Of a stretch of DNA of 51,231 nt, positions 1-51,231 are shown piece by piece. Numbering within the stretch: the stretch's first letter is position 1; every line of letters begins with the position of its first letter. This DNA is from Oscillospiraceae bacterium (lineage in GTDB: Bacteria > Bacillota > Clostridia > Oscillospirales > CAG-272): contig SVTP01000015.1 of assembly GCA_015063725.1 (NCBI GenBank), positions 1-51,231 on the forward strand. The letters run 5' to 3'. The notes beneath the pieces are model-generated. The model searched no databases. It saw only the letters and a list, made by a program, of their open reading frames with translations, and was not told where the DNA came from. Both the position numbers and the translations under genes were made by a program.

Positions 1-802
1 GTGTCAGTCTTGCAATTTCACGTCTGACGGGGTCAAAGCCCGAAATTGCAATGGTCTCAGGGGTATCGTCGATAATGAGCTCGACGCCCGTGAGGGTTTC
101 CAGCTTTTGAATGTTACGTCCTTCACGACCGATGATGCGGCCCTTCATTTCCTCGTTGGGCAATGCCACAGCGGAAACAGTCGCCTCGGTTACGTGGTCG
201 GCAGCGCATCTTTGAATTGCCAGGGACAACAGATTGCGTGCCTTGCTTTCGGCTTCCTCTTTGAACTGTGCCTCGAGCTCGTCCAGCTTTTGTGCCATAT
301 CGTGCTTTGCCTCGGATTCAACGCGATGCATCAGCTCGGCTTTCGCCTCTTCGGCGGTATAACCGGAGATCTCTTCGAGACGAGTCAGGTGTTGTGTCAG
401 AACCATACGGATCTGTTCTTTCACAATGTCGTTTGCCTTCAGCTTTTCGTCCAGTTGCTCGTTTTTGCGTTCCAACGCTTCGGTCTTTTTGTCAAGATTT
501 TCTTCCTTTTGCACAAGTCTGCGCTCTTGACGGGAAATTTCGGTGCGACGCTCTTTGAGATCTCGTTCGGTCTCATTACGCAGGCGGAGCACTTCTTCTT
601 TACCTTCAAGCAGAAGCTCTTTCTTTTTGGCCTCGGCGTTCTTTTTGCCTTCTTCGACGATGCGTGCAGCTTCCTGCTCTGCAGAACCGATCTTCTTTTC
701 GCCAAAATTCTTTCGAATAGCGAAACCGATTGAGCAGCCGGCAGCACCGGCAACGACGATAGCCGCTACAACGGAGACAACCAGAACCCATATTTGTACC
801 AT
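1..802 (-). CDS. rny: Ribonuclease Y, 5' part (gene runs off the left edge)
   Basis: This frame encodes the N-terminal ~267 residues of RNase Y, the membrane-anchored endoribonuclease that starts mRNA decay in Bacillota. Residues 2-24 form one hydrophobic membrane segment ([19 protein letters not shown]). A long Lys/Glu/Arg-rich coiled coil follows to about residue 190. The start of the KH RNA-binding domain is then visible ([14 protein letters not shown]), and the frame leaves the window at ...[14 protein letters not shown]. The HD catalytic domain lies outside. The ATG at 802 has a GGGAGGT ribosome site just upstream and places the membrane helix at the extreme N-terminus, as is usual for the family. 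A consensus promoter precedes it. Membrane helix, coiled coil and KH in this order is diagnostic. Confidence 0.95.
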
Positions 803-1372
803 TCTTACACCTCCCTTTTCTTATTCTATTAATATACAGTATGAAAAAACAAACTCTTACCGAGCGTATCATACTCTATTTATTATACACAAAAAAAATC
901 CCCTTGTCAAGGGGGTATTGGGGATTTTGTCTGTTAGAAGCCTATAAAAAATTACAAATTTTGGAAGCGAAACCGAGGGCGGGACAAATACCGTTTGTGG
1001 GGGGACGTCCTTGATGCCCTGCCCCACAAACAATTATTACCAAACAAAGCCTCTATATGTCATCCTGAGCGGAGTCGAACTTTTGCGGAGTGAACAACGA
1101 CGCAAAAGCGCAAGGCGTAGCCGCAGCGGGATCTCGTAGCGAGTCTTGGTGGCTTTTCATAGGGATGTTACATTCGTTATGGCAAGCCACCCAAACTTGT
1201 TAAGAGATCCCATCGTCGCATCCGCTCCTTGATTTCACCTCGTTCTTCACTCGGTGAAATTTCGACTACGAAAACCGCTTCGCGATTTTCTTCGCTCAGG
1301 ATGACATACAGTGGGTTTGTTTTGTTGTTATCGTTAGAAACGGGACGTCGTGGCGCCGTCCCCTACAAAAAA
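803..1372. repeat. Intergenic repeats, including a TGTCATCCTGAGC element at 1058-1306
   Basis: No gene is seen between rny and the XRE regulator. At 966-1032 and 1344-1371 there are short pieces of the GC-rich 'gggacgtc...' repeat that recurs in the window. From 1058 to 1306 lies an element that begins TGTCATCCTGAGC and ends GCTCAGGATGACA, so its ends are inverted repeats of each other. A second, incomplete copy of its left end is at about 50406-50510, with the shared inner phrase 'gggatctcgtagcgag'. It resembles the small non-coding palindromic repeats dispersed in Clostridia. Confidence 0.6.
882..910 (-). promoter_or_regulatory. Sigma-A promoter of rny
   Basis: On the minus strand TTGACA (910-905) and TATAAT (887-882) are separated by 17 bases, a perfect consensus. 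It lies about 80 bases upstream of the rny start. Confidence 0.8.
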
Positions 1373-1615
1373 TCATTCCATCCCCAACAACCACGGGACG
1401 GTAACTTTGAGAATCCGCGCCAACTCGCGCAATTCATAATCTGCTACAAAGCGCGTACCAATTTCGATGCGAGAGACGCTGTCGCGCTCAATGATAATGC
1501 CCGCAACCTGCAGCTGCGCAGCAAGGTCGCTCTGTGTCAAACGGTGACGACAACGTGCCTCGTGTACTCTATCGCCACAAATATTCTTTTTTCCATTATA
1601 GTCGTAGATTTTCAC
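1373..1615 (-). CDS. XRE-family helix-turn-helix regulator
   Basis: An 80-residue protein that is almost entirely one helix-turn-helix domain: RLTQSDLAAQLQVAG gives the first helices, RDSVSRIEIGTR the recognition helix, and ADYELRELARILKVTVPWLLG the closing helices. This matches phage-repressor-like (XRE/HTH_3) regulators. I place the start at the GTG at 1615, which has GGGGGG five bases upstream; a TTG four codons earlier is also open but lies inside that ribosome site. The gene diverges from the lipoprotein pair at 1742. The intervening ~125 bases contain a long palindrome over the lipoprotein promoter, so autoregulation and repression of the lipoproteins is a reasonable inference. No second domain is present. 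Confidence 0.8.
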   Translation of the reverse strand: MKIYDYNGKKNICGDRVHEARCRHRLTQSDLAAQLQVAGIIIERDSVSRIEIGTRFVADYELRELARILKVTVPWLLGME

Positions 1616-1632
1616 AATTCCCCCCAAAATTC

Positions 1633-1701
1633 GTTAAAGTTAAGAATTTATCTTGACTTTAACATATTTTTGATGTATAATTGTGTTAAAGATCAGAATT
1701 T
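1633..1701. promoter_or_regulatory. Palindromic operator candidate plus a repeated half-site
   Basis: Positions 1633-1663 form a 31-bp dyad with arms GTTAAAGTnAAGA and TCTTnACTTTAAC (12 of 15 positions pair). A second half-site of the same word, GTTAAAGnnnAGAATTT, follows at 1685-1701. The dyad covers the -35 box and the second half-site sits just downstream of the -10 box of the lipoprotein promoter, typical repressor positions. The adjacent XRE protein is the obvious candidate ligand; that link is inference. Confidence 0.6.
1653..1681 (+). promoter_or_regulatory. Promoter of the two-lipoprotein operon
   Basis: TTGACT (1653-1658), a 17-base spacer and TATAAT (1676-1681), about 60 bases upstream of the ATG at 1742. 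The -35 box lies inside the palindrome described at 1633-1663. Confidence 0.8.
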
Positions 1702-1741
1702 GCGGTCTTTTTAAATTATTTTTTACAAAGGAGAGAAAAAA

Positions 1742-2584
1742 ATGAAAACCCTAAAATTTTTAGCTGTTTGTCTTTTGATGTTTTCCACACTGTTATCCTT
1801 GTTTTCCTGCGGTTTAAACTCAAATGCAAACACCTCCCCCGAAGCAACTACGCCTCAAGAACCTCCTCAAATCAATATCAACGTAGGTTCCGATGTAACA
1901 CTCCCCTCTATTGATAAAGACAATCTTAAATTTGCCGATGCTGTTAAATTAAGACCGAGCAAAGAAGGCTTTGTTTTTGCCGGATGGTACAGCGACGAAA
2001 ATTTGACAGATTATATTATACCCGATCATATTACTGCCACTCAATATTCCAAGGGAACACTTTATCCGAAATGGATTGAGGTCAATCCCATTACCTGCGC
2101 CGTAAGGGCGGATGTGGCAACCATTACAGACTCTGGACGTTCTAAGCAAAAAATGGATATCGCTTTCTTAGATTCCTTAAATCTAACCGACTTGAAACGC
2201 GCCGGTTATACAAAGTTACATATAACTGTTAGTTATGATGTACGCGAGGTAAACGATGGATACCAATACGTATTTCTGTATCAGGATAAGAATTGCGCAC
2301 AACCCAAAGACGAGGAAGGTTCTCTTGCTGACATGATCTGGGGTGATTCTCTTGACGGTATTTTAGGAAACAAAGATCCCGGTGATCCCACTTTGCTGTA
2401 TACACACAAAGGTGAGCACGGTTCAGGAAAAAAGGACTCCTCGTGGGCAACCCAAAGCTTTACTCTATCTTTGTCTATCGATGATATTATAGATCACCTG
2501 TATATCCGCTACGGAGCATCCGGAAAAGACGAGGACACTTGGGAATGCAAAAACATCTTTGTTACCGTTACCCCCATTCAATAA
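1742..2584 (+). CDS. Lipoprotein with one InlB B-repeat-like module
   Basis: A 280-residue exported lipoprotein. A signal peptide ends in the lipobox LFSC near residue 23, followed by a short Thr/Pro/Glu linker (TSPEATTPQEPP). Residues ~45-112 resemble the Listeria-Bacteroides (InlB B-type) repeat: FAGWYSDENLTD followed by GTLYPKWI is the usual GW...D....YAKW pattern. The remaining ~165 residues form a predicted beta-rich region I do not recognise. The ribosome site AAAGGAGAG lies just before the ATG. The following lipoprotein starts 24 bases after the stop, so the two form one operon. Such modules usually mediate surface interactions; the ligand is unknown. Confidence 0.8.
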   Translation: MKTLKFLAVCLLMFSTLLSLFSCGLNSNANTSPEATTPQEPPQININVGSDVTLPSIDKDNLKFADAVKLRPSKEGFVFAGWYSDENLTDYIIPDHITATQYSKGTLYPKWIEVNPITCAVRADVATITDSGRSKQKMDIAFLDSLNLTDLKRAGYTKLHITVSYDVREVNDGYQYVFLYQDKNCAQPKDEEGSLADMIWGDSLDGILGNKDPGDPTLLYTHKGEHGSGKKDSSWATQSFTLSLSIDDIIDHLYIRYGASGKDEDTWECKNIFVTVTPIQ

Positions 2585-2608
2585 CAACCGAAAAGGAAGG
2601 GTAAAGAT

Positions 2609-3145
2609 ATGAAAACCAATTTTATTGCTTGGTTGCTTTTGCTCGCAACCCTTGTATGTATTTCAGGTTGTAGTTCCCCAAAAGATGAGCGTCCTGAAAT
2701 TGTTGACGGTTATTATACTTACATTCTGCAAGAGGATGGAACATATACCATAAAAGCCACCGATCCCAATAATTTCCCTGAAGAAATTACCATTCCCAAA
2801 AGCTATAATGGTGTCGCCATTTCGGGAATTGCAGATCATGGCTTTTCCAAATGCAAGGGGTTAAAAAAAGTCACAATTCCGGAAACCTTTACCAAAATAG
2901 AAACCGGTGCTTTTTATATGTGTCCCGATTTGGTTGAGGTGATTCTTCCCAAAAGCATCCAATCCTTTGGCAAGGGATCTTTTGGATTGTGCGAACAGGA
3001 ACTCACATTCCGTTATGATGGCACAAAAGCGGAATGGGAAAATATTAGGAAAGCAAACAATTGGGCAAGCGAGGTAAGATGTTACGCCGTTTGCTCGGAC
3101 GGATCTGTTTACAAATCTTACAAAGTTGACGATATAGCTTGGTAA
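2609..3145 (+). CDS. Lipoprotein with BspA-type leucine-rich repeats
   Basis: A 178-residue lipoprotein whose signal peptide ends with the lipobox ISGC near residue 21. Residues ~60-125 contain about two to three LRR_5 (BspA-like) repeats, seen as GIADHGFSKCKGLKKVTIP, IETGAFYMCPDLVEVILP and GKGSFGLC. The C-terminal stretch DGTKAEWENIRKANNW is the short motif that commonly closes such repeat domains. BspA-type repeats occur on surface proteins of gut and oral bacteria and bind host or bacterial ligands; the target here is unknown. It is the second gene of the operon and is followed by a strong hairpin. Confidence 0.8.
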   Translation: MKTNFIAWLLLLATLVCISGCSSPKDERPEIVDGYYTYILQEDGTYTIKATDPNNFPEEITIPKSYNGVAISGIADHGFSKCKGLKKVTIPETFTKIETGAFYMCPDLVEVILPKSIQSFGKGSFGLCEQELTFRYDGTKAEWENIRKANNWASEVRCYAVCSDGSVYKSYKVDDIAW

Positions 3146-3159
3146 AATTTTAACCTACA

Positions 3160-3268
3160 CCTACCGTCTGTTGGTGAAAAACGGTTTTGCTTTTGTCATT
3201 TTCTGCGAGCGCTTTTTTGAAGGGGGTGCGGGGGAAACGTTTTTTCTCATGAAAAAAGTTTCCCCCGC
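3160..3268 (+). repeat. Truncated composite repeat ending in a strong hairpin
   Basis: The segment begins with 'taccgtctgt', continues with 'gcgagcgctttttt-gaagggggtg' and ends in a hairpin at 3228-3268 with arms GCGGGGGAAAC and GTTTCCCCCGC. The same 3' half is found in the fuller copies at 4859-5046 (minus), 8931-9242 (minus) and 39895-40210 (plus). It probably terminates the lipoprotein operon. Confidence 0.6.
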
Positions 3269-3289
3269 ATTCTCTTCCATAATCCACAC

Positions 3290-3320
3290 AAAAAAGGAGC
3301 CGACCGTTTGGTCGACTCCT
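3290..3320 (-). terminator. Rho-independent terminator of rpsU
   Basis: Minus-strand hairpin AGGAGTCGACC / GGTCGGCTCCT (one G-T pair) with a short loop followed by a T run (TTTTTTGTG), just after the rpsU stop. Confidence 0.8.
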
Positions 3321-3341
3321 ATTTTGTAAGCGGTGTATAAA

Positions 3342-3518
3342 TTACTTATACTTACGCTTTCTGGCTGCTTCAGACTTCTTCTTACGCTTTACGCTCGGCT
3401 TCTCATAGTGTTCTCTCTTGCGAAGCTCGGTGAGGATGCCTGAACGGGCGGTTGCACGCTTAAAGCGACGAAGAGCGCTATCCAAAGATTCGCCTTCCTT
3501 AACTCTGATTTCTGCCAT
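3342..3518 (-). CDS. rpsU: 30S ribosomal protein S21
   Basis: A 58-residue highly basic protein beginning [20 protein letters not shown] and ending RKRKYK, which matches bacterial S21 over its whole length. It contains the typical core RREHYEKPS-like segment (here [15 protein letters not shown]). S21 sits on the small-subunit platform and helps mRNA selection. The ATG at 3518 follows a GGGAGGG ribosome site. The gene is monocistronic, with its own consensus promoter and a terminator. Confidence 0.97.
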
Positions 3519-3593
3519 TTTCTTATCCCTCCCCTCAACCGGTTATACAAGATTTGTTCGCGTGGGAGTTCCCTGCGCGAAATATCCTTGAAA

Positions 3594-3622
3594 ATTATAC
3601 ACGATTTTTGACCGATTGTCAA
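3594..3622 (-). promoter_or_regulatory. Promoter of rpsU
   Basis: Minus-strand TTGACA (3622-3617), 17 bases, TATAAT (3599-3594), about 75 bases upstream of the start codon. Confidence 0.85.
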
Positions 3623-3646
3623 GTCTTTTTTCAATTTTTTTGATTT

Positions 3647-4843
3647 TTATTTTTTATCCTCAAAAATCACGGGTGGGCGGCGCAGCTGCTCGTCGGCGGC
3701 AATCGCCTTGGGCAGACATTTGGAGTAAAGCGCTGCGACTGCGGTTTCGAGCTCAAACTGCCGCTCGGCTTCGGGCGTGTTGGGCAGATCGGTCTGGCGC
3801 GTGACCACGCAAAGGTCACTTGTTTTGCGCGCCGACGCAAGAAAGGCTCTGCCGGTCTCGTTTGCGCCCAGCAGGCGGACGTATGCCACGGGCTTGCGAA
3901 AATCCTCCTTTTTTGCGCGCAGAAGCGCGTATAGGACACCGCGTCGGATGCGTGCGTCGGGATATTTTTTGGTTGCGCAAAGCTGCCAGAACTCCTCCAG
4001 CGTGGTGGCTCTGGTCGCCGCTTTGCGAATGCGCCCCGCAAGTCCGCCGCAGAGCCCCGCATAGCACTCCAGCTCCTTTTGCGGTGTCAGGGCAAGCGTC
4101 CCGAGCACCAAGGCTTCAGCGTTCTTGAGCGATGCGGGAGCGCGGTCGGCTCTTACCTCTCGCCGCGAGACCTCGCCGCAAATTCCGGGAAGATACGGAA
4201 GTACCGCTTCAACCTCGTGCTCCTCCCACATGTGCCGCAGGGCGGTGGCAGAGGGAAATTGCTCGTCGATCAGCGTTTCTTCGGCATAACCGCTCCCCTG
4301 CCGCTTGACGGTGACAGGGCGGATGTTTGAGCCCAAGGTGCGGATAGCGCGCAGATAAGAGATGGCAAGAATGTCATTGGGTGCGCATGTAGCATCTACA
4401 CCCGACATTTCGGAAAGCAGCTCAAAGTAGGCGCTCGCCGTTCCGTCGCCGCCCTCGGCGCGCTTGATATACGCCTCGCGAAAGGCGGGACTGGCTGCGG
4501 TTTCGGCAAAGCGCGAAAGGATGGACAAGTCCCCCGTCTCCGAGCCAAACCAGATCTCATCCACGCCAAGGCGGGAGAGGATCTCAACGCCTGCACGGCC
4601 AAAGAATTCTGCGCTCGATGCCGCGTACGGGAACGGCAGCTCGACCACCGCGTCCGCTCCGCTGGAGACCAGAATCTCGGCTCTTGCGTGCGGCGACAGT
4701 ACCGCCGCTTCTCCTCGCTGCACAAAGTTGCCGCTCATCACGCAGATGACGGCTTCTGCTCCACTCTTGCGCGCGCAGTCTATTAAATATTGATGCCCCC
4801 CGTGAAACGGGTTACATTCGCAAATAATACCTACAGTTTTCAT
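3647..4843 (-). CDS. tmcAL: tRNA(Met) cytidine acetate ligase
   Basis: A 398-residue protein of the nucleotidyltransferase family formerly called YlbM/DUF795. In Bacillota it makes acetylcytidine at the wobble position of elongator tRNA-Met, using acetate and ATP. The N-terminus KTVGIICECNPFHGGHQYLI carries the HxGH nucleotide-binding motif (residues 14-17). Other family features are VICVMSGNFVQRGE, the PFPYAASSAEFFGRAGVEIL segment and PNDILAISYLRA. I start at the ATG at 4843, which has AAGGAG seven bases upstream and begins at the conserved domain edge; 19 further open codons upstream are not supported. The mRNA leader is ~200 nt because the promoter lies upstream of a structured repeat. Confidence 0.93.
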   Translation of the reverse strand: MKTVGIICECNPFHGGHQYLIDCARKSGAEAVICVMSGNFVQRGEAAVLSPHARAEILVSSGADAVVELPFPYAASSAEFFGRAGVEILSRLGVDEIWFGSETGDLSILSRFAETAASPAFREAYIKRAEGGDGTASAYFELLSEMSGVDATCAPNDILAISYLRAIRTLGSNIRPVTVKRQGSGYAEETLIDEQFPSATALRHMWEEHEVEAVLPYLPGICGEVSRREVRADRAPASLKNAEALVLGTLALTPQKELECYAGLCGGLAGRIRKAATRATTLEEFWQLCATKKYPDARIRRGVLYALLRAKKEDFRKPVAYVRLLGANETGRAFLASARKTSDLCVVTRQTDLPNTPEAERQFELETAVAALYSKCLPKAIAADEQLRRPPVIFEDKK

Positions 4844-4858
4844 AGATACTCCTTTTGA

Positions 4859-5046
4859 TGTGGGGGAACTTCTTGAAAGAAGTCCCCCCACGCCCCTCAA
4901 GAACTTCCTAACAAAAAAATATAAATATCAATCGACAGATACGGATAGACGGTCGGTGCGAGGCAGCCCTCGCTTTGGCTGTCGCTAACGGTCAGGCGTC
5001 ACCGAGACCTTGTCCGTTAAGAAAGTTGTCTAACAACCTATGGTTG
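4859..5046 (-). repeat. Structured composite repeat forming the tmcAL leader
   Basis: On the minus strand this region reads a conserved core (GGTCTCGGTG ... GCGAGG-GCTG-CCTCGC ... CGACCGTCTATCCGT, about 5023-4940) and then a long hairpin at 4891-4860 (GTGGGGGGACTTCTTT / AAGAAGTTCCCCCAC). The same two-part arrangement is found at 8931-9242 and 39895-40210. Here it lies between the tmcAL promoter and start codon, so it is transcribed as a 5' leader. It shows none of the T-box consensus sequences. Confidence 0.65.
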
Positions 5047-5054
5047 TTTTTATT

Positions 5055-5083
5055 ATTATACCACAAAATCATGCGTTTGTCAA
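5055..5083 (-). promoter_or_regulatory. Promoter of tmcAL
   Basis: Minus-strand TTGACA (5083-5078), 17 bases, TATAAT (5060-5055). Transcription would start near 5048, about 205 bases upstream of the tmcAL start. Confidence 0.8.
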
Positions 5084-5277
5084 ATCGTGCTTTTGGGATA
5101 CAAAAAAGTTTTCCACAATTTCCCCCGAAGATGTGCAAAACTGTGGAAAACTCTGTGGATTATGCGGAAAACCTCTATTTTGCTACCAAAATACGCTATT
5201 TTTCGTGCATTTGTACCGAAATTCACTGTGGAAAACTTTTGCGCGGCTCCTTTTCTTACAATCTTTTATAAAGGGTA

Positions 5278-5306
5278 TTGATTTTTTGCAAAAAATCCGT
5301 TATAAT
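5278..5306 (+). promoter_or_regulatory. Promoter of the DUF1836-mrnC-cyclophilin operon
   Basis: TTGATT (5278-5283), 17 bases, TATAAT (5301-5306), about 55 bases before the first start codon. The ~190 bases between this and the divergent tmcAL promoter are AT-rich; I see nothing else there. Confidence 0.8.
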
Positions 5307-5361
5307 GGTGTCATAAAACGCATCAAGCGGATATCAAAACTGCAGAAGGGAGAATTTGCCC

Positions 5362-6051
5362 GTGAATGAGAACGAATTGAAAGCTTTATTAGCAGAGGCT
5401 GTGCGCGATGCCGACCTGCATCCGCGCGAGATCCCGTCAATTGACCTCTACCTTGACCAGATCACCAGTCTTGCCGACGAAAAGCGCCGCGAGGGCTCCC
5501 CTCGCTTTGCCGACCGCGCCTTGACCAAAACGATGATCAACAACTACTCCAAGGACGGTCTGCTCTCCCCCATCAAGGGCAAAAAATACACCAAGGAACA
5601 GTTTTTGCAAATGCTCCTCGTTTACGAGATGAAAAACACGCTCTCAATTGGTGAGATCAAGCGCGTTTTGCAAAACGTTTATGCCCTGCCCGACTACGAT
5701 GCGGCGGCTTTGGAGCGCGTCTATACGCACTACCTCGCCCTCAAAGATGATGCGCGCACAGCAACCGTGGAAAGCGTTGCGGAATTTGCAAATCAAAAAG
5801 CATTAGACCTTGAGAATGAAGAGGACTTTTTGGTATTTCTTCTCTCGCTCTCGGCGATGTCGTCCTACCTGAAGAATGCGGTGCAAATTTTGTTGGAGTC
5901 GCACTACCCCGACATGAATGAAGAAAAGACACGCGAGGAGCAGGAAAAGAAGGAAGCCGCCAAGCGCCAAAAAGCAGAACAAAAAGCCGAAAAGAAAGCT
6001 TCAAAAACCAAAAAAGAGACAGCCGACAAGGCAGACGAGGGGGAAAACTGA
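5362..6051 (+). CDS. DUF1836 domain protein
   Basis: A 229-residue protein. Residues ~10-110 match DUF1836, a small Bacillota family with a predicted winged or MerR-like helix-turn-helix fold: LTKTMINNYSKDGLLSPIKGKKYTKEQ, then LQMLLVYEMKNTLSIGEIKRVL. The C-terminal ~45 residues are a Lys/Glu/Ala-rich helix, probably a disordered or coiled tail. I choose the GTG at 5362, nine bases after GGAG; the TTG at 5356 is too close to that ribosome site. The stop overlaps the mrnC start by one base (TGATG), which implies translational coupling. The role is unknown; a DNA-binding function is inferred from the family. Confidence 0.85.
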   Translation: MNENELKALLAEAVRDADLHPREIPSIDLYLDQITSLADEKRREGSPRFADRALTKTMINNYSKDGLLSPIKGKKYTKEQFLQMLLVYEMKNTLSIGEIKRVLQNVYALPDYDAAALERVYTHYLALKDDARTATVESVAEFANQKALDLENEEDFLVFLLSLSAMSSYLKNAVQILLESHYPDMNEEKTREEQEKKEAAKRQKAEQKAEKKASKTKKETADKADEGEN

Positions 6052-6452
6052 TGGATCTGCGTGAAATGAGCACCCCCGCTCTTGCCTATCTTGGTGACTG
6101 TGTGATCGAGCTTTGCGTGCGCGAATATCTGGTGGAGTCAGGGCTTTCGACCTCACGAAATCTCAATCGCGAGGCACTCAACTTTGTGCGCGCAACGGCG
6201 CAGGCAGAGGCGATGAAAAAGCTCTTTCCCATCTTGACCGAGGAAGAAGAAGCCTTCTTTCGCCGTGGGCGCAACATCGGGCACACAAACGTCCCCAAAA
6301 ATGCAACAGTCGGCGATTACCGCACCGCAACGGGCATGGAGGTCCTGTTTGGATATTTGCACGTTTCGGGGCAAAAAGAAAGAATAGATGAACTCTTCCG
6401 CGCGGCGTATTTGGATAGCGCGGATGCAAGAAAGGAAAACGAAAATGAATAA
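6051..6452 (+). CDS. mrnC: Mini-ribonuclease III
   Basis: A 133-residue stand-alone RNase III catalytic domain without a double-stranded-RNA-binding domain, the enzyme that matures the ends of 23S rRNA in Bacillota. The signature ALAYLGDCVIELCVREYLV carries the acidic metal ligands (D16, E20). The second conserved segment RRGRNIGHTNVPKNATVGDYRTATGMEVLFGYL has the family's RxRN and late ATGxExLxGYL motifs, including the C-terminal catalytic Glu. Length matches the family. It overlaps the preceding gene by one base and the cyclophilin gene by eight. Confidence 0.95.
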   Translation: MDLREMSTPALAYLGDCVIELCVREYLVESGLSTSRNLNREALNFVRATAQAEAMKKLFPILTEEEEAFFRRGRNIGHTNVPKNATVGDYRTATGMEVLFGYLHVSGQKERIDELFRAAYLDSADARKENENE

Positions 6453-6948
6453 CCCGAAAATTAAAATTGTAGTAAAAGATTTTGGCACAATGACCGCCGA
6501 GCTCTACCCCGAAAAAGCCCCCAAGACCGTTGAAAACTTCCTCGGACTTGTCAAAAGCGGATTTTACAGCGGATTGATCTTCCACCGCGTGATCAGCGGT
6601 TTTATGATCCAGGGCGGCGGCTACAACGAGAGCTTTGGTGAGACCGATGCTCCTGCCATCAAGGGTGAGTTTGCTGCAAACGGCTTCCCTCAAAATGACC
6701 TGAAGCACACCCGCGGTGTTCTTTCGATGGCAAGAACCAATAACCCCAACTCTGCATCCTCTCAATTCTTCATCATGCATCAAAACGCGCCTTATCTGGA
6801 CCGTCAGTACGCGGGCTTTGGTGCCGTTATTGAAGGTATTGAAGTTGTCGACAAGATCGCCGCAGTTCCCACAGGACGCATGGGCTGGTTCGACGACGTT
6901 CCGCGTGTTCCCGTCGTAATTGAAAAGATGGAAGTTGTTGAGGAGTAA
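6445..6948 (+). CDS. Cyclophilin-type peptidyl-prolyl cis-trans isomerase
   Basis: A 167-residue cytoplasmic cyclophilin with no signal peptide. It catalyses proline isomerisation during protein folding. Family motifs are YPEKAPKTVENFLGLVKSGFY, GLIFHRVISGFMIQGGG (containing the catalytic Arg in FHRV), GVLSMARTNNPNSASSQFFIM and YAGFGAVIEGIEVVDKIA. The start at 6445 follows AAGGAAAAC and overlaps the end of mrnC; longer open sequence upstream is the mrnC coding region in another frame. It ends the operon. Confidence 0.93.
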   Translation: MNNPKIKIVVKDFGTMTAELYPEKAPKTVENFLGLVKSGFYSGLIFHRVISGFMIQGGGYNESFGETDAPAIKGEFAANGFPQNDLKHTRGVLSMARTNNPNSASSQFFIMHQNAPYLDRQYAGFGAVIEGIEVVDKIAAVPTGRMGWFDDVPRVPVVIEKMEVVEE

Positions 6949-7274
6949 TTTTTTCAGTCTCTTATAAAACGAACGCCGCCCAGGCGGCGTCACCTCATCA
7001 CCCGCTTTCAGCGGGAGCTTCTCCTAAAGAAAAAATCTAACGGTGACCGCCTAACACCCCTAAAAAAAGCAAACGAAAGGTCGAACAATCAAAAGGCTCC
7101 CCTGTGCAAGGGGAGCTGGCAGCCGCAAGGCTGACTGAAGGGTTGGCTCCATCTAATTCAAAAAGATAGCCACAACCCTTCCGCCGTTTTTGTAAAAACG
7201 GCACCTCCCCTTGCACAGGGGAGGCTAAAAAGTCTTTCGTCTCTCCTTAAAAACACGAAAGGAAGTTATGATTT
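6949..7274. repeat. Intergenic region with a 132-bp hairpin repeat (7095-7226)
   Basis: A short GC-rich hairpin (cgccgcccaggcggcg, near 6973-6988) may end the cyclophilin operon. At 7095-7226 a repeat begins GGCTCCCCTGTGCAAGGGGAGC, passes 'ggcagccgcaaggctgactgaagggttgg' and ends CTCCCCTTGCACAGGGGAGGCT, so its ends pair with each other. A related piece occurs at 48780-48815. No gene is seen. Confidence 0.55.
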
Positions 7275-7757
7275 ATGAACATCAAACTGTTAAAACTGTT
7301 AAATAAAAACGCACGCATCGCTCCCGCGGATCTTGCAACCATGCTTGGCATCAGCGAGGAAGAAGTTACCCGCGAGATTGCCGAAATGGAGCGCGAAGGT
7401 CTCATTCGCGGCTACAAGGCCGTTATCGACTGGGATCAACTCGACAACACCTATGTTTCTGCCATCATCGAGCTCAAGGTCACGCCCAAGGCCGGCTTTG
7501 GCTTTGAGGACGTTGCCGCAAAGGTGATGAAATACCCCGAGGTCGAGTCGGTTTACCTGATGTCGGGTGTGTATGACCTGAACGTGGTCGTTAAGGGCAA
7601 ATCCCTGCAGGACGTTGCCAACTTTGTTGCCAAGGAGCTCTCGGCTATGGAGTCGGTGACCTCTACCGCAACCCACTTTGTAATGCGCCGCTACAAGGAG
7701 CTGGATGTAGAATTGCTCGGCAGCGGCAAGGATGAGAGAGGGAGCTATTTGCTGTGA
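7275..7757 (+). CDS. Lrp/AsnC-family transcriptional regulator
   Basis: A 160-residue regulator. Residues 1-60 are the winged helix-turn-helix (LLKLLNKNARIAPADLATMLGISEEEVTREIAEMEREGLIRGYKAVID). Residues ~65-145 are the AsnC/RAM ligand-binding domain (AIIELKVTPKAGFGFEDVAAKV, VYLMSGVYDLNVVVKG). These proteins sense amino acids and form octameric rings. GAAAGGAAG precedes the ATG. Its stop overlaps the GTG start of the aminotransferase by four bases, so the two are translated together and the regulator probably controls amino-acid metabolism through this partner. Confidence 0.92.
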   Translation: MNIKLLKLLNKNARIAPADLATMLGISEEEVTREIAEMEREGLIRGYKAVIDWDQLDNTYVSAIIELKVTPKAGFGFEDVAAKVMKYPEVESVYLMSGVYDLNVVVKGKSLQDVANFVAKELSAMESVTSTATHFVMRRYKELDVELLGSGKDERGSYLL

Positions 7758-8923
7758 TAGATTATCAAAAGCTACTCTCCCCTACCGTCGTGGGCATCAA
7801 GCCCTCGGGCATTCGTAAATTCTTTGACATTGCCGGCACAATGGATGACGTGATCTCCCTTGGTGTTGGCGAGCCTGATTTCCCCACCCCGTGGGAGATC
7901 CGCAAGGCGGGCATCCTCTCCCTCGAGAGCGGAAAAACCCGTTATACATCCAACCGCGGCTTGGAAACGCTGCGCGAGGAGATCGGCAGATACGTAAAAA
8001 GAAAATACGGTGTCTCTTACGACGCAAAGAGTGAAATTCTGGTAACCGTTGGCGGCTCCGAGGCAATCGACGCCTGCATCCGCGCCATTGCTTCCCCCGG
8101 CGATGAAATTATCATCCCCCAACCGAGTTACGTTTGCTACGAGCCTATTGCCGCTCTGTGCGGCTGCAAGCCCGTCATTATTGAAACCAAAGCGGAAAAC
8201 GCCTTTAAGATCACTCCCGAGGAGCTGCGCGCCGCCATTACACCGCGCACAAAGGCGCTCATCCTCCCCTACCCCTGCAACCCGACGGGTGCGATTATGG
8301 AGAGAGCCGATCTTGAGGCGATCGCCGCCGTTCTGCGTGACACAAATATCCTTGTCATCTCGGACGAGATCTATGCCGAGCTGACCTTTGGTGATGCTTC
8401 GCACGTCTCGATCGCTTCGATCGACGGTATGCAAGAGCGCACCGTGCTCATCAACGGTTTTTCCAAGACCTTTTCGATGACGGGCTGGCGTCTCGGCTAC
8501 GCTTGCGGTCCTACCCCTGTGATGGAGCAGCTGACAAAGATCCACCAGTTTGCCATTATGTGCGCACCCACCACCTCGCAGTATGCCGCCGTTGAGGCAC
8601 TGCGCAACGGTGACGAAGCCGTTGCCACTATGCTTGAGGAATACGACATGCGCCGCCGTCTGATCGTGAATGGCTTTAACAAGCTCGGTCTTTCCTGCCG
8701 CGAGCCCAAGGGCGCGTTTTACGCCTTCCCCTGCATCCGCTCTACGGGAATGTCCTCTGAAGAGTTCTGCGAAAAATTGCTCTACTCCGAAAAAGTCGCC
8801 GTCGTTCCCGGTACCGCCTTTGGTGAGAGCGGCGAGGGCTTTATCCGCGCGTCCTATTGCTACTCCACCGAGCACATTCTGGAAGCGCTCCGCCGCATTG
8901 AAAAATTTTTGAATAGTTTGTAG
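7754..8923 (+). CDS. Class I/II PLP-dependent aminotransferase
   Basis: A 389-residue fold-type I aminotransferase. Recognised landmarks are the substrate-binding RxTSNRGLETLREEI segment, VTVGGSEAIDACIRA, PYPCNPTGA (N176), VISDEIYAELTFG (D204, Y207), the PLP-binding lysine K238 in NGFSKTFSMTGWRLG, and the carboxylate-binding Arg near the C-terminus (GFIRASYCYS). This is the AspC/PatA-like subgroup common next to Lrp regulators in Clostridia; the exact amino-acid substrate cannot be read from the sequence. The start is GTG, overlapping the upstream regulator's stop. Confidence 0.93.
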   Translation: MIDYQKLLSPTVVGIKPSGIRKFFDIAGTMDDVISLGVGEPDFPTPWEIRKAGILSLESGKTRYTSNRGLETLREEIGRYVKRKYGVSYDAKSEILVTVGGSEAIDACIRAIASPGDEIIIPQPSYVCYEPIAALCGCKPVIIETKAENAFKITPEELRAAITPRTKALILPYPCNPTGAIMERADLEAIAAVLRDTNILVISDEIYAELTFGDASHVSIASIDGMQERTVLINGFSKTFSMTGWRLGYACGPTPVMEQLTKIHQFAIMCAPTTSQYAAVEALRNGDEAVATMLEEYDMRRRLIVNGFNKLGLSCREPKGAFYAFPCIRSTGMSSEEFCEKLLYSEKVAVVPGTAFGESGEGFIRASYCYSTEHILEALRRIEKFLNSL

Positions 8924-8930
8924 GATTAAC

Positions 8931-9242
8931 GTGGGGGAAACTTCTTGGGAAGAAGTTTCCCCCACACCCCTTTCAAGAACTCTCGCACAAAATTATCTAA
9001 ATCAATTCGTTAGTTTACGGACAGACGGTCGACGCGCGCCATACGGCGCGCTTTTGCTTTCGCGAGCTCCCAGGGACCACCGAGACCCTGGTCGCTCAGA
9101 GAGTTGATTTGCGGTGGTTGCGGTAGGGGACGGCAGCCTCGACGTCCCGAGAAAGCGAAAGAATTTCTGCAAATAATGGCGGGCGACCTAATGGAAGGCG
9201 GCAAGCCGCCACGAGATTGCAAGCAATCTCTTCGCCCCTACA
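8931..9242 (-). repeat. Composite repeat, copy A (inverted relative to the copy at 39895)
   Basis: In minus-strand order: a module from 9242 to 9178 (TGTAGGGGCGAAGAGATTGC...), a 'gacgtcgagg' box, the structured core at about 9105-9016 (GAGCGACCAGGGTCTCGGTGGTCCCTGGGAGCTC, then GCGCGCC-GTAT-GGCGCGC, then CGACCGTCTGTCCGT), and a terminator-like hairpin at 8965-8931. The copy at 39895-40210 matches nearly throughout but points the other way. Small open frames across it are not conserved in the tmcAL-leader copy. Confidence 0.7.
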
Positions 9243-9300
9243 AGTCTCTTATCGCTCTGCATTCTGCACTTTTCTTCTCCTCTCATGAAAATCACAAAAA

Positions 9301-9632
9301 GAAACCCGTCGATTTTCTCGACGGGTTTCAACCTTGTATTGGTTTGTTTCAAGTTTAACTAAAACCTGATTTCTCTTTCGAGTGTGGCTTTTGGTCTGCG
9401 CGAACCAGCAACAATGGGGCGCCGTGGTTTGATGCAGAAGACGTGATCGGCCTATCGTCGCCGTACAGGCGTACGGCAGAGAGGTCGAGCGCGGCTAAAA
9501 AGCCACACATCATAAATGAAGAAACCCGTCGATCTTTTCGACGGGTTTCAACCTTGTATTGGTTTGTTTCAAGTTTCGCTAAAACTCGACTTGTTTTTTG
9601 AGTGTGGCTTTTGTTCTGCGCGAACCACGACG
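9301..9632 (-). terminator. Two tandem terminators in a duplicated 112-bp unit
   Basis: Hairpins GAAACCCGTCGA...TCGACGGGTTTC lie at 9301-9329 and 9521-9549, each followed on the minus strand by a T-rich run. They sit in two near-identical units, 9301-9412 and 9521-9632, with a period of 220 bases; the shared part also includes 'aaccttgtattggtttgtttcaag' and 'gagtgtggctttt'. The upstream unit directly follows the stub lipoprotein, so both can end the leftward GH31 operon. Confidence 0.7.
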
Positions 9633-9637
9633 TCCCA

Positions 9638-9916
9638 TCAGTCAAAGAAGACGTCCTCTTGGCGAGGATCACTGTCTTCGTCAGAGGGAAAGACGGGAGT
9701 TGTCTCGGCAGGCTTTTCGGGCGTGGTCACCTCGGGGGGTGTTGTGCCCGTATCCGTCGGGGTGGTTTGCTCGGGAGTGGTAGTGGTTTGATTGCTTTCG
9801 CTCGGTTGCGTATCCTTGGGATCTTCCTTATCCTGACACGCCACAAGAGACACCAACGCCATCAAAAGGCACACCGCCAACACGATGCTAATGTATTTTT
9901 TGAAATTTGCTTTCAT
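9638..9916 (-). CDS. Short lipoprotein consisting of leader and TTPE linker only
   Basis: A 92-residue product: a signal peptide, lipobox (VSLVAC, Cys ~27), then a low-complexity linker rich in Thr, Pro and Glu (TTTTPEQTTPTDTGTTPPEVTTPEKP) and an acidic end. It has no folded domain. The linker is of the same type that joins the anchor to the DUF4838 and metallo-beta-lactamase domains elsewhere in the window. AAGGAGAAGG precedes the ATG, 37 bases after the GH31 stop. It may be the remnant of a larger lipoprotein: the DNA just downstream is a tandem duplication that includes a degenerate copy of the gene's tail. It could also be a genuine small surface protein. Confidence 0.55.
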   Translation of the reverse strand: MKANFKKYISIVLAVCLLMALVSLVACQDKEDPKDTQPSESNQTTTTPEQTTPTDTGTTPPEVTTPEKPAETTPVFPSDEDSDPRQEDVFFD

Positions 9917-9952
9917 AACAATCCTTCTCCTTTTTGGGTTTTGTATCCACGC

Positions 9953-12900
9953 TTATTGCGCGTCAAGTTGATCTGCGTAAGCCAAAATCGCCTGCCAGGT
10001 TTCTCCTGCAAAAATTTCTTGCATCTGTGCGGCGTATTCGGACTCGAGATTGAGATACAGAGGAATTTGCGCGAGGTTTGCATCAACGGTAACCGTCTTG
10101 CCCTCGGATACAATGGTGTCGCCTGTGTTCAGATCAAGCCATTCACCCGCAGGCAAATAAACCGTGCGCGAAACGGTGGAGGCGTAAGCCAAAGACGTTT
10201 TGCCATCCTTCCATTTGGTTCTGCAACCCAAAATGGGAGCAACCAAAAGTGCATCGCCGTACATAAATTGATCATCAACGTCGGCTACGTTAGCATCGTT
10301 TTGATACTCGAGGATCATATGACGGATCATCGGCATGCCCGTTTCGCAAGCGATTTTGGACATTTCTTGCAGGTAGTCTGCAAGCTCCTCATGCAAGGAT
10401 GCGTAAAGTGCCGCAATCGTTTGCGCTTCCTCGGTCATGTGATAAACGTGACGAACGTATCCGTGCGTTTGGATCATGTTGCCAAAGGTGGTAAACTGCA
10501 GGGCGCGCACAAAGATCTCGGATTCATACTCTTCAGCTGCTCGCTGGTCTTTGAGGTAAAGAACACCCGGTGCATCAGAGATCGGTTGCAGCTGTCCGCC
10601 ATAGTAGTGGTAGGCGCTTCCGGAATATGCGTATCCTGCCATATCGTAGGTCATAAAGGGGATACCGGAAATGCCCGAGTTGATCACAGCTGCCAGCTGT
10701 GTGGAGAGGTTGCGGAAGGTACGGGATTGGTCTCCTGCCCACAGGTAGGGATTGCGTTGCGCGCCAATGCCGCCGCCGCGAGTGATGAGAACAAAGCCTG
10801 TGTCGTCATCTCTCTGCGCTGCCTTTTCTTCCATTGCCTTGTAGAACATGGAGACAAAGTAAGAGGGATATGCATGGTGGATCTCTGTGTTCTCAAACAT
10901 GGAGGGATCGTGCCAGTTGTATTCCAAATACCCTGTCTTTTTCTCTCCGTGGATGTAGATCTCTTCGTAATAGCCTTGATTGGGTACAGATTCACAGAAG
11001 TCGATCTTAATACCGTCAATACCAAGCTTCATCATCTCTTCCCAAACGGTGTCCACATACCACTTCATTGCATCGGGATTGGTAATATCCAGATAAACCT
11101 GAGAACCGGTGCTTGTGGTATCGGGATTGTCTGTTCTGTCACTCTTGGGAATATTGGTCACGTTTTGGGCAATCAGCTCGTCGGTTTTTTCACCGGTGGC
11201 AGCATCGTATCCCCAAAGATTGATGGAAAGCTTATACTCACTCTTGTAGTTTTTGCCCATGTCACTGCCGGTAACGTAACCCAAAGAGGTATATACCAAC
11301 GTTTTGATGTTTTTGCTATCCAAGTAATCAACGTAATTTTTGAGGTTTACCCATTGTGTTGTATTGGTTGCCATGTTATACCACTGGGCACCTTCCAGAA
11401 TAACACCGGTAGGTCTCATGCCCGCTTCGATCAGGCTTTCTACAATGTAGATGGTTCCTGCACCGCCGGGACCGCCGCGCGTACCGACACGCATAAAATA
11501 GGATTCGCCCTTGATGCCGTTGTAGTTAAAGTCCTCGGTCTCATCTTCGATGACGTAGTGGTAATAGGTGCCGCCGGAGGTTACGGATTTTTTGTGACAA
11601 AGTGCATTGGGGTTCTCTGCCACAGTTACCTTGGTCGGGTCATCGTAATAACATTCCTCTTTGTTGGGAAGATCTGCGTAACTGTTATAGATAACACCTT
11701 TTTGTGTTTCGCTCACAAAATATCTTTCGCCTTTTATGCCGTTGTTGTTTGAGTCTATCGCAACACCGTTTGAATTTTTTTCTATGATATAGGTGTAATA
11801 AGTGGTTTTGCCGTCTTTGCTTTGAATAACCGCGTAGTTAGCAAGCTTTTCTGTTGCTTCGGCAGTCAAAGGAAGGTGGGGGGTATAGGAAAAACCTTCG
11901 GGGTTGGGAAGCTCCTCGAACCAAAAAACGCCGTCGGAGTTGCCGCTGGTACCCGTAAGACTGTTGAAATCGGGGGCGTAACGGCAAACAAGATAGCCCT
12001 GTGCCCACTCCTCGGGGAGAGATGCATGACCTGTCAGGTCGGTATATGCCTGTAGCACATCTGCGATGTTGCCTGTGGCATAGAAGTAACAGTCAAGGAT
12101 CTCGGTGTCAACGGTCAGCGCCCAGCTGCCCGCTCTTCCCTTTTGGGGGAACGTCATGGTCATAGGATCGTATTTGTTGACAAAGATACCGCCGCCGCGA
12201 GAGGTGCTGAAAAGCGGAATGGCAACGTAAGTACCCGATGCGTCGTAAGCATCAGAGATGTAAAGGCTGACATCCTGTCCTCTTCTGTTGGAGTCTCCAA
12301 AGCTTTCGCCGCCACCGTAAACGGCATCGGTTGCATTCATTTTACCCGTCAGGATGATCTCATTCTTTCGAGAAATCATCATGGTGCTAACATTGAAAAG
12401 TGATTCGTCTTTGGCGTTGTAAAAATCAATACTCAAGCTATTGCAAGCAATCGATACGGTCGAGTCTGTTCCCTCTGCGGCAATCATAATATTGCTTGTG
12501 GGCTCATCCTCGGTATACGTAATGGTAAGAGGAATTTCAACATCGTAGAATCCCTCATCCATATACATGGCAAGTGATTGACCTGCGCCGATATCTTTAA
12601 AATGGTTGTAGTCCTTGGTGTTTGTTTGCAATCTCCAGCCGTTGGCACCGTTATAGGTAATACGGTTGTAAAGGGTATGGCCGTATTGGTTAACGTAGGT
12701 GAAGTAAGCCTGACTGCGCGTGTAGCGGAAATCGGTAACGGAGGTGTTGCCAACGTTCACGGTTTGAAGCTTGGTGTTTGCAAGATCCTCGATCATGGCA
12801 CGCTCATCGTCGGTCCAAGTATCCTTGATCAGTTCTGCCTCGGCAACCTCTGCAAGATTTGCAGCATACTTTTCAACCAGAGCCATGTCGGCGTTATCGT

Positions 12901-13456
12901 AACTGTAAACAGTAAACTTCTTGCCGCCGATCAAAGAGAGCTGAACATAACCGATGGCGGCAAAATCGCGCGTGCGGTTCTCAAGCTTAATGTTCATGAT
13001 AGAAGCCACAAATTGCTCGTCATACCCCTCGGCAAGCGTCTTTTCACCGTCATAGAAGATCTCGGTGTTGGACTTGATATCCAGATAAGCAGTTTTGCGG
13101 TCGAGCAGATCAAGTGCCTCGGTGCTGAATTCGCCCGCCTCTTTGACATAATCGACAGGGGCGATCAGGGTACCCAGAGAAATCACCTTGATTCCCCTCT
13201 TTTTGCAGAACGCCTTGAGCGCTGCATATTTTTCGAGATTGATGTTTGTGGCAAAGCGGATGCCGCCGCTGTTTTCGAGATTGACGGTTGCAAACTCGCT
13301 GGGCGCGATCAGATCCTCTGTCAGCTCGGGATCCATATTACCGATGCTTCCGCTGATGGTTGCCGCCAGCACAGGACCTGCCGCAGCGCTCAACATAGGG
13401 ATGAGCATAGCAACCGTTAAAAGCCACACAAGCGTTCTTTTAAAAGTTTTCTTCAT
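9953..13456 (-). CDS. Secreted GH31 alpha-glycosidase with accessory N-terminal domain
   Basis: A 1167-residue exported enzyme. Residues 1-32 are a signal peptide (AAAGPVLAA cleavage region). Residues ~60-205 form a domain seen on many Clostridia surface proteins (GIRFATNI, SLGTLIAPVDYV, FVASIMNIKLENRTRDFAAIGYV); its function is not known to me. The GH31 catalytic part follows from about 300: GGGESFGD, then the nucleophile Asp819 in GIDGIKIDF, and the likely acid/base Asp909 in LWAGDQSRTFRNL, followed by SGIPFMTYDMAGY. An insertion at ~540-655 carries two DxNxNGIKGE segments (569-577, 642-651) that look like calcium-binding loops. GH31 enzymes cleave alpha-glucosides, alpha-xylosides or related linkages; the substrate is undetermined. 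It lies 52 bases behind the acyltransferase gene. Confidence 0.88.
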   Translation of the reverse strand: MKKTFKRTLVWLLTVAMLIPMLSAAAGPVLAATISGSIGNMDPELTEDLIAPSEFATVNLENSGGIRFATNINLEKYAALKAFCKKRGIKVISLGTLIAPVDYVKEAGEFSTEALDLLDRKTAYLDIKSNTEIFYDGEKTLAEGYDEQFVASIMNIKLENRTRDFAAIGYVQLSLIGGKKFTVYSYDNADMALVEKYAANLAEVAEAELIKDTWTDDERAMIEDLANTKLQTVNVGNTSVTDFRYTRSQAYFTYVNQYGHTLYNRITYNGANGWRLQTNTKDYNHFKDIGAGQSLAMYMDEGFYDVEIPLTITYTEDEPTSNIMIAAEGTDSTVSIACNSLSIDFYNAKDESLFNVSTMMISRKNEIILTGKMNATDAVYGGGESFGDSNRRGQDVSLYISDAYDASGTYVAIPLFSTSRGGGIFVNKYDPMTMTFPQKGRAGSWALTVDTEILDCYFYATGNIADVLQAYTDLTGHASLPEEWAQGYLVCRYAPDFNSLTGTSGNSDGVFWFEELPNPEGFSYTPHLPLTAEATEKLANYAVIQSKDGKTTYYTYIIEKNSNGVAIDSNNNGIKGERYFVSETQKGVIYNSYADLPNKEECYYDDPTKVTVAENPNALCHKKSVTSGGTYYHYVIEDETEDFNYNGIKGESYFMRVGTRGGPGGAGTIYIVESLIEAGMRPTGVILEGAQWYNMATNTTQWVNLKNYVDYLDSKNIKTLVYTSLGYVTGSDMGKNYKSEYKLSINLWGYDAATGEKTDELIAQNVTNIPKSDRTDNPDTTSTGSQVYLDITNPDAMKWYVDTVWEEMMKLGIDGIKIDFCESVPNQGYYEEIYIHGEKKTGYLEYNWHDPSMFENTEIHHAYPSYFVSMFYKAMEEKAAQRDDDTGFVLITRGGGIGAQRNPYLWAGDQSRTFRNLSTQLAAVINSGISGIPFMTYDMAGYAYSGSAYHYYGGQLQPISDAPGVLYLKDQRAAEEYESEIFVRALQFTTFGNMIQTHGYVRHVYHMTEEAQTIAALYASLHEELADYLQEMSKIACETGMPMIRHMILEYQNDANVADVDDQFMYGDALLVAPILGCRTKWKDGKTSLAYASTVSRTVYLPAGEWLDLNTGDTIVSEGKTVTVDANLAQIPLYLNLESEYAAQMQEIFAGETWQAILAYADQLDAQ

Positions 13457-13508
13457 AACAAGCCTCCAAAAAATGAAAATTGTGAGCCCGATATCCTCGG
13501 GTGAAACC

Positions 13509-14783
13509 TTATTGCTTTCTGCGCGACTCGGGAACGCTGAGCTTGAACAGCTCCTCGGTTGCGAGTCTTGCCTTGGCTACAGGCGTATTTCCTTTGATGA
13601 AGCAATAATAGAGACAGTCGCGGTTGCCAATGGAAATGATATCACCGCGCTCATAAAAGTAATAGTCGGAATTAACAGTGTAGGATGCACGCGGCTTTTG
13701 TGTGTACTCCAGTTTGCCGTCACAACCTGTCAGCCAAAATCCCTCTTTGGTGTGGGAAAGATGACCGTCCCCTACCAGATAGATCGCCTTGTGGTTGACA
13801 AGCATACCGATCTCAACGTCGGCTTCGAGTGCATAAGTGCCATCCTCAATTTCACGGCGCACGCATTCGCGCTCCCAATCAAACCAAGCAGGGATGTGTG
13901 AGATCTCGGTCTCTCCCTCGACGGCTTCCATCTCACCAAGCTCGGTCATGCGCCAGACCTTGCCGCAAGCGTGACAGGTCAAGTGCTCTCCCTCGCCGCG
14001 CATCCTTCCCTCGGCTTGGCAATGCGGACATTTGTAGAGCAAGCGCTCCAGTCCGTTTGCGCGATAAGGCTCGGTGATGCGGATGTCGTTTTCCTTTTGC
14101 CACTTGAAATGGTCAAAGGTAAAGGCTTCATCCAAAATGGCGTCGAGCTCTTCTACGCTTTTGTCACGGATCTGTTCGGGAGTGAGCAGACAGGTGACCT
14201 CGGCACTCACGGGAACCTTGCGGTTTTTGAGCTCGTTGTAAAGAGGGGTGCGCAAAAATGCACCGTCGACGTGTACCGAAAGAACCGGTACCTTGAGCAG
14301 CTTGAGCAGTCCCCCCATCTTGCGCGGCAGGATGGTTGCGCGACCGTCAAGACTGTAGCCCGCCTCGGGATACATCAGCACGCTGGTCTTTTTCCTTTTG
14401 AGCATATAGTCGATGTCGCGCACAAGCGTCAGGTCGCTGACAAACTTTTGTGTGGGAATACAACCGATCTGCCGCATGAGCCAATCTTTGCCGACAAAGC
14501 CGTCGGACGTAGCGACAATACCGTAAGCCATTGGATAAAAGATCGCCGATGCGATCTCCAGATCCAAAAAGCAGGAGTGGTTCATCAAAATCAGATAAGG
14601 TCCTTTCCCTGCTTTCTCCAAGTCTTTTTTGACAATGGAAAAATTGAGAGGGATAAGATCCTTTGCCGACAAAACGCGGATCAGGGTGCGAAAGAAAATA
14701 TTGGGACGCTTGGGCTTTTTGTGCGGGGCGCGGGGCATTGCTACGACCTCGTCGTAGCTTTTTCTCAAAAATGCTGTTTTCAT
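13509..14783 (-). CDS. PlsC-like 1-acylglycerol-3-phosphate acyltransferase with zinc ribbon
   Basis: A 424-residue protein, nearly twice the length of ordinary PlsC. Residues ~45-200 are the acyltransferase domain, with the catalytic H-x4-D motif (H69-D74 in NHSCFLD) and the glycerophosphate-binding segment YPEAGYS (138-144, in place of the usual FPEGTRS). A four-cysteine zinc ribbon follows (C252, C255, C270, C273), then a beta-rich C-terminal domain to the end. Such long acyltransferases occur in Clostridia; the acyl acceptor is not certain. It has its own promoter and is the first gene of the leftward unit that continues into GH31. Confidence 0.85.
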   Translation of the reverse strand: MKTAFLRKSYDEVVAMPRAPHKKPKRPNIFFRTLIRVLSAKDLIPLNFSIVKKDLEKAGKGPYLILMNHSCFLDLEIASAIFYPMAYGIVATSDGFVGKDWLMRQIGCIPTQKFVSDLTLVRDIDYMLKRKKTSVLMYPEAGYSLDGRATILPRKMGGLLKLLKVPVLSVHVDGAFLRTPLYNELKNRKVPVSAEVTCLLTPEQIRDKSVEELDAILDEAFTFDHFKWQKENDIRITEPYRANGLERLLYKCPHCQAEGRMRGEGEHLTCHACGKVWRMTELGEMEAVEGETEISHIPAWFDWERECVRREIEDGTYALEADVEIGMLVNHKAIYLVGDGHLSHTKEGFWLTGCDGKLEYTQKPRASYTVNSDYYFYERGDIISIGNRDCLYYCFIKGNTPVAKARLATEELFKLSVPESRRKQ

Positions 14784-14821
14784 ATGCCGACTCCCGTGAA
14801 TCTGTAAATTTTATATACATT

Positions 14822-14850
14822 AGAATACCATATTTTTCGGGATTTGTCAA
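14822..14850 (-). promoter_or_regulatory. Promoter of the acyltransferase-GH31 unit
   Basis: Minus-strand TTGACA (14850-14845), 17 bases, TATTCT (14827-14822), about 40 bases upstream of the start. Confidence 0.75.
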
Positions 14851-14955
14851 CAAAAAGTTTAGCACAAATAAACGGATGCACCGAGCCTCACACCTCATCT
14901 GCTTTGAAAAAGCGGTCACGTTCTTAACTTTTTTGTAAATAAATGTCTCTACGTA

Positions 14956-14984
14956 TTGCCTTTTTAATCTATTTCCTGTAAAAT
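14956..14984 (+). promoter_or_regulatory. Promoter of DUF4838 unit 1 (genes 1-2)
   Basis: TTGCCT (14956-14961), 17 bases, TAAAAT (14979-14984), about 45 bases before the first array gene. It is weaker than the others in the window. Confidence 0.5.
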
Positions 14985-15030
14985 GTTATAAAACCTCAAA
15001 GAGACAACCCCTAAACAAGGAGGATTTTTT

Positions 15031-16917
15031 ATGAAAAACAAACTTTCTCTGCTCTCGCTTTTGCTGGCGGTAATTATATTGCTTGCTTCTTGTAATATCA
15101 ACGTAAAGGTGGATGACGTAAATGGAGGCGATGTGAATGTAAACATCAACACCACACCGGGCAACGCCACAGAAAGCACAACGCCTGAACAGACTACACC
15201 CGAGGTGACAACTCCCCCCGAGGTAACCACTCCTCCCGAGAGTGGCGAAAATCCCCCCGCAGAACCTCAAACAACCTTGACACACGTCTCGATTGTTTTG
15301 GAGGGCAACTCTGCCGCCGAGATCACTGCAGCAAATGACCTTAAATATTATCTTTCTTTAAAAGGCGTTGACGTCGATACTCCCAATGGCTTCCCAATCA
15401 CGCTTCTCGTCAATGAAAATCTCAAGGATGATGCCTTTCGGGTAACATCTGTAATTGATGAGGACGCAGGAGATTATTCCCTTTTGATTGAAGGCGGCAA
15501 CGGTCGCGGTATACTCTACGGCGTATATCAATTCCTTGAAAAATACGCGAATGTGCGCTTTTTCACCCCCGAGTTAGAGGTTTGCGAACCGGGAGACGTC
15601 ACATTCCCCGCCGGGACACTGATCGATCACACACCCGTCCTTGCATTGCGCCAAACCGACTGGTATAACTGGATAAGCGACTCCTCCAAATATGCTTGGG
15701 CTGCAAAAAACGGCGTTAATTTGATGAGCGGCTGGAGACAATCTTGGGACGAAGAGTTTGGCGGCAGCCTGACCTATGCGCCCAGTATGTTTGTTCACAC
15801 CATCGGCAAGCTTGCCGAACTGGATTCCCCCTCCCCCACACTGATCGCTAACCCCTGTCTGACCGATGAAAATATTTATCAGACCGTACTGAAAAACGTG
15901 CGCACCGTTCTGGCACAAAACCCCGATGCAAGAATTCTGTCCGTATCTCAAAACGACAACAACAACTACTGCAAGTGCGAAAACTGTGAGGCAATTGCAG
16001 CAGAGGAAGGCAGCCCCGCAGGAACACTCCTCCGTTTTGTAAACAGAATTGCCAATGATATCGCAGCCGACTATCCCAACGTAACCATTGATACCTTGGC
16101 ATATCGATACACACAAAAGCCCCCGAAGATTACAAAGCCCGCTCCCAATGTTTGCATTCGTCTTTGCAGCATTTCCTGCCACTTTACACATCCGCTTACC
16201 AAGAGCAGCTGTTCCGTGTGCTCTGCGTTTTGCGATGCATTGAAGGGGTGGAGCGAAATTTGTGAAAACATCTACATTTGGGATTACACCACTAACTACT
16301 CCTACTATCTTGCCACCTTCCCCAACTTCCACGTCCTGCGCGAAAACATGAAGCTCTTTGCCGACCACAACGTCAAAGGCGTTTATGAGCAAGGCAACGC
16401 CTCCGGCCCCTCTGGCGAGTTTGGAGAGCTGCGCGCCTACCTCATTTCAAAGCTGTTGATGAACCCCTATATGAGCAAGAGTGAATACGATGCGCACATG
16501 GACGAATTCCTTGCCGCTTACTACGGAGACGGTTGGGAGTACATTCGCAAATATATCGATGCACATACGAGATACGCAAATCTCTCCACAGGCGGAATGG
16601 GCATTTACAACTACCCCTTTGGCGTGCTCTCCAAGGACGCTTTGAAGGGATCTGCCGACACCTTTAATTCGTGGTGGGATGCCGCCGAGGCTGCCGCCGG
16701 TGACCGCTTGGAATACGTACAGCGTTCCCGTTGGCAATTGCGCTATCTGCTGCTCTACGTTTACCCCGACAAGACTGAGGCTGAGGCATTGGTTGCAGCA
16801 GTGGAAGCCAACGGAACCAAATGGAGCGAGCGCTTCCCGAAACTTCTTTGGTACGTATATCAATATGACCTTTTGTCACAATCCCCCGACAAATGGTTTA
16901 CCGATCCCTCGAAATAA
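15031..16917 (+). CDS. DUF4838 lipoprotein, array member 1
   Basis: A 628-residue lipoprotein with lipobox LLASC (Cys21) and a TTPE linker to about residue 80. Residues ~82-200 form an N-terminal alpha/beta domain like those preceding GH20/GH67 barrels (YYLSLKG, GGNGRGILYGVYQFLEKY, RFFTPELE). The DUF4838 part follows, probably a TIM-barrel glycosidase-like domain: VHTIG (255-259), SVSQND (304-309), CKCENC (314-319), CIRLCSISC (375-383), WDYTTN (417-422), EQGN (453-456) and GEFGELRAY (462-470). A helical C-terminus carries RSRWQLRY. DUF4838 is uncharacterised; carbohydrate processing at the cell surface is inferred from the fold and neighbours. AAGGAGG precedes the ATG. Gene 2 starts 52 bases after the stop. 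Confidence 0.88.
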   Translation: MKNKLSLLSLLLAVIILLASCNINVKVDDVNGGDVNVNINTTPGNATESTTPEQTTPEVTTPPEVTTPPESGENPPAEPQTTLTHVSIVLEGNSAAEITAANDLKYYLSLKGVDVDTPNGFPITLLVNENLKDDAFRVTSVIDEDAGDYSLLIEGGNGRGILYGVYQFLEKYANVRFFTPELEVCEPGDVTFPAGTLIDHTPVLALRQTDWYNWISDSSKYAWAAKNGVNLMSGWRQSWDEEFGGSLTYAPSMFVHTIGKLAELDSPSPTLIANPCLTDENIYQTVLKNVRTVLAQNPDARILSVSQNDNNNYCKCENCEAIAAEEGSPAGTLLRFVNRIANDIAADYPNVTIDTLAYRYTQKPPKITKPAPNVCIRLCSISCHFTHPLTKSSCSVCSAFCDALKGWSEICENIYIWDYTTNYSYYLATFPNFHVLRENMKLFADHNVKGVYEQGNASGPSGEFGELRAYLISKLLMNPYMSKSEYDAHMDEFLAAYYGDGWEYIRKYIDAHTRYANLSTGGMGIYNYPFGVLSKDALKGSADTFNSWWDAAEAAAGDRLEYVQRSRWQLRYLLLYVYPDKTEAEALVAAVEANGTKWSERFPKLLWYVYQYDLLSQSPDKWFTDPSK

Positions 16918-16969
16918 CGATCCGCACCGTATCATCTGCTCCGTATAGAACAGAAAGGAACCCCACTTT

Positions 16970-18847
16970 ATGAAAAACAAACTTTCTCTGCTCTCGCTTT
17001 TGCTGGCGGTAATTGTGTTGCTTGCTTCTTGTAATATCAACATAAAGGTGGATGACGTAAATGGAGGCGATGTGAATGTAAACATCAACACCACACCGGG
17101 CGACGCCACAGAAAGCACAACGCCTGAACAGACTACACCCGAGGTGACAACTCCCCCCGAGGTGACAACTCCCCCCGAGGAGACAACTCCTCCTGTGGAG
17201 ATCGTTATTCCCGTTCCCACAAAAGAGCTGACGTCCGTTTTTATCCTCGCAGGAGAGACTTCCATAGAACAATTGGCGGCAGCAGAGCTTGAAAAGCACC
17301 TTGCCATTAAGGGTGTTGCCGTCGGCGAGGGCGGATTTCCCATCACGCTCTCCATCGATTCCTCGCTCGGCGACGATTGCTATCGCATTGAGGGCGCGGC
17401 AAACGTGACCGAGGAGCAAACAGGCGACGAATACCTGAACATCATTGGCGGAAACGGCCGCGGTGTGTTCTACGGTGTTGTCCGTTTTTTAGAGGAATAT
17501 GCGGGCACGCGTTTCTTCACCTATGAATTGGAAACCCACACCGCCGATCCCGTAGCGATCCCCGAGATGGTGCTGGTAGAATATCAACCCGTTTTTGAAT
17601 ACCGCTACACAAGCTGGTACGCCATGACCAAGGATCCCCTCTTTTGCCTGAAGAGCGGCATGAACGGCAACCACGGTGGCATTACCGAGGACCTCGGCGG
17701 TCATATCAGCTACGGCAGCGGTCTTGGCGTTCATACGCTGGGATGGCTGACCGAAACGACCTATCCCTACCCCGGGTATGCCCCCAACCCCTGCCTTGCC
17801 CTGAACACTCCCGAAGGTCAGGCAAATCTGGAAAAGGTCATCAAAAACGTGCGCGCGGTGCTTGAAAAAGACCCCACGGTAAACATTGTTTCGGTTTCTC
17901 AAAACGATACCGAGGACCATTGCGAATGCGAGAATTGCCTCGCTATTGAAAAAGAAGAAGGCAGCCCCGCGGGTGTGCTTCTCCGCTTTGTAAACGCCGT
18001 TGCCGAAAACCTTGAGGCAGACTACCCAAACCTCATCATTGACACCTTGGCATACAAGTATACGCGCAAGGCTCCCACCGTCACCAAGCCGAGAGAGAAC
18101 GTGTGCATTCGTCTTTGCTCGATCGAGTGTCACTTCAATCATCCCCTTACCACCGAAAAATGCTCGGTCTGCTCGGCGTTCCGCAACGATATGGTGGAAT
18201 GGAGCAAGATCTGCGACAACATTTACGTTTGGGATTACACCACCGATTTTTCCTATTACATCTCCTTCTTCCCCAACCTGCACGTCCTGCGTGAAAATAT
18301 GCAATTCTTTGCCGACCACAACGTAAAAGGTATGTTTGAGCAGGGCAACGGTCAGGGGCTTTCCGGCGAATTTGGAGAGCTGCGTGCTTACCTGCTTGCA
18401 AAGCTGATGATGTACCCCTACATGACCGAGGAAGAATACTCTGCACACATGGATGAATTTCTTGCCGCCTACTACGGAGCCGGCTGGAAAAACATTCGCT
18501 CCTACATCGATCAGGTATCCTCTCTGGCAATTCTCGGAGACGGACACACCATTTATCATCAACCTTTTACCTCGGTAAACGACAACTTTTACCGCGTGAT
18601 TGAGGATGGCGTGACAAAATGGTGGGATGCCGCCGAGGAGATGGCAGGCGACCGCCTCGAATACGTACAGCGCTCGCGCCTGCATTGGCGTTATATGCAG
18701 CTGATGCTGCACCCCAACGCAAAAAAAGCAGAAGAGCTGATTGCCGAGGTCGAAGGTCTTGGCATGGCTTGGCGTGAGGGCAGGTATCACGTAGACCTTG
18801 AAAAGTCTAATTTGAACAAAAGTCCCGGTACGTGGACATACTATTAA
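16970..18847 (+). CDS. DUF4838 lipoprotein, array member 2
   Basis: A 625-residue paralogue of member 1. The first ~70 codons (signal peptide, lipobox Cys21, TTPE linker) are almost identical in DNA to member 1, while the rest has diverged far more. Motifs: VHTLG (254-258), SVSQND (308-313), CECENC (318-323), CIRLCSIEC (379-387), WDYTTD (421-426, with Asp where most members have Asn), EQGN (457-460), GEFGELRAY (466-474). It closes the first transcription unit, as a terminator follows within 15 bases. Function is as uncertain as for member 1. Confidence 0.88.
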   Translation: MKNKLSLLSLLLAVIVLLASCNINIKVDDVNGGDVNVNINTTPGDATESTTPEQTTPEVTTPPEVTTPPEETTPPVEIVIPVPTKELTSVFILAGETSIEQLAAAELEKHLAIKGVAVGEGGFPITLSIDSSLGDDCYRIEGAANVTEEQTGDEYLNIIGGNGRGVFYGVVRFLEEYAGTRFFTYELETHTADPVAIPEMVLVEYQPVFEYRYTSWYAMTKDPLFCLKSGMNGNHGGITEDLGGHISYGSGLGVHTLGWLTETTYPYPGYAPNPCLALNTPEGQANLEKVIKNVRAVLEKDPTVNIVSVSQNDTEDHCECENCLAIEKEEGSPAGVLLRFVNAVAENLEADYPNLIIDTLAYKYTRKAPTVTKPRENVCIRLCSIECHFNHPLTTEKCSVCSAFRNDMVEWSKICDNIYVWDYTTDFSYYISFFPNLHVLRENMQFFADHNVKGMFEQGNGQGLSGEFGELRAYLLAKLMMYPYMTEEEYSAHMDEFLAAYYGAGWKNIRSYIDQVSSLAILGDGHTIYHQPFTSVNDNFYRVIEDGVTKWWDAAEEMAGDRLEYVQRSRLHWRYMQLMLHPNAKKAEELIAEVEGLGMAWREGRYHVDLEKSNLNKSPGTWTYY

Positions 18848-18861
18848 TCATACGCAAAAAA

Positions 18862-18897
18862 GACCGCTCGATCATGCTTTCGGGCGGTCTTTTGTCT
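18862..18897 (+). terminator. Terminator of DUF4838 unit 1
   Basis: Hairpin GACCGCTCGA...TCGGGCGGTC-type stem (18862-18889) followed by TTTTGTCTTTTT. Confidence 0.85.
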
Positions 18898-18927
18898 TTT
18901 TAAAAAGAAAAAATGACCAAAAATCGG

Positions 18928-18955
18928 TTGACATTTATCAAATTTATGTTATAAT
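18928..18955 (+). promoter_or_regulatory. Promoter of DUF4838 unit 2 (genes 3-4)
   Basis: TTGACA (18928-18933), 16 bases, TATAAT (18950-18955): both boxes perfect, about 50 bases before gene 3. Confidence 0.85.
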
Positions 18956-19004
18956 ATTCTATACACTTGCATTTGCAAAACTGTTTTGAAAGGAATGTGT
19001 CAAG

Positions 19005-20786
19005 ATGAAACTGTTTCGTATTCTTGCCATCGCGTTGCTGCTCCCTTGTCTTTTGATCGGCTGCGACTTCCCCGCCCCCGAGCAAACAACGCCTCAAACA
19101 ACCACCCCTGAAGGATCGACACTTGAGGGAACAACTCCCGAAGCGACCACTCCCGAGGTCTCCACGCCCGATTGCATGGAGCCTGTAACGCCCCCTGTGG
19201 CTACAATGAAGCTGACGCACGTCACCATTTCGGCGGGAAATTCCCCTGCTGAGCAGACGGCGCTTTCTGAGCTCACCAAATATCTTGAGGCGCGCTCGAT
19301 TACCGTCGCCGAGGGCGGATACCCCATCGACCTCTACATCGACATTACACTGGAAGAAGAGGCGTACTGTGTAGAAGCCGAGATTGACGGCAAGCACCCC
19401 GGTATGGATATTCGCGGCGGTAGCGATCGCGGTATTCTTTACGGCGTTTACGGGTTCCTTGAAAAATACGCAGGTCTGCGTGCCTTCACCCCCACTCTTG
19501 AGGTCTACCCCGAGGAAGGAGACATCATCATTGAAGAAGGCACCATGATCGAATTCCACCCTGTATTTGAAATGCGTGTAAATGACTGGTATCGCTGGTG
19601 CGCAGGTTCCGACACCTATTACTGGTGTGTTAAAAACGGCGTCAACATGATTGACGGCTGGTGGGAGCCTTGGGATAAAAACACCGGTGAACTGGGCGGC
19701 GCGTGGGACTACGGCGGACTGTTTGTGCATACCATTGGCGGCTTGACCGAAACCGGTGGCGGCACCTCGAAGAACCCTTGCCTCGCGTTGGATTCCCCTG
19801 AAGGAAAGGAAAACCTTGCCAAGGCTATTAAAAACGTGAGAGCCCGTTTGGAAAGCAGACCGAGCACCACGATCTTCTCGGTTTCGCAAAACGACACCGA
19901 CGCGCGTTGCCTTTGTGATTTCTGCAAAATAGTCGACAAGGAAGAAGGCAGCCCCGCAGGCACCCTTCTCCGCTTTGTCAATGCAATTGCCGAAAACATT
20001 GCAGAGGATTATCCCAACGTCGTTGTGGACACCTTGGCTTATGACTACACGCAAACGGCTCCCAAGATCACGGTTCCGCGCGAGAACGTTTGCATCCGTC
20101 TTTGCACCTTCCACTGCCACTTTACACATCCCCTGACAGATCCCAACTGCGCAACCAATGCAAAATTCTGCCGCGACCTGGAAGAATGGAGCAAGATTTG
20201 CGATAACATTCACATCTGGGACTACACAACAAACTTTGCATACTACATTCCCACCTATGCAAACCTGCACGTTCTGCAAGCCAACATGCAATATTTTGCA
20301 GAGAACAATGCAAAAGGTATGTTCCCGCAGGGCAACCGCAACGGCCCCTCGGGCGAGTTTGGCGAGCTGCGCGCATATCTGCTTTCCAAATTGATGATGG
20401 ATCCCTATATGGGCGAGGAAAAATACTACGCCCTGATGGACGAGTTCCTGGAAGCCTACTATGGCGACGGTTGGGCTTACATTCGTATGTACATCGACAA
20501 GACCTCTGAAATGTATTCGGACGGTTGCGGCAATATGTATATGCATCCCTTTAACAGACTCCCTGCCGAATCCTTTATTGAAATGCAACAAACCTTTAAC
20601 GACTGGTGGGCAAAAGCCGAGGCAATGGCAGACGAGGATCGCGTAGAAAACGTGCGCAGATCCAGCCTGCAATGGCGTTGGTTCTTGGCAAGACTTGACC
20701 AAAGCCTGCAAGAAGCCTTTGTAAAAGAAGTAGCAGAGCGCGGCGTTTGGTGGAGTGAGGGCAACCAAAACAACACCAGATGGTAA
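19005..20786 (+). CDS. DUF4838 lipoprotein, array member 3
   Basis: A 593-residue lipoprotein with lipobox LIGC (Cys20) and a TTPE-type linker to ~65. The N-terminal alpha/beta domain has GGSDRGILYGVYGFLEKYAGLRAFTP. Motifs in the main domain: VHTIG (241-245), SVSQND (292-297), CLCDFC (302-307), CIRLCTFHC (363-371), WDYTTN (405-410), PQGN (441-444, Pro instead of the Glu of members 1 and 2), GEFGELRAY (450-458). The C-terminal helical part is shorter than in members 1-2 and ends WWSEGNQNN. GAAAGGAATG precedes the ATG. Gene 4 begins 46 bases later with its own ribosome site. Confidence 0.87.
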   Translation: MKLFRILAIALLLPCLLIGCDFPAPEQTTPQTTTPEGSTLEGTTPEATTPEVSTPDCMEPVTPPVATMKLTHVTISAGNSPAEQTALSELTKYLEARSITVAEGGYPIDLYIDITLEEEAYCVEAEIDGKHPGMDIRGGSDRGILYGVYGFLEKYAGLRAFTPTLEVYPEEGDIIIEEGTMIEFHPVFEMRVNDWYRWCAGSDTYYWCVKNGVNMIDGWWEPWDKNTGELGGAWDYGGLFVHTIGGLTETGGGTSKNPCLALDSPEGKENLAKAIKNVRARLESRPSTTIFSVSQNDTDARCLCDFCKIVDKEEGSPAGTLLRFVNAIAENIAEDYPNVVVDTLAYDYTQTAPKITVPRENVCIRLCTFHCHFTHPLTDPNCATNAKFCRDLEEWSKICDNIHIWDYTTNFAYYIPTYANLHVLQANMQYFAENNAKGMFPQGNRNGPSGEFGELRAYLLSKLMMDPYMGEEKYYALMDEFLEAYYGDGWAYIRMYIDKTSEMYSDGCGNMYMHPFNRLPAESFIEMQQTFNDWWAKAEAMADEDRVENVRRSSLQWRWFLARLDQSLQEAFVKEVAERGVWWSEGNQNNTRW

Positions 20787-20832
20787 GGAACACCCATAAA
20801 GCACATTTGCATTTTGGAAAGGAAAAATCAAG

Positions 20833-22539
20833 ATGAAAAGATTTATCGCACTGTTTTTAACGATCCTACTGATTTCGGCGGTGTTCTCCTCCTGCGACTT
20901 CTTAAAAAATTATGAGGATATTCGCAACGACGAGTCCTCGCCCGAGGCAACCACTCCCGATCAGACAACACCTGAGGACAACACCCCTGTTGATCCCCCC
21001 ACAACACCCCCTCAAAAAATCACAAGCGTCAACATCACCTGCGGAAAGAGCGCAATTGAAAACTATGCGGCTGCCGAGCTGAGGTGGTATTTTACCAAAA
21101 AGAACATTACCCTCTCCCCTGATGGCTTTGGCATCGAACTCAAGATCGACGCAAGCCTTGCCCAAAAGGACGGCTACAGAATTACAGCCGATGAGAACGG
21201 TCTTGTGCTTGTGGCGGGCAACGAAAGAGGTCTTGCATACGGTCTTTACGCATTCCTTGAAAAATATCTCGGTGTGCACGTCTACTCTCCCGATACCGTT
21301 GTCATTGATGAGGGCGACGTGATGATCGGTGGCGGTGTGCTTGCTGTATACGAGCCTGCGTTTGAGATCATCCGCAACCCTTGGTTCCCCATCGAGTCGC
21401 TTTCCGAAAAGGACGGCGGCAACGTGCACGACCTTGGCTCGATCAAGACCTTGTCTCTCAACGCCATTGTTGGTACCGGCAACATTCAACCCTGCCTCTC
21501 GGACCCCGAAAACCTCACCAAGGCGATCGGCGTTGTTGAAAATTATCTGCGCGCGGTCAAAAACGTTGACACCCTGAGCTTTGCTCCCGCAACCGAGTAT
21601 GACATTTATTGCACCTGTGATGCCTGTGCTGCGGTTATTGCCGAGGAAGGTAGCCCCGCAGGTCTCTACGTTCGTTTTTTGAATCAACTGACCGAAGCAA
21701 TCTCTGCCGAGTATCCCACTCTCAAATATGAGCTGGTGATCCGTGCATATCTCAAAACCGCTCCCACCGTTACAAAGCTGTCCGACAGAATTTCCCTTCG
21801 CTTTGACATAAGCAAGTGTCATATTTCGCACCCCATCACCGATGGAAACTGCCCCGAGGCGGTGGCTTTGGCTGACAGCATGAGATCCTGGGGAAAAATG
21901 GGCGCTAACATTCACGTTGAATACGGGCTGACCGCCACCGAGGATTTCATCCCCGTGTTTGCAAACCTTGGCACTCTGCGTGAGAACTTCCGCTTCTTTG
22001 CCGAGTGCGGCGTGGATAGCATTGTTTGCGACGGCAACATTGTTTGCCCCACGGGTGAGTTTGGGGAGCTGCGCGTTTACCTTGTATCTCAACTGTTGCA
22101 AAACCCGACGATGAGCGAGGAAGAATACTACGCTCTGATGGACGCCTTTCTCAAAGCCTACTACGGCGAGGGTTGGATGCACATTCGCGAATTTATCGAC
22201 ACAGTCACCGAGCTTGCAGCCGACGGACACCAAACCGCCGATGGCTCTCCCTTTGATGCCATTACCCAAGAGGAATATGCACAACATGCAGAAGCGTTTG
22301 ATGAACTGTGGGACCAAGCCGAGGCGCTTGCAGGCGACAGAATCGATTTTGTAAAGCGCGCTCGCTTCCAATGGCGTTACATCAAGCTTTGCATCAACCC
22401 CAATGCAGAAGATGCGCAAGCACTGATCTCCGATGCCGCAAGCAAGCCCCGTGTTGGCTGGCGCCCTGCACAATGGAACGTTGACACCGCAAATTCCGAC
22501 CTCAATCTCGCTCCTACTGAGTGGGTTTACAGATCTTAA
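20833..22539 (+). CDS. Divergent DUF4838-like lipoprotein, array member 4
   Basis: A 568-residue lipoprotein (lipobox FSSC, Cys21; anchor CDFLKNYEDI shared in style with member 5 and the MBL protein). The N-terminal domain is normal (AGNERGLAYGLYAFLEKYLG). The main domain has lost most family motifs: SVSQND is replaced by SFAPATEYD (249-257), WDYTTN by VEYGLTATE (362-370), the xQGN motif by CDGN (399-402), and the paired cysteines of CIRLC by SLRFD. CTCDAC (260-265) and GEFGELRVY (408-416) remain. The reading frame is intact and the ribosome site (GGAAAGG) is good, so it is expressed but probably altered in activity or substrate. Confidence 0.85.
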   Translation: MKRFIALFLTILLISAVFSSCDFLKNYEDIRNDESSPEATTPDQTTPEDNTPVDPPTTPPQKITSVNITCGKSAIENYAAAELRWYFTKKNITLSPDGFGIELKIDASLAQKDGYRITADENGLVLVAGNERGLAYGLYAFLEKYLGVHVYSPDTVVIDEGDVMIGGGVLAVYEPAFEIIRNPWFPIESLSEKDGGNVHDLGSIKTLSLNAIVGTGNIQPCLSDPENLTKAIGVVENYLRAVKNVDTLSFAPATEYDIYCTCDACAAVIAEEGSPAGLYVRFLNQLTEAISAEYPTLKYELVIRAYLKTAPTVTKLSDRISLRFDISKCHISHPITDGNCPEAVALADSMRSWGKMGANIHVEYGLTATEDFIPVFANLGTLRENFRFFAECGVDSIVCDGNIVCPTGEFGELRVYLVSQLLQNPTMSEEEYYALMDAFLKAYYGEGWMHIREFIDTVTELAADGHQTADGSPFDAITQEEYAQHAEAFDELWDQAEALAGDRIDFVKRARFQWRYIKLCINPNAEDAQALISDAASKPRVGWRPAQWNVDTANSDLNLAPTEWVYRS

Positions 22540-22556
22540 TAAACATTTTGTTTCTC

Positions 22557-22588
22557 GCAAGCGGCGATTTCGCCGCTTGCGTTTTTTT
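22557..22588 (+). terminator. Terminator of DUF4838 unit 2
   Basis: Hairpin GCAAGCGGCG...CGCCGCTTGC (22557-22580) followed by GTTTTTTT. Confidence 0.9.
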
Positions 22589-22624
22589 ATTCGTTTCTCT
22601 TTTGTAAACAAATCAAGAACACTA

Positions 22625-22653
22625 TTGCTTTTTTTTGCATTTTTTGGTATGAT
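22625..22653 (+). promoter_or_regulatory. Promoter of DUF4838 unit 3 (genes 5-7)
   Basis: TTGCTT (22625-22630), 17 bases, TATGAT (22648-22653), about 65 bases before gene 5. Confidence 0.65.
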
Positions 22654-22718
22654 ATAGAGTGAGAGAATATATTTATATTCTCATTCATTCCTTAACGCGA
22701 ACAAAAAGGAGAAAAACG

Positions 22719-24533
22719 ATGAAAAAGCTGTTGACTCTGCTGCTTGTTGCAGCAATTCTGCTCCCCTGCTTTTTGACAGCCTGCGATTTCTTAAAAAACT
22801 ACACAGAAATTCGCGACGAAAGACCGGATTCCGAAACAACTACGCCTGAGAGTACGACTCCCGAGGACGATCCGGTTGTGGATCCCCCTGTGGTAAAAAC
22901 CATGACACTGACATCTGTTAAGGTCAGCGCCGGTGAAGAGGACACCGAGGCGTATGCCGCTGCCGAGCTGATGGCTTACCTTGCCAAAAAAGGTGTTGCA
23001 CTGGCAGAGGACGGCTTCTCCATCACTCTGAGCATTGATTCCTCCCTTGGAGAGGATGCTTTCAAAATTGAAGCAGACATTGACGCGGGCAGCATGACCT
23101 TTGTAGGCGGCAACGGTCGCGGCATCATTTACGCGGTTTACAGATTTTTGGAAAAGTATGCCGGCTTCCGCTATCTTACTCCCGACCTGGAAACACAGAC
23201 CGAGGATCCCGTCATCATTCCCGACGGTGTGCTGATGGACTATGCTCCCGTTATGTCTTCCGCTCGCCGTTTGACCTGGTATTACACCGGTAGAGATGCA
23301 GAATGGTGCGTAAAGAATGGCATTAGCGGTTGTGATACCACTCTTGATGCAATGCACGGCGGCCCCAGCCTGAACTACGGCAGTATGTTCGTTCACACCA
23401 TCGGTCCCCTTTACGAGACCACCTATCCTTACCCCACCTACACAAGCAACCCCTGCCTGACCGACCCCGAGATTCTGGCGACCGTTATCAAGAATGTGCG
23501 CAAGGAGCTTGAAAAGAACCCTGCTATGAACATCATTTCGGTTTCTCAGACCGACGTTGAGTCCTGGTGTCTCTGCCCCAACTGTGCAAGGATCGCCGAG
23601 GAAGAGGGTAGCTATGCAGGCGTTTGGGTGCGCTTTGTAAACACGATTGCCGAGGACATTGCAGAGGACTATCCCAACGTCATTGTGGATACACTCGCAT
23701 ACAAGCACACGCAAACACCTCCAAAGATCACAAAGCCCCGCGAGAACGTTTGTATTCGTTTGTGCTCCATTGCGTGCTGCTTTACGCACGCACTGGATGA
23801 TCCCAACTGCCCCGACAACAAAAAGTTCCACGATGACCTTATGGGCTGGGGCAAGATCTGTGATAACATTCACGTCTGGGATTACACCACCAACTTCCGC
23901 CATTACATCTCCACCTTTGCAAATCTTGGCGTGCTCCGTCAGAATATGCGCTTTTATGCCGAGAACAACGTAACCGCAATGTTCCCGCAGGGCAACAGCC
24001 AAGGCTGGTCGGGTGAGTTCGGTGAGCTTCGCTCCTACCTGTTGGCACAGCTGATGTGGAACCCCTACATGAGTGAGGAAGAATACTACGGCCATATGGA
24101 TGATTTCCTCAAGGCTTACTACGGTGCCGGCTGGCAACAGATCCGCTACTTTATCGACGACACCATTCGACTTGCTGCCAACGGCGGATACGCCATTAAC
24201 AGCGACGAGACCCCCGGCGAGGCTGTTTGCGGACAAGGCATTTACGATCATCCCTTTACCGTCATTACCAGAGAAGAATACTACTACCACGAGCTGATTT
24301 TTGATCAATACTGGGCTGTTGCCGAGGAAATGGCAGGCAACAGAGCCGAATACGTAAGACGCTCGATGCTGCAATGGCGCTTGACCAAGCTTTATCTGCG
24401 TCCCAACGCCCAGGAAGCCGCAAAGCTGATTGCCGATGCCAAGGCATTGGGCGTTCCGTGGAGCGAGGGTAAGCCAAACGTCAACGCATCCTCCGACCTC
24501 TCCCTCTCCCCCTTCTTCTGGAGCTACGGTTGA
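22719..24533 (+). CDS. DUF4838 lipoprotein, array member 5
   Basis: A 604-residue lipoprotein. I use the ATG at 22719, which follows AAAAGGAG and begins a proper signal peptide (lipobox LTAC, Cys22); 20 further open codons upstream overlap the promoter region. Motifs: VHTIG (225-229), SVSQTD (274-279, Thr instead of Asn), CLCPNC (284-289), CIRLCSIAC (345-353), WDYTTN (387-392), PQGN (423-426), GEFGELRSY (432-440). The C-terminal third (CGQGIYDHPFTVITREEY, RRSMLQWRLTKLYL) is closest to member 6, its unanchored neighbour. The surface anchor CDFLKNYTEI matches members 4 and the MBL lipoprotein in style. Confidence 0.88.
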   Translation: MKKLLTLLLVAAILLPCFLTACDFLKNYTEIRDERPDSETTTPESTTPEDDPVVDPPVVKTMTLTSVKVSAGEEDTEAYAAAELMAYLAKKGVALAEDGFSITLSIDSSLGEDAFKIEADIDAGSMTFVGGNGRGIIYAVYRFLEKYAGFRYLTPDLETQTEDPVIIPDGVLMDYAPVMSSARRLTWYYTGRDAEWCVKNGISGCDTTLDAMHGGPSLNYGSMFVHTIGPLYETTYPYPTYTSNPCLTDPEILATVIKNVRKELEKNPAMNIISVSQTDVESWCLCPNCARIAEEEGSYAGVWVRFVNTIAEDIAEDYPNVIVDTLAYKHTQTPPKITKPRENVCIRLCSIACCFTHALDDPNCPDNKKFHDDLMGWGKICDNIHVWDYTTNFRHYISTFANLGVLRQNMRFYAENNVTAMFPQGNSQGWSGEFGELRSYLLAQLMWNPYMSEEEYYGHMDDFLKAYYGAGWQQIRYFIDDTIRLAANGGYAINSDETPGEAVCGQGIYDHPFTVITREEYYYHELIFDQYWAVAEEMAGNRAEYVRRSMLQWRLTKLYLRPNAQEAAKLIADAKALGVPWSEGKPNVNASSDLSLSPFFWSYG

Positions 24534-24573
24534 TTTTGATTTGAAATCATCTATTCGATAAAGAGAAACGACT

Positions 24574-26211
24574 ATGAAAAAAACACTGACATCTGTCAAT
24601 ATTACATCCGGCAACGAGCCCACCGCACGTCACGCCGCCCTTGAATTGCAAAAGTATCTGCACCAAAAAGGCGTTGACGTCTCTCCTGACGGTTTTCCCA
24701 TCTCGATCGTTATAGACGAGTCCTTTGAGCAGGACAGCTACAAGATCGAGGCTTGCCTGAAAGGCGACGAAGGTATGACCGTCCGCGGTGATAAGTGCGG
24801 CGTGCTTTACGGCGTTTATAACTTTTTGGAAGCATACGCCGGTATTCGCTTCTTTACTCCCACGCTGGAGATTTGCCCCAAGGGGGATGTTATCATCCCC
24901 CACGGGCTTGTGCTGGAGCACAACCCCGCCATCAAGGCGCGCCGCCTGACCTGGCGCAGCATTCAAAAAAGCACCGATTGGTGCGCAAAGAACGGTGTTA
25001 ACATTTGTGACGCCGAGTTTGGCGAGGAGCTTGGCGGCTCACGCCTCAACTACGGTAAGCTGTTTGTGCACACCATCAACATCCTTGCCGAAACCACCTA
25101 CCCCTACCCCGCCTATGGCACCAACCCCTGCCTGACCGACCCCGCTGTTTTGGATAAGGTCATTCAAAACGTGCGCAAGGCACTTGAGGAAAACCCCAAG
25201 ATCAACATCGTGTCGGTCTCGCAAAACGACTTTAACGGTCACTGTAAATGCCCCAACTGTCGCAAGATAGAAGAAGAGGACGGCACCCCCGCAGGTCCTC
25301 TGATCCGCTTTGTCAACAAGGTTGCAGAAAACCTTGAGGCAGATTATCCGCACCTGACGGTTGATACGCTCGCTTACCAGTACACGCAAAAAACGCCGGC
25401 GGTCACAAAGCCGCGCCACAACGTGTGCATTCGCTTGTGCTCCATCAACTGCTGCTTTACCCATCCGCTGGGCAACAGCGAGTGTGCCAACAGTAAAAGG
25501 TTTTACGAGGACATTGTCGGCTGGGGCAATATCTGCGACAAGCTGCACATCTGGGATTACACAACAAATTTCCATTATTATATTTCCACTTTCCCCAACC
25601 TCGACGTGATTCACAAGAACATGCGGTTCTTTGCCGAAAACCACGTGGTTTCGATGTTCCCGCAGGGAAACGGCCAGGGAGAATCGGGCGAGTTTGGCGA
25701 ATTGCGCGCTTACCTTCTTGCCAAGCTGATGTGGGATCCCTACATGAGCGAGGAGACCTACTACGGGCTTATGGATGCGTTTCTTGCCGCTTACTACGGT
25801 GACGGTTGGAAATACATTCGCAAATTCATCGACAAGACCACCGAGCTTGCCGCAAATGGCGGATTCAGGATCAACAAGGATGAAACCGAGGGTGCTGCCG
25901 TTTGCGGACAAGGCATTTACGGTCATCCCTTTACCGCCATCACACGCGGTGAGTACCTTGAGCACGAATCCCTGTTTGAGGAGTGGTGGAACCGCGCGGC
26001 AGAGCTTGCGGGTGACCGCATCGAGTACGTCAAGCGTTCGATGATGCAATGGCGACTGACAAAGCTCTACTTGCACCCCAACGCCGAAGAAGCCCAAAAG
26101 CTGATTGACGATGCAAAAGCCGCAGGCGTTGTTTGGAAGGAAGGTCAGTTTAACGTACAACCCGAATCCGATCTTTCCAAAAGCCCATACTTTTGGAAGT
26201 ATGGCAAATAA
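24574..26211 (+). CDS. DUF4838 protein without export signal, array member 6
   Basis: A 545-residue paralogue that begins directly at the N-terminal domain (MKKTLTSVNITSGNEP). It has no signal peptide, lipobox or linker, so it is predicted cytoplasmic. All core motifs are kept: VHTIN (165-169), SVSQND (214-219), CKCPNC (224-229), CIRLCSINC (285-293), WDYTTN (327-332), PQGN (363-366), GEFGELRAY (372-380). It follows member 5 by 40 bases and shares with it a C-terminal CGQGIYxHPF segment, so the pair probably arose by duplication. The ribosome site (AAAGAGAAA) is weak. Conserved cysteines in a reducing compartment argue for a metal site rather than disulfides. Confidence 0.87.
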   Translation: MKKTLTSVNITSGNEPTARHAALELQKYLHQKGVDVSPDGFPISIVIDESFEQDSYKIEACLKGDEGMTVRGDKCGVLYGVYNFLEAYAGIRFFTPTLEICPKGDVIIPHGLVLEHNPAIKARRLTWRSIQKSTDWCAKNGVNICDAEFGEELGGSRLNYGKLFVHTINILAETTYPYPAYGTNPCLTDPAVLDKVIQNVRKALEENPKINIVSVSQNDFNGHCKCPNCRKIEEEDGTPAGPLIRFVNKVAENLEADYPHLTVDTLAYQYTQKTPAVTKPRHNVCIRLCSINCCFTHPLGNSECANSKRFYEDIVGWGNICDKLHIWDYTTNFHYYISTFPNLDVIHKNMRFFAENHVVSMFPQGNGQGESGEFGELRAYLLAKLMWDPYMSEETYYGLMDAFLAAYYGDGWKYIRKFIDKTTELAANGGFRINKDETEGAAVCGQGIYGHPFTAITRGEYLEHESLFEEWWNRAAELAGDRIEYVKRSMMQWRLTKLYLHPNAEEAQKLIDDAKAAGVVWKEGQFNVQPESDLSKSPYFWKYGK

Positions 26212-26244
26212 TGCATAGCCCTTGTGCTATAAAGGAGATAAGAT

Positions 26245-28155
26245 ATGAAAAGATCATTGATCATTTTGCTGATTGCGGCAATGTTGTTGCCCTGTCTCTT
26301 CCTCGGTTGTGACAATCAAGAACCCGAAGCAACTACCCCGGTTGTGACAACCCCTGAGGTCACAACGCCCGAAACAACCACTCCCGAAGAGGAGATTGTG
26401 GAACCCCCTTATGACGGTCCCGACATTACGCCCGAGGGCGTTCTCAAGCGTGCGAGCGTTGTAACAACGGGCACGAGCGAGAGTGAGCTTTATGCCGCCC
26501 AAGAACTTGCAAAATACCTCTCTATGAAAAAGATCGAGGTAAAGGACGGCGCATTCCCCATTACCCTTTCGATTGACGAGACGCTTGACAATGATGCGTT
26601 TGTGATCACCGCTACCCTCTCGGGTGACGGAGCAGGCATGACCATTGCGGGCGGCAACGAACGCGGTGTGCTCTACGGCGTTTATAAGTTCCTTGAGGAG
26701 CTTGGCGGCGTTCGCTACTTTACCCCCGACCTTGAAACCGTCCCCACTACCGACCTCACCTTAAAGGAAGGTATCGTTCTCGAATATACCCCCTATTTTG
26801 AATCCCGTCGCCTCAACTGGAACTGCGTTAGAGCAGAAGCAGATTGGTGCACCAAGCAAGGCGTTAACGCCCACGACGGTGCAACCGATGCAAAATACGG
26901 CGGATTGCAAACCTACGGCAGCGGTCTGTTCGTTCACACGCTGGGTGCCTTGACCGAAACAGGTGACGGTCTTTCCCCCAACCCCTGCCTCTCCTTGGAT
27001 TCTCCCGAGGGTCAGAAAAACTTCCAGACTACTCTCAAAAATCTGCGTGCGGCTCTTGAAAAAGACCCCACAATGAATATCGCTTCGGTTTCTCAAAACG
27101 ATAAAAACGAGTATTGCCAATGCGATTATTGCAAGGCATCTTACGCATATTACACATATCACACGGGCGATGTTAACCATGTCGATTACGTTAAGAATTG
27201 TGCCGAAAAGGGCGGTGCCGCAGGCAATCTGCTCGCCTTTGTAAACGCCATTGCCGAGGAGCTGGAGGACGAATATCCCAATCTCGTTATCGACACCCTC
27301 GCTTACAACTACACCCAAGCAGCACCCAAGAACATCGTTCCCCGCGAAAACGTTTGCATTCGCGTCTGCTCCATTCGCGTATGCTTTATGCACCCCATGA
27401 CTGTTTGTCCCGAGCACAAGGGCCCCAACAACGCACAGTGGACAAGAACCAAGCTCTTTATGACCGATTTTGTCAACTGGGGCAAGATCTGCGACCGCAT
27501 TTACGTTTGGGACTACACCACAAACTTCCGTTACTACATCGCTCCTTTCTCGAACTTTGGTGCAATTCGTGAGAATATGAAATTCTACCACGAAAACGGC
27601 GTGCGCGGAATGTTCCCGCAGGGCAACAGCCAATCCATCTCCGGTGAATTCGGCGAGCTCCGTGCTTACCTTCTTGCCAAGCTGATGTGGAATCCTTATA
27701 TGTCCCAAGAGGAATATGACAGACACATGAACGAATTCCTCAAGGCTTACTACGGTGCCGGCTGGGTTTACATTCGTCAATTTATTGATAAGACCACCCA
27801 GCTTGTTGCCAACGCCGACAGCTGTATCAATATTTACGAAGAGCCTCTCCAATCCATCTCCAAAGAAGAGTATCTCGCAAACGAATACTTCTTTGAAGAG
27901 CTGTGGAGCAAGGCAGAAGCAATTGCAGGTGATAGAGCCGAGTACGTACATCGCTCTCGCCTCCAATGGCGTTGCATTCAAATTCTCCTTCATCCCAACA
28001 ACGAGGACGCCCTTGCATTCGCAGAAGAAATTGAAGCATTGGGCATTCGTTGGGCAGAGGGCGACAACAATAACATTCCGATCTACCAAATGGATCCCTT
28101 CAAGGGTCTGTACCCCGACCTGCAACCCAAGCCTGAAGAAGTCCCCACAGAATAA
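26245..28155 (+). CDS. DUF4838 lipoprotein, array member 7
   Basis: A 636-residue lipoprotein (lipobox FLGC, Cys22; TTPE linker to ~57). Motifs: VHTLG (230-234), SVSQND (281-286), CQCDYC (291-296), CIRVCSIRVC (371-380), WDYTTN (422-427), PQGN (458-461), GEFGELRAY (467-475). It carries an insertion of about 25 residues right after the CxCxxC motif (297-322, Tyr/His-rich). It also has a second insertion near 388-402 that resembles one in member 8. AAAGGAGATAAG precedes the ATG, 33 bases after member 6. It closes unit 3 with a terminator. Confidence 0.87.
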   Translation: MKRSLIILLIAAMLLPCLFLGCDNQEPEATTPVVTTPEVTTPETTTPEEEIVEPPYDGPDITPEGVLKRASVVTTGTSESELYAAQELAKYLSMKKIEVKDGAFPITLSIDETLDNDAFVITATLSGDGAGMTIAGGNERGVLYGVYKFLEELGGVRYFTPDLETVPTTDLTLKEGIVLEYTPYFESRRLNWNCVRAEADWCTKQGVNAHDGATDAKYGGLQTYGSGLFVHTLGALTETGDGLSPNPCLSLDSPEGQKNFQTTLKNLRAALEKDPTMNIASVSQNDKNEYCQCDYCKASYAYYTYHTGDVNHVDYVKNCAEKGGAAGNLLAFVNAIAEELEDEYPNLVIDTLAYNYTQAAPKNIVPRENVCIRVCSIRVCFMHPMTVCPEHKGPNNAQWTRTKLFMTDFVNWGKICDRIYVWDYTTNFRYYIAPFSNFGAIRENMKFYHENGVRGMFPQGNSQSISGEFGELRAYLLAKLMWNPYMSQEEYDRHMNEFLKAYYGAGWVYIRQFIDKTTQLVANADSCINIYEEPLQSISKEEYLANEYFFEELWSKAEAIAGDRAEYVHRSRLQWRCIQILLHPNNEDALAFAEEIEALGIRWAEGDNNNIPIYQMDPFKGLYPDLQPKPEEVPTE

Positions 28156-28161
28156 CAACAA

Positions 28162-28193
28162 ATCCCCACGGAACACCGTGGGGATCTTTTTTT
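28162..28193 (+). terminator. Terminator of DUF4838 unit 3
   Basis: Hairpin ATCCCCACGG...CCGTGGGGAT (28162-28185) followed by CTTTTTTT. Confidence 0.9.
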
Positions 28194-28234
28194 AAAAAAG
28201 TTACTTTTTAACACATAAAAAGCACATAATACCA

Positions 28235-28263
28235 TAGACAAATTACGCGCGTTGTGCTATACT
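28235..28263 (+). promoter_or_regulatory. Promoter of DUF4838 unit 4 (genes 8-9)
   Basis: TAGACA (28235-28240), 17 bases, and an extended -10 box TGCTATACT (TATACT at 28258-28263), about 45 bases upstream of gene 8. Confidence 0.7.
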
Positions 28264-28305
28264 GTAAGCAGATAGGATCGTTTTCTTTTTTAAGGAGGAA
28301 CCAAA

Positions 28306-30108
28306 ATGAAAAAAACGCTCGCCTTGCTCTTGCTTGCAGCAATGCTGCTCCCCGCTATTCTGTCGGGTTGTAACAACACGCCACCCGAGGCAACAACACC
28401 AAACGCCACAACTCCGACGGTCACTACTCCCGAGGTCACAACCCCCGAGGTGACCACGCCATCTGAGGGGGGCGATCCCGACACACCCGACATCACATCC
28501 GATAATGTTCTCCGTCGCGCCGAGATCATTACGGGAGATAGCGAAACCGAAATTTTTGCCGGCGAGGAGCTTGCCAAATACCTTACCCAAAAAGGGGTTG
28601 AGATTGCCGAGGATGGCTTCCCCATCATCCTCTTTATTGATGAAACGCTTGGCGATGACTGCTTCTCGATCGATGCTATCCTCCAAGGAGAGGAAGCCTC
28701 TATGACCATTCGCGGTGGCAACGGACGCGGCGTGCTCTATGGCGTTTATAAGTTTTTGGAAAGATACGCGGGCGTTCGCTACTTTACAAAGGACCTTGAG
28801 GTCATTCCCGAGGGGGACATTGTTTTGTTTGAAGGTAATCTGCTTACCTACGAGCCTTACTTTGAATACCGCCACACCAGCTGGAACTGTGCCGCTACAA
28901 GCGATGCGTGTTCTTGGTGTGTAAAAAACGGCTTGAACGGCAACGGTCACCTCACCCCCGAGCTTGGCGGTGAAATCAGCTACGCCCCCGGCTTGAACGT
29001 TCATACACTTGGCAAATTGAGCGAAACGGGTGGCGCTTCAGACCCCAACCCTTGCCTCTCCAGCGAGGAGATCTATCAAACAGTTCTCAAAAACGTGCGC
29101 GCGATCCTCGAAAAGGATCCCACTGCTAACATCGTCTCCATCTCTCAAAATGACGACGAGGGGTACTGCAAGTGCGAAAAGTGTGCAGCCGTTGACGCCG
29201 AGGAATGCAGCCCCTCCGGTTTGATGCTCCGCTTTGTCAACCGCATTGCCGAGGAGCTGGAAAAAGACTACCCCAACCTGATTATTGACACACTGGCTTA
29301 TAACTACACCCAAGCACCTCCCATCAAAACCGTGCCCCGTCACAACGTTTGCGTGCGTCTTTGCTCCATTCGTTGCTGCTTTATGCACCCCTTGACCGAG
29401 TGCAACGATGCTCCCGGTCCCAACGGCGACACATGGACAAGAACCGAAGAGTTTTTGAAAGACCTGAAGGGTTGGGGTGAGATTTGCGATAACATTTATG
29501 TTTGGGACTACACCACCAACTTTGCTTATTACATTCCGCCCTTCTCTAACTTCGGCTCCCTCCGTCAGAACATGCGCCTCTATTATGAAAGCGACGTAAA
29601 AGGTATGTTTGAGCAAGGCAACGGCCAATCTCCCTCGGGTGAATTTGGCGAATTGCGTGCTTATCTGATCGCCAAGCTGATGTGGAACCCCTTGATGAGC
29701 GAGGAAGAATACTACCATCACATGGATGAATTCCTTGCCGCTTACTACGGAGATGGTTGGGAGTACATTCGCAAATTCATCGATAAGACCACCGAGCTCG
29801 CTTCCAACGCAGGCAGTTGCATCAACATCTACGAAGCACCTCTGCAATCCATCAGCAAAGCCGAGTACCTTGAATACGAGGATGAATTTAACGCTTGGTG
29901 GGATGCCGCCGAGGAGCTTGCAGGTAACCGCCGCGCCTACGTTCGGCGCTCGCGCATGCAGTGGCGCTACATCGAGCTTTTGCTCCACCCCGACGAGAAA
30001 GCCTGCAGGCAGTTTATTGCCGACGTCAATATTTATGGCATCCGTTGGGCAGAAAGCACCAAAAACAACTATCCCCCCGACAAGATGTTCCCCGACCTCT
30101 ATCCTTAA
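28306..30108 (+). CDS. DUF4838 lipoprotein, array member 8
   Basis: A 600-residue lipoprotein (lipobox LSGC, Cys22; linker TTPNATTPTVTTPEVTTPE). Motifs: VHTLG (232-236), SISQND (278-283, Ile for Val), CKCEKC (288-293), CVRLCSIRCC (349-358), WDYTTN (400-405), EQGN (436-439, the Glu form), GEFGELRAY (445-453). The DNA around the CVRLCSIRCCFMHP stretch is nearly identical for ~40 bases to member 9, a sign of recent duplication or conversion. AAGGAGGA precedes the ATG. The unanchored member 9 follows 44 bases later. Confidence 0.88.
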   Translation: MKKTLALLLLAAMLLPAILSGCNNTPPEATTPNATTPTVTTPEVTTPEVTTPSEGGDPDTPDITSDNVLRRAEIITGDSETEIFAGEELAKYLTQKGVEIAEDGFPIILFIDETLGDDCFSIDAILQGEEASMTIRGGNGRGVLYGVYKFLERYAGVRYFTKDLEVIPEGDIVLFEGNLLTYEPYFEYRHTSWNCAATSDACSWCVKNGLNGNGHLTPELGGEISYAPGLNVHTLGKLSETGGASDPNPCLSSEEIYQTVLKNVRAILEKDPTANIVSISQNDDEGYCKCEKCAAVDAEECSPSGLMLRFVNRIAEELEKDYPNLIIDTLAYNYTQAPPIKTVPRHNVCVRLCSIRCCFMHPLTECNDAPGPNGDTWTRTEEFLKDLKGWGEICDNIYVWDYTTNFAYYIPPFSNFGSLRQNMRLYYESDVKGMFEQGNGQSPSGEFGELRAYLIAKLMWNPLMSEEEYYHHMDEFLAAYYGDGWEYIRKFIDKTTELASNAGSCINIYEAPLQSISKAEYLEYEDEFNAWWDAAEELAGNRRAYVRRSRMQWRYIELLLHPDEKACRQFIADVNIYGIRWAESTKNNYPPDKMFPDLYP

Positions 30109-30152
30109 AATAATTTAGCCCCCTGATAACAATCTCAAAAAGGAGACAAAAA

Positions 30153-31748
30153 ATGAGCATTACTCTCAAGCAAGTTTCAATCCTGACGGGCAACACCGAG
30201 ACTGAAGTGTATGCCAAAGAAGAATTGCAAAAGTATTTGGAAATGAAGGGCGTTACCGTCAAGGACGGTGCGTACCCCATCACGATCACCTATGACAAAA
30301 CTCTCTCCCGTAACGACGGCTTCCGCGTCAGTGCTACTGCCGACGGCATGACCTTTGCGGGTGGCACCGAGCACGCTGTTCTTTACAGTGTTTATAAATT
30401 CCTTGAAAAATTTGCAGGTGTTCGCTATTTTCTGCCCGGACTGGAAAAGGTCCCTGCAGGCGACATCACATTCGAGGAAGGTATCCTCATTGATTTTGCC
30501 CCCATTTTTGAGTCCCGCCAGATCAACTGGAATGCTGTAACACATAGCGCCGAATGGTGCACCAAGCAAGGCATTAACAACTGCGACGCCGACATGAGCG
30601 GCAAGTTTGGCGGCAAGTGGAGCTACGGCGGCTTGTTCGTTCACACCCTTGGCAAGCTGACCGAAACAGCTGAATGGGCGGGTGCTAACCCCTGTCTGTG
30701 CGACCCCGAAAACCTCAGAAAAGCCATTAAAAACGTCAGAGCCGCTCTTGAGGCAAACCCCAACACCGACATCGTTTCTGTCTCCCAAAACGATAACAAC
30801 AACTACTGCAAGTGTGAAAAATGTCAGGCGGTTGATGCAGAGGAAGGCAGCCCCTCGGGCAATATGCTCCGCTTTGTCAACGCTATCGCGGCTGACATTG
30901 CCGAGGATTATCCCCACGTTGTTGTTGACACACTGGCTTACAATTACACCCAAGCCGCTCCCAAGATCACAAAGCCCCTGCCCAACGTTTGCGTGCGTCT
31001 TTGCTCCATTCGTTGCTGCTTTATGCACCCTCTGACCAAGTGCCCTAACAAGAGTGTTTGGACCAAAACGCCCAACCTCGTGCGCGACCTTGTGGAATGG
31101 GGTAAGATCTGCAACCGCATTTATATTTGGGATTACACCACAAACTTTAAATTCTACGTTCCCACCTATGCAAACTTTGGTGCTTTGCGAGAGAATATGC
31201 GTTTCTATGTTGACAACCACGTGCGTGGAATGTTCCCGCAGGGCAACAGCCAATCCATCTCCGGTGAGTTCGGTGAAGTTCGCGCTTACCTGCTTGCAAA
31301 ATTGATGTGGGATCCTTACATGAGCGAGGAAGAATACTACACGCACATGGACGAGTTCCTCGAGGCTTACTACGGAGACGGTTGGAAGTACATTCGCAAA
31401 TACATTGACAAGACCACAGAGTTGGCAGCGGACGGATGTATGAACATCTACGAAAATCCCTTCACCGCAATCACGCGCGAGGAATACGCCGAGAACGAGG
31501 TCGACTTTGACGAGCTCTGGCAAAAGGCAGAGGAGCTTGCAGATGAGGATAGAAAAGAAAACGTTCGCCGTTCCGCCCTGCAATGGCAGTATCTCAAGCT
31601 GATGCTCCACCCGAGCCTTGAGGGATCGAAGAAGCTGGTTCACGACGTTAAGAGCCGCAACATCCTCTGGCTGGAGCGCAAATACGAGGTTGAGGACGCA
31701 ACTGACCTCTCCCTCTCCCCCGACCATTGGTTTGATTACAGATATTAA
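30153..31748 (+). CDS. DUF4838 protein without export signal, array member 9
   Basis: A 531-residue paralogue starting MSITLKQVSILTGN, with no signal peptide, lipobox or TTPE linker. The start is well supported by AAAAAGGAGAC. Motifs: VHTLG (163-167), SVSQND (209-214), CKCEKC (219-224), CVRLCSIRCC (280-289), WDYTTN (326-331), PQGN (362-365), GEFGEVRAY (371-379; Leu to Val). As with member 6, the unanchored protein directly follows an anchored one in the same unit, implying a matched cytoplasmic activity. A strong terminator follows. Confidence 0.87.
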   Translation: MSITLKQVSILTGNTETEVYAKEELQKYLEMKGVTVKDGAYPITITYDKTLSRNDGFRVSATADGMTFAGGTEHAVLYSVYKFLEKFAGVRYFLPGLEKVPAGDITFEEGILIDFAPIFESRQINWNAVTHSAEWCTKQGINNCDADMSGKFGGKWSYGGLFVHTLGKLTETAEWAGANPCLCDPENLRKAIKNVRAALEANPNTDIVSVSQNDNNNYCKCEKCQAVDAEEGSPSGNMLRFVNAIAADIAEDYPHVVVDTLAYNYTQAAPKITKPLPNVCVRLCSIRCCFMHPLTKCPNKSVWTKTPNLVRDLVEWGKICNRIYIWDYTTNFKFYVPTYANFGALRENMRFYVDNHVRGMFPQGNSQSISGEFGEVRAYLLAKLMWDPYMSEEEYYTHMDEFLEAYYGDGWKYIRKYIDKTTELAADGCMNIYENPFTAITREEYAENEVDFDELWQKAEELADEDRKENVRRSALQWQYLKLMLHPSLEGSKKLVHDVKSRNILWLERKYEVEDATDLSLSPDHWFDYRY

Positions 31749-31762
31749 AACACAAAAAGCAG

Positions 31763-31795
31763 GCGCTGTCCGTTTGGACAGCGCCCTTTTTTTGC
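31763..31795 (+). terminator. Terminator between the array and the converging MBL gene
   Basis: Hairpin GGCGCTGTCC-gttt-GGACAGCGCC (31763-31786) followed by CTTTTTTTT on the plus strand; on the minus strand the stem is followed by a weaker T-rich run. It probably serves both converging units. Confidence 0.85.
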
Positions 31796-31804
31796 TTTTT
31801 ATTC

Positions 31805-34800
31805 TTATTTGGTTTCTTCAAACCAGTCATAGAGCTCTTGGTTGAGTTCTACGGTGATTTTGCCATCCTTAAAGGACATAATGGTTACCATCGGGTCGGT
31901 TTCACTACAATGGATGTAGGTAATACGTCCCTGACCGTTATCGATGATATTGTGACCGTTGTAACCAAGCAAGGTTTCACCTTCGAGGCTTCCGTCGAGA
32001 ATTCCGCTTACAAAGGTGTTCCAAGCAGTTTGGTCAACACCGCGGTCGTCATCGTTGGTGTTGATAACAAAGGATGCTTGCTTGCCGGTGTAACCCCAGC
32101 CACAAAGAACAGACCAACGTCCGCTTCTTACGTTCGGCTTTGCAACACCCATAGGCAAGAATGCATACTCGGCGGTTGCGCCCTCGTAAATCACCTTCAT
32201 ATTTCTCCACTCGTGACCCTCGTTGACTTGGGTATTGAGACCGTGGTGAGAAATTTGAACAATATTGGAATTAAATGCAGATACATCGTAATTCTTGACC
32301 GTTGCGGTGGAAGGATGCTCGCCCGAGTCACCCATAAAGAGTGCACCCTCTACGCCGCCGCCCGTAATGCGGAAGATGATGCCGGAGTCATTGTAATCCG
32401 GAATAGGATCGGTGTGCGACCAAATAAAATCGGGGGTGTGGAACATATCAACCTCTGCGTTACCAAAGTAATAGGTAAGACCTGTGCGAGGATTGATATA
32501 GTTTGCGTTAGGATAGGTGGTTTTGCAGAGTTCGTGGAATGCTTCCTCGCCTGCGTAACCTGCACCTGTGGGAGAAATCTCCTTGTTGGTGGGCAACTGA
32601 TATACAAAGTTCTTAACGTCTACTTTTTGACTGTAAGACGGGAAGAAGAATGCGGTAGCGCCGTTATGGTCACCGTGGCCGTGGGTAAAGATCCAAGCCT
32701 CAACTACGTACTTGCCGTTGGAGTCCTTTGCAATATCCAGAGAAACCAAAGATTTGTAAATGTTGTCGGCATTGCTTTGATAATAGAAACCGCCATCAAT
32801 GATGATTGCGTGACCGTTGGAAAGCTTGAAGATGTAGCACAAACCAATGTTGGGGTTGTTTTCGGTACTGTTTTGGTTGCCGGGTTCCTTAACGTCAACA
32901 CCAACCTGTGCAACAATCAGTTCACCCTTGCCGGTTTCTTCGTTCGGCGAAAGGGGAGCGGTTGCACTCTCTTGAATGGTGTCGTAAGCGATGCGAAGAT
33001 CTCCGGACTCTGCGAACCAATAAAGAGTAACAAGACTTGTTCCCTTTTGGAGCAGGATGGTTTCGAACTTTGCACCCTCGATCATGGTAACGTCCAAAAT
33101 CTTATAGCCGTCTGCTACCAAAGGAGCGGTAAAGAGTTCGCTACTCTTAACGTTGGTGTAAATCTCCATTTCGGAGTCAAAGGTGCTCTCAAACCTCTCC
33201 TCGGTTTGCACAGGGGTATTGAGCCACTTGTGCAGATCCTCGTTTTCCAAAACGGTCAGAGTTCCGTTTGCAAAGGAGAATACCGTTGCCATAGGATTGG
33301 TTTCATTCGATGCCATGTAGGTAATCAGTCCGTTGCCATTATCAAGAATGTTGATGCCGTTGTAGCCAAGATAGGTCTTGTGCGTGTTGGTGCCTGCGGC
33401 AACAGAATCGACAAACGCCTGATAGTTTTCTGCGCTCATAGCGCCAAGGGATTTATCGTCCTTGTCGATAAAATAGGAAATGACACAGTTAGCACTGCCC
33501 CAGAATATGATGACGGTTGCACGACCGTTGCGGGAGTCGGAAGGATTGCGATCACCCATGGGAAGGATTGCATACTTTGCACCGGTTGCGCTAAATACCT
33601 TTTTCATATACGTCCAACCGTGAGCCGCATAGTTGCCGGTACCGTCCTCGGTGTTCTGGGTTGTCAAGCCATGGTGAGGAACCTGGAACATATCGCAGGT
33701 AAATACGATGGGCTCATAGCTTTCCCACAGAACCTTGAATGCAGACTCGCCTGCATCACCGGTGGAAAGGAAGGATGTGCCGCCGCCGTTTACCTTGAAT
33801 ACGATGCTGGTGCTGTTATAATAGGTGATTTTGCTCTCGGACGACCAAACAAGGTCGGGGGTGTAAAGCATATCGATAACTGCGTTTCCAATGAAATACT
33901 GGACGCCTGCATGAGGGGTGAGGAAGATTGCATTGGGGAAGATCGCCTTGCATCTTTCAAAGAACTCTGTCTCTCCCTTGGCGCTCGTAGCAGCGATCAG
34001 GCTATTGGAGGGCAGTTGGTGAATGATGTATTCTACGTCAATCTTTTCGCTGTACTTGCTGCCCATAGAGGTCATAATGCCGATATGGTCACCGTCACCG
34101 TGCGAGAAGAACCAAGCAGCGATCATATACTGTCCGTCTGCGTTTTTAGAAATGCCAAGTCTGGAAAGTGTGCCAAAGAGGTTGTCGGCGTTGTTCTCGT
34201 AGTTAAAGCCACCGTCAATGATGATGGCACGTCCGTCAGAAAGCTTGATGACGTAACACATACCGATCATGGGGTTGCCAGTATCGCCGGGGCCTCTCTC
34301 AACACCAACCTGAACCAAGGTCAGTTCCCCTGTGTTGGTTGTTTGGTTGGAGGAGAGGAGAGGAAGGATGTTTTCGTCGAGCTTTTCCCAAACGATGCGA
34401 ACCTCTTTGGTAGAGGATCTGTAATAGACGGTAACAAGCTCTGCCTCGTTGGAAAGAATGAACGTTTCAAACTTTGCATCGTCTACGGTAGAGATATTCA
34501 AAAGGGCGAACTCCGCGTTTCTGAATGCATCCAAAACGGGTTTTACACCGCTCGGGCTTTGAAGAACCGCCTCGGTGTTGCCAAAGGTGCTCTCAAAAAC
34601 AGAGGTGGGGTTGAGCGTTGCAACAATGTCAGCCGCATTGAACTCGGGCAGCTTGAGCCACTCGGAAAGCTCCTCGTTCTTTTTAACGGTAACGCCACCC
34701 TTGGCAAACAAGAATACGGTTGCCATCTCGGTCTTATCGCGAGAGGAGATGTAGGTGATAAGGCCGTCGCCGTTATCGATCATATTGATACCGTTGTAGC

Positions 34801-36385
34801 CGTGCAGGGACTTTACGTTTTTGAAGTACGGAGACTGTTGCTCCATATAGTTAAAGCCTGTTTCAACGGTTGCAATAAAGCGGTTGAACAGCTCTTGTCC
34901 AAAGTAACCGTTGGATGTGGGAGCGTCGCCTTGCTTAACAAACATAGACATTTGTCCGCCAATGCCGTTAACGCCGTCATAAGCATATTGGAAGAGAACT
35001 GCCCAACGGCCGTTGCCGCTCTTCCAGTTGCCGTTCTCTACACTGTCGCCAATGCGTGTACCCATTGGGAGCACCGCATAGGAAACACCGGTGGCTTCGT
35101 AGATCTTTTTAATGTTATCCCAAACGTGGATGTTTTTGTCGTCGGTGGTAAGACCGTGGTGGGTGATTTGCAGAATGCCGCTCTTGTAAGCGACCTCATC
35201 AAAGAGCTCCCAAGATCTCTTTGCTGCAAGATCGCCTGCGTCACCCATGCAAAGGAAGCCGGTTCCGCCGCCGTGAACATTGAAAATCAAGCTGGTGTTG
35301 TTGTAATAGGTCAGCTTGTTGTCAGGCGCCCACAAAACGTCAGGGGTATAGAGCATACTAACAGTTGCGTTGCCAAAGTAGTAGTTCAAGCCTGTGCGGG
35401 GATTGATGTAGGTTGCGTTGGGGTAAGCGGTTTTGCAAAGCTCGTGGAAAGCTTCCTCGCCTGCAAGTCCGCCGCCGGTGGCGGAGATATCCGTATTAAC
35501 GGGGAACTGATAGAGGAAGTAGTTGACCTCGGTTTTGTCGCCGTAGAGCGGAACAAAGTTATTCAGAACACCATCATGGTCGCCGTGACCGTGGGTAAAG
35601 ATCCAAGCCTCGATGATGTATTTATCATCCTCTGTCTTGGCGATGTCGAGTTTTGCAAGTGCGTTGTAAAGGTTTGTAGCACAGTCATCGTAGTAATAGC
35701 CACCGTCGATGATCATTGCGTTGCCGTTGGAAAGCTTGAAAACGTAGCACATACCGATCATGGGGTTGTCTACGGCTTCTCCTCTTGCAACACCGATCTG
35801 CACCATGGTCAGCGTGCCGCCGCCAGTGGATGCGTTCTTTTGCAGAACAGAAAGGGCTGCCTCGTCAGCTGCTTCCCAGGTGATGCGCATTTCTTTTTCG
35901 GATGCGATCCAATAAAGCGTGACGAGTTCTTTTTGGTTGGAGAACAAAAGGGTTTCGATCTTAGCGCCCTCAACCATGTCTGCCGCAACCGCTACAAAGC
36001 CCTCTCTGGTGAATGCAGAAATGATCTCTTCCTTGTTGGAAACGTCGGAAAGGATGGCTTCATCGCAGCCAAACGTAGAGTTGAAAACAGCATCGGCGTT
36101 GAGCTCATCAACAATGGTTGCCGCCGTTTTTGTTGTAACAACAGGAGGCTTGGGCGGATCGTCCGGTCCGGGTGTGGTTTCGTCCGGAGGGGTATCCTCA
36201 GGAGTAGTCTCCTCAGGTGTAGTCTCCCCGGGAGTTGTACCCTCGGGGGTTGTTGCATCAGGAGTGGTTGCTTCGGAATCCGATTCTTCGCCGCGAATTT
36301 GTGCGAAGTTTTCTAAAAAATCGCAGGAAGAAAGCGTTGCCAAAAGCATTAAAGTTGCCAGAAACAGTGCAAGAATTCTTTTCAT
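31805..36385 (-). CDS. Giant lipoprotein with three tandem metallo-beta-lactamase-fold units
   Basis: A 1526-residue lipoprotein (lipobox LSSC, Cys21; anchor CDFLENFAQI; TTPE linker to ~80). Three homologous ~480-residue units follow. Each has a small N-terminal region (FxSTFG), an MBL-fold domain opening with IIDGG, the zinc motif, a late HHGL segment, and a C-terminal cap (GYNGIN-DNG-GLITY). Zinc motifs: unit 1 HGHGDH (265-270), unit 2 HGDGDH (762-767), unit 3 HGHGDH (1235-1240). Unit 2 therefore has Asp in place of the second metal-binding His. The arrangement resembles ComEC-associated or secreted MBL hydrolases; the substrate is unknown. It converges on the DUF4838 array and has a perfect promoter of its own. 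Confidence 0.85.
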   Translation of the reverse strand: MKRILALFLATLMLLATLSSCDFLENFAQIRGEESDSEATTPDATTPEGTTPGETTPEETTPEDTPPDETTPGPDDPPKPPVVTTKTAATIVDELNADAVFNSTFGCDEAILSDVSNKEEIISAFTREGFVAVAADMVEGAKIETLLFSNQKELVTLYWIASEKEMRITWEAADEAALSVLQKNASTGGGTLTMVQIGVARGEAVDNPMIGMCYVFKLSNGNAMIIDGGYYYDDCATNLYNALAKLDIAKTEDDKYIIEAWIFTHGHGDHDGVLNNFVPLYGDKTEVNYFLYQFPVNTDISATGGGLAGEEAFHELCKTAYPNATYINPRTGLNYYFGNATVSMLYTPDVLWAPDNKLTYYNNTSLIFNVHGGGTGFLCMGDAGDLAAKRSWELFDEVAYKSGILQITHHGLTTDDKNIHVWDNIKKIYEATGVSYAVLPMGTRIGDSVENGNWKSGNGRWAVLFQYAYDGVNGIGGQMSMFVKQGDAPTSNGYFGQELFNRFIATVETGFNYMEQQSPYFKNVKSLHGYNGINMIDNGDGLITYISSRDKTEMATVFLFAKGGVTVKKNEELSEWLKLPEFNAADIVATLNPTSVFESTFGNTEAVLQSPSGVKPVLDAFRNAEFALLNISTVDDAKFETFILSNEAELVTVYYRSSTKEVRIVWEKLDENILPLLSSNQTTNTGELTLVQVGVERGPGDTGNPMIGMCYVIKLSDGRAIIIDGGFNYENNADNLFGTLSRLGISKNADGQYMIAAWFFSHGDGDHIGIMTSMGSKYSEKIDVEYIIHQLPSNSLIAATSAKGETEFFERCKAIFPNAIFLTPHAGVQYFIGNAVIDMLYTPDLVWSSESKITYYNSTSIVFKVNGGGTSFLSTGDAGESAFKVLWESYEPIVFTCDMFQVPHHGLTTQNTEDGTGNYAAHGWTYMKKVFSATGAKYAILPMGDRNPSDSRNGRATVIIFWGSANCVISYFIDKDDKSLGAMSAENYQAFVDSVAAGTNTHKTYLGYNGINILDNGNGLITYMASNETNPMATVFSFANGTLTVLENEDLHKWLNTPVQTEERFESTFDSEMEIYTNVKSSELFTAPLVADGYKILDVTMIEGAKFETILLQKGTSLVTLYWFAESGDLRIAYDTIQESATAPLSPNEETGKGELIVAQVGVDVKEPGNQNSTENNPNIGLCYIFKLSNGHAIIIDGGFYYQSNADNIYKSLVSLDIAKDSNGKYVVEAWIFTHGHGDHNGATAFFFPSYSQKVDVKNFVYQLPTNKEISPTGAGYAGEEAFHELCKTTYPNANYINPRTGLTYYFGNAEVDMFHTPDFIWSHTDPIPDYNDSGIIFRITGGGVEGALFMGDSGEHPSTATVKNYDVSAFNSNIVQISHHGLNTQVNEGHEWRNMKVIYEGATAEYAFLPMGVAKPNVRSGRWSVLCGWGYTGKQASFVINTNDDDRGVDQTAWNTFVSGILDGSLEGETLLGYNGHNIIDNGQGRITYIHCSETDPMVTIMSFKDGKITVELNQELYDWFEETK

Positions 36386-36436
36386 TTTGGTTCTTTCCTT
36401 TCCGAAAAATTCCCTTTTTGGGGGAGGGTATGCCTT

Positions 36437-36465
36437 ATTATAGCAAACTTGAGAGGGTTTGTCAA
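36437..36465 (-). promoter_or_regulatory. Promoter of the MBL lipoprotein
   Basis: Minus-strand TTGACA (36465-36460), 17 bases, TATAAT (36442-36437) with an extended TG, about 50 bases upstream of the start. Confidence 0.85.
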
Positions 36466-36523
36466 TTTATTTCATTAAAAAAACATAGTTTTTTACTTTT
36501 GCGCCCCCCTGTTTGGCAAAAGC

Positions 36524-36551
36524 AAACAACGGGCGACCTAGGTCGCCCGTT
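36524..36551 (-). terminator. Terminator of the GH78 gene
   Basis: A perfect 24-bp palindrome, AACGGGCGACCT/AGGTCGCCCGTT (36528-36551), followed on the minus strand by GTTTGCTTTTG. Confidence 0.75.
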
Positions 36552-36556
36552 GCGAT

Positions 36557-38803
36557 TTATTTTCTTGAGAAGATGAATTTGCCGCTTGCGGCAGGCACGC
36601 AGTCCTTGCCGTTTACGGTGTAGCCGTTGGGGGCAATGACAAATCCGCTCGCGCCTGTGGGATAGGTCAGGTCGAGCTCGACCGTCTCCCCTCCCCTTTG
36701 CCATGCAACGCTCACACAGCCCGACGTCGCCTTGTGATATGCCTTGGCGTGGCAGAGCTCGGACGGAAATACGGGGCGTATATCGATATTTGCGGCATTT
36801 TTGAGGTCGGGATTGGGACGGATACCTGCAAAATATTCGATGAACAGAGCCGAAATGTCTCCCCAGAAGTGATGGTTACAAGAACCGTAAGGCTGACGAA
36901 CATTCTCTGCAAGCGTGGTCAGTCCGTCGGCGATCATCACACCGTAAGAGGGCGGATCGAGACGCGTTATCATTTTGACGGCGAGATCTTCATAACCGCT
37001 CTCGCAAAGCACACGGAAGATCACACGTCCGCCAAGAACGCCAACAGACATGTGATCGTCTTGCTTGTGAATTTCGTCAAGCAAGACAGCGAGAGCCTTT
37101 TCTTTTTCTTCTTCGTTATCACAAAGTCCGTAATAGATCGCCATTGCCGGAGCCGATTGATAGCCGTTGATAAAGCGCATGGTGTTGGTGTCCTCTAACA
37201 GATGCATGCGAATGGCGACTTTCATCTTTTTGGCAAAACGACGGCAGTAGGCAGCCTCCTCGGGCATTTCCATTCTGTCATAGAGATATGCCGCCTTGTT
37301 GGCAAGGTCATACGCAATGGTACTGTCGGTAAAAATAAGCGGCGTGGTGTGTTCGGGATTTGGGGTACACCAATCGCCAAGTCCGATCTCAAGCAGTCCG
37401 CGCTCGTCGAAACGGGTGGTCAGGTAGCGGAAATAGCGTATCATCGCCTCTTTTGCCACCTCTGCCACGCGCAGATCATCGCGCAGAACGGCGCAAAAAT
37501 ACGGCAGGTAAATCAGCACGCTATCCCATGCGGGACCGTTGCCCCAGTGGAACCCCCAACCGCCAGTGGGTACGATGCCGGGGAGCGCCCCTGCCTCGTT
37601 CATGGCGCGCACGATGCACTTTTCCCACATCAGATAGTTGTCCTCGGGCTCAAAGTTGAGGAGCGTCTGCTCGGCAGAAAGCGCCGCATCCGCCGTCCAA
37701 CCGTTCTTCTCGCGGTGAGGGCAATCGTTGGGAAAATGCTGGAAGTTGCCAAGCGTGGAGCGGCGTGTCATCTCTTGCAGCTTGTTGATGATTTCGTTGG
37801 AGCAAGAGAAATCGCCTCTGTCACCAAGAGAGGTGTTCATCACCACAGCGGTGAGCAGCTCGGGCGTTGCCTCGTTGGCTTCCACACCTGTGATAAAAGC
37901 ATATCGGAAGCCGTAGTAGGTAAAATGCGGAATGTAGGTTTCAACACCCTCCCCTCGGCAGGTATACTCGGTGCGTTGCACGTAGGGGTTCAGGTGTGCA
38001 AGATGCGGACGGTCAAACATAATGCTCTTGCGATACAGTCTGCCGTCCTCGATCAGCTCATCGTGGTCGATGACGATGTGCTGTCCCTTTTTGCCCTTGA
38101 TGGAAAGGCGCGTAAGTCCAACCAAATTCACACCAAAGTCATAAAGATAGCCGTCATCCACCGGCGTGACGGAGACCGCTTTTATCTCTTGCGTGGCAAC
38201 AATAGGACGGGCATCGCAAAACATAGCCTCGCCGCGATTGGTGGAGCGGTGAATAGAAGGCATCCAATCCGAGAGGTCACAGCCGGGCAAATTCCAGCTT
38301 GCAATCTCTTGGTTGGCATCGTATTTTTCGCCATAGCGCAGATCGTCAAATATGATGGGAGAGGGATGACCGATCAGGTTTTCGTCGGCTTCGATCACCG
38401 TTTTTTTGTCACCTGTTATCAGTTCCAGAGCAAACGCGAGTTTGGGAGCGGACAAAAAAGCCGTCTTGTCAAAATCCCAGATAAAGCCGCCAAAGCCGTT
38501 TTGCATACCGTTGCCAAGGATGAAGCCAAGGACGTTTTCGCCTACCACAAGCAGGTCGGTCACGTCGTAAGTATCATAAGGCAACACTTGGTCGGAGTTG
38601 ACGATGTAGGGGGAAAGATGCCCCTTTGTAATCTTTTTGCCGTTGACAAACAGCTCGTAAAAGCCGAGCGCGCAAATCGTCAGCTCTGCCTTTTTGGGGA
38701 GCACATCCACCACAAAATCGCGGCGCAGATAGGGTGCTGAAACCCAGTCATCCAAACGACAGGTCTTGCGCCCAAAGGATCTGAATTTTTGAGACAATAG
38801 CAT
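36557..38803 (-). CDS. GH78 alpha-L-rhamnosidase
   Basis: A 748-residue glycosidase without signal peptide, so predicted cytoplasmic. Residues ~25-135 are the N-terminal beta-sandwich (GFYELFVNGKKIT, LSPYIV). A second sandwich follows, then the (alpha/alpha)6 catalytic barrel from ~330. The diagnostic sequence DCPHREKNGWTADA (360-373) contains the catalytic Glu region of family 78. A C-terminal sandwich with GSCNHHFWG is also typical. The enzyme removes terminal alpha-L-rhamnose from glycans or plant glycosides. AAAGGAGG precedes the ATG. It is a single-gene unit with promoter and terminator. Confidence 0.93.
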   Translation of the reverse strand: MLLSQKFRSFGRKTCRLDDWVSAPYLRRDFVVDVLPKKAELTICALGFYELFVNGKKITKGHLSPYIVNSDQVLPYDTYDVTDLLVVGENVLGFILGNGMQNGFGGFIWDFDKTAFLSAPKLAFALELITGDKKTVIEADENLIGHPSPIIFDDLRYGEKYDANQEIASWNLPGCDLSDWMPSIHRSTNRGEAMFCDARPIVATQEIKAVSVTPVDDGYLYDFGVNLVGLTRLSIKGKKGQHIVIDHDELIEDGRLYRKSIMFDRPHLAHLNPYVQRTEYTCRGEGVETYIPHFTYYGFRYAFITGVEANEATPELLTAVVMNTSLGDRGDFSCSNEIINKLQEMTRRSTLGNFQHFPNDCPHREKNGWTADAALSAEQTLLNFEPEDNYLMWEKCIVRAMNEAGALPGIVPTGGWGFHWGNGPAWDSVLIYLPYFCAVLRDDLRVAEVAKEAMIRYFRYLTTRFDERGLLEIGLGDWCTPNPEHTTPLIFTDSTIAYDLANKAAYLYDRMEMPEEAAYCRRFAKKMKVAIRMHLLEDTNTMRFINGYQSAPAMAIYYGLCDNEEEKEKALAVLLDEIHKQDDHMSVGVLGGRVIFRVLCESGYEDLAVKMITRLDPPSYGVMIADGLTTLAENVRQPYGSCNHHFWGDISALFIEYFAGIRPNPDLKNAANIDIRPVFPSELCHAKAYHKATSGCVSVAWQRGGETVELDLTYPTGASGFVIAPNGYTVNGKDCVPAASGKFIFSRK

Positions 38804-38832
38804 CTTGAAAGCCCTCCTTTTCTCTTTGCTTT

Positions 38833-38861
38833 ATTATACCACTCCCCTACAAAAATGTCAA
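38833..38861 (-). promoter_or_regulatory. Promoter of the GH78 gene
   Basis: Minus-strand TTGACA (38861-38856), 17 bases, TATAAT (38838-38833), 30 bases before the start codon. Confidence 0.85.
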
Positions 38862-38879
38862 TCGGTTTTTGAAAAAGGA

Positions 38880-38907
38880 AAAGGCGACCTGCCCTACCGC
38901 AGGTCGC
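38880..38907 (-). terminator. Terminator of the DUF3737 gene
   Basis: Hairpin GCGACCTGC...GCAGGTCGC (38884-38907) followed on the minus strand by CTTTTCCTTTTT. Confidence 0.8.
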
Positions 38908-38926
38908 TTTTGATCGCCCTTGAAAA

Positions 38927-39763
38927 TCATTCTTGAATATACACAACACCCTTAGCTTGGGGATCATCCCAGATCTGCTCGCCACATTCGGGGACGGTGA
39001 TGGTTCCCGCACGGGGGTTTTTGATGCTGACAACGGGGGTAGTAACGGTTGCTTCTACCTCACTGCGCTCAAAGCAGAGGTCGGCATTCAGCATTTCGCA
39101 GTTGATCAGCTTGAGATTTTTGCAGTAGCAAAGCGGTTGCGTACCAACAATCTTGCAGTTCTCAAAGGTCACGTTCTCGCAATACCACGCAAGGTATTCC
39201 CCTTTGACGGTGCAGTTACGCAGGACGATGTTTTTGGCGTGCCAAAAAGCATCCTTGGTGTCAAAATAACAGTCCTCAAAAACCGAGTTTGTGATGTATT
39301 GGAAGGAGTATTTGCCCGTCAGGCGCACGTCTTTGAAGTTGAGACGCTCGGAGCGCATCATAAAATATTCGCCAACGACAGAACAATCCGTCATGGTGAT
39401 GCCGCGCACAAACCAACCGAACTCGGGGGAGATGATGTCGCAGCCTTGCATCTTGACGTCGGTGCATTCGCGCAGAGCCTTGATGCCGTGAAGAATGCTG
39501 TCACAGATGGTGACGTCCTCGCAGTACCACAGAGCCGCGCGACAAAGGGGCGTCATTTCGCTTTTTTCGATTTTTGCATGCACGTCATGCCAAAAAGGAT
39601 AGCGCAGGTTGAAGCTGCACCCGACTGCCTCGACATTGCGGCACTCCTTGAATGCGCTCTCCCCGTCGGCAGGACCGTCAAAGGTGCAGTCCTCTGTGCG
39701 GACACCGTCCAAGCCGTAAAGCGCGCGCTCTTCGTCAAACGTTTGATTTTGTATCAGTTTCAT
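38927..39763 (-). CDS. DUF3737 family right-handed beta-helix protein
   Basis: A 278-residue cytoplasmic protein beginning KLIQNQTFDEERALYGL, the characteristic opening of DUF3737. The rest is a run of irregular repeats of the type 'x-V-x-F-x-N-C-x-I/V-x-G' (CTFDGPADGESAFKEC, VTICDSILHGIKALREC, VRLTGKYSFQYITNSVFEDC, CTVKGEYLAWYCENVTFENC), typical of a pentapeptide-like or pectate-lyase-like beta helix. The family is common in gut Firmicutes and often lies near carbohydrate genes, but its function is not established. I start at the ATG at 39763, where family similarity begins; the 90 open codons upstream run into a dispersed repeat and are rejected. Confidence 0.88.
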   Translation of the reverse strand: MKLIQNQTFDEERALYGLDGVRTEDCTFDGPADGESAFKECRNVEAVGCSFNLRYPFWHDVHAKIEKSEMTPLCRAALWYCEDVTICDSILHGIKALRECTDVKMQGCDIISPEFGWFVRGITMTDCSVVGEYFMMRSERLNFKDVRLTGKYSFQYITNSVFEDCYFDTKDAFWHAKNIVLRNCTVKGEYLAWYCENVTFENCKIVGTQPLCYCKNLKLINCEMLNADLCFERSEVEATVTTPVVSIKNPRAGTITVPECGEQIWDDPQAKGVVYIQE

Positions 39764-39803
39764 TCTTGTTTCGCCTTCTCGCCTGTAAAAATTTTCTTGT
39801 TTT

Positions 39804-39832
39804 ATTATATCACATATTGACGAAGAAATCAA
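39804..39832 (-). promoter_or_regulatory. Promoter of the DUF3737 gene
   Basis: Minus-strand TTGATT (39832-39827), 17 bases, TATAAT (39809-39804), about 40 bases upstream of the chosen start, which supports that start. Confidence 0.8.
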
Positions 39833-39894
39833 GAGGGGTAGTGGATTTAGAAACAAATAGATTGAAACGGAAAAGTGCAGAGTGATAAGAGACT

Positions 39895-40210
39895 TGTAGG
39901 GGCGAAGAGATTGCTTGCAATCTCTTGGCGGCTTGCCGCCTTCCATTAGGTCGCCCGCCTTTATTTGCAGAAATTCTTTCGCTTTCTCGGGACGTCGAGG
40001 ACGTCGTCCCCTACCGCAACCACCGCAAATCAACTCTCTTAGCGACCAGGGTCTCGGTGGTCCCTGGGAGCTTGCGAAAGCAAAAGCGCGCCGTGTGGCG
40101 CGCGTCGACCGTCTATCCGTTTGTTGAGGTTTTCTTTTTGTTATTTTTGTGCGAGTGCTTTTTGAAGGGGGTGCAGGGGGAAACTTTTTCGCGAAAAAGT
40201 TTCCCCCTGC
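39895..40210 (+). repeat. Composite repeat, copy B (inverted relative to the copy at 8931)
   Basis: In plus-strand order: module TGTAGGGGCGAAGAGATTGC... (39895-39958), the 'gacgtcgagg' box, the structured core (about 40028-40117, with GCGCGCC-GTGT-GGCGCGC and CGACCGTCTATCCGT) and a hairpin at 40173-40210 (GCAGGGGGAAACTTTTT / AAAAAGTTTCCCCCTGC). It fills the ~450-base gap between DUF3737 and GH2; the hairpin lies just past the GH2 stop and can terminate that gene. A third, partial copy of the first module is at 50262-50326. Confidence 0.7.
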
Positions 40211-40216
40211 AATCTT

Positions 40217-41965
40217 TTATTCTATTACAGATTTTTTGCTAAAGATCCGCGCATACTTTTCGGCGGGGAATTTGAACTGACGGGTGTAGGTAAGAAGTCC
40301 GTTTTGCTCCTGCTCAACGTCGGTGAGCTGGGTGTAGCAGAAAGCAAAGAAGTGCGGATTTTCGAGGATGACATCGGTGAGCCCCTCGAGACGGGCAAAG
40401 AACTCATCCTCGCTCAAAACAGATGCACCGTAGCCCCAGCCTGCATTGTCTTGATCCATTACCCAACGAATGCCGCCGTATTCGCTCATAAATACAGGCA
40501 GCTCGGTCTTATAGACCTGCGCGTAGGGCTTTGTGCGGTAGAGTTGGTCTCGCGCGATGCCCTTGTCCATTTCGGCATAGTAGGAACGGAAGAGCGCAGG
40601 ATCCTGCTCGTAATCGTGCACGTCATGCACGTCGGTACGCGTTGTGGGGAGAGAACCGCTCGTTGCAACAACGGGACGGGTGGAGTCAAATGCCTTGGTG
40701 ACGTCATAAACGGCGTCGATCAGAGCGATGCTCTGCGGATGTCCGTTTCTGTCCCAGGTCTCATTGAAAGGACACCAGCCAATGACGGACGGGTGCGAGA
40801 AATCGCGCTCCATTTCCTCAAGCCACTCGGAAAGACAGTTTTCAAGATTGGCAAAATCGGTGTGGTCAAAGCCCCAGTTGCCTGCCTCTGCCCAAACCAT
40901 GTAGCCGAGCTTGTCGGCGTGGTAAAGGAAGCGAGGCTCAAACACCTTTTGGTGAAGTCTTGCGCCGTTAAAGCCGCAAGCCATCGAGGCTTCAATGTCA
41001 AACTTAAGAGCCTCGTCGGTGGGCGCGGTGATGATGCCCTCGGGGTTAAAGCCTTGGTCAAGGACGAAGCGACCGAAAACCGTCTTGCCATTGATCTGCA
41101 TGCCATCCTCTTTGGTCAGCTTGACCTCGCGCAAGCCAAAGTAGCCGTTCATTACGTCAACGGTGTCGCCGGACGAAAGCTCAAAAACGAGATCGTAAAG
41201 TCTGCCCTTGCCACACTCCCAAAGGTGCGCCTCGGCAAGGTCAATTTGGGCAAGTGCCACAGAGGATGCCATCTTGACGGTCGCCTCTCCCATCGGCTTG
41301 CCTTCGTAATAGGCTTTTATCGTGAGCGTGTCGTCGGTTTTGGTGCCTGCGGTCTTGGTCTCAATGACAACAGACGGGCCCGAAATGTTGGGGTAGACCT
41401 TGTAGGAGACAACGTGTGCCGCAGGAACTGCCTCAAGCCAAACGGTTTGCCAAATGCCTGTGGTGCGCGTGTAAAAACAGCCGTAGGAGTTCAGCTTTGT
41501 GGACTGCTTGCCCGCAAACTGCTTGCCCGAAAGAATATCATCCTCGGCATAAATTGTAATGTAATTTCCTTTTTCGCAAAGTGCGTCGGTGATATCATAA
41601 GAGAAGGATGTGTAGCCGCCCTTGTGCGGCTTTCCTACTGATTTGCCGTTGACAAACACACGGGTGGTGTGGTCGCAGGCGTCGATGTGCAAAAGGACGC
41701 GCATGCCGCTCCACTCGGTGGGGATCTCAATATTTCTGCGATACCAAACCGCATTCATAAAATCGGTGTGTCCAATGCCGGAGAGAACACTCTCGGGCGA
41801 GAACGGAACGGTGATCTTTTGGTCAAGGCTGTCTCTTGTGTAGAATTTCTTTTCCAGACCGACCTTGGCGTTGTCAATTTCAAAATCCCATACACCGTTG
41901 AGGTTTAACCAGTTTTTGCGGCATCTGTCGGGACGGGGGTGCTCACACCTTGGAATGTTGCTCAT
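40217..41965 (-). CDS. GH2 beta-glycosidase (beta-galactosidase/beta-glucuronidase type)
   Basis: A 582-residue enzyme without signal peptide. The sugar-binding jelly roll comes first (LNLNGVWDFEID, WYRRNIEIPTEWSGMRVLLHIDACDHTTRVFVNG), then the Ig-like domain (~180-285), then the TIM barrel (GFNPEGIITAPTDEALKFDIE, GFNGARLHQKV). The acid/base is Glu402 in PFNETWD and the nucleophile Glu495 in VFMSEYGGI. Its short length, near 600 residues, fits the beta-glucuronidase-like or small beta-galactosidase branch of GH2. I use the ATG at 41965, preceded by AAAGGAG, rather than an ATG nine codons upstream. Together with GH78 it suggests intracellular trimming of imported oligosaccharides. Confidence 0.92.
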   Translation of the reverse strand: MSNIPRCEHPRPDRCRKNWLNLNGVWDFEIDNAKVGLEKKFYTRDSLDQKITVPFSPESVLSGIGHTDFMNAVWYRRNIEIPTEWSGMRVLLHIDACDHTTRVFVNGKSVGKPHKGGYTSFSYDITDALCEKGNYITIYAEDDILSGKQFAGKQSTKLNSYGCFYTRTTGIWQTVWLEAVPAAHVVSYKVYPNISGPSVVIETKTAGTKTDDTLTIKAYYEGKPMGEATVKMASSVALAQIDLAEAHLWECGKGRLYDLVFELSSGDTVDVMNGYFGLREVKLTKEDGMQINGKTVFGRFVLDQGFNPEGIITAPTDEALKFDIEASMACGFNGARLHQKVFEPRFLYHADKLGYMVWAEAGNWGFDHTDFANLENCLSEWLEEMERDFSHPSVIGWCPFNETWDRNGHPQSIALIDAVYDVTKAFDSTRPVVATSGSLPTTRTDVHDVHDYEQDPALFRSYYAEMDKGIARDQLYRTKPYAQVYKTELPVFMSEYGGIRWVMDQDNAGWGYGASVLSEDEFFARLEGLTDVILENPHFFAFCYTQLTDVEQEQNGLLTYTRQFKFPAEKYARIFSKKSVIE

Positions 41966-42009
41966 GTTTTTTCTCCTTTGGGTTAATTGCAAATGCTTTT
42001 TCTGTGCTT

Positions 42010-42038
42010 ATTATACCATAAATGGTAGGGGGTGTCAA
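42010..42038 (-). promoter_or_regulatory. Promoter of the GH2 gene
   Basis: Minus-strand TTGACA (42038-42033), 17 bases, TATAAT (42015-42010), about 45 bases upstream of the start. Confidence 0.85.
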
Positions 42039-42058
42039 TATCGCGGACAAGATTTGCA

Positions 42059-42095
42059 AAAAGAAAGCCACAGAGACGGTTTGCATCTCTGCGGC
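42059..42095 (-). terminator. Terminator of the pilus operon
   Basis: Minus-strand hairpin GCCGCAGAGA...TCTCTGTGGC (42095-42067) followed by TTTCTTTTTG, 20 bases after the pilB stop. Confidence 0.85.
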
Positions 42096-42114
42096 TTTTG
42101 ATTTTTTGGATTGA

Positions 42115-43791
42115 TTACTCGATGTTCAAGGTCATCAGCTCTTGAATACTGGTAACGCCCTTTTCCACAAGCTCAAAGCAGGAGTTGCGCAGGGTTACCA
42201 TGCCGTTTTGCTTTGCCAGGTCACGCAAGACCTCAAGGTTCTTTTCACGAACGACTGCAGCACGCATGTTTTCGTTCATATACATGATCTCGTGTACGGC
42301 AATTCTGCCCTTGTAGCCCGTACCGTTGCAGAATTGGCAACCGCGCGGACGGTAGATGGTCATAGGAGTGGGAATGTCCAGCATCTCCATCTCCTTGGGG
42401 GTGGTCTTGTCTTTCATCTTGCACTCGGGGCAAAGGCGCTTAACAAGTCTTTGCGCAATAACGCCTGCCAGAGCATCGGCTACCAGATAGTCGGCAACGC
42501 CCATGTCCTCAAGACGTGTGATCGCGCCGGGCGCATCGTTGGTATGCAAGGTGCTGAAAACCAAGTGTCCCGTAATTGCCGCTCTTACGGCAATTTCTGC
42601 GGTCTCCTCGTCACGCATCTCACCGATCATGATGATGTCAGGGTCCTGACGCAAGATGGAACGAAGCGCCGCCGAGAAGGTCATGTTCGCCTTGATGTTA
42701 ACCTGCGTTTGGTTGATGCCCGTCATCATATACTCAACAGGGTCTTCAACCGTTACAATGTTTACGGCGCTGGTGTTGATCTCCTTGAGGAAGGAGTAAA
42801 GGGTTGTGGATTTACCGCATCCCGTAGGACCTGTCAAAAGGATGATACCGTGCGGCTTTGCAAGCATCTTGTCGATGAGGACGTTTTCCTTTTCGGAAAA
42901 TCCAAGGTCCTCTCTCGTAAAACGGAAGGATGTTTTATCAAGTACACGGATAACGAACTTTTCGCCGAACACGGTGGGAAGCGAGGAAACACGGAAGTCG
43001 AATTCCTTGCCGCCAATGATCATGTTGATACGTCCGTCCTGCGGAATTCTGCGCTCTGCAATATCCAAGCCTGCCAAAATTTTGATACGGGCACTGATTG
43101 CAGAATAGGAGTTGATCGGGAACTCCGCTCTTTCCTGCAGGTCACCGTCAATACGGTAACGCACCTTAACGACCTTTTCAAAGGGCTCGATGTGAATATC
43201 ACTCGCGCGATACGGTACGGCACCCTTGATGATGGAGTCGACCAAACGCACGGAGGGATTGTTAACAACGTCATTTTCAACGATCTCGTCGGTGTGTCCC
43301 GAGAAGAGCGTGGTGTCACCCTCGGTGTTCAGGTCATCCAACGCCGCCGTTGTGGAGAGGATCGCGGAGATCGAGTCAACGTAACGGTCGATTTGCGTTG
43401 CGGGTACCAGAACAAAGTCTACGGGGCAAACAAGCTGGGAGTGGATCGCCGACATAGACGAGCAATCCAAGGGCTTGGACGTTGCAATCAGCAGTCTGCC
43501 CTCAATGCTCATGGATACGGGAACGATCTTGTAACGCTTGATAAACTCAAAGGTAAACAGATCAAAGAGAGAACGGTCGATGTCAAGCAGGTCGAGCTCG
43601 ACATGCGGCATGCAGTAATACTCGCTCAAAACGGGGAGCTCGGTTGCCTCGGTTACGTACTCCTTTGCGAGCATGTAGTTGCGAACCGATACGCCAAGCT
43701 TTTCGCTCTCGTCCAGTATCTTTTCCGCCTGTCTCTTCTTGATGATTTTTTTATAGATATAAAATTGTAAAAGGTCTCTGTTTATATTCAT
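42115..43791 (-). CDS. pilB: Type IV pilus assembly ATPase PilB/GspE
   Basis: A 558-residue cytoplasmic hexameric ATPase that drives pilus extension. The N-terminal MshE-N/T2SSE-N type domain (~1-150) is followed by the linker and the RecA-like domain. Visible motifs are Walker A GPTGCGKS (321-328), Asp box TVEDPVE (347-353), Walker B IIMIGEMRDEE (386-396), His box GHLVFSTLHTND (408-419) and the four-Cys zinc site (C454, C457, C485, C488). This makes it an extension ATPase rather than PilT. Its ATG overlaps the pilC stop by one base (TAATG). It is the last gene of the operon. Confidence 0.96.
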   Translation of the reverse strand: MNINRDLLQFYIYKKIIKKRQAEKILDESEKLGVSVRNYMLAKEYVTEATELPVLSEYYCMPHVELDLLDIDRSLFDLFTFEFIKRYKIVPVSMSIEGRLLIATSKPLDCSSMSAIHSQLVCPVDFVLVPATQIDRYVDSISAILSTTAALDDLNTEGDTTLFSGHTDEIVENDVVNNPSVRLVDSIIKGAVPYRASDIHIEPFEKVVKVRYRIDGDLQERAEFPINSYSAISARIKILAGLDIAERRIPQDGRINMIIGGKEFDFRVSSLPTVFGEKFVIRVLDKTSFRFTREDLGFSEKENVLIDKMLAKPHGIILLTGPTGCGKSTTLYSFLKEINTSAVNIVTVEDPVEYMMTGINQTQVNIKANMTFSAALRSILRQDPDIIMIGEMRDEETAEIAVRAAITGHLVFSTLHTNDAPGAITRLEDMGVADYLVADALAGVIAQRLVKRLCPECKMKDKTTPKEMEMLDIPTPMTIYRPRGCQFCNGTGYKGRIAVHEIMYMNENMRAAVVREKNLEVLRDLAKQNGMVTLRNSCFELVEKGVTSIQELMTLNIE

Positions 43792-45008
43792 TACATACCT
43801 CCAAGTCCGTTCATAATGGAGAGCATGGGCGAGTAAACCGCAATAAACAGGGTTCCTACCACCAGACCCATAATGATCAGCATTGTGGGCTGAATTTTAG
43901 AGGTAACAGAGTTAAGCGAGGTTTCTACTTCGTCGTCAAAGAACGCGCAAGAGCGATTGAGAACGTTCTCAAGAGACGCCGTCTTTTCGCCAATGGCGAT
44001 CATTTGCAACAGCATTTGCGGGAAGAGCTTTTGTCGTTGGAAAGCGTTGGTGAGAGAAACACCGTGACGGACGTCCTCTGCCGCCTCATTAAAGCGTCTC
44101 TCCACATAGGTGTTGCCCAAAATGATGGAGATGGTGTCCAGTGCCGATGCCATGTCCATACCACTTTCCAAAAGCAGGCTGAACGCACGGGCAAAGCGCG
44201 CGGTGATCAGGTTGATCTGTACGCGGCCGATGAGGGGACACTTGATTTTGAAAACGTCGATGAAATGTCTGCCAATGCTGGTTTTGGAGAACAGGAAGAA
44301 CACACCGCCAAAAATGATAACAGCGGCAAGGATGGTGGTCCACCACTCCAGAACAAAGTCGGAGATGTTGTAAACAATGGCGGTAATGCCGGTGGCTTCA
44401 ACCTCCAATTGAGAAAGTGTCTCGCGGAAGGTGGGAACGATAAACGCCAGCATCAAAATAACGATACCAACCGTCATCAGGGCGAGCATCGAGGGGTATG
44501 CCAGTGCGCTTTTTACCTTACGCTTAATAGCGGAGTCAGACTCATAGTAATCAGCAAGCGCTACAAAAACGCGGTCGAGCTTTCCGCTCGCCTCACCGAT
44601 GCGAACCATGCTGCGGAAGAAGTTGGGGAATACTTTTTTGTGCTTGTCAATGGCTTCGGAGAGCATCGCGCCACTTCTTACGTCCTCGCTGACGACCTGC
44701 AAAATGGAGCGGAAATATGCCGAGTAGGGCTGCTCCTTTAAGCTGTCGATACAGCCAAGCAACGGGATGCCTGTGGAGATCATGATGGAGAACTGACGGC
44801 AGAAGGTCGTCAATTCCGAGAGCTTGACGCCGCCTGTTCCGAGAGTGAAGAAGGCAGACGGTGTGCCCCCCTTATAAATGGAGGATGAAACCAGATACAA
44901 ATTCTGCTTGGTAAGCTGCACCGCGAGGTCATTTTCGTCTTCGGCAATAAATATGCCCTTGTATTTCTTTTTTCTTAAATCGACTGCTACATACTTATAT
45001 GTTGGCAT
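43791..45008 (-). CDS. pilC: Type IV pilus inner-membrane platform protein PilC/GspF
   Basis: A 405-residue membrane protein with the two repeated GspF domains (CRQFSIMISTGIPLLGCIDSL in the first, FARAFSLLLESGMDMASALDTI in the second) and three membrane segments, near residues 170-195, 220-240 and at the C-terminus. The platform couples PilB to pilin insertion. The ATG at 45008 (MPTYKYVAVDL) follows GAGGTGAG. An in-frame GTG two codons earlier is too close to the ribosome site. It follows pilD by 21 bases and overlaps pilB. Confidence 0.95.
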   Translation of the reverse strand: MPTYKYVAVDLRKKKYKGIFIAEDENDLAVQLTKQNLYLVSSSIYKGGTPSAFFTLGTGGVKLSELTTFCRQFSIMISTGIPLLGCIDSLKEQPYSAYFRSILQVVSEDVRSGAMLSEAIDKHKKVFPNFFRSMVRIGEASGKLDRVFVALADYYESDSAIKRKVKSALAYPSMLALMTVGIVILMLAFIVPTFRETLSQLEVEATGITAIVYNISDFVLEWWTTILAAVIIFGGVFFLFSKTSIGRHFIDVFKIKCPLIGRVQINLITARFARAFSLLLESGMDMASALDTISIILGNTYVERRFNEAAEDVRHGVSLTNAFQRQKLFPQMLLQMIAIGEKTASLENVLNRSCAFFDDEVETSLNSVTSKIQPTMLIIMGLVVGTLFIAVYSPMLSIMNGLGGM

Positions 45009-45029
45009 GAACACTCACCTCTCTTTCTC

Positions 45030-45818
45030 TCATATTCCAAACAGGGATAAATACCAGTTGATGATTTGTGTGCCAAAGAACATTGACGTTCCAAAGCCGA
45101 GCACCAAAAAGGGTGCAAAGGGGAACTCTCTGCCCTCCCCCTCTTTGCCGCGGGAAAGGATGGAGAGAATGATTGCGGCAGGGATGGTTGCAATCAGCAA
45201 GCCGAGCAAAAGGCGCTCCCAGCCAAGCAAAAGACCAACAACGCCGGCAAGCTTTACGTCGCCGCCGCCAAGGCCCTCTTTGTGGTAAAAAATTTCAAAC
45301 AGCCACGAGATCAGGTAGAACACAGCAAAGCCTGCAATGCCGCCAACCAGCTGCGAGCCCCAAAATACGTTCTCGTCAAAAAAGCAGCTTGCAACGCCCA
45401 ACAAAAGCAGCATCACCTGAAAACGGTCGGGGATGATCTTGTGCTCAAGGTCGATAAAGAAGATGCAGATAAAGATGGACGAGACCGCCATGTTGATGCA
45501 TGCGAGCGGAATGCTCTGACGCCAGAACAGGAGCGCGGAGAGCAACCAAAGAACAGTGTTTGCAATTTCAACTGCGGTGTAGCGGAAGGAAATGTGCGTT
45601 TTGCAGCTGCGGCACTTGCCGCCAAGCATAAGGTAGGAGACAACGGGAATGTTATCGTACCAACGCAACTCGTATTTGCAGGTGGGGCAATGGGAGTTTG
45701 GCTTGGCAATGCTCATGCCGTTGGGAACTCGGTAAATGACTACGTTGAGAAAGCTGCCAACGCAAAGACCGAGAATGCCCGACAAAACACAAGCACAAAT
45801 AAAATAAAACTGTTGCAT
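45030..45818 (-). CDS. pilD: Prepilin leader peptidase/N-methyltransferase
   Basis: A 262-residue multi-pass membrane aspartyl protease of the A24 family. It cleaves the pilin leader before Phe and methylates the new N-terminus. The N-terminal cytoplasmic loop has both CxxC pairs (C44/C47, C69/C72). The catalytic aspartates are D123 in FFIDLEHKIIPD and D187 in GGGDVKLAG. GAGILGLCVGSFLNV-like opening (here SGILGLCVGSFLNVVIYRVP) is standard for the family. GGGGGA precedes the ATG. Confidence 0.96.
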   Translation of the reverse strand: MQQFYFICACVLSGILGLCVGSFLNVVIYRVPNGMSIAKPNSHCPTCKYELRWYDNIPVVSYLMLGGKCRSCKTHISFRYTAVEIANTVLWLLSALLFWRQSIPLACINMAVSSIFICIFFIDLEHKIIPDRFQVMLLLLGVASCFFDENVFWGSQLVGGIAGFAVFYLISWLFEIFYHKEGLGGGDVKLAGVVGLLLGWERLLLGLLIATIPAAIILSILSRGKEGEGREFPFAPFLVLGFGTSMFFGTQIINWYLSLFGI

Positions 45819-45830
45819 ACTCTTTCCCCC

Positions 45831-47267
45831 TTAGAACTTACCAAAGGGCAGGATCTGACGCGGGAAGAAGCCTGCGTACAACTCAAGGTTTGCAAGAATA
45901 GATGCGCTTTTGCCATCTCTGGGCATGGGGATAAATGCGATCTTGTTTTCCCCAATTTCGGCGTTGGTGGGCTCCAGAACGTGCATCAGATCGCGGGGGA
46001 TGTTGACGCAAACGAACTCGGGCTTGCCTGCCGAGGTGATCTTTTCGTTTTCCTGGATCAAGGTCAGCGCCCATTTTACCAGAATGCGGAAGTTTTCGTA
46101 TGCAATGCCCTCTTTGGTGGTGGGCACAGGTCTTAACATAAATTTGGGGAGCTGACGGGGGGGCTTTTTGGCGAGCTGTTCGGGATCCAGATGGATGCCG
46201 TGATACTCTTCCTCGTCCTTTTCTTCCTCGTCGATCGTTGAGGTGCTCTCGCCTGTTTCCACAGGCACGCTTGCAACCATTTCCTCAACCGCCTCTGCCT
46301 CTGCATCCATAACGGCTTGGGGATCTTGCTCGGCGGGCTCTTGGGTATCTTCGGCGGTCTCTGCAGCCTCTGCCTCGTTGTATTCCTCTTCCCAATCCTC
46401 GTCCTCGTCAAGGTCGGCAAAAACCTCTACCTCTTCGGCATCCTTGGGCTTTTTGGCTTTGGCGGCTTCTCTTGCGGTCAAAACCATCAGCTCTGCATAG
46501 GAGTGGTCAAACAGCATATCCTCTTGGGTGAGCTTGTTCTTGCGCAAAAACTCTCTGCCAAAGGGGACGGTGTAAAAGCCGACTGCCTTGCCCTTGACAA
46601 CAAAGGTGAAGCGCGTGTAAACGCCCTTGATATCCATAAACAGATAGGATGCGTTTTTGAGCTTGGGGAAAACCAAGGTTGCGCCGCTTGCCAGAGCATT
46701 GGAAGAATAGGTGATGGCGGTGATGGTGAGGCGGTTCTCCAGACATGCGGCGTAAACCGACGAAATGATGCTGGTTTTGACTGCCACAACACCAAAGGTG
46801 GTAAAGGTCTTGTTTTGGTCGATAACGCGCGCCATAACGTGCAGATCCTTGTAGTTGCGATACAAGCTTGCTAGGGTGGCCTCCAGCGTTTTGGGCGTTT
46901 GGCCAATGCCCTTGAGCGTGGGGATCTTGACGGTGTCGGTCAGAACAACGGCATCAGGCAGAACGACTGCTACCTTGCGGATGCTATCGGGGGGCATGTT
47001 GGCGATGAACTCGGCAATTGCTCCGCGGAACTCCTGAAAGAACATGTCGTTAAACTGCAAGCTGGTATAGCCTTTTATATAGTGCTTGATTTCGCTGCCC
47101 TCCGCCTCGCCAAACTGCGAATAAAAGTGAAAGACGGAGCGTTGGGTGTCGATCGAAATCGTCGTCAAATATTCAGGTGTTTGATTTTTGCTAATGCTAA
47201 TATCTTTATTCAAAAACTCGCCAATGGACTGGAGCTTTTTGGATTGAAAAATATTTGAAAGTTGCAT
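45831..47267 (-). CDS. PilM-like pilus assembly protein with acidic insertion
   Basis: A 478-residue cytoplasmic protein in the PilM position of the operon. Short actin-like fold elements are seen (TTISIDTQRSVFHFY near residue 35, VAVVLPDAVVLTDTVKIP near 100, SYLFMDIKGVYTRFTFVVKG near 205). Residues ~270-355 are an extremely acidic low-complexity insertion (DLDEDEDWEEEYNEAEAAE) not found in typical PilM. The C-terminus resembles the second half of the fold (PEFVCVNIPRDLMHVLEP, LANLELYAGFF). PilM normally links the platform to the pilin machinery; here no PilN or PilO follows. Assignment rests on position and weak similarity. Confidence 0.6.
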   Translation of the reverse strand: MQLSNIFQSKKLQSIGEFLNKDISISKNQTPEYLTTISIDTQRSVFHFYSQFGEAEGSEIKHYIKGYTSLQFNDMFFQEFRGAIAEFIANMPPDSIRKVAVVLPDAVVLTDTVKIPTLKGIGQTPKTLEATLASLYRNYKDLHVMARVIDQNKTFTTFGVVAVKTSIISSVYAACLENRLTITAITYSSNALASGATLVFPKLKNASYLFMDIKGVYTRFTFVVKGKAVGFYTVPFGREFLRKNKLTQEDMLFDHSYAELMVLTAREAAKAKKPKDAEEVEVFADLDEDEDWEEEYNEAEAAETAEDTQEPAEQDPQAVMDAEAEAVEEMVASVPVETGESTSTIDEEEKDEEEYHGIHLDPEQLAKKPPRQLPKFMLRPVPTTKEGIAYENFRILVKWALTLIQENEKITSAGKPEFVCVNIPRDLMHVLEPTNAEIGENKIAFIPMPRDGKSASILANLELYAGFFPRQILPFGKF

Positions 47268-47300
47268 ATCTTTTCTCCGTTTCAGAGTAACAGATTCGTT

Positions 47301-47720
47301 TTAAGCGGGCGGAATAACGTGGGACGGGAGAGAATAACGCCAATACAGAACCTTGACGGTTTCGTCCTCTTTTACGGCTTCCACATAAAGGACAGCCGCC
47401 CCAAAATCGGTGTTGTTTTTGTGCCACACCGCCATGGCTTTGGAGCTTTGAGACTGGACGGGTTTTGCTATATAGTTGCCGTATTCCCTTCCCTCCTCGG
47501 GAAGTTCGCCACCTGCATCAACAATCGCAATAAATTCCTCGCCGATTTGTTCAAGCTCGACCTCGTTCAGGAGCGTGATCTGGTTGATGCGGGTTTGGAA
47601 AAAGCCAACAAGCGTCAGGCTTGTCAGGAGCGCGCACATGGAGAAGATCACCAGCATAAACAACAGGGTGTTCTCAAGTGCGACGCCACTCTTATTCTTT
47701 AGGATTTTTTTCAAATTCAT
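47301..47720 (-). CDS. Small single-membrane-segment protein of the pilus operon
   Basis: A 139-residue protein with a basic N-terminus (MNLKKILKNKSGVALENTLLFML) and one hydrophobic helix at ~13-40, followed by a soluble domain of ~95 residues. The pattern KNKSGVALEN-hydrophobic resembles a prepilin or Flp/TadE-like N-terminus, with Glu at position +5 after Gly, so it may be a minor pilin with an atypical leader. Its ATG overlaps the upstream gene's stop (GTATGA). The family is otherwise unrecognised. Confidence 0.7.
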   Translation of the reverse strand: MNLKKILKNKSGVALENTLLFMLVIFSMCALLTSLTLVGFFQTRINQITLLNEVELEQIGEEFIAIVDAGGELPEEGREYGNYIAKPVQSQSSKAMAVWHKNNTDFGAAVLYVEAVKEDETVKVLYWRYSLPSHVIPPA

Positions 47721-48166
47721 ACGCCATCCCCCTTTGTGTAAGTAAAGTGGATGATCTCTTTGTCTTTGCCGTCAACAACGGTGATCTCCATGTCGGGGCG
47801 TTCGATTGCGGGATACGCGTCTTGGGGAAAACGCATTTTGATGGTTGCGGTGTATTTGTGCTCCGCGGATGTGTAGGTGTAGGTCTTGTAGCCTTCTCCA
47901 TCGGTCTCGGTCGCGGTCATGTTTTCCTCATTGAGGTCATAGGAGAAGGAAAGGAGCTTAAACACATCGTCGTTGCTCTCTGCCTCTTGAAAGCATTGCC
48001 ACACGTTGTTGGCAAAGTTTTGGGCGTGGGAGCGGTTGTTGTTGTTGATTTTGGGCGTAATGGAGTTGAGCGCAATGGTGAGTGCCGTAACCGTTACAAT
48101 GGTGATGATGGCAAGCGCAATGGCGACTTCAACCAGCGAAAAGCCCTTTTTCTTTTTGTTAGCCAT
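47717..48166 (-). CDS. Minor pilin (GspH/PilV-type prepilin)
   Basis: A 149-residue prepilin with a short basic leader and the class III methylation motif KKKKG-FSLVEVAIALAIITIVTVTALTIAL: Gly before the cleavage site, Phe as first mature residue and Glu at +5. The remaining ~110 residues form a beta-rich head. The ATG at 48166 lies eight bases after AGGAGG; a GTG three codons upstream overlaps that site. It overlaps the end of the preceding minor pilin gene by eight bases and the next gene by four, so the operon is tightly packed. Confidence 0.88.
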   Translation of the reverse strand: MANKKKKGFSLVEVAIALAIITIVTVTALTIALNSITPKINNNNRSHAQNFANNVWQCFQEAESNDDVFKLLSFSYDLNEENMTATETDGEGYKTYTYTSAEHKYTATIKMRFPQDAYPAIERPDMEITVVDGKDKEIIHFTYTKGDGV

Positions 48167-48701
48167 TTTCGCCACCTCCTGTTGAGGCAGTTATTTGAGC
48201 CGCGCGAACCGAGAACAAAAAGTCGATCTCATTGCGCGCGCCGCTCTCGGTAATTTGATAAACGGTGCATTTGATAAGACGTCCGTCGCTGTGATTGGTA
48301 AACACAATGCCGTCAATGGCGTTGTACTCTGTTTTTTGCACGCCGTCCACCATCAGAGCGCTGCCTGCAAGATAGATGCTTTTTGCGCCTTGTCCCTCGA
48401 CGGTATTGGTGGATTTGAGAACGCCGTTTTCGATATAAAAGCTTTTACCGTTAACGTCATTTTCCGCGATCCAGCGGCGCAGCTCGCTCTTAAGCGCGGC
48501 GTTTTCTTCCCAAAAAGCGGTCTCCTCGCTTGCCTCGGCGGCAAAGCCGTTCATGAGGACAGAGAAGGACGTAATGCCAACTGCGAGTATTGCCAAAAGA
48601 GCCAAAACAACGCAAAGCTCGACAAGGGTAAAACCGCCCTTGCCGTGCCTTGCGTTATGAGTTTTTGGTGTTTTATTCAATATTCTCATGTTTTTGCACA
48701 T
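48159..48701 (-). CDS. Minor pilin (PilW/GspJ-like prepilin)
   Basis: A 180-residue prepilin with the motif GKGG-FTLVELCVVLALLAILAVGI (cleavage before Phe, Glu at +5) after a leader of about 20 residues, and a soluble C-terminal head. No clear ribosome site is seen. Two in-frame ATGs, at 48701 and 48689, are possible; a lone TATAAT at 48718-48713 would start transcription only a few bases upstream of the first, so the second may be used. It is the first gene of the pilB-containing operon. Confidence 0.85.
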   Translation of the reverse strand: MCKNMRILNKTPKTHNARHGKGGFTLVELCVVLALLAILAVGITSFSVLMNGFAAEASEETAFWEENAALKSELRRWIAENDVNGKSFYIENGVLKSTNTVEGQGAKSIYLAGSALMVDGVQKTEYNAIDGIVFTNHSDGRLIKCTVYQITESGARNEIDFLFSVRAAQITASTGGGENG

Positions 48702-49177
48702 CGTTTCGATTGATTATAGAGTTTAACGAAAACCAAGATTTTTGCAGATGCTTCGCATCTGTCACCTCATCCGCCTCGCGGCAGCTCGGCACCTTCCCCT
48801 CAAGGGGAAGGCTAAAAGTGAGTTTTGCCGCGATGAATAAAATCAGAGCAACTCACGCCTGCTTGTTGTTTGCCTAAAAGCGTTTCTTGCGGGACGTCGA
48901 GGACGTCGTCCCCTACGAAGAATGTTTCCCCTCGGCTTTGGTTGTGATTGCGTTGGCTTTGATAATAAATCAAATCCGCCTACGCAAAACAACTTTTGTA
49001 GGGGGCGACGTCCTCGACGCCCCGCCACCATGGGGCATCTACTTTGCTGCTCTCCCCAAGGAGAGCCTAAAAGTGAGTTTTGCCGCGAACAATGGCGGCT
49101 TTGGGTACTTTGGGCGCTAAAAGCCTATATCGTATCCGTTTTAACGGTGGTTTTCGCTTCTTTCAAAAAGTCACAAA
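48702..49177. repeat. Dispersed repeat pieces between minor pilins and major pilin
   Basis: No gene is seen. At 48745-48815 are fragments of the 'cacctcatccgcctcgcggc...cccctcaaggggaag' family. The 92-bp stretch 48807-48898 (GAAGGCTAAAAGTGAGTTTTGCCGCG...) is repeated in the same orientation at 50141-50232. A further partial copy, including the 'ctcgacgccccgccacca-ggggcat' part, lies at 49014-49090 and matches 50090-50165. Confidence 0.6.
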
Positions 49178-49206
49178 CACCCTGCACTCGCAAGGAGTGC
49201 AGAGTG
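49172..49206 (-). terminator. Terminator of the major pilin gene
   Basis: Minus-strand hairpin CACTCTGCACTC...GAGTGCAGGGTG (49206-49178) followed by TTTGTGACTTTTT, 42 bases after the pilin stop. Partial read-through could feed the downstream pilus operon. Confidence 0.75.
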
Positions 49207-49247
49207 CTTGCGTTCGGTAAACAATTGTTTAGATTGTTATGTTTAAA

Positions 49248-49598
49248 TTAGTTGCCTGCTGCGGGAGCCTTTGCTGCAGCGGTGATGGTACCGTTGGCTA
49301 CAGTGTAGGTGTAAGCACCAGCAGCTTCAGTTGCACCAGTCAGCACACCATCGGTGAAGGTGAATGTGTAAGCGCCATCTGTGGTGGTGTAGGTGGTTTC
49401 ATTGATTACACCATCAGCCATAACTTCGATGAGAGCATTCTTGTAAGCGTTTTGAGCGTTTTGAAGAGCTTTGGATGCGTTAGCCTTCTCAATGATGCCG
49501 CCGAAGGTGGGGATCATAACTGCTGCAAGAATAGCGATAACTGCGATAACGATTACGAGCTCAACGATAGTAAAGCCTTTTTTGTTCATTTTCTTCAT
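49248..49598 (-). CDS. Major type IV pilin
   Basis: A 116-residue prepilin: leader MKKMNKKG, cleavage before Phe, then FTIVELVIVIAVIAILAAVMIPTFG with Glu at +5, and a small head of ~80 residues dominated by Thr, Ala and Gly (TYTTTDGAYTFTFTDGVLTG). The head has no cysteine, so there is no disulfide-bonded D-region as in Gram-negative pilins. I use the ATG at 49598, preceded by AAAGGAG; the longer open frame upstream lacks a leader-like sequence. A perfect consensus promoter and ~250-nt leader imply high expression apart from the assembly genes. Confidence 0.92.
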   Translation of the reverse strand: MKKMNKKGFTIVELVIVIAVIAILAAVMIPTFGGIIEKANASKALQNAQNAYKNALIEVMADGVINETTYTTTDGAYTFTFTDGVLTGATEAAGAYTYTVANGTITAAAKAPAAGN

Positions 49599-49846
49599 AA
49601 CTTTTTTCTCCTTTTTTTCATGAAGCTTTTTTTGTGTTTGCAAACAAAACAACGACAAGCCATAAAAAATGAGCAAAACAAATGAGAAATAAAATCGGCA
49701 GGAGCGATATGTAAAAAGGTCCTTGTTATTTTGTTTTCTTACTCTGTCTTGCTACTTTGGGTATGTCGTCCAACAACTCATCCACTACTATCAGACGAAC
49801 CTTTTTCTTGTTGTTTTGTTCGCCTAAAAGTAATAGACGAATTGAT
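49599..49846 (-). promoter_or_regulatory. Long 5' leader of the pilin mRNA with 5'-terminal stem-loop
   Basis: From the predicted start near 49846 the transcript runs ~248 nt before the pilin ATG. A stem-loop TTCGTCTA-TTACTTT-TAGGCGAA (49841-49819) lies at its extreme 5' end, a position known to stabilise mRNAs in Bacillota. No match to a c-di-GMP or other riboswitch is apparent. Confidence 0.5.
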
Positions 49847-49852
49847 ACACGT

Positions 49853-49881
49853 ATTATAACACCAAAGGGGCAATTTGTCAA
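49853..49881 (-). promoter_or_regulatory. Promoter of the major pilin gene
   Basis: Minus-strand TTGACA (49881-49876), 17 bases, TATAAT (49858-49853): perfect consensus in boxes and spacing. Confidence 0.85.
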
Positions 49882-50570
49882 CCCTTTTGGGGGTTTTTCT
49901 TGAATTCTTACCCTTTTTTTCGATAAAAAAACACCCATTTTTCACAAAAGCGCCTTATTTTTTGCTAAGACTTGCATTTTTACCAAAATTTACCTACCTA
50001 TTATATTATACGCACACGCACGCAAAAATGATACAAAACGGAAAAACATACCAACTTTTTTCCAAAAATCCACCGGTAGGGGACGGCGCCTCGACGTCCC
50101 GCCACCAAGGGGCATTTACTTTGAGCCTTCCTCTTGAGGGGAAGCCTAAAAGTGAGTTTTGCCGCGACGAATAAAATCGGAGCAACTCACCTCTGCTTGT
50201 TGTTTGCCTAAAAGCGTTTCTTGCGGGACGTCCATCTTTGAGTTAGTTTGCCGCGAGCAACGGCGGGCGACCTAATGGAAGGCGGCAAGCCGCCACGAGA
50301 TTGCAAGCAATCTCTTCGCCCCTACAGATGATTTTAAATTTTATTGTAGGGGCGTGCATCGCACGTCCGCAATCAAACGCATATAACAAAACAAAAACAC
50401 TGTATGTCATCCTGAGCGCAGTCGAAGTTTTTTCGAGCGAGGAGCGAGGAAAAACCGAGGAGCAACGCGACGACGGGATCTCGTAGCGAGCTTTGGTGGC
50501 TTGCCATAACAAATGTTACATCCCTTTGAAAAGCCCCCACACGCACCGCAAAAACGCATCACGTGTAGTA
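49882..50570. repeat. Repeat-rich intergenic region
   Basis: No gene is seen. It contains the 'ggggacggcgcctcgacgtcccgcc' piece (50088-50103), the 92-bp repeat (50141-50232) also at 48807, a partial copy of the module from the composite repeat (50262-50326, GGCGGGCGACCTAATGG...CCCCTACA), a short inverted repeat (gggcgtgcatcgcacgtcc, ~50350) and the left end of the TGTCATCCTGAGC element (~50406-50510). Confidence 0.55.
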
Positions 50571-50577
50571 ATTTAAT

Positions 50578-50605
50578 TCAAAAAAACAGAGGGATTTTAT
50601 CCCTC
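50578..50605 (-). terminator. Orphan terminator
   Basis: Minus-strand hairpin GAGGGA-taaaa-TCCCTC (50605-50589) followed by TGTTTTTTTG. No coding gene lies directly upstream on this strand; the ~265 bases up to the tRNA terminator contain only short inverted repeats that I cannot assign. Confidence 0.6.
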
Positions 50606-50870
50606 TCAAGGAGCTTGCGCAAGACGGAGTGTTCGGGTGCAAAATCATTTGCCATGCGACAAACTTCGAGCCTTGCGGCATAAAAAGACTTATCAGCGAC
50701 ACTCTGTATTAACAAACTTGTCTCGCAAGCGAGCCAAGTTGAGGAGAAATGCTTTCGGTCTAAACGACCGAATTTTGCAAAGCAAAAACGCATTCTCCCC
50801 GTCAGCCGCGCTTCGCGCTGCAGCCTGCAAAGCGCGAGTGTTGTTGGGGCAGGTCCGGCAGGAGAAAAAG

Positions 50871-50916
50871 AGCCAAAACAAAAGCCTCGAGGCGTTGCCT
50901 CGAGGCTTTGTTTTGG
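50871..50916 (-). terminator. Terminator of tRNA-Asn
   Basis: A very long hairpin, AGCCAAAACAAA(A)GCCTCGAGGC-gttg-CCTCGAGGCTTTGTTTTGGCT (about 22 bp stem), starting at the tRNA discriminator base and followed on the minus strand by CTTTTTCTCC. Confidence 0.85.
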
Positions 50917-50989
50917 CTCCTCCTGTTGGACTTGAACCAACGACACCCTGATTAACAGTCAGGTGCTCTACCGACTGAGCTAAGGAGGA
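50917..50989 (-). tRNA. tRNA-Asn(GTT)
   Basis: The minus strand folds into a full cloverleaf: acceptor TCCTCCT/AGGAGGA, D-arm GCTC...GAGC, anticodon arm CCTGA-CTGTTAA-TCAGG with anticodon GTT, T-arm GTTGG-TTCAAGT-CCAAC, discriminator G. CCA is not encoded. It follows a 5S rRNA gene on the same strand, the usual place for a tRNA at the end of an rRNA operon. Confidence 0.95.
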
Positions 50990-51002
50990 ATATGAAATTT
51001 TG

Positions 51003-51071
51003 CGGCTCCTGCCTTAACAGTCAGGTGCTCGAAATTGCGTAGCAATTTTTCCGACCATGAGCTAAGGAGGA
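51003..51071 (-). pseudogene. Degenerate tRNA-Asn copy
   Basis: The minus strand repeats the 5' part of the intact gene (TCCTCCTTAGCTCA, then GAGCACCTGACTGTTAA). A 20-base insertion, which itself forms the hairpin AAATTGC-tac-GCAATTT (51031-51050), interrupts the D-loop. After the anticodon the sequence jumps to GGCAGGAGCC, so the 3' anticodon strand, variable loop and T-arm are missing. The 21-base flank AAGGAGGAATATGAAATTTTG is identical next to both copies, so the pair arose by tandem duplication. Confidence 0.75.
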
Positions 51072-51114
51072 ATATGAAATTTTGTTTCCTTCTGCCGTTT
51101 TTTAAGGACGTATA

Positions 51115-51149
51115 AAGGAAATCAAGGGAAACTTATTCAGTTTCCCTTG
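51115..51149 (-). terminator. Hairpin after 5S rRNA
   Basis: Minus-strand CAAGGGAAAC-tgaataa-GTTTCCCTTG (51149-51123) followed by a moderately T-rich run ATTTCCTTTAT. It lies between the 5S gene and the tRNA copies and may be a weak terminator or processing signal. Confidence 0.6.
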
Positions 51150-51151
51150 GT

Positions 51152-51231
51152 TGTGTCGGCTATGAGCTATTTTCCCGGGCCGTCGCCAGCCAAGTATCTT
51201 CACCACTGCAGCGCTTAACTTCCGTGTTCGG
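51152..51231 (-). rRNA. rrf: 5S ribosomal RNA, 3' part (runs off the right edge)
   Basis: The minus strand contains the conserved 5S segment CCGAACACGGAAGTTAAGC, followed by CAGTGGTGAAGATACTTGG and the 3' helix region GGGAAAATAGCTCATAGCCGACA. The first ~35-40 bases are outside the window. The 3' end near 51152 is estimated from the usual length of loop D/E and helix I. The rest of the rRNA operon should lie to the right. Confidence 0.9.

Follow-up and report, generated by a model that had tools for sequence, protein, structure and literature searches.

Nine tandem DUF4838 genes in a Clostridia genome and their probable role as a palette of glycoside hydrolases

Nine DUF4838 genes lie head to tail in one stretch of bacterial DNA, which raises the question of whether such a series is a genuine feature of its genome and, if so, what so many versions of one protein do. 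The stretch analyzed here (the window, 51,231 nucleotides) corresponds to contig C12 in an assembly of 1.85 Mb that comprises 38 contigs and is 80% complete; the host is a gut-type Clostridia bacterium. The open reading frames in question, all on the plus strand between positions 15031 and 31748, encode proteins of 531–636 amino acids. The profile search suggested in a preliminary description of the locus places all nine above the curated PF16126 (DUF4838) cut-off of 26.6 bits (121–279 bits; E 7.6e-83 to 6.9e-35), bearing out its reading of nine full-length paralogues arranged head to tail. Pairwise protein identity among them (g1–g9, Table 1) is 34–61%, and no NCBIfam family exceeded its cut-off for any copy. 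The listed reading frame of g5 begins at 22659, five bases past a −10 box (promoter end 22653), and for this reason the start is read here as 22719. A tenth DUF4838 copy lies on contig C13 of the same genome, where spo0A adjoins it and a D,D-carboxypeptidase gene is close by; in the 83-row tree described below, it falls outside the array clade.

Table 1. Array genes, predicted transcription signals, and neighboring glycoside hydrolase genes in the window
Feature	Position	Strand	Description
GH31 neighbor	9953-13456	-	
Unit 1 promoter	14931..14984	+	TTTTGTAAATAAA element, 12 nt, TTGC (-35), 19 nt, TAAAAT (-10)
g1	15031..16917	+	DUF4838; lipobox (by eye), TTPE linker
g2	16970..18847	+	DUF4838; lipobox (by eye), TTPE linker; first ~200 bp 97% identical to g1
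Unit 1 terminator	18858..18893	+	Strong, terminator scan
Unit 2 promoter	18928..18955	+	TTGACA-16-TATAAT; 12/12 in scan
g3	19005..20786	+	DUF4838, lipoprotein type
g4	20833..22539	+	Divergent DUF4838, lipoprotein type; active-site residues of family lost; structure modeled
Unit 2 terminator	22556..22581	+	Strong, terminator scan
Unit 3 promoter	22600..22653	+	TTTTGTAAACAAA element, 12 nt, TTGC, 19 nt, TATGAT
g5	22719..24533	+	DUF4838, lipoprotein type; QTD replaces QND
g6	24574..26211	+	DUF4838 without signal peptide (cytosolic form)
g7	26245..28155	+	DUF4838, lipoprotein type
Unit 3 terminator	28162..28185	+	Strong, terminator scan
Unit 4 promoter	28235..28263	+	TAGACA-17-TATACT; 10/12 in scan
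g8	28306..30108	+	DUF4838, lipoprotein type
g9	30153..31748	+	DUF4838 without signal peptide (cytosolic form); structure predicted
Unit 4 terminator	31762..31785	+	Strong, terminator scan
GH78 neighbor	36557-38803	-	
GH2 neighbor	40217-41992	-	

Two sister species within the genus, SIG623 (G024) and RGIG7350 (G009), yielded pieces of the array. Those of RGIG7350 carry g1-g2 (L029), the end of a g2-like gene followed by g3-g4 (L031), two g5-like genes and, after them, the first part of a g6-like gene (L033), g6-g7 (L043), and g9 (L035); those of SIG623 carry g1-g3-g4, with g2 absent (L028), and two g7/g8-like genes followed by g9 (L030). The flanks correspond as well: the upstream acyltransferase is 93% (L028) and 79% (L029) identical, the GH31 protein about 60% identical in both, the aminotransferase 94% identical in L028; past g9, the MBL-fold lipoprotein is 67% identical in L035. 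The window, which belongs to a MAG of 80% completeness, is the only place where the whole array occupies a single contig, sister assemblies showing it in pieces, and collapsed or chimeric repeats might produce such a picture. That concern, already voiced in the preliminary description, is contradicted by the g1-g2, g2-g3-g4, g6-g7, or g1-g3-g4 neighbors and the matching flanks on both sides in two other assemblies, and by paralogues that differ from one another by 39–66%; an assembly artefact is extremely improbable. The array is real, largely conserved, and unusual in its copy number.

In a tree of 83 of 128 aligned rows, the nine copies join 15 sister-species copies and two others in a clade of 26 (SH-aLRT 99), though gene conversion within arrays could also group the copies of one array. 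The tree was built by a quick method with SH-aLRT support only; it leaves out L010–L013, L016, L018–L020, L022, most of L070–L107, and one row matching by its linker only, and the third reading frame of L028 (9842-11329), which has a run of unknown bases, was used as is. Eight of the nine copies have a clear sister-species counterpart, g8 being ambiguous, and orthologue pairs, g4 included, show dN/dS of about 0.07–0.19 with dS saturated. Across the genus, 14 of 35 genomes (the window's own included) contain a DUF4838 match at E 1e-3, eight of them with at least one below 1e-50; long series of strong copies occur only in G000 (10 matches), RGIG7350 (11 matches), and SIG623 (7 matches, one a fragment) among these 35 incomplete genomes. 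An even sample of the class gave matches at 1e-20 in 29 of 291 genomes, and more than three only in the window's own genome, with up to seven candidates scored per genome.

The survey of related genomes proposed in the preliminary description thus returned other arrays in addition to the sister-species pieces. Among the best 80 of 135 confirmed loci, runs of at least three adjacent copies, partial ones included, occur at seven loci in five genomes (L028, L030, L041, L060, L067, L092, and L101). The arrays at L041, L060/L067, and L092/L101 resemble that of the window in having DUF4838 genes side by side, 3 to 6 to a run; however, all their copies lack a signal peptide (by eye) and they group in clades apart from that of the window, so tandem amplification has apparently occurred at least four times. 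As for the earlier statement that no system with so many copies had been described, literature word searches found no DUF4838 tandem array in print, but comparable arrays do exist in other genomes. No constant partner was found in 76 complete same-strand ORFs within 500 bp (best 80 of 135 loci), the commonest neighbor family being M42 peptidase (7/76). A relative on a Parabacteroides plasmid is flanked by GH3 and GH20 genes, with SusC/SusD adjoining; a distant Burkholderia relative, which lacks the Cys cluster, lies in an exopolysaccharide synthesis cluster, indicating that substrates can vary.

An N-terminal alpha/beta domain followed by a barrel-like domain had been expected from the sequences, and comparison of a predicted g9 structure (pLDDT 96) with glycosidase barrels agrees with this: both domains of the GH20/GH84/GH115 fold group are present in the model, whose architecture matches that of GH115, GH84, GH67, and GH20. 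Foldseek gave TM-scores of ~0.5 with rmsd near 10 Å, the best whole-fold match being GH115 (an alpha-uronidase family), about tied with GH84. GH84 O-GlcNAcases and GH115/GH67/GH138 uronidases share the multidomain architecture and fold of the model, with ~9–14% identity in the structural alignments. A profile search returned no solved structure for the DUF4838 barrel, and a PDB sequence search with the nine-row alignment returned a linker match only.

The family was also compared with GH20 beta-N-acetylhexosaminidases, in which a catalytic Asp-Glu pair follows barrel strand 4. Profile alignment pairs the near-invariant SQND Asp with the catalytic Glu of these enzymes, and the N-domain, the start of the barrel, the position of the acidic pair, and a downstream CxxC are shared. 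However, the place aligned with Asp-Glu is occupied by Asn-Asp in seven of the nine copies, by Thr-Asp in g5, and by neither in g4; the second half has no reliable alignment, and DUF4838 is a separate Pfam family. Barrel-only similarity to GH20 is weak (58%), comparisons with two single GH20 proteins gave 4% (in shifted register) and 0.1%, and with GH67 the N-domain alone aligned (4.3% for the barrel, PF07488). The GH20 catalytic profile (PF00728) had no match listed for any of the nine proteins at E up to 1, in a search whose filters drop most weak matches; the GH20b N-domain matched four of the nine below its own cut-off. In an alignment of 128 sequences of at least 370 aa (L009, L014, L015, and L017 left out as doubles), R122, H164, Q212, D214, and a WDY motif are kept in eight of the nine copies and in most relatives; N213 is not invariant (103/128 sequences).

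The label "uncharacterised" attached to DUF4838 in the preliminary description proves too strong, judging from the available extracts of the literature. A Polaribacter "DUF4838 domain-containing protein (GH163)" is listed in PMC9870897, a GH163 enzyme of Bacteroides thetaiotaomicron is described as cutting GlcNAc-beta-1,2-Man of mammalian complex N-glycans (PMC10154615), and BT_1035 is listed under GH163 (PMC12834350). BT1038, also considered as the GH163 enzyme, was rejected, being listed as a GH18; word matches to "GH163" in the extracts of PMC9124407, PMC13067680, and PMC10540074 were judged to be GH16_3. The DUF4838 co-label belongs to a protein from outside the window, and the likeness of the nine to GH163 is known from that label. 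As far as these extracts go, the endo-acting BT_1035 resembles the window proteins in cleaving glycans at the cell surface, an activity predicted for the latter; it differs in being one Bacteroides enzyme within a system for complex N-glycans, as against nine tandem Clostridia copies without SusD. No SusD match (PF07980) was found in the window's genome at its 80% completeness. The same genome has GH20 at two places and BNR at seven (two under cut-off), and the substrate is not decided by them.

Seven copies (g1–g5, g7, and g8) open with a lipobox-type signal, read by eye, and a Thr-Pro-Glu linker, and are predicted to be surface-tethered lipoproteins on Thr/Pro linkers; g6 and g9 start directly at the catalytic part, and their counterparts (the g9 orthologues in L035 and L030 and the g6-like gene that begins at the 3′ end of L033) likewise lack a signal by eye. 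The signal-linker module is general in this genome: a search with the MBL-fold protein adjoining the array matched 20 times at E 0.01, a count that covers the query itself and four array genes. The first 200 bp of g1 and g2 are 97% identical, compared with 43–77% per 100 columns over the remainder, which suggests that signal-linker modules have been exchanged or homogenized separately from the enzyme part.

The divergent copy g4 and its two orthologues have lost R122, H164, D214, and D327, yet their reading frames remain open, dN/dS among them is ~0.13–0.19 (with dS saturated), and g4 adjoins g3 in all three species. The view that g4 is simply inactive was dropped, as a Glu five residues before the first Cys could replace D214. 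The two orthologues have no matching acid in a steady place; g4 is graded as altered on this account, and is probably a binding or altered-specificity partner.

The proposed division of the array into units of 2, 2, 3, and 2 genes (g1-g2, g3-g4, g5-g7, and g8-g9) holds as a prediction, with four strong terminators and four promoters, of which three come from the scan and one from reading by eye. The scan as a whole found 28 promoter-like sites against a shuffle mean of 14.5 and 36 terminator-like sites against 21.0; because so many other sites are found, the division rests on stem strength, position, and conservation. The unit 1 promoter (14956–14984) matches 9/12 consensus positions, and both sister species have identical spacing ahead of their g1 orthologue. 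The unit 3 promoter (22625–22653), the one read by eye, fails the scan's −35 rule, but its layout recurs in sister species. By eye, the TTGACA…TATAAT boxes of unit 2 also precede the g3 orthologues of L028 and L031.

Units 1 and 3 and five sister-species sites share the arrangement TTTTGTAAAYAAA, exactly 12 nt, TTGY, exactly 19 nt, TAWRAT, with spacers that vary in sequence but are rigid in length. With up to one mismatch allowed, this pattern occurs at nine sites in the 35 genus genomes (seven exact, two with one mismatch), and a reversed-pattern control gave zero. All seven exact sites precede array genes in the three array-bearing species; the pattern was derived from array sites, so their recovery is by construction, and the informative part is that no exact site occurs beyond array genes in these 35 incomplete genomes. 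One of the single-mismatch sites looks like chance in an A-rich stretch (G004), and the other precedes an apparent sugar-binding lipoprotein, by eye (G012). Two further sites of the looser motif TTTTGTAAAYAAAT in the window's genome lack the promoter layout, and the element is absent from units 2 and 4 of the window. Because units 1 and 3 share a dedicated element, they probably respond to one common regulator, which would be an activator.

These data make it reasonably probable that the array is a tandem-amplified palette of GH20/GH84-type glycoside hydrolases, whose most likely place is in CAZy GH163 or near it. Glycan processing, the role suggested in the preliminary description, is likely for the nine proteins; the GH31, GH78, and GH2 neighbors it invoked are present, but they lie on the minus strand and hence are not co-transcribed with the array, which makes them weak evidence. 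Each protein would start with an alpha/beta domain, continue as a (beta/alpha)8-like barrel bearing a Cys-rich loop, and end in a helical domain. The candidate catalytic acid is the SQND Asp (D214), which follows a strand at g9 residues 207–209; the Asn beside it (Thr in g5, Asp in GH20) may hold the 2-acetamido group, although the variation of N213 counts against this, as such a residue ought to be invariant. The seven lipoprotein copies, with g4 beside g3 as a probable partner, would cut GlcNAc-type linkages outside the cell, and the signal-less g6 and g9 would act inside on imported fragments. Several observations run against the palette reading: the weak GH20 barrel match, the TM-scores and best whole-fold match noted above, the lack of a transporter or fixed enzyme partner at the array, the two units without the promoter element, and the setting of the Burkholderia relative.

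The nine proteins might instead be exo-uronidase-like enzymes (GH115/GH67/GH138-like) that trim glucuronoxylan or pectin side chains, one decoration per copy. We regard this alternative as unlikely. That the copies are noncatalytic lipoproteins binding glycans at the surface, or decoys, and have diversified through duplication, appears improbable: the reading frames of g4 and its orthologues, open despite their lost residues, with their dN/dS values, and the recent homogenization of the g1 and g2 signal-linker part, would fit it, but the predicted fold is a glycosidase fold, eight copies retain the conserved residues, and two have no signal.

It is also conceivable, though quite unlikely, that these enzymes remodel the cell's own envelope or exopolysaccharide rather than food or host glycans, a reading compatible with the enzyme class of the palette. 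The exopolysaccharide setting of the Burkholderia relative, the position of the lone C13 copy, and the absence of a transporter from the array speak for it; however, no glycosyltransferase cluster adjoins the array, and long series of strong copies in 3 of 35 incomplete genus genomes are unlike a housekeeping envelope function. Within the palette reading itself, a bolder proposal is a one-enzyme-family regulon with an array-only promoter class, in which the four units are co-adapted, surface and cytosolic copies are coupled in two of them, and the conserved, catalytically altered g4 is a partner subunit or glycan sensor of g3. This proposal is doubtful; if true, it would provide combinatorial specificities for one class of heterogeneous GlcNAc-bearing glycans without a classical utilization locus.

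The enzyme class is known in outline, and it is the expansion that is unusual, rather than the kind of system. If the copies differ in specificity, the array would constitute a natural variant panel for DUF4838/GH163-type recognition. The rigidly spaced, array-linked promoter offers a handle on the inducing glycan and the regulator. Since arrays of this kind have apparently arisen repeatedly in Clostridia, the substrate may be one so varied that many copies pay off.

Features of the window outside the array of nine tandem DUF4838 genes (g1–g9)
Feature	Position	Strand	Remark
Open frame, 104 aa, with the TTPE lipoprotein module (lipobox-type signal and Thr-Pro-Glu linker)	9692–9892	−	Adjoins GH31 gene
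Lipoprotein-type protein, 1526 aa, metallo-beta-lactamase-fold domain	31805–36385	−	
Type IV pilus/type II secretion-like cluster	42115–48701	−	

The signal-linker of the metallo-beta-lactamase-fold protein (CDFLxNxxxIR...TTPE) is that of g4 and g5, and a homologue of this protein adjoins g9 in a sister species (L035). The 104-aa frame might encode a small lipoprotein, or it might be a remnant. The pilus- or secretion-like cluster comprises an ATPase, an inner membrane protein, a prepilin peptidase, a pilin-like protein, and a 478-aa protein that matched none of the Pfam families at an E-value of 0.01.

Elsewhere in the window's genome (contig C16), a GH20 enzyme carries a CxCxxC motif after the catalytic DE; this motif closely resembles its DUF4838 counterpart. 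Candidatus Parachristensenella avicola contains at least 10 DUF4838 genes, arranged as two tandem runs (L092 and L101); by visual inspection, these genes lack a visible signal peptide.

Additionally, the promoter layout of the array occurs with one mismatch at a locus in a genome of the same genus (L165 in G012), upstream of genes that, by visual inspection, resemble those for sugar-binding lipoproteins. This site could point to a transporter or regulon.
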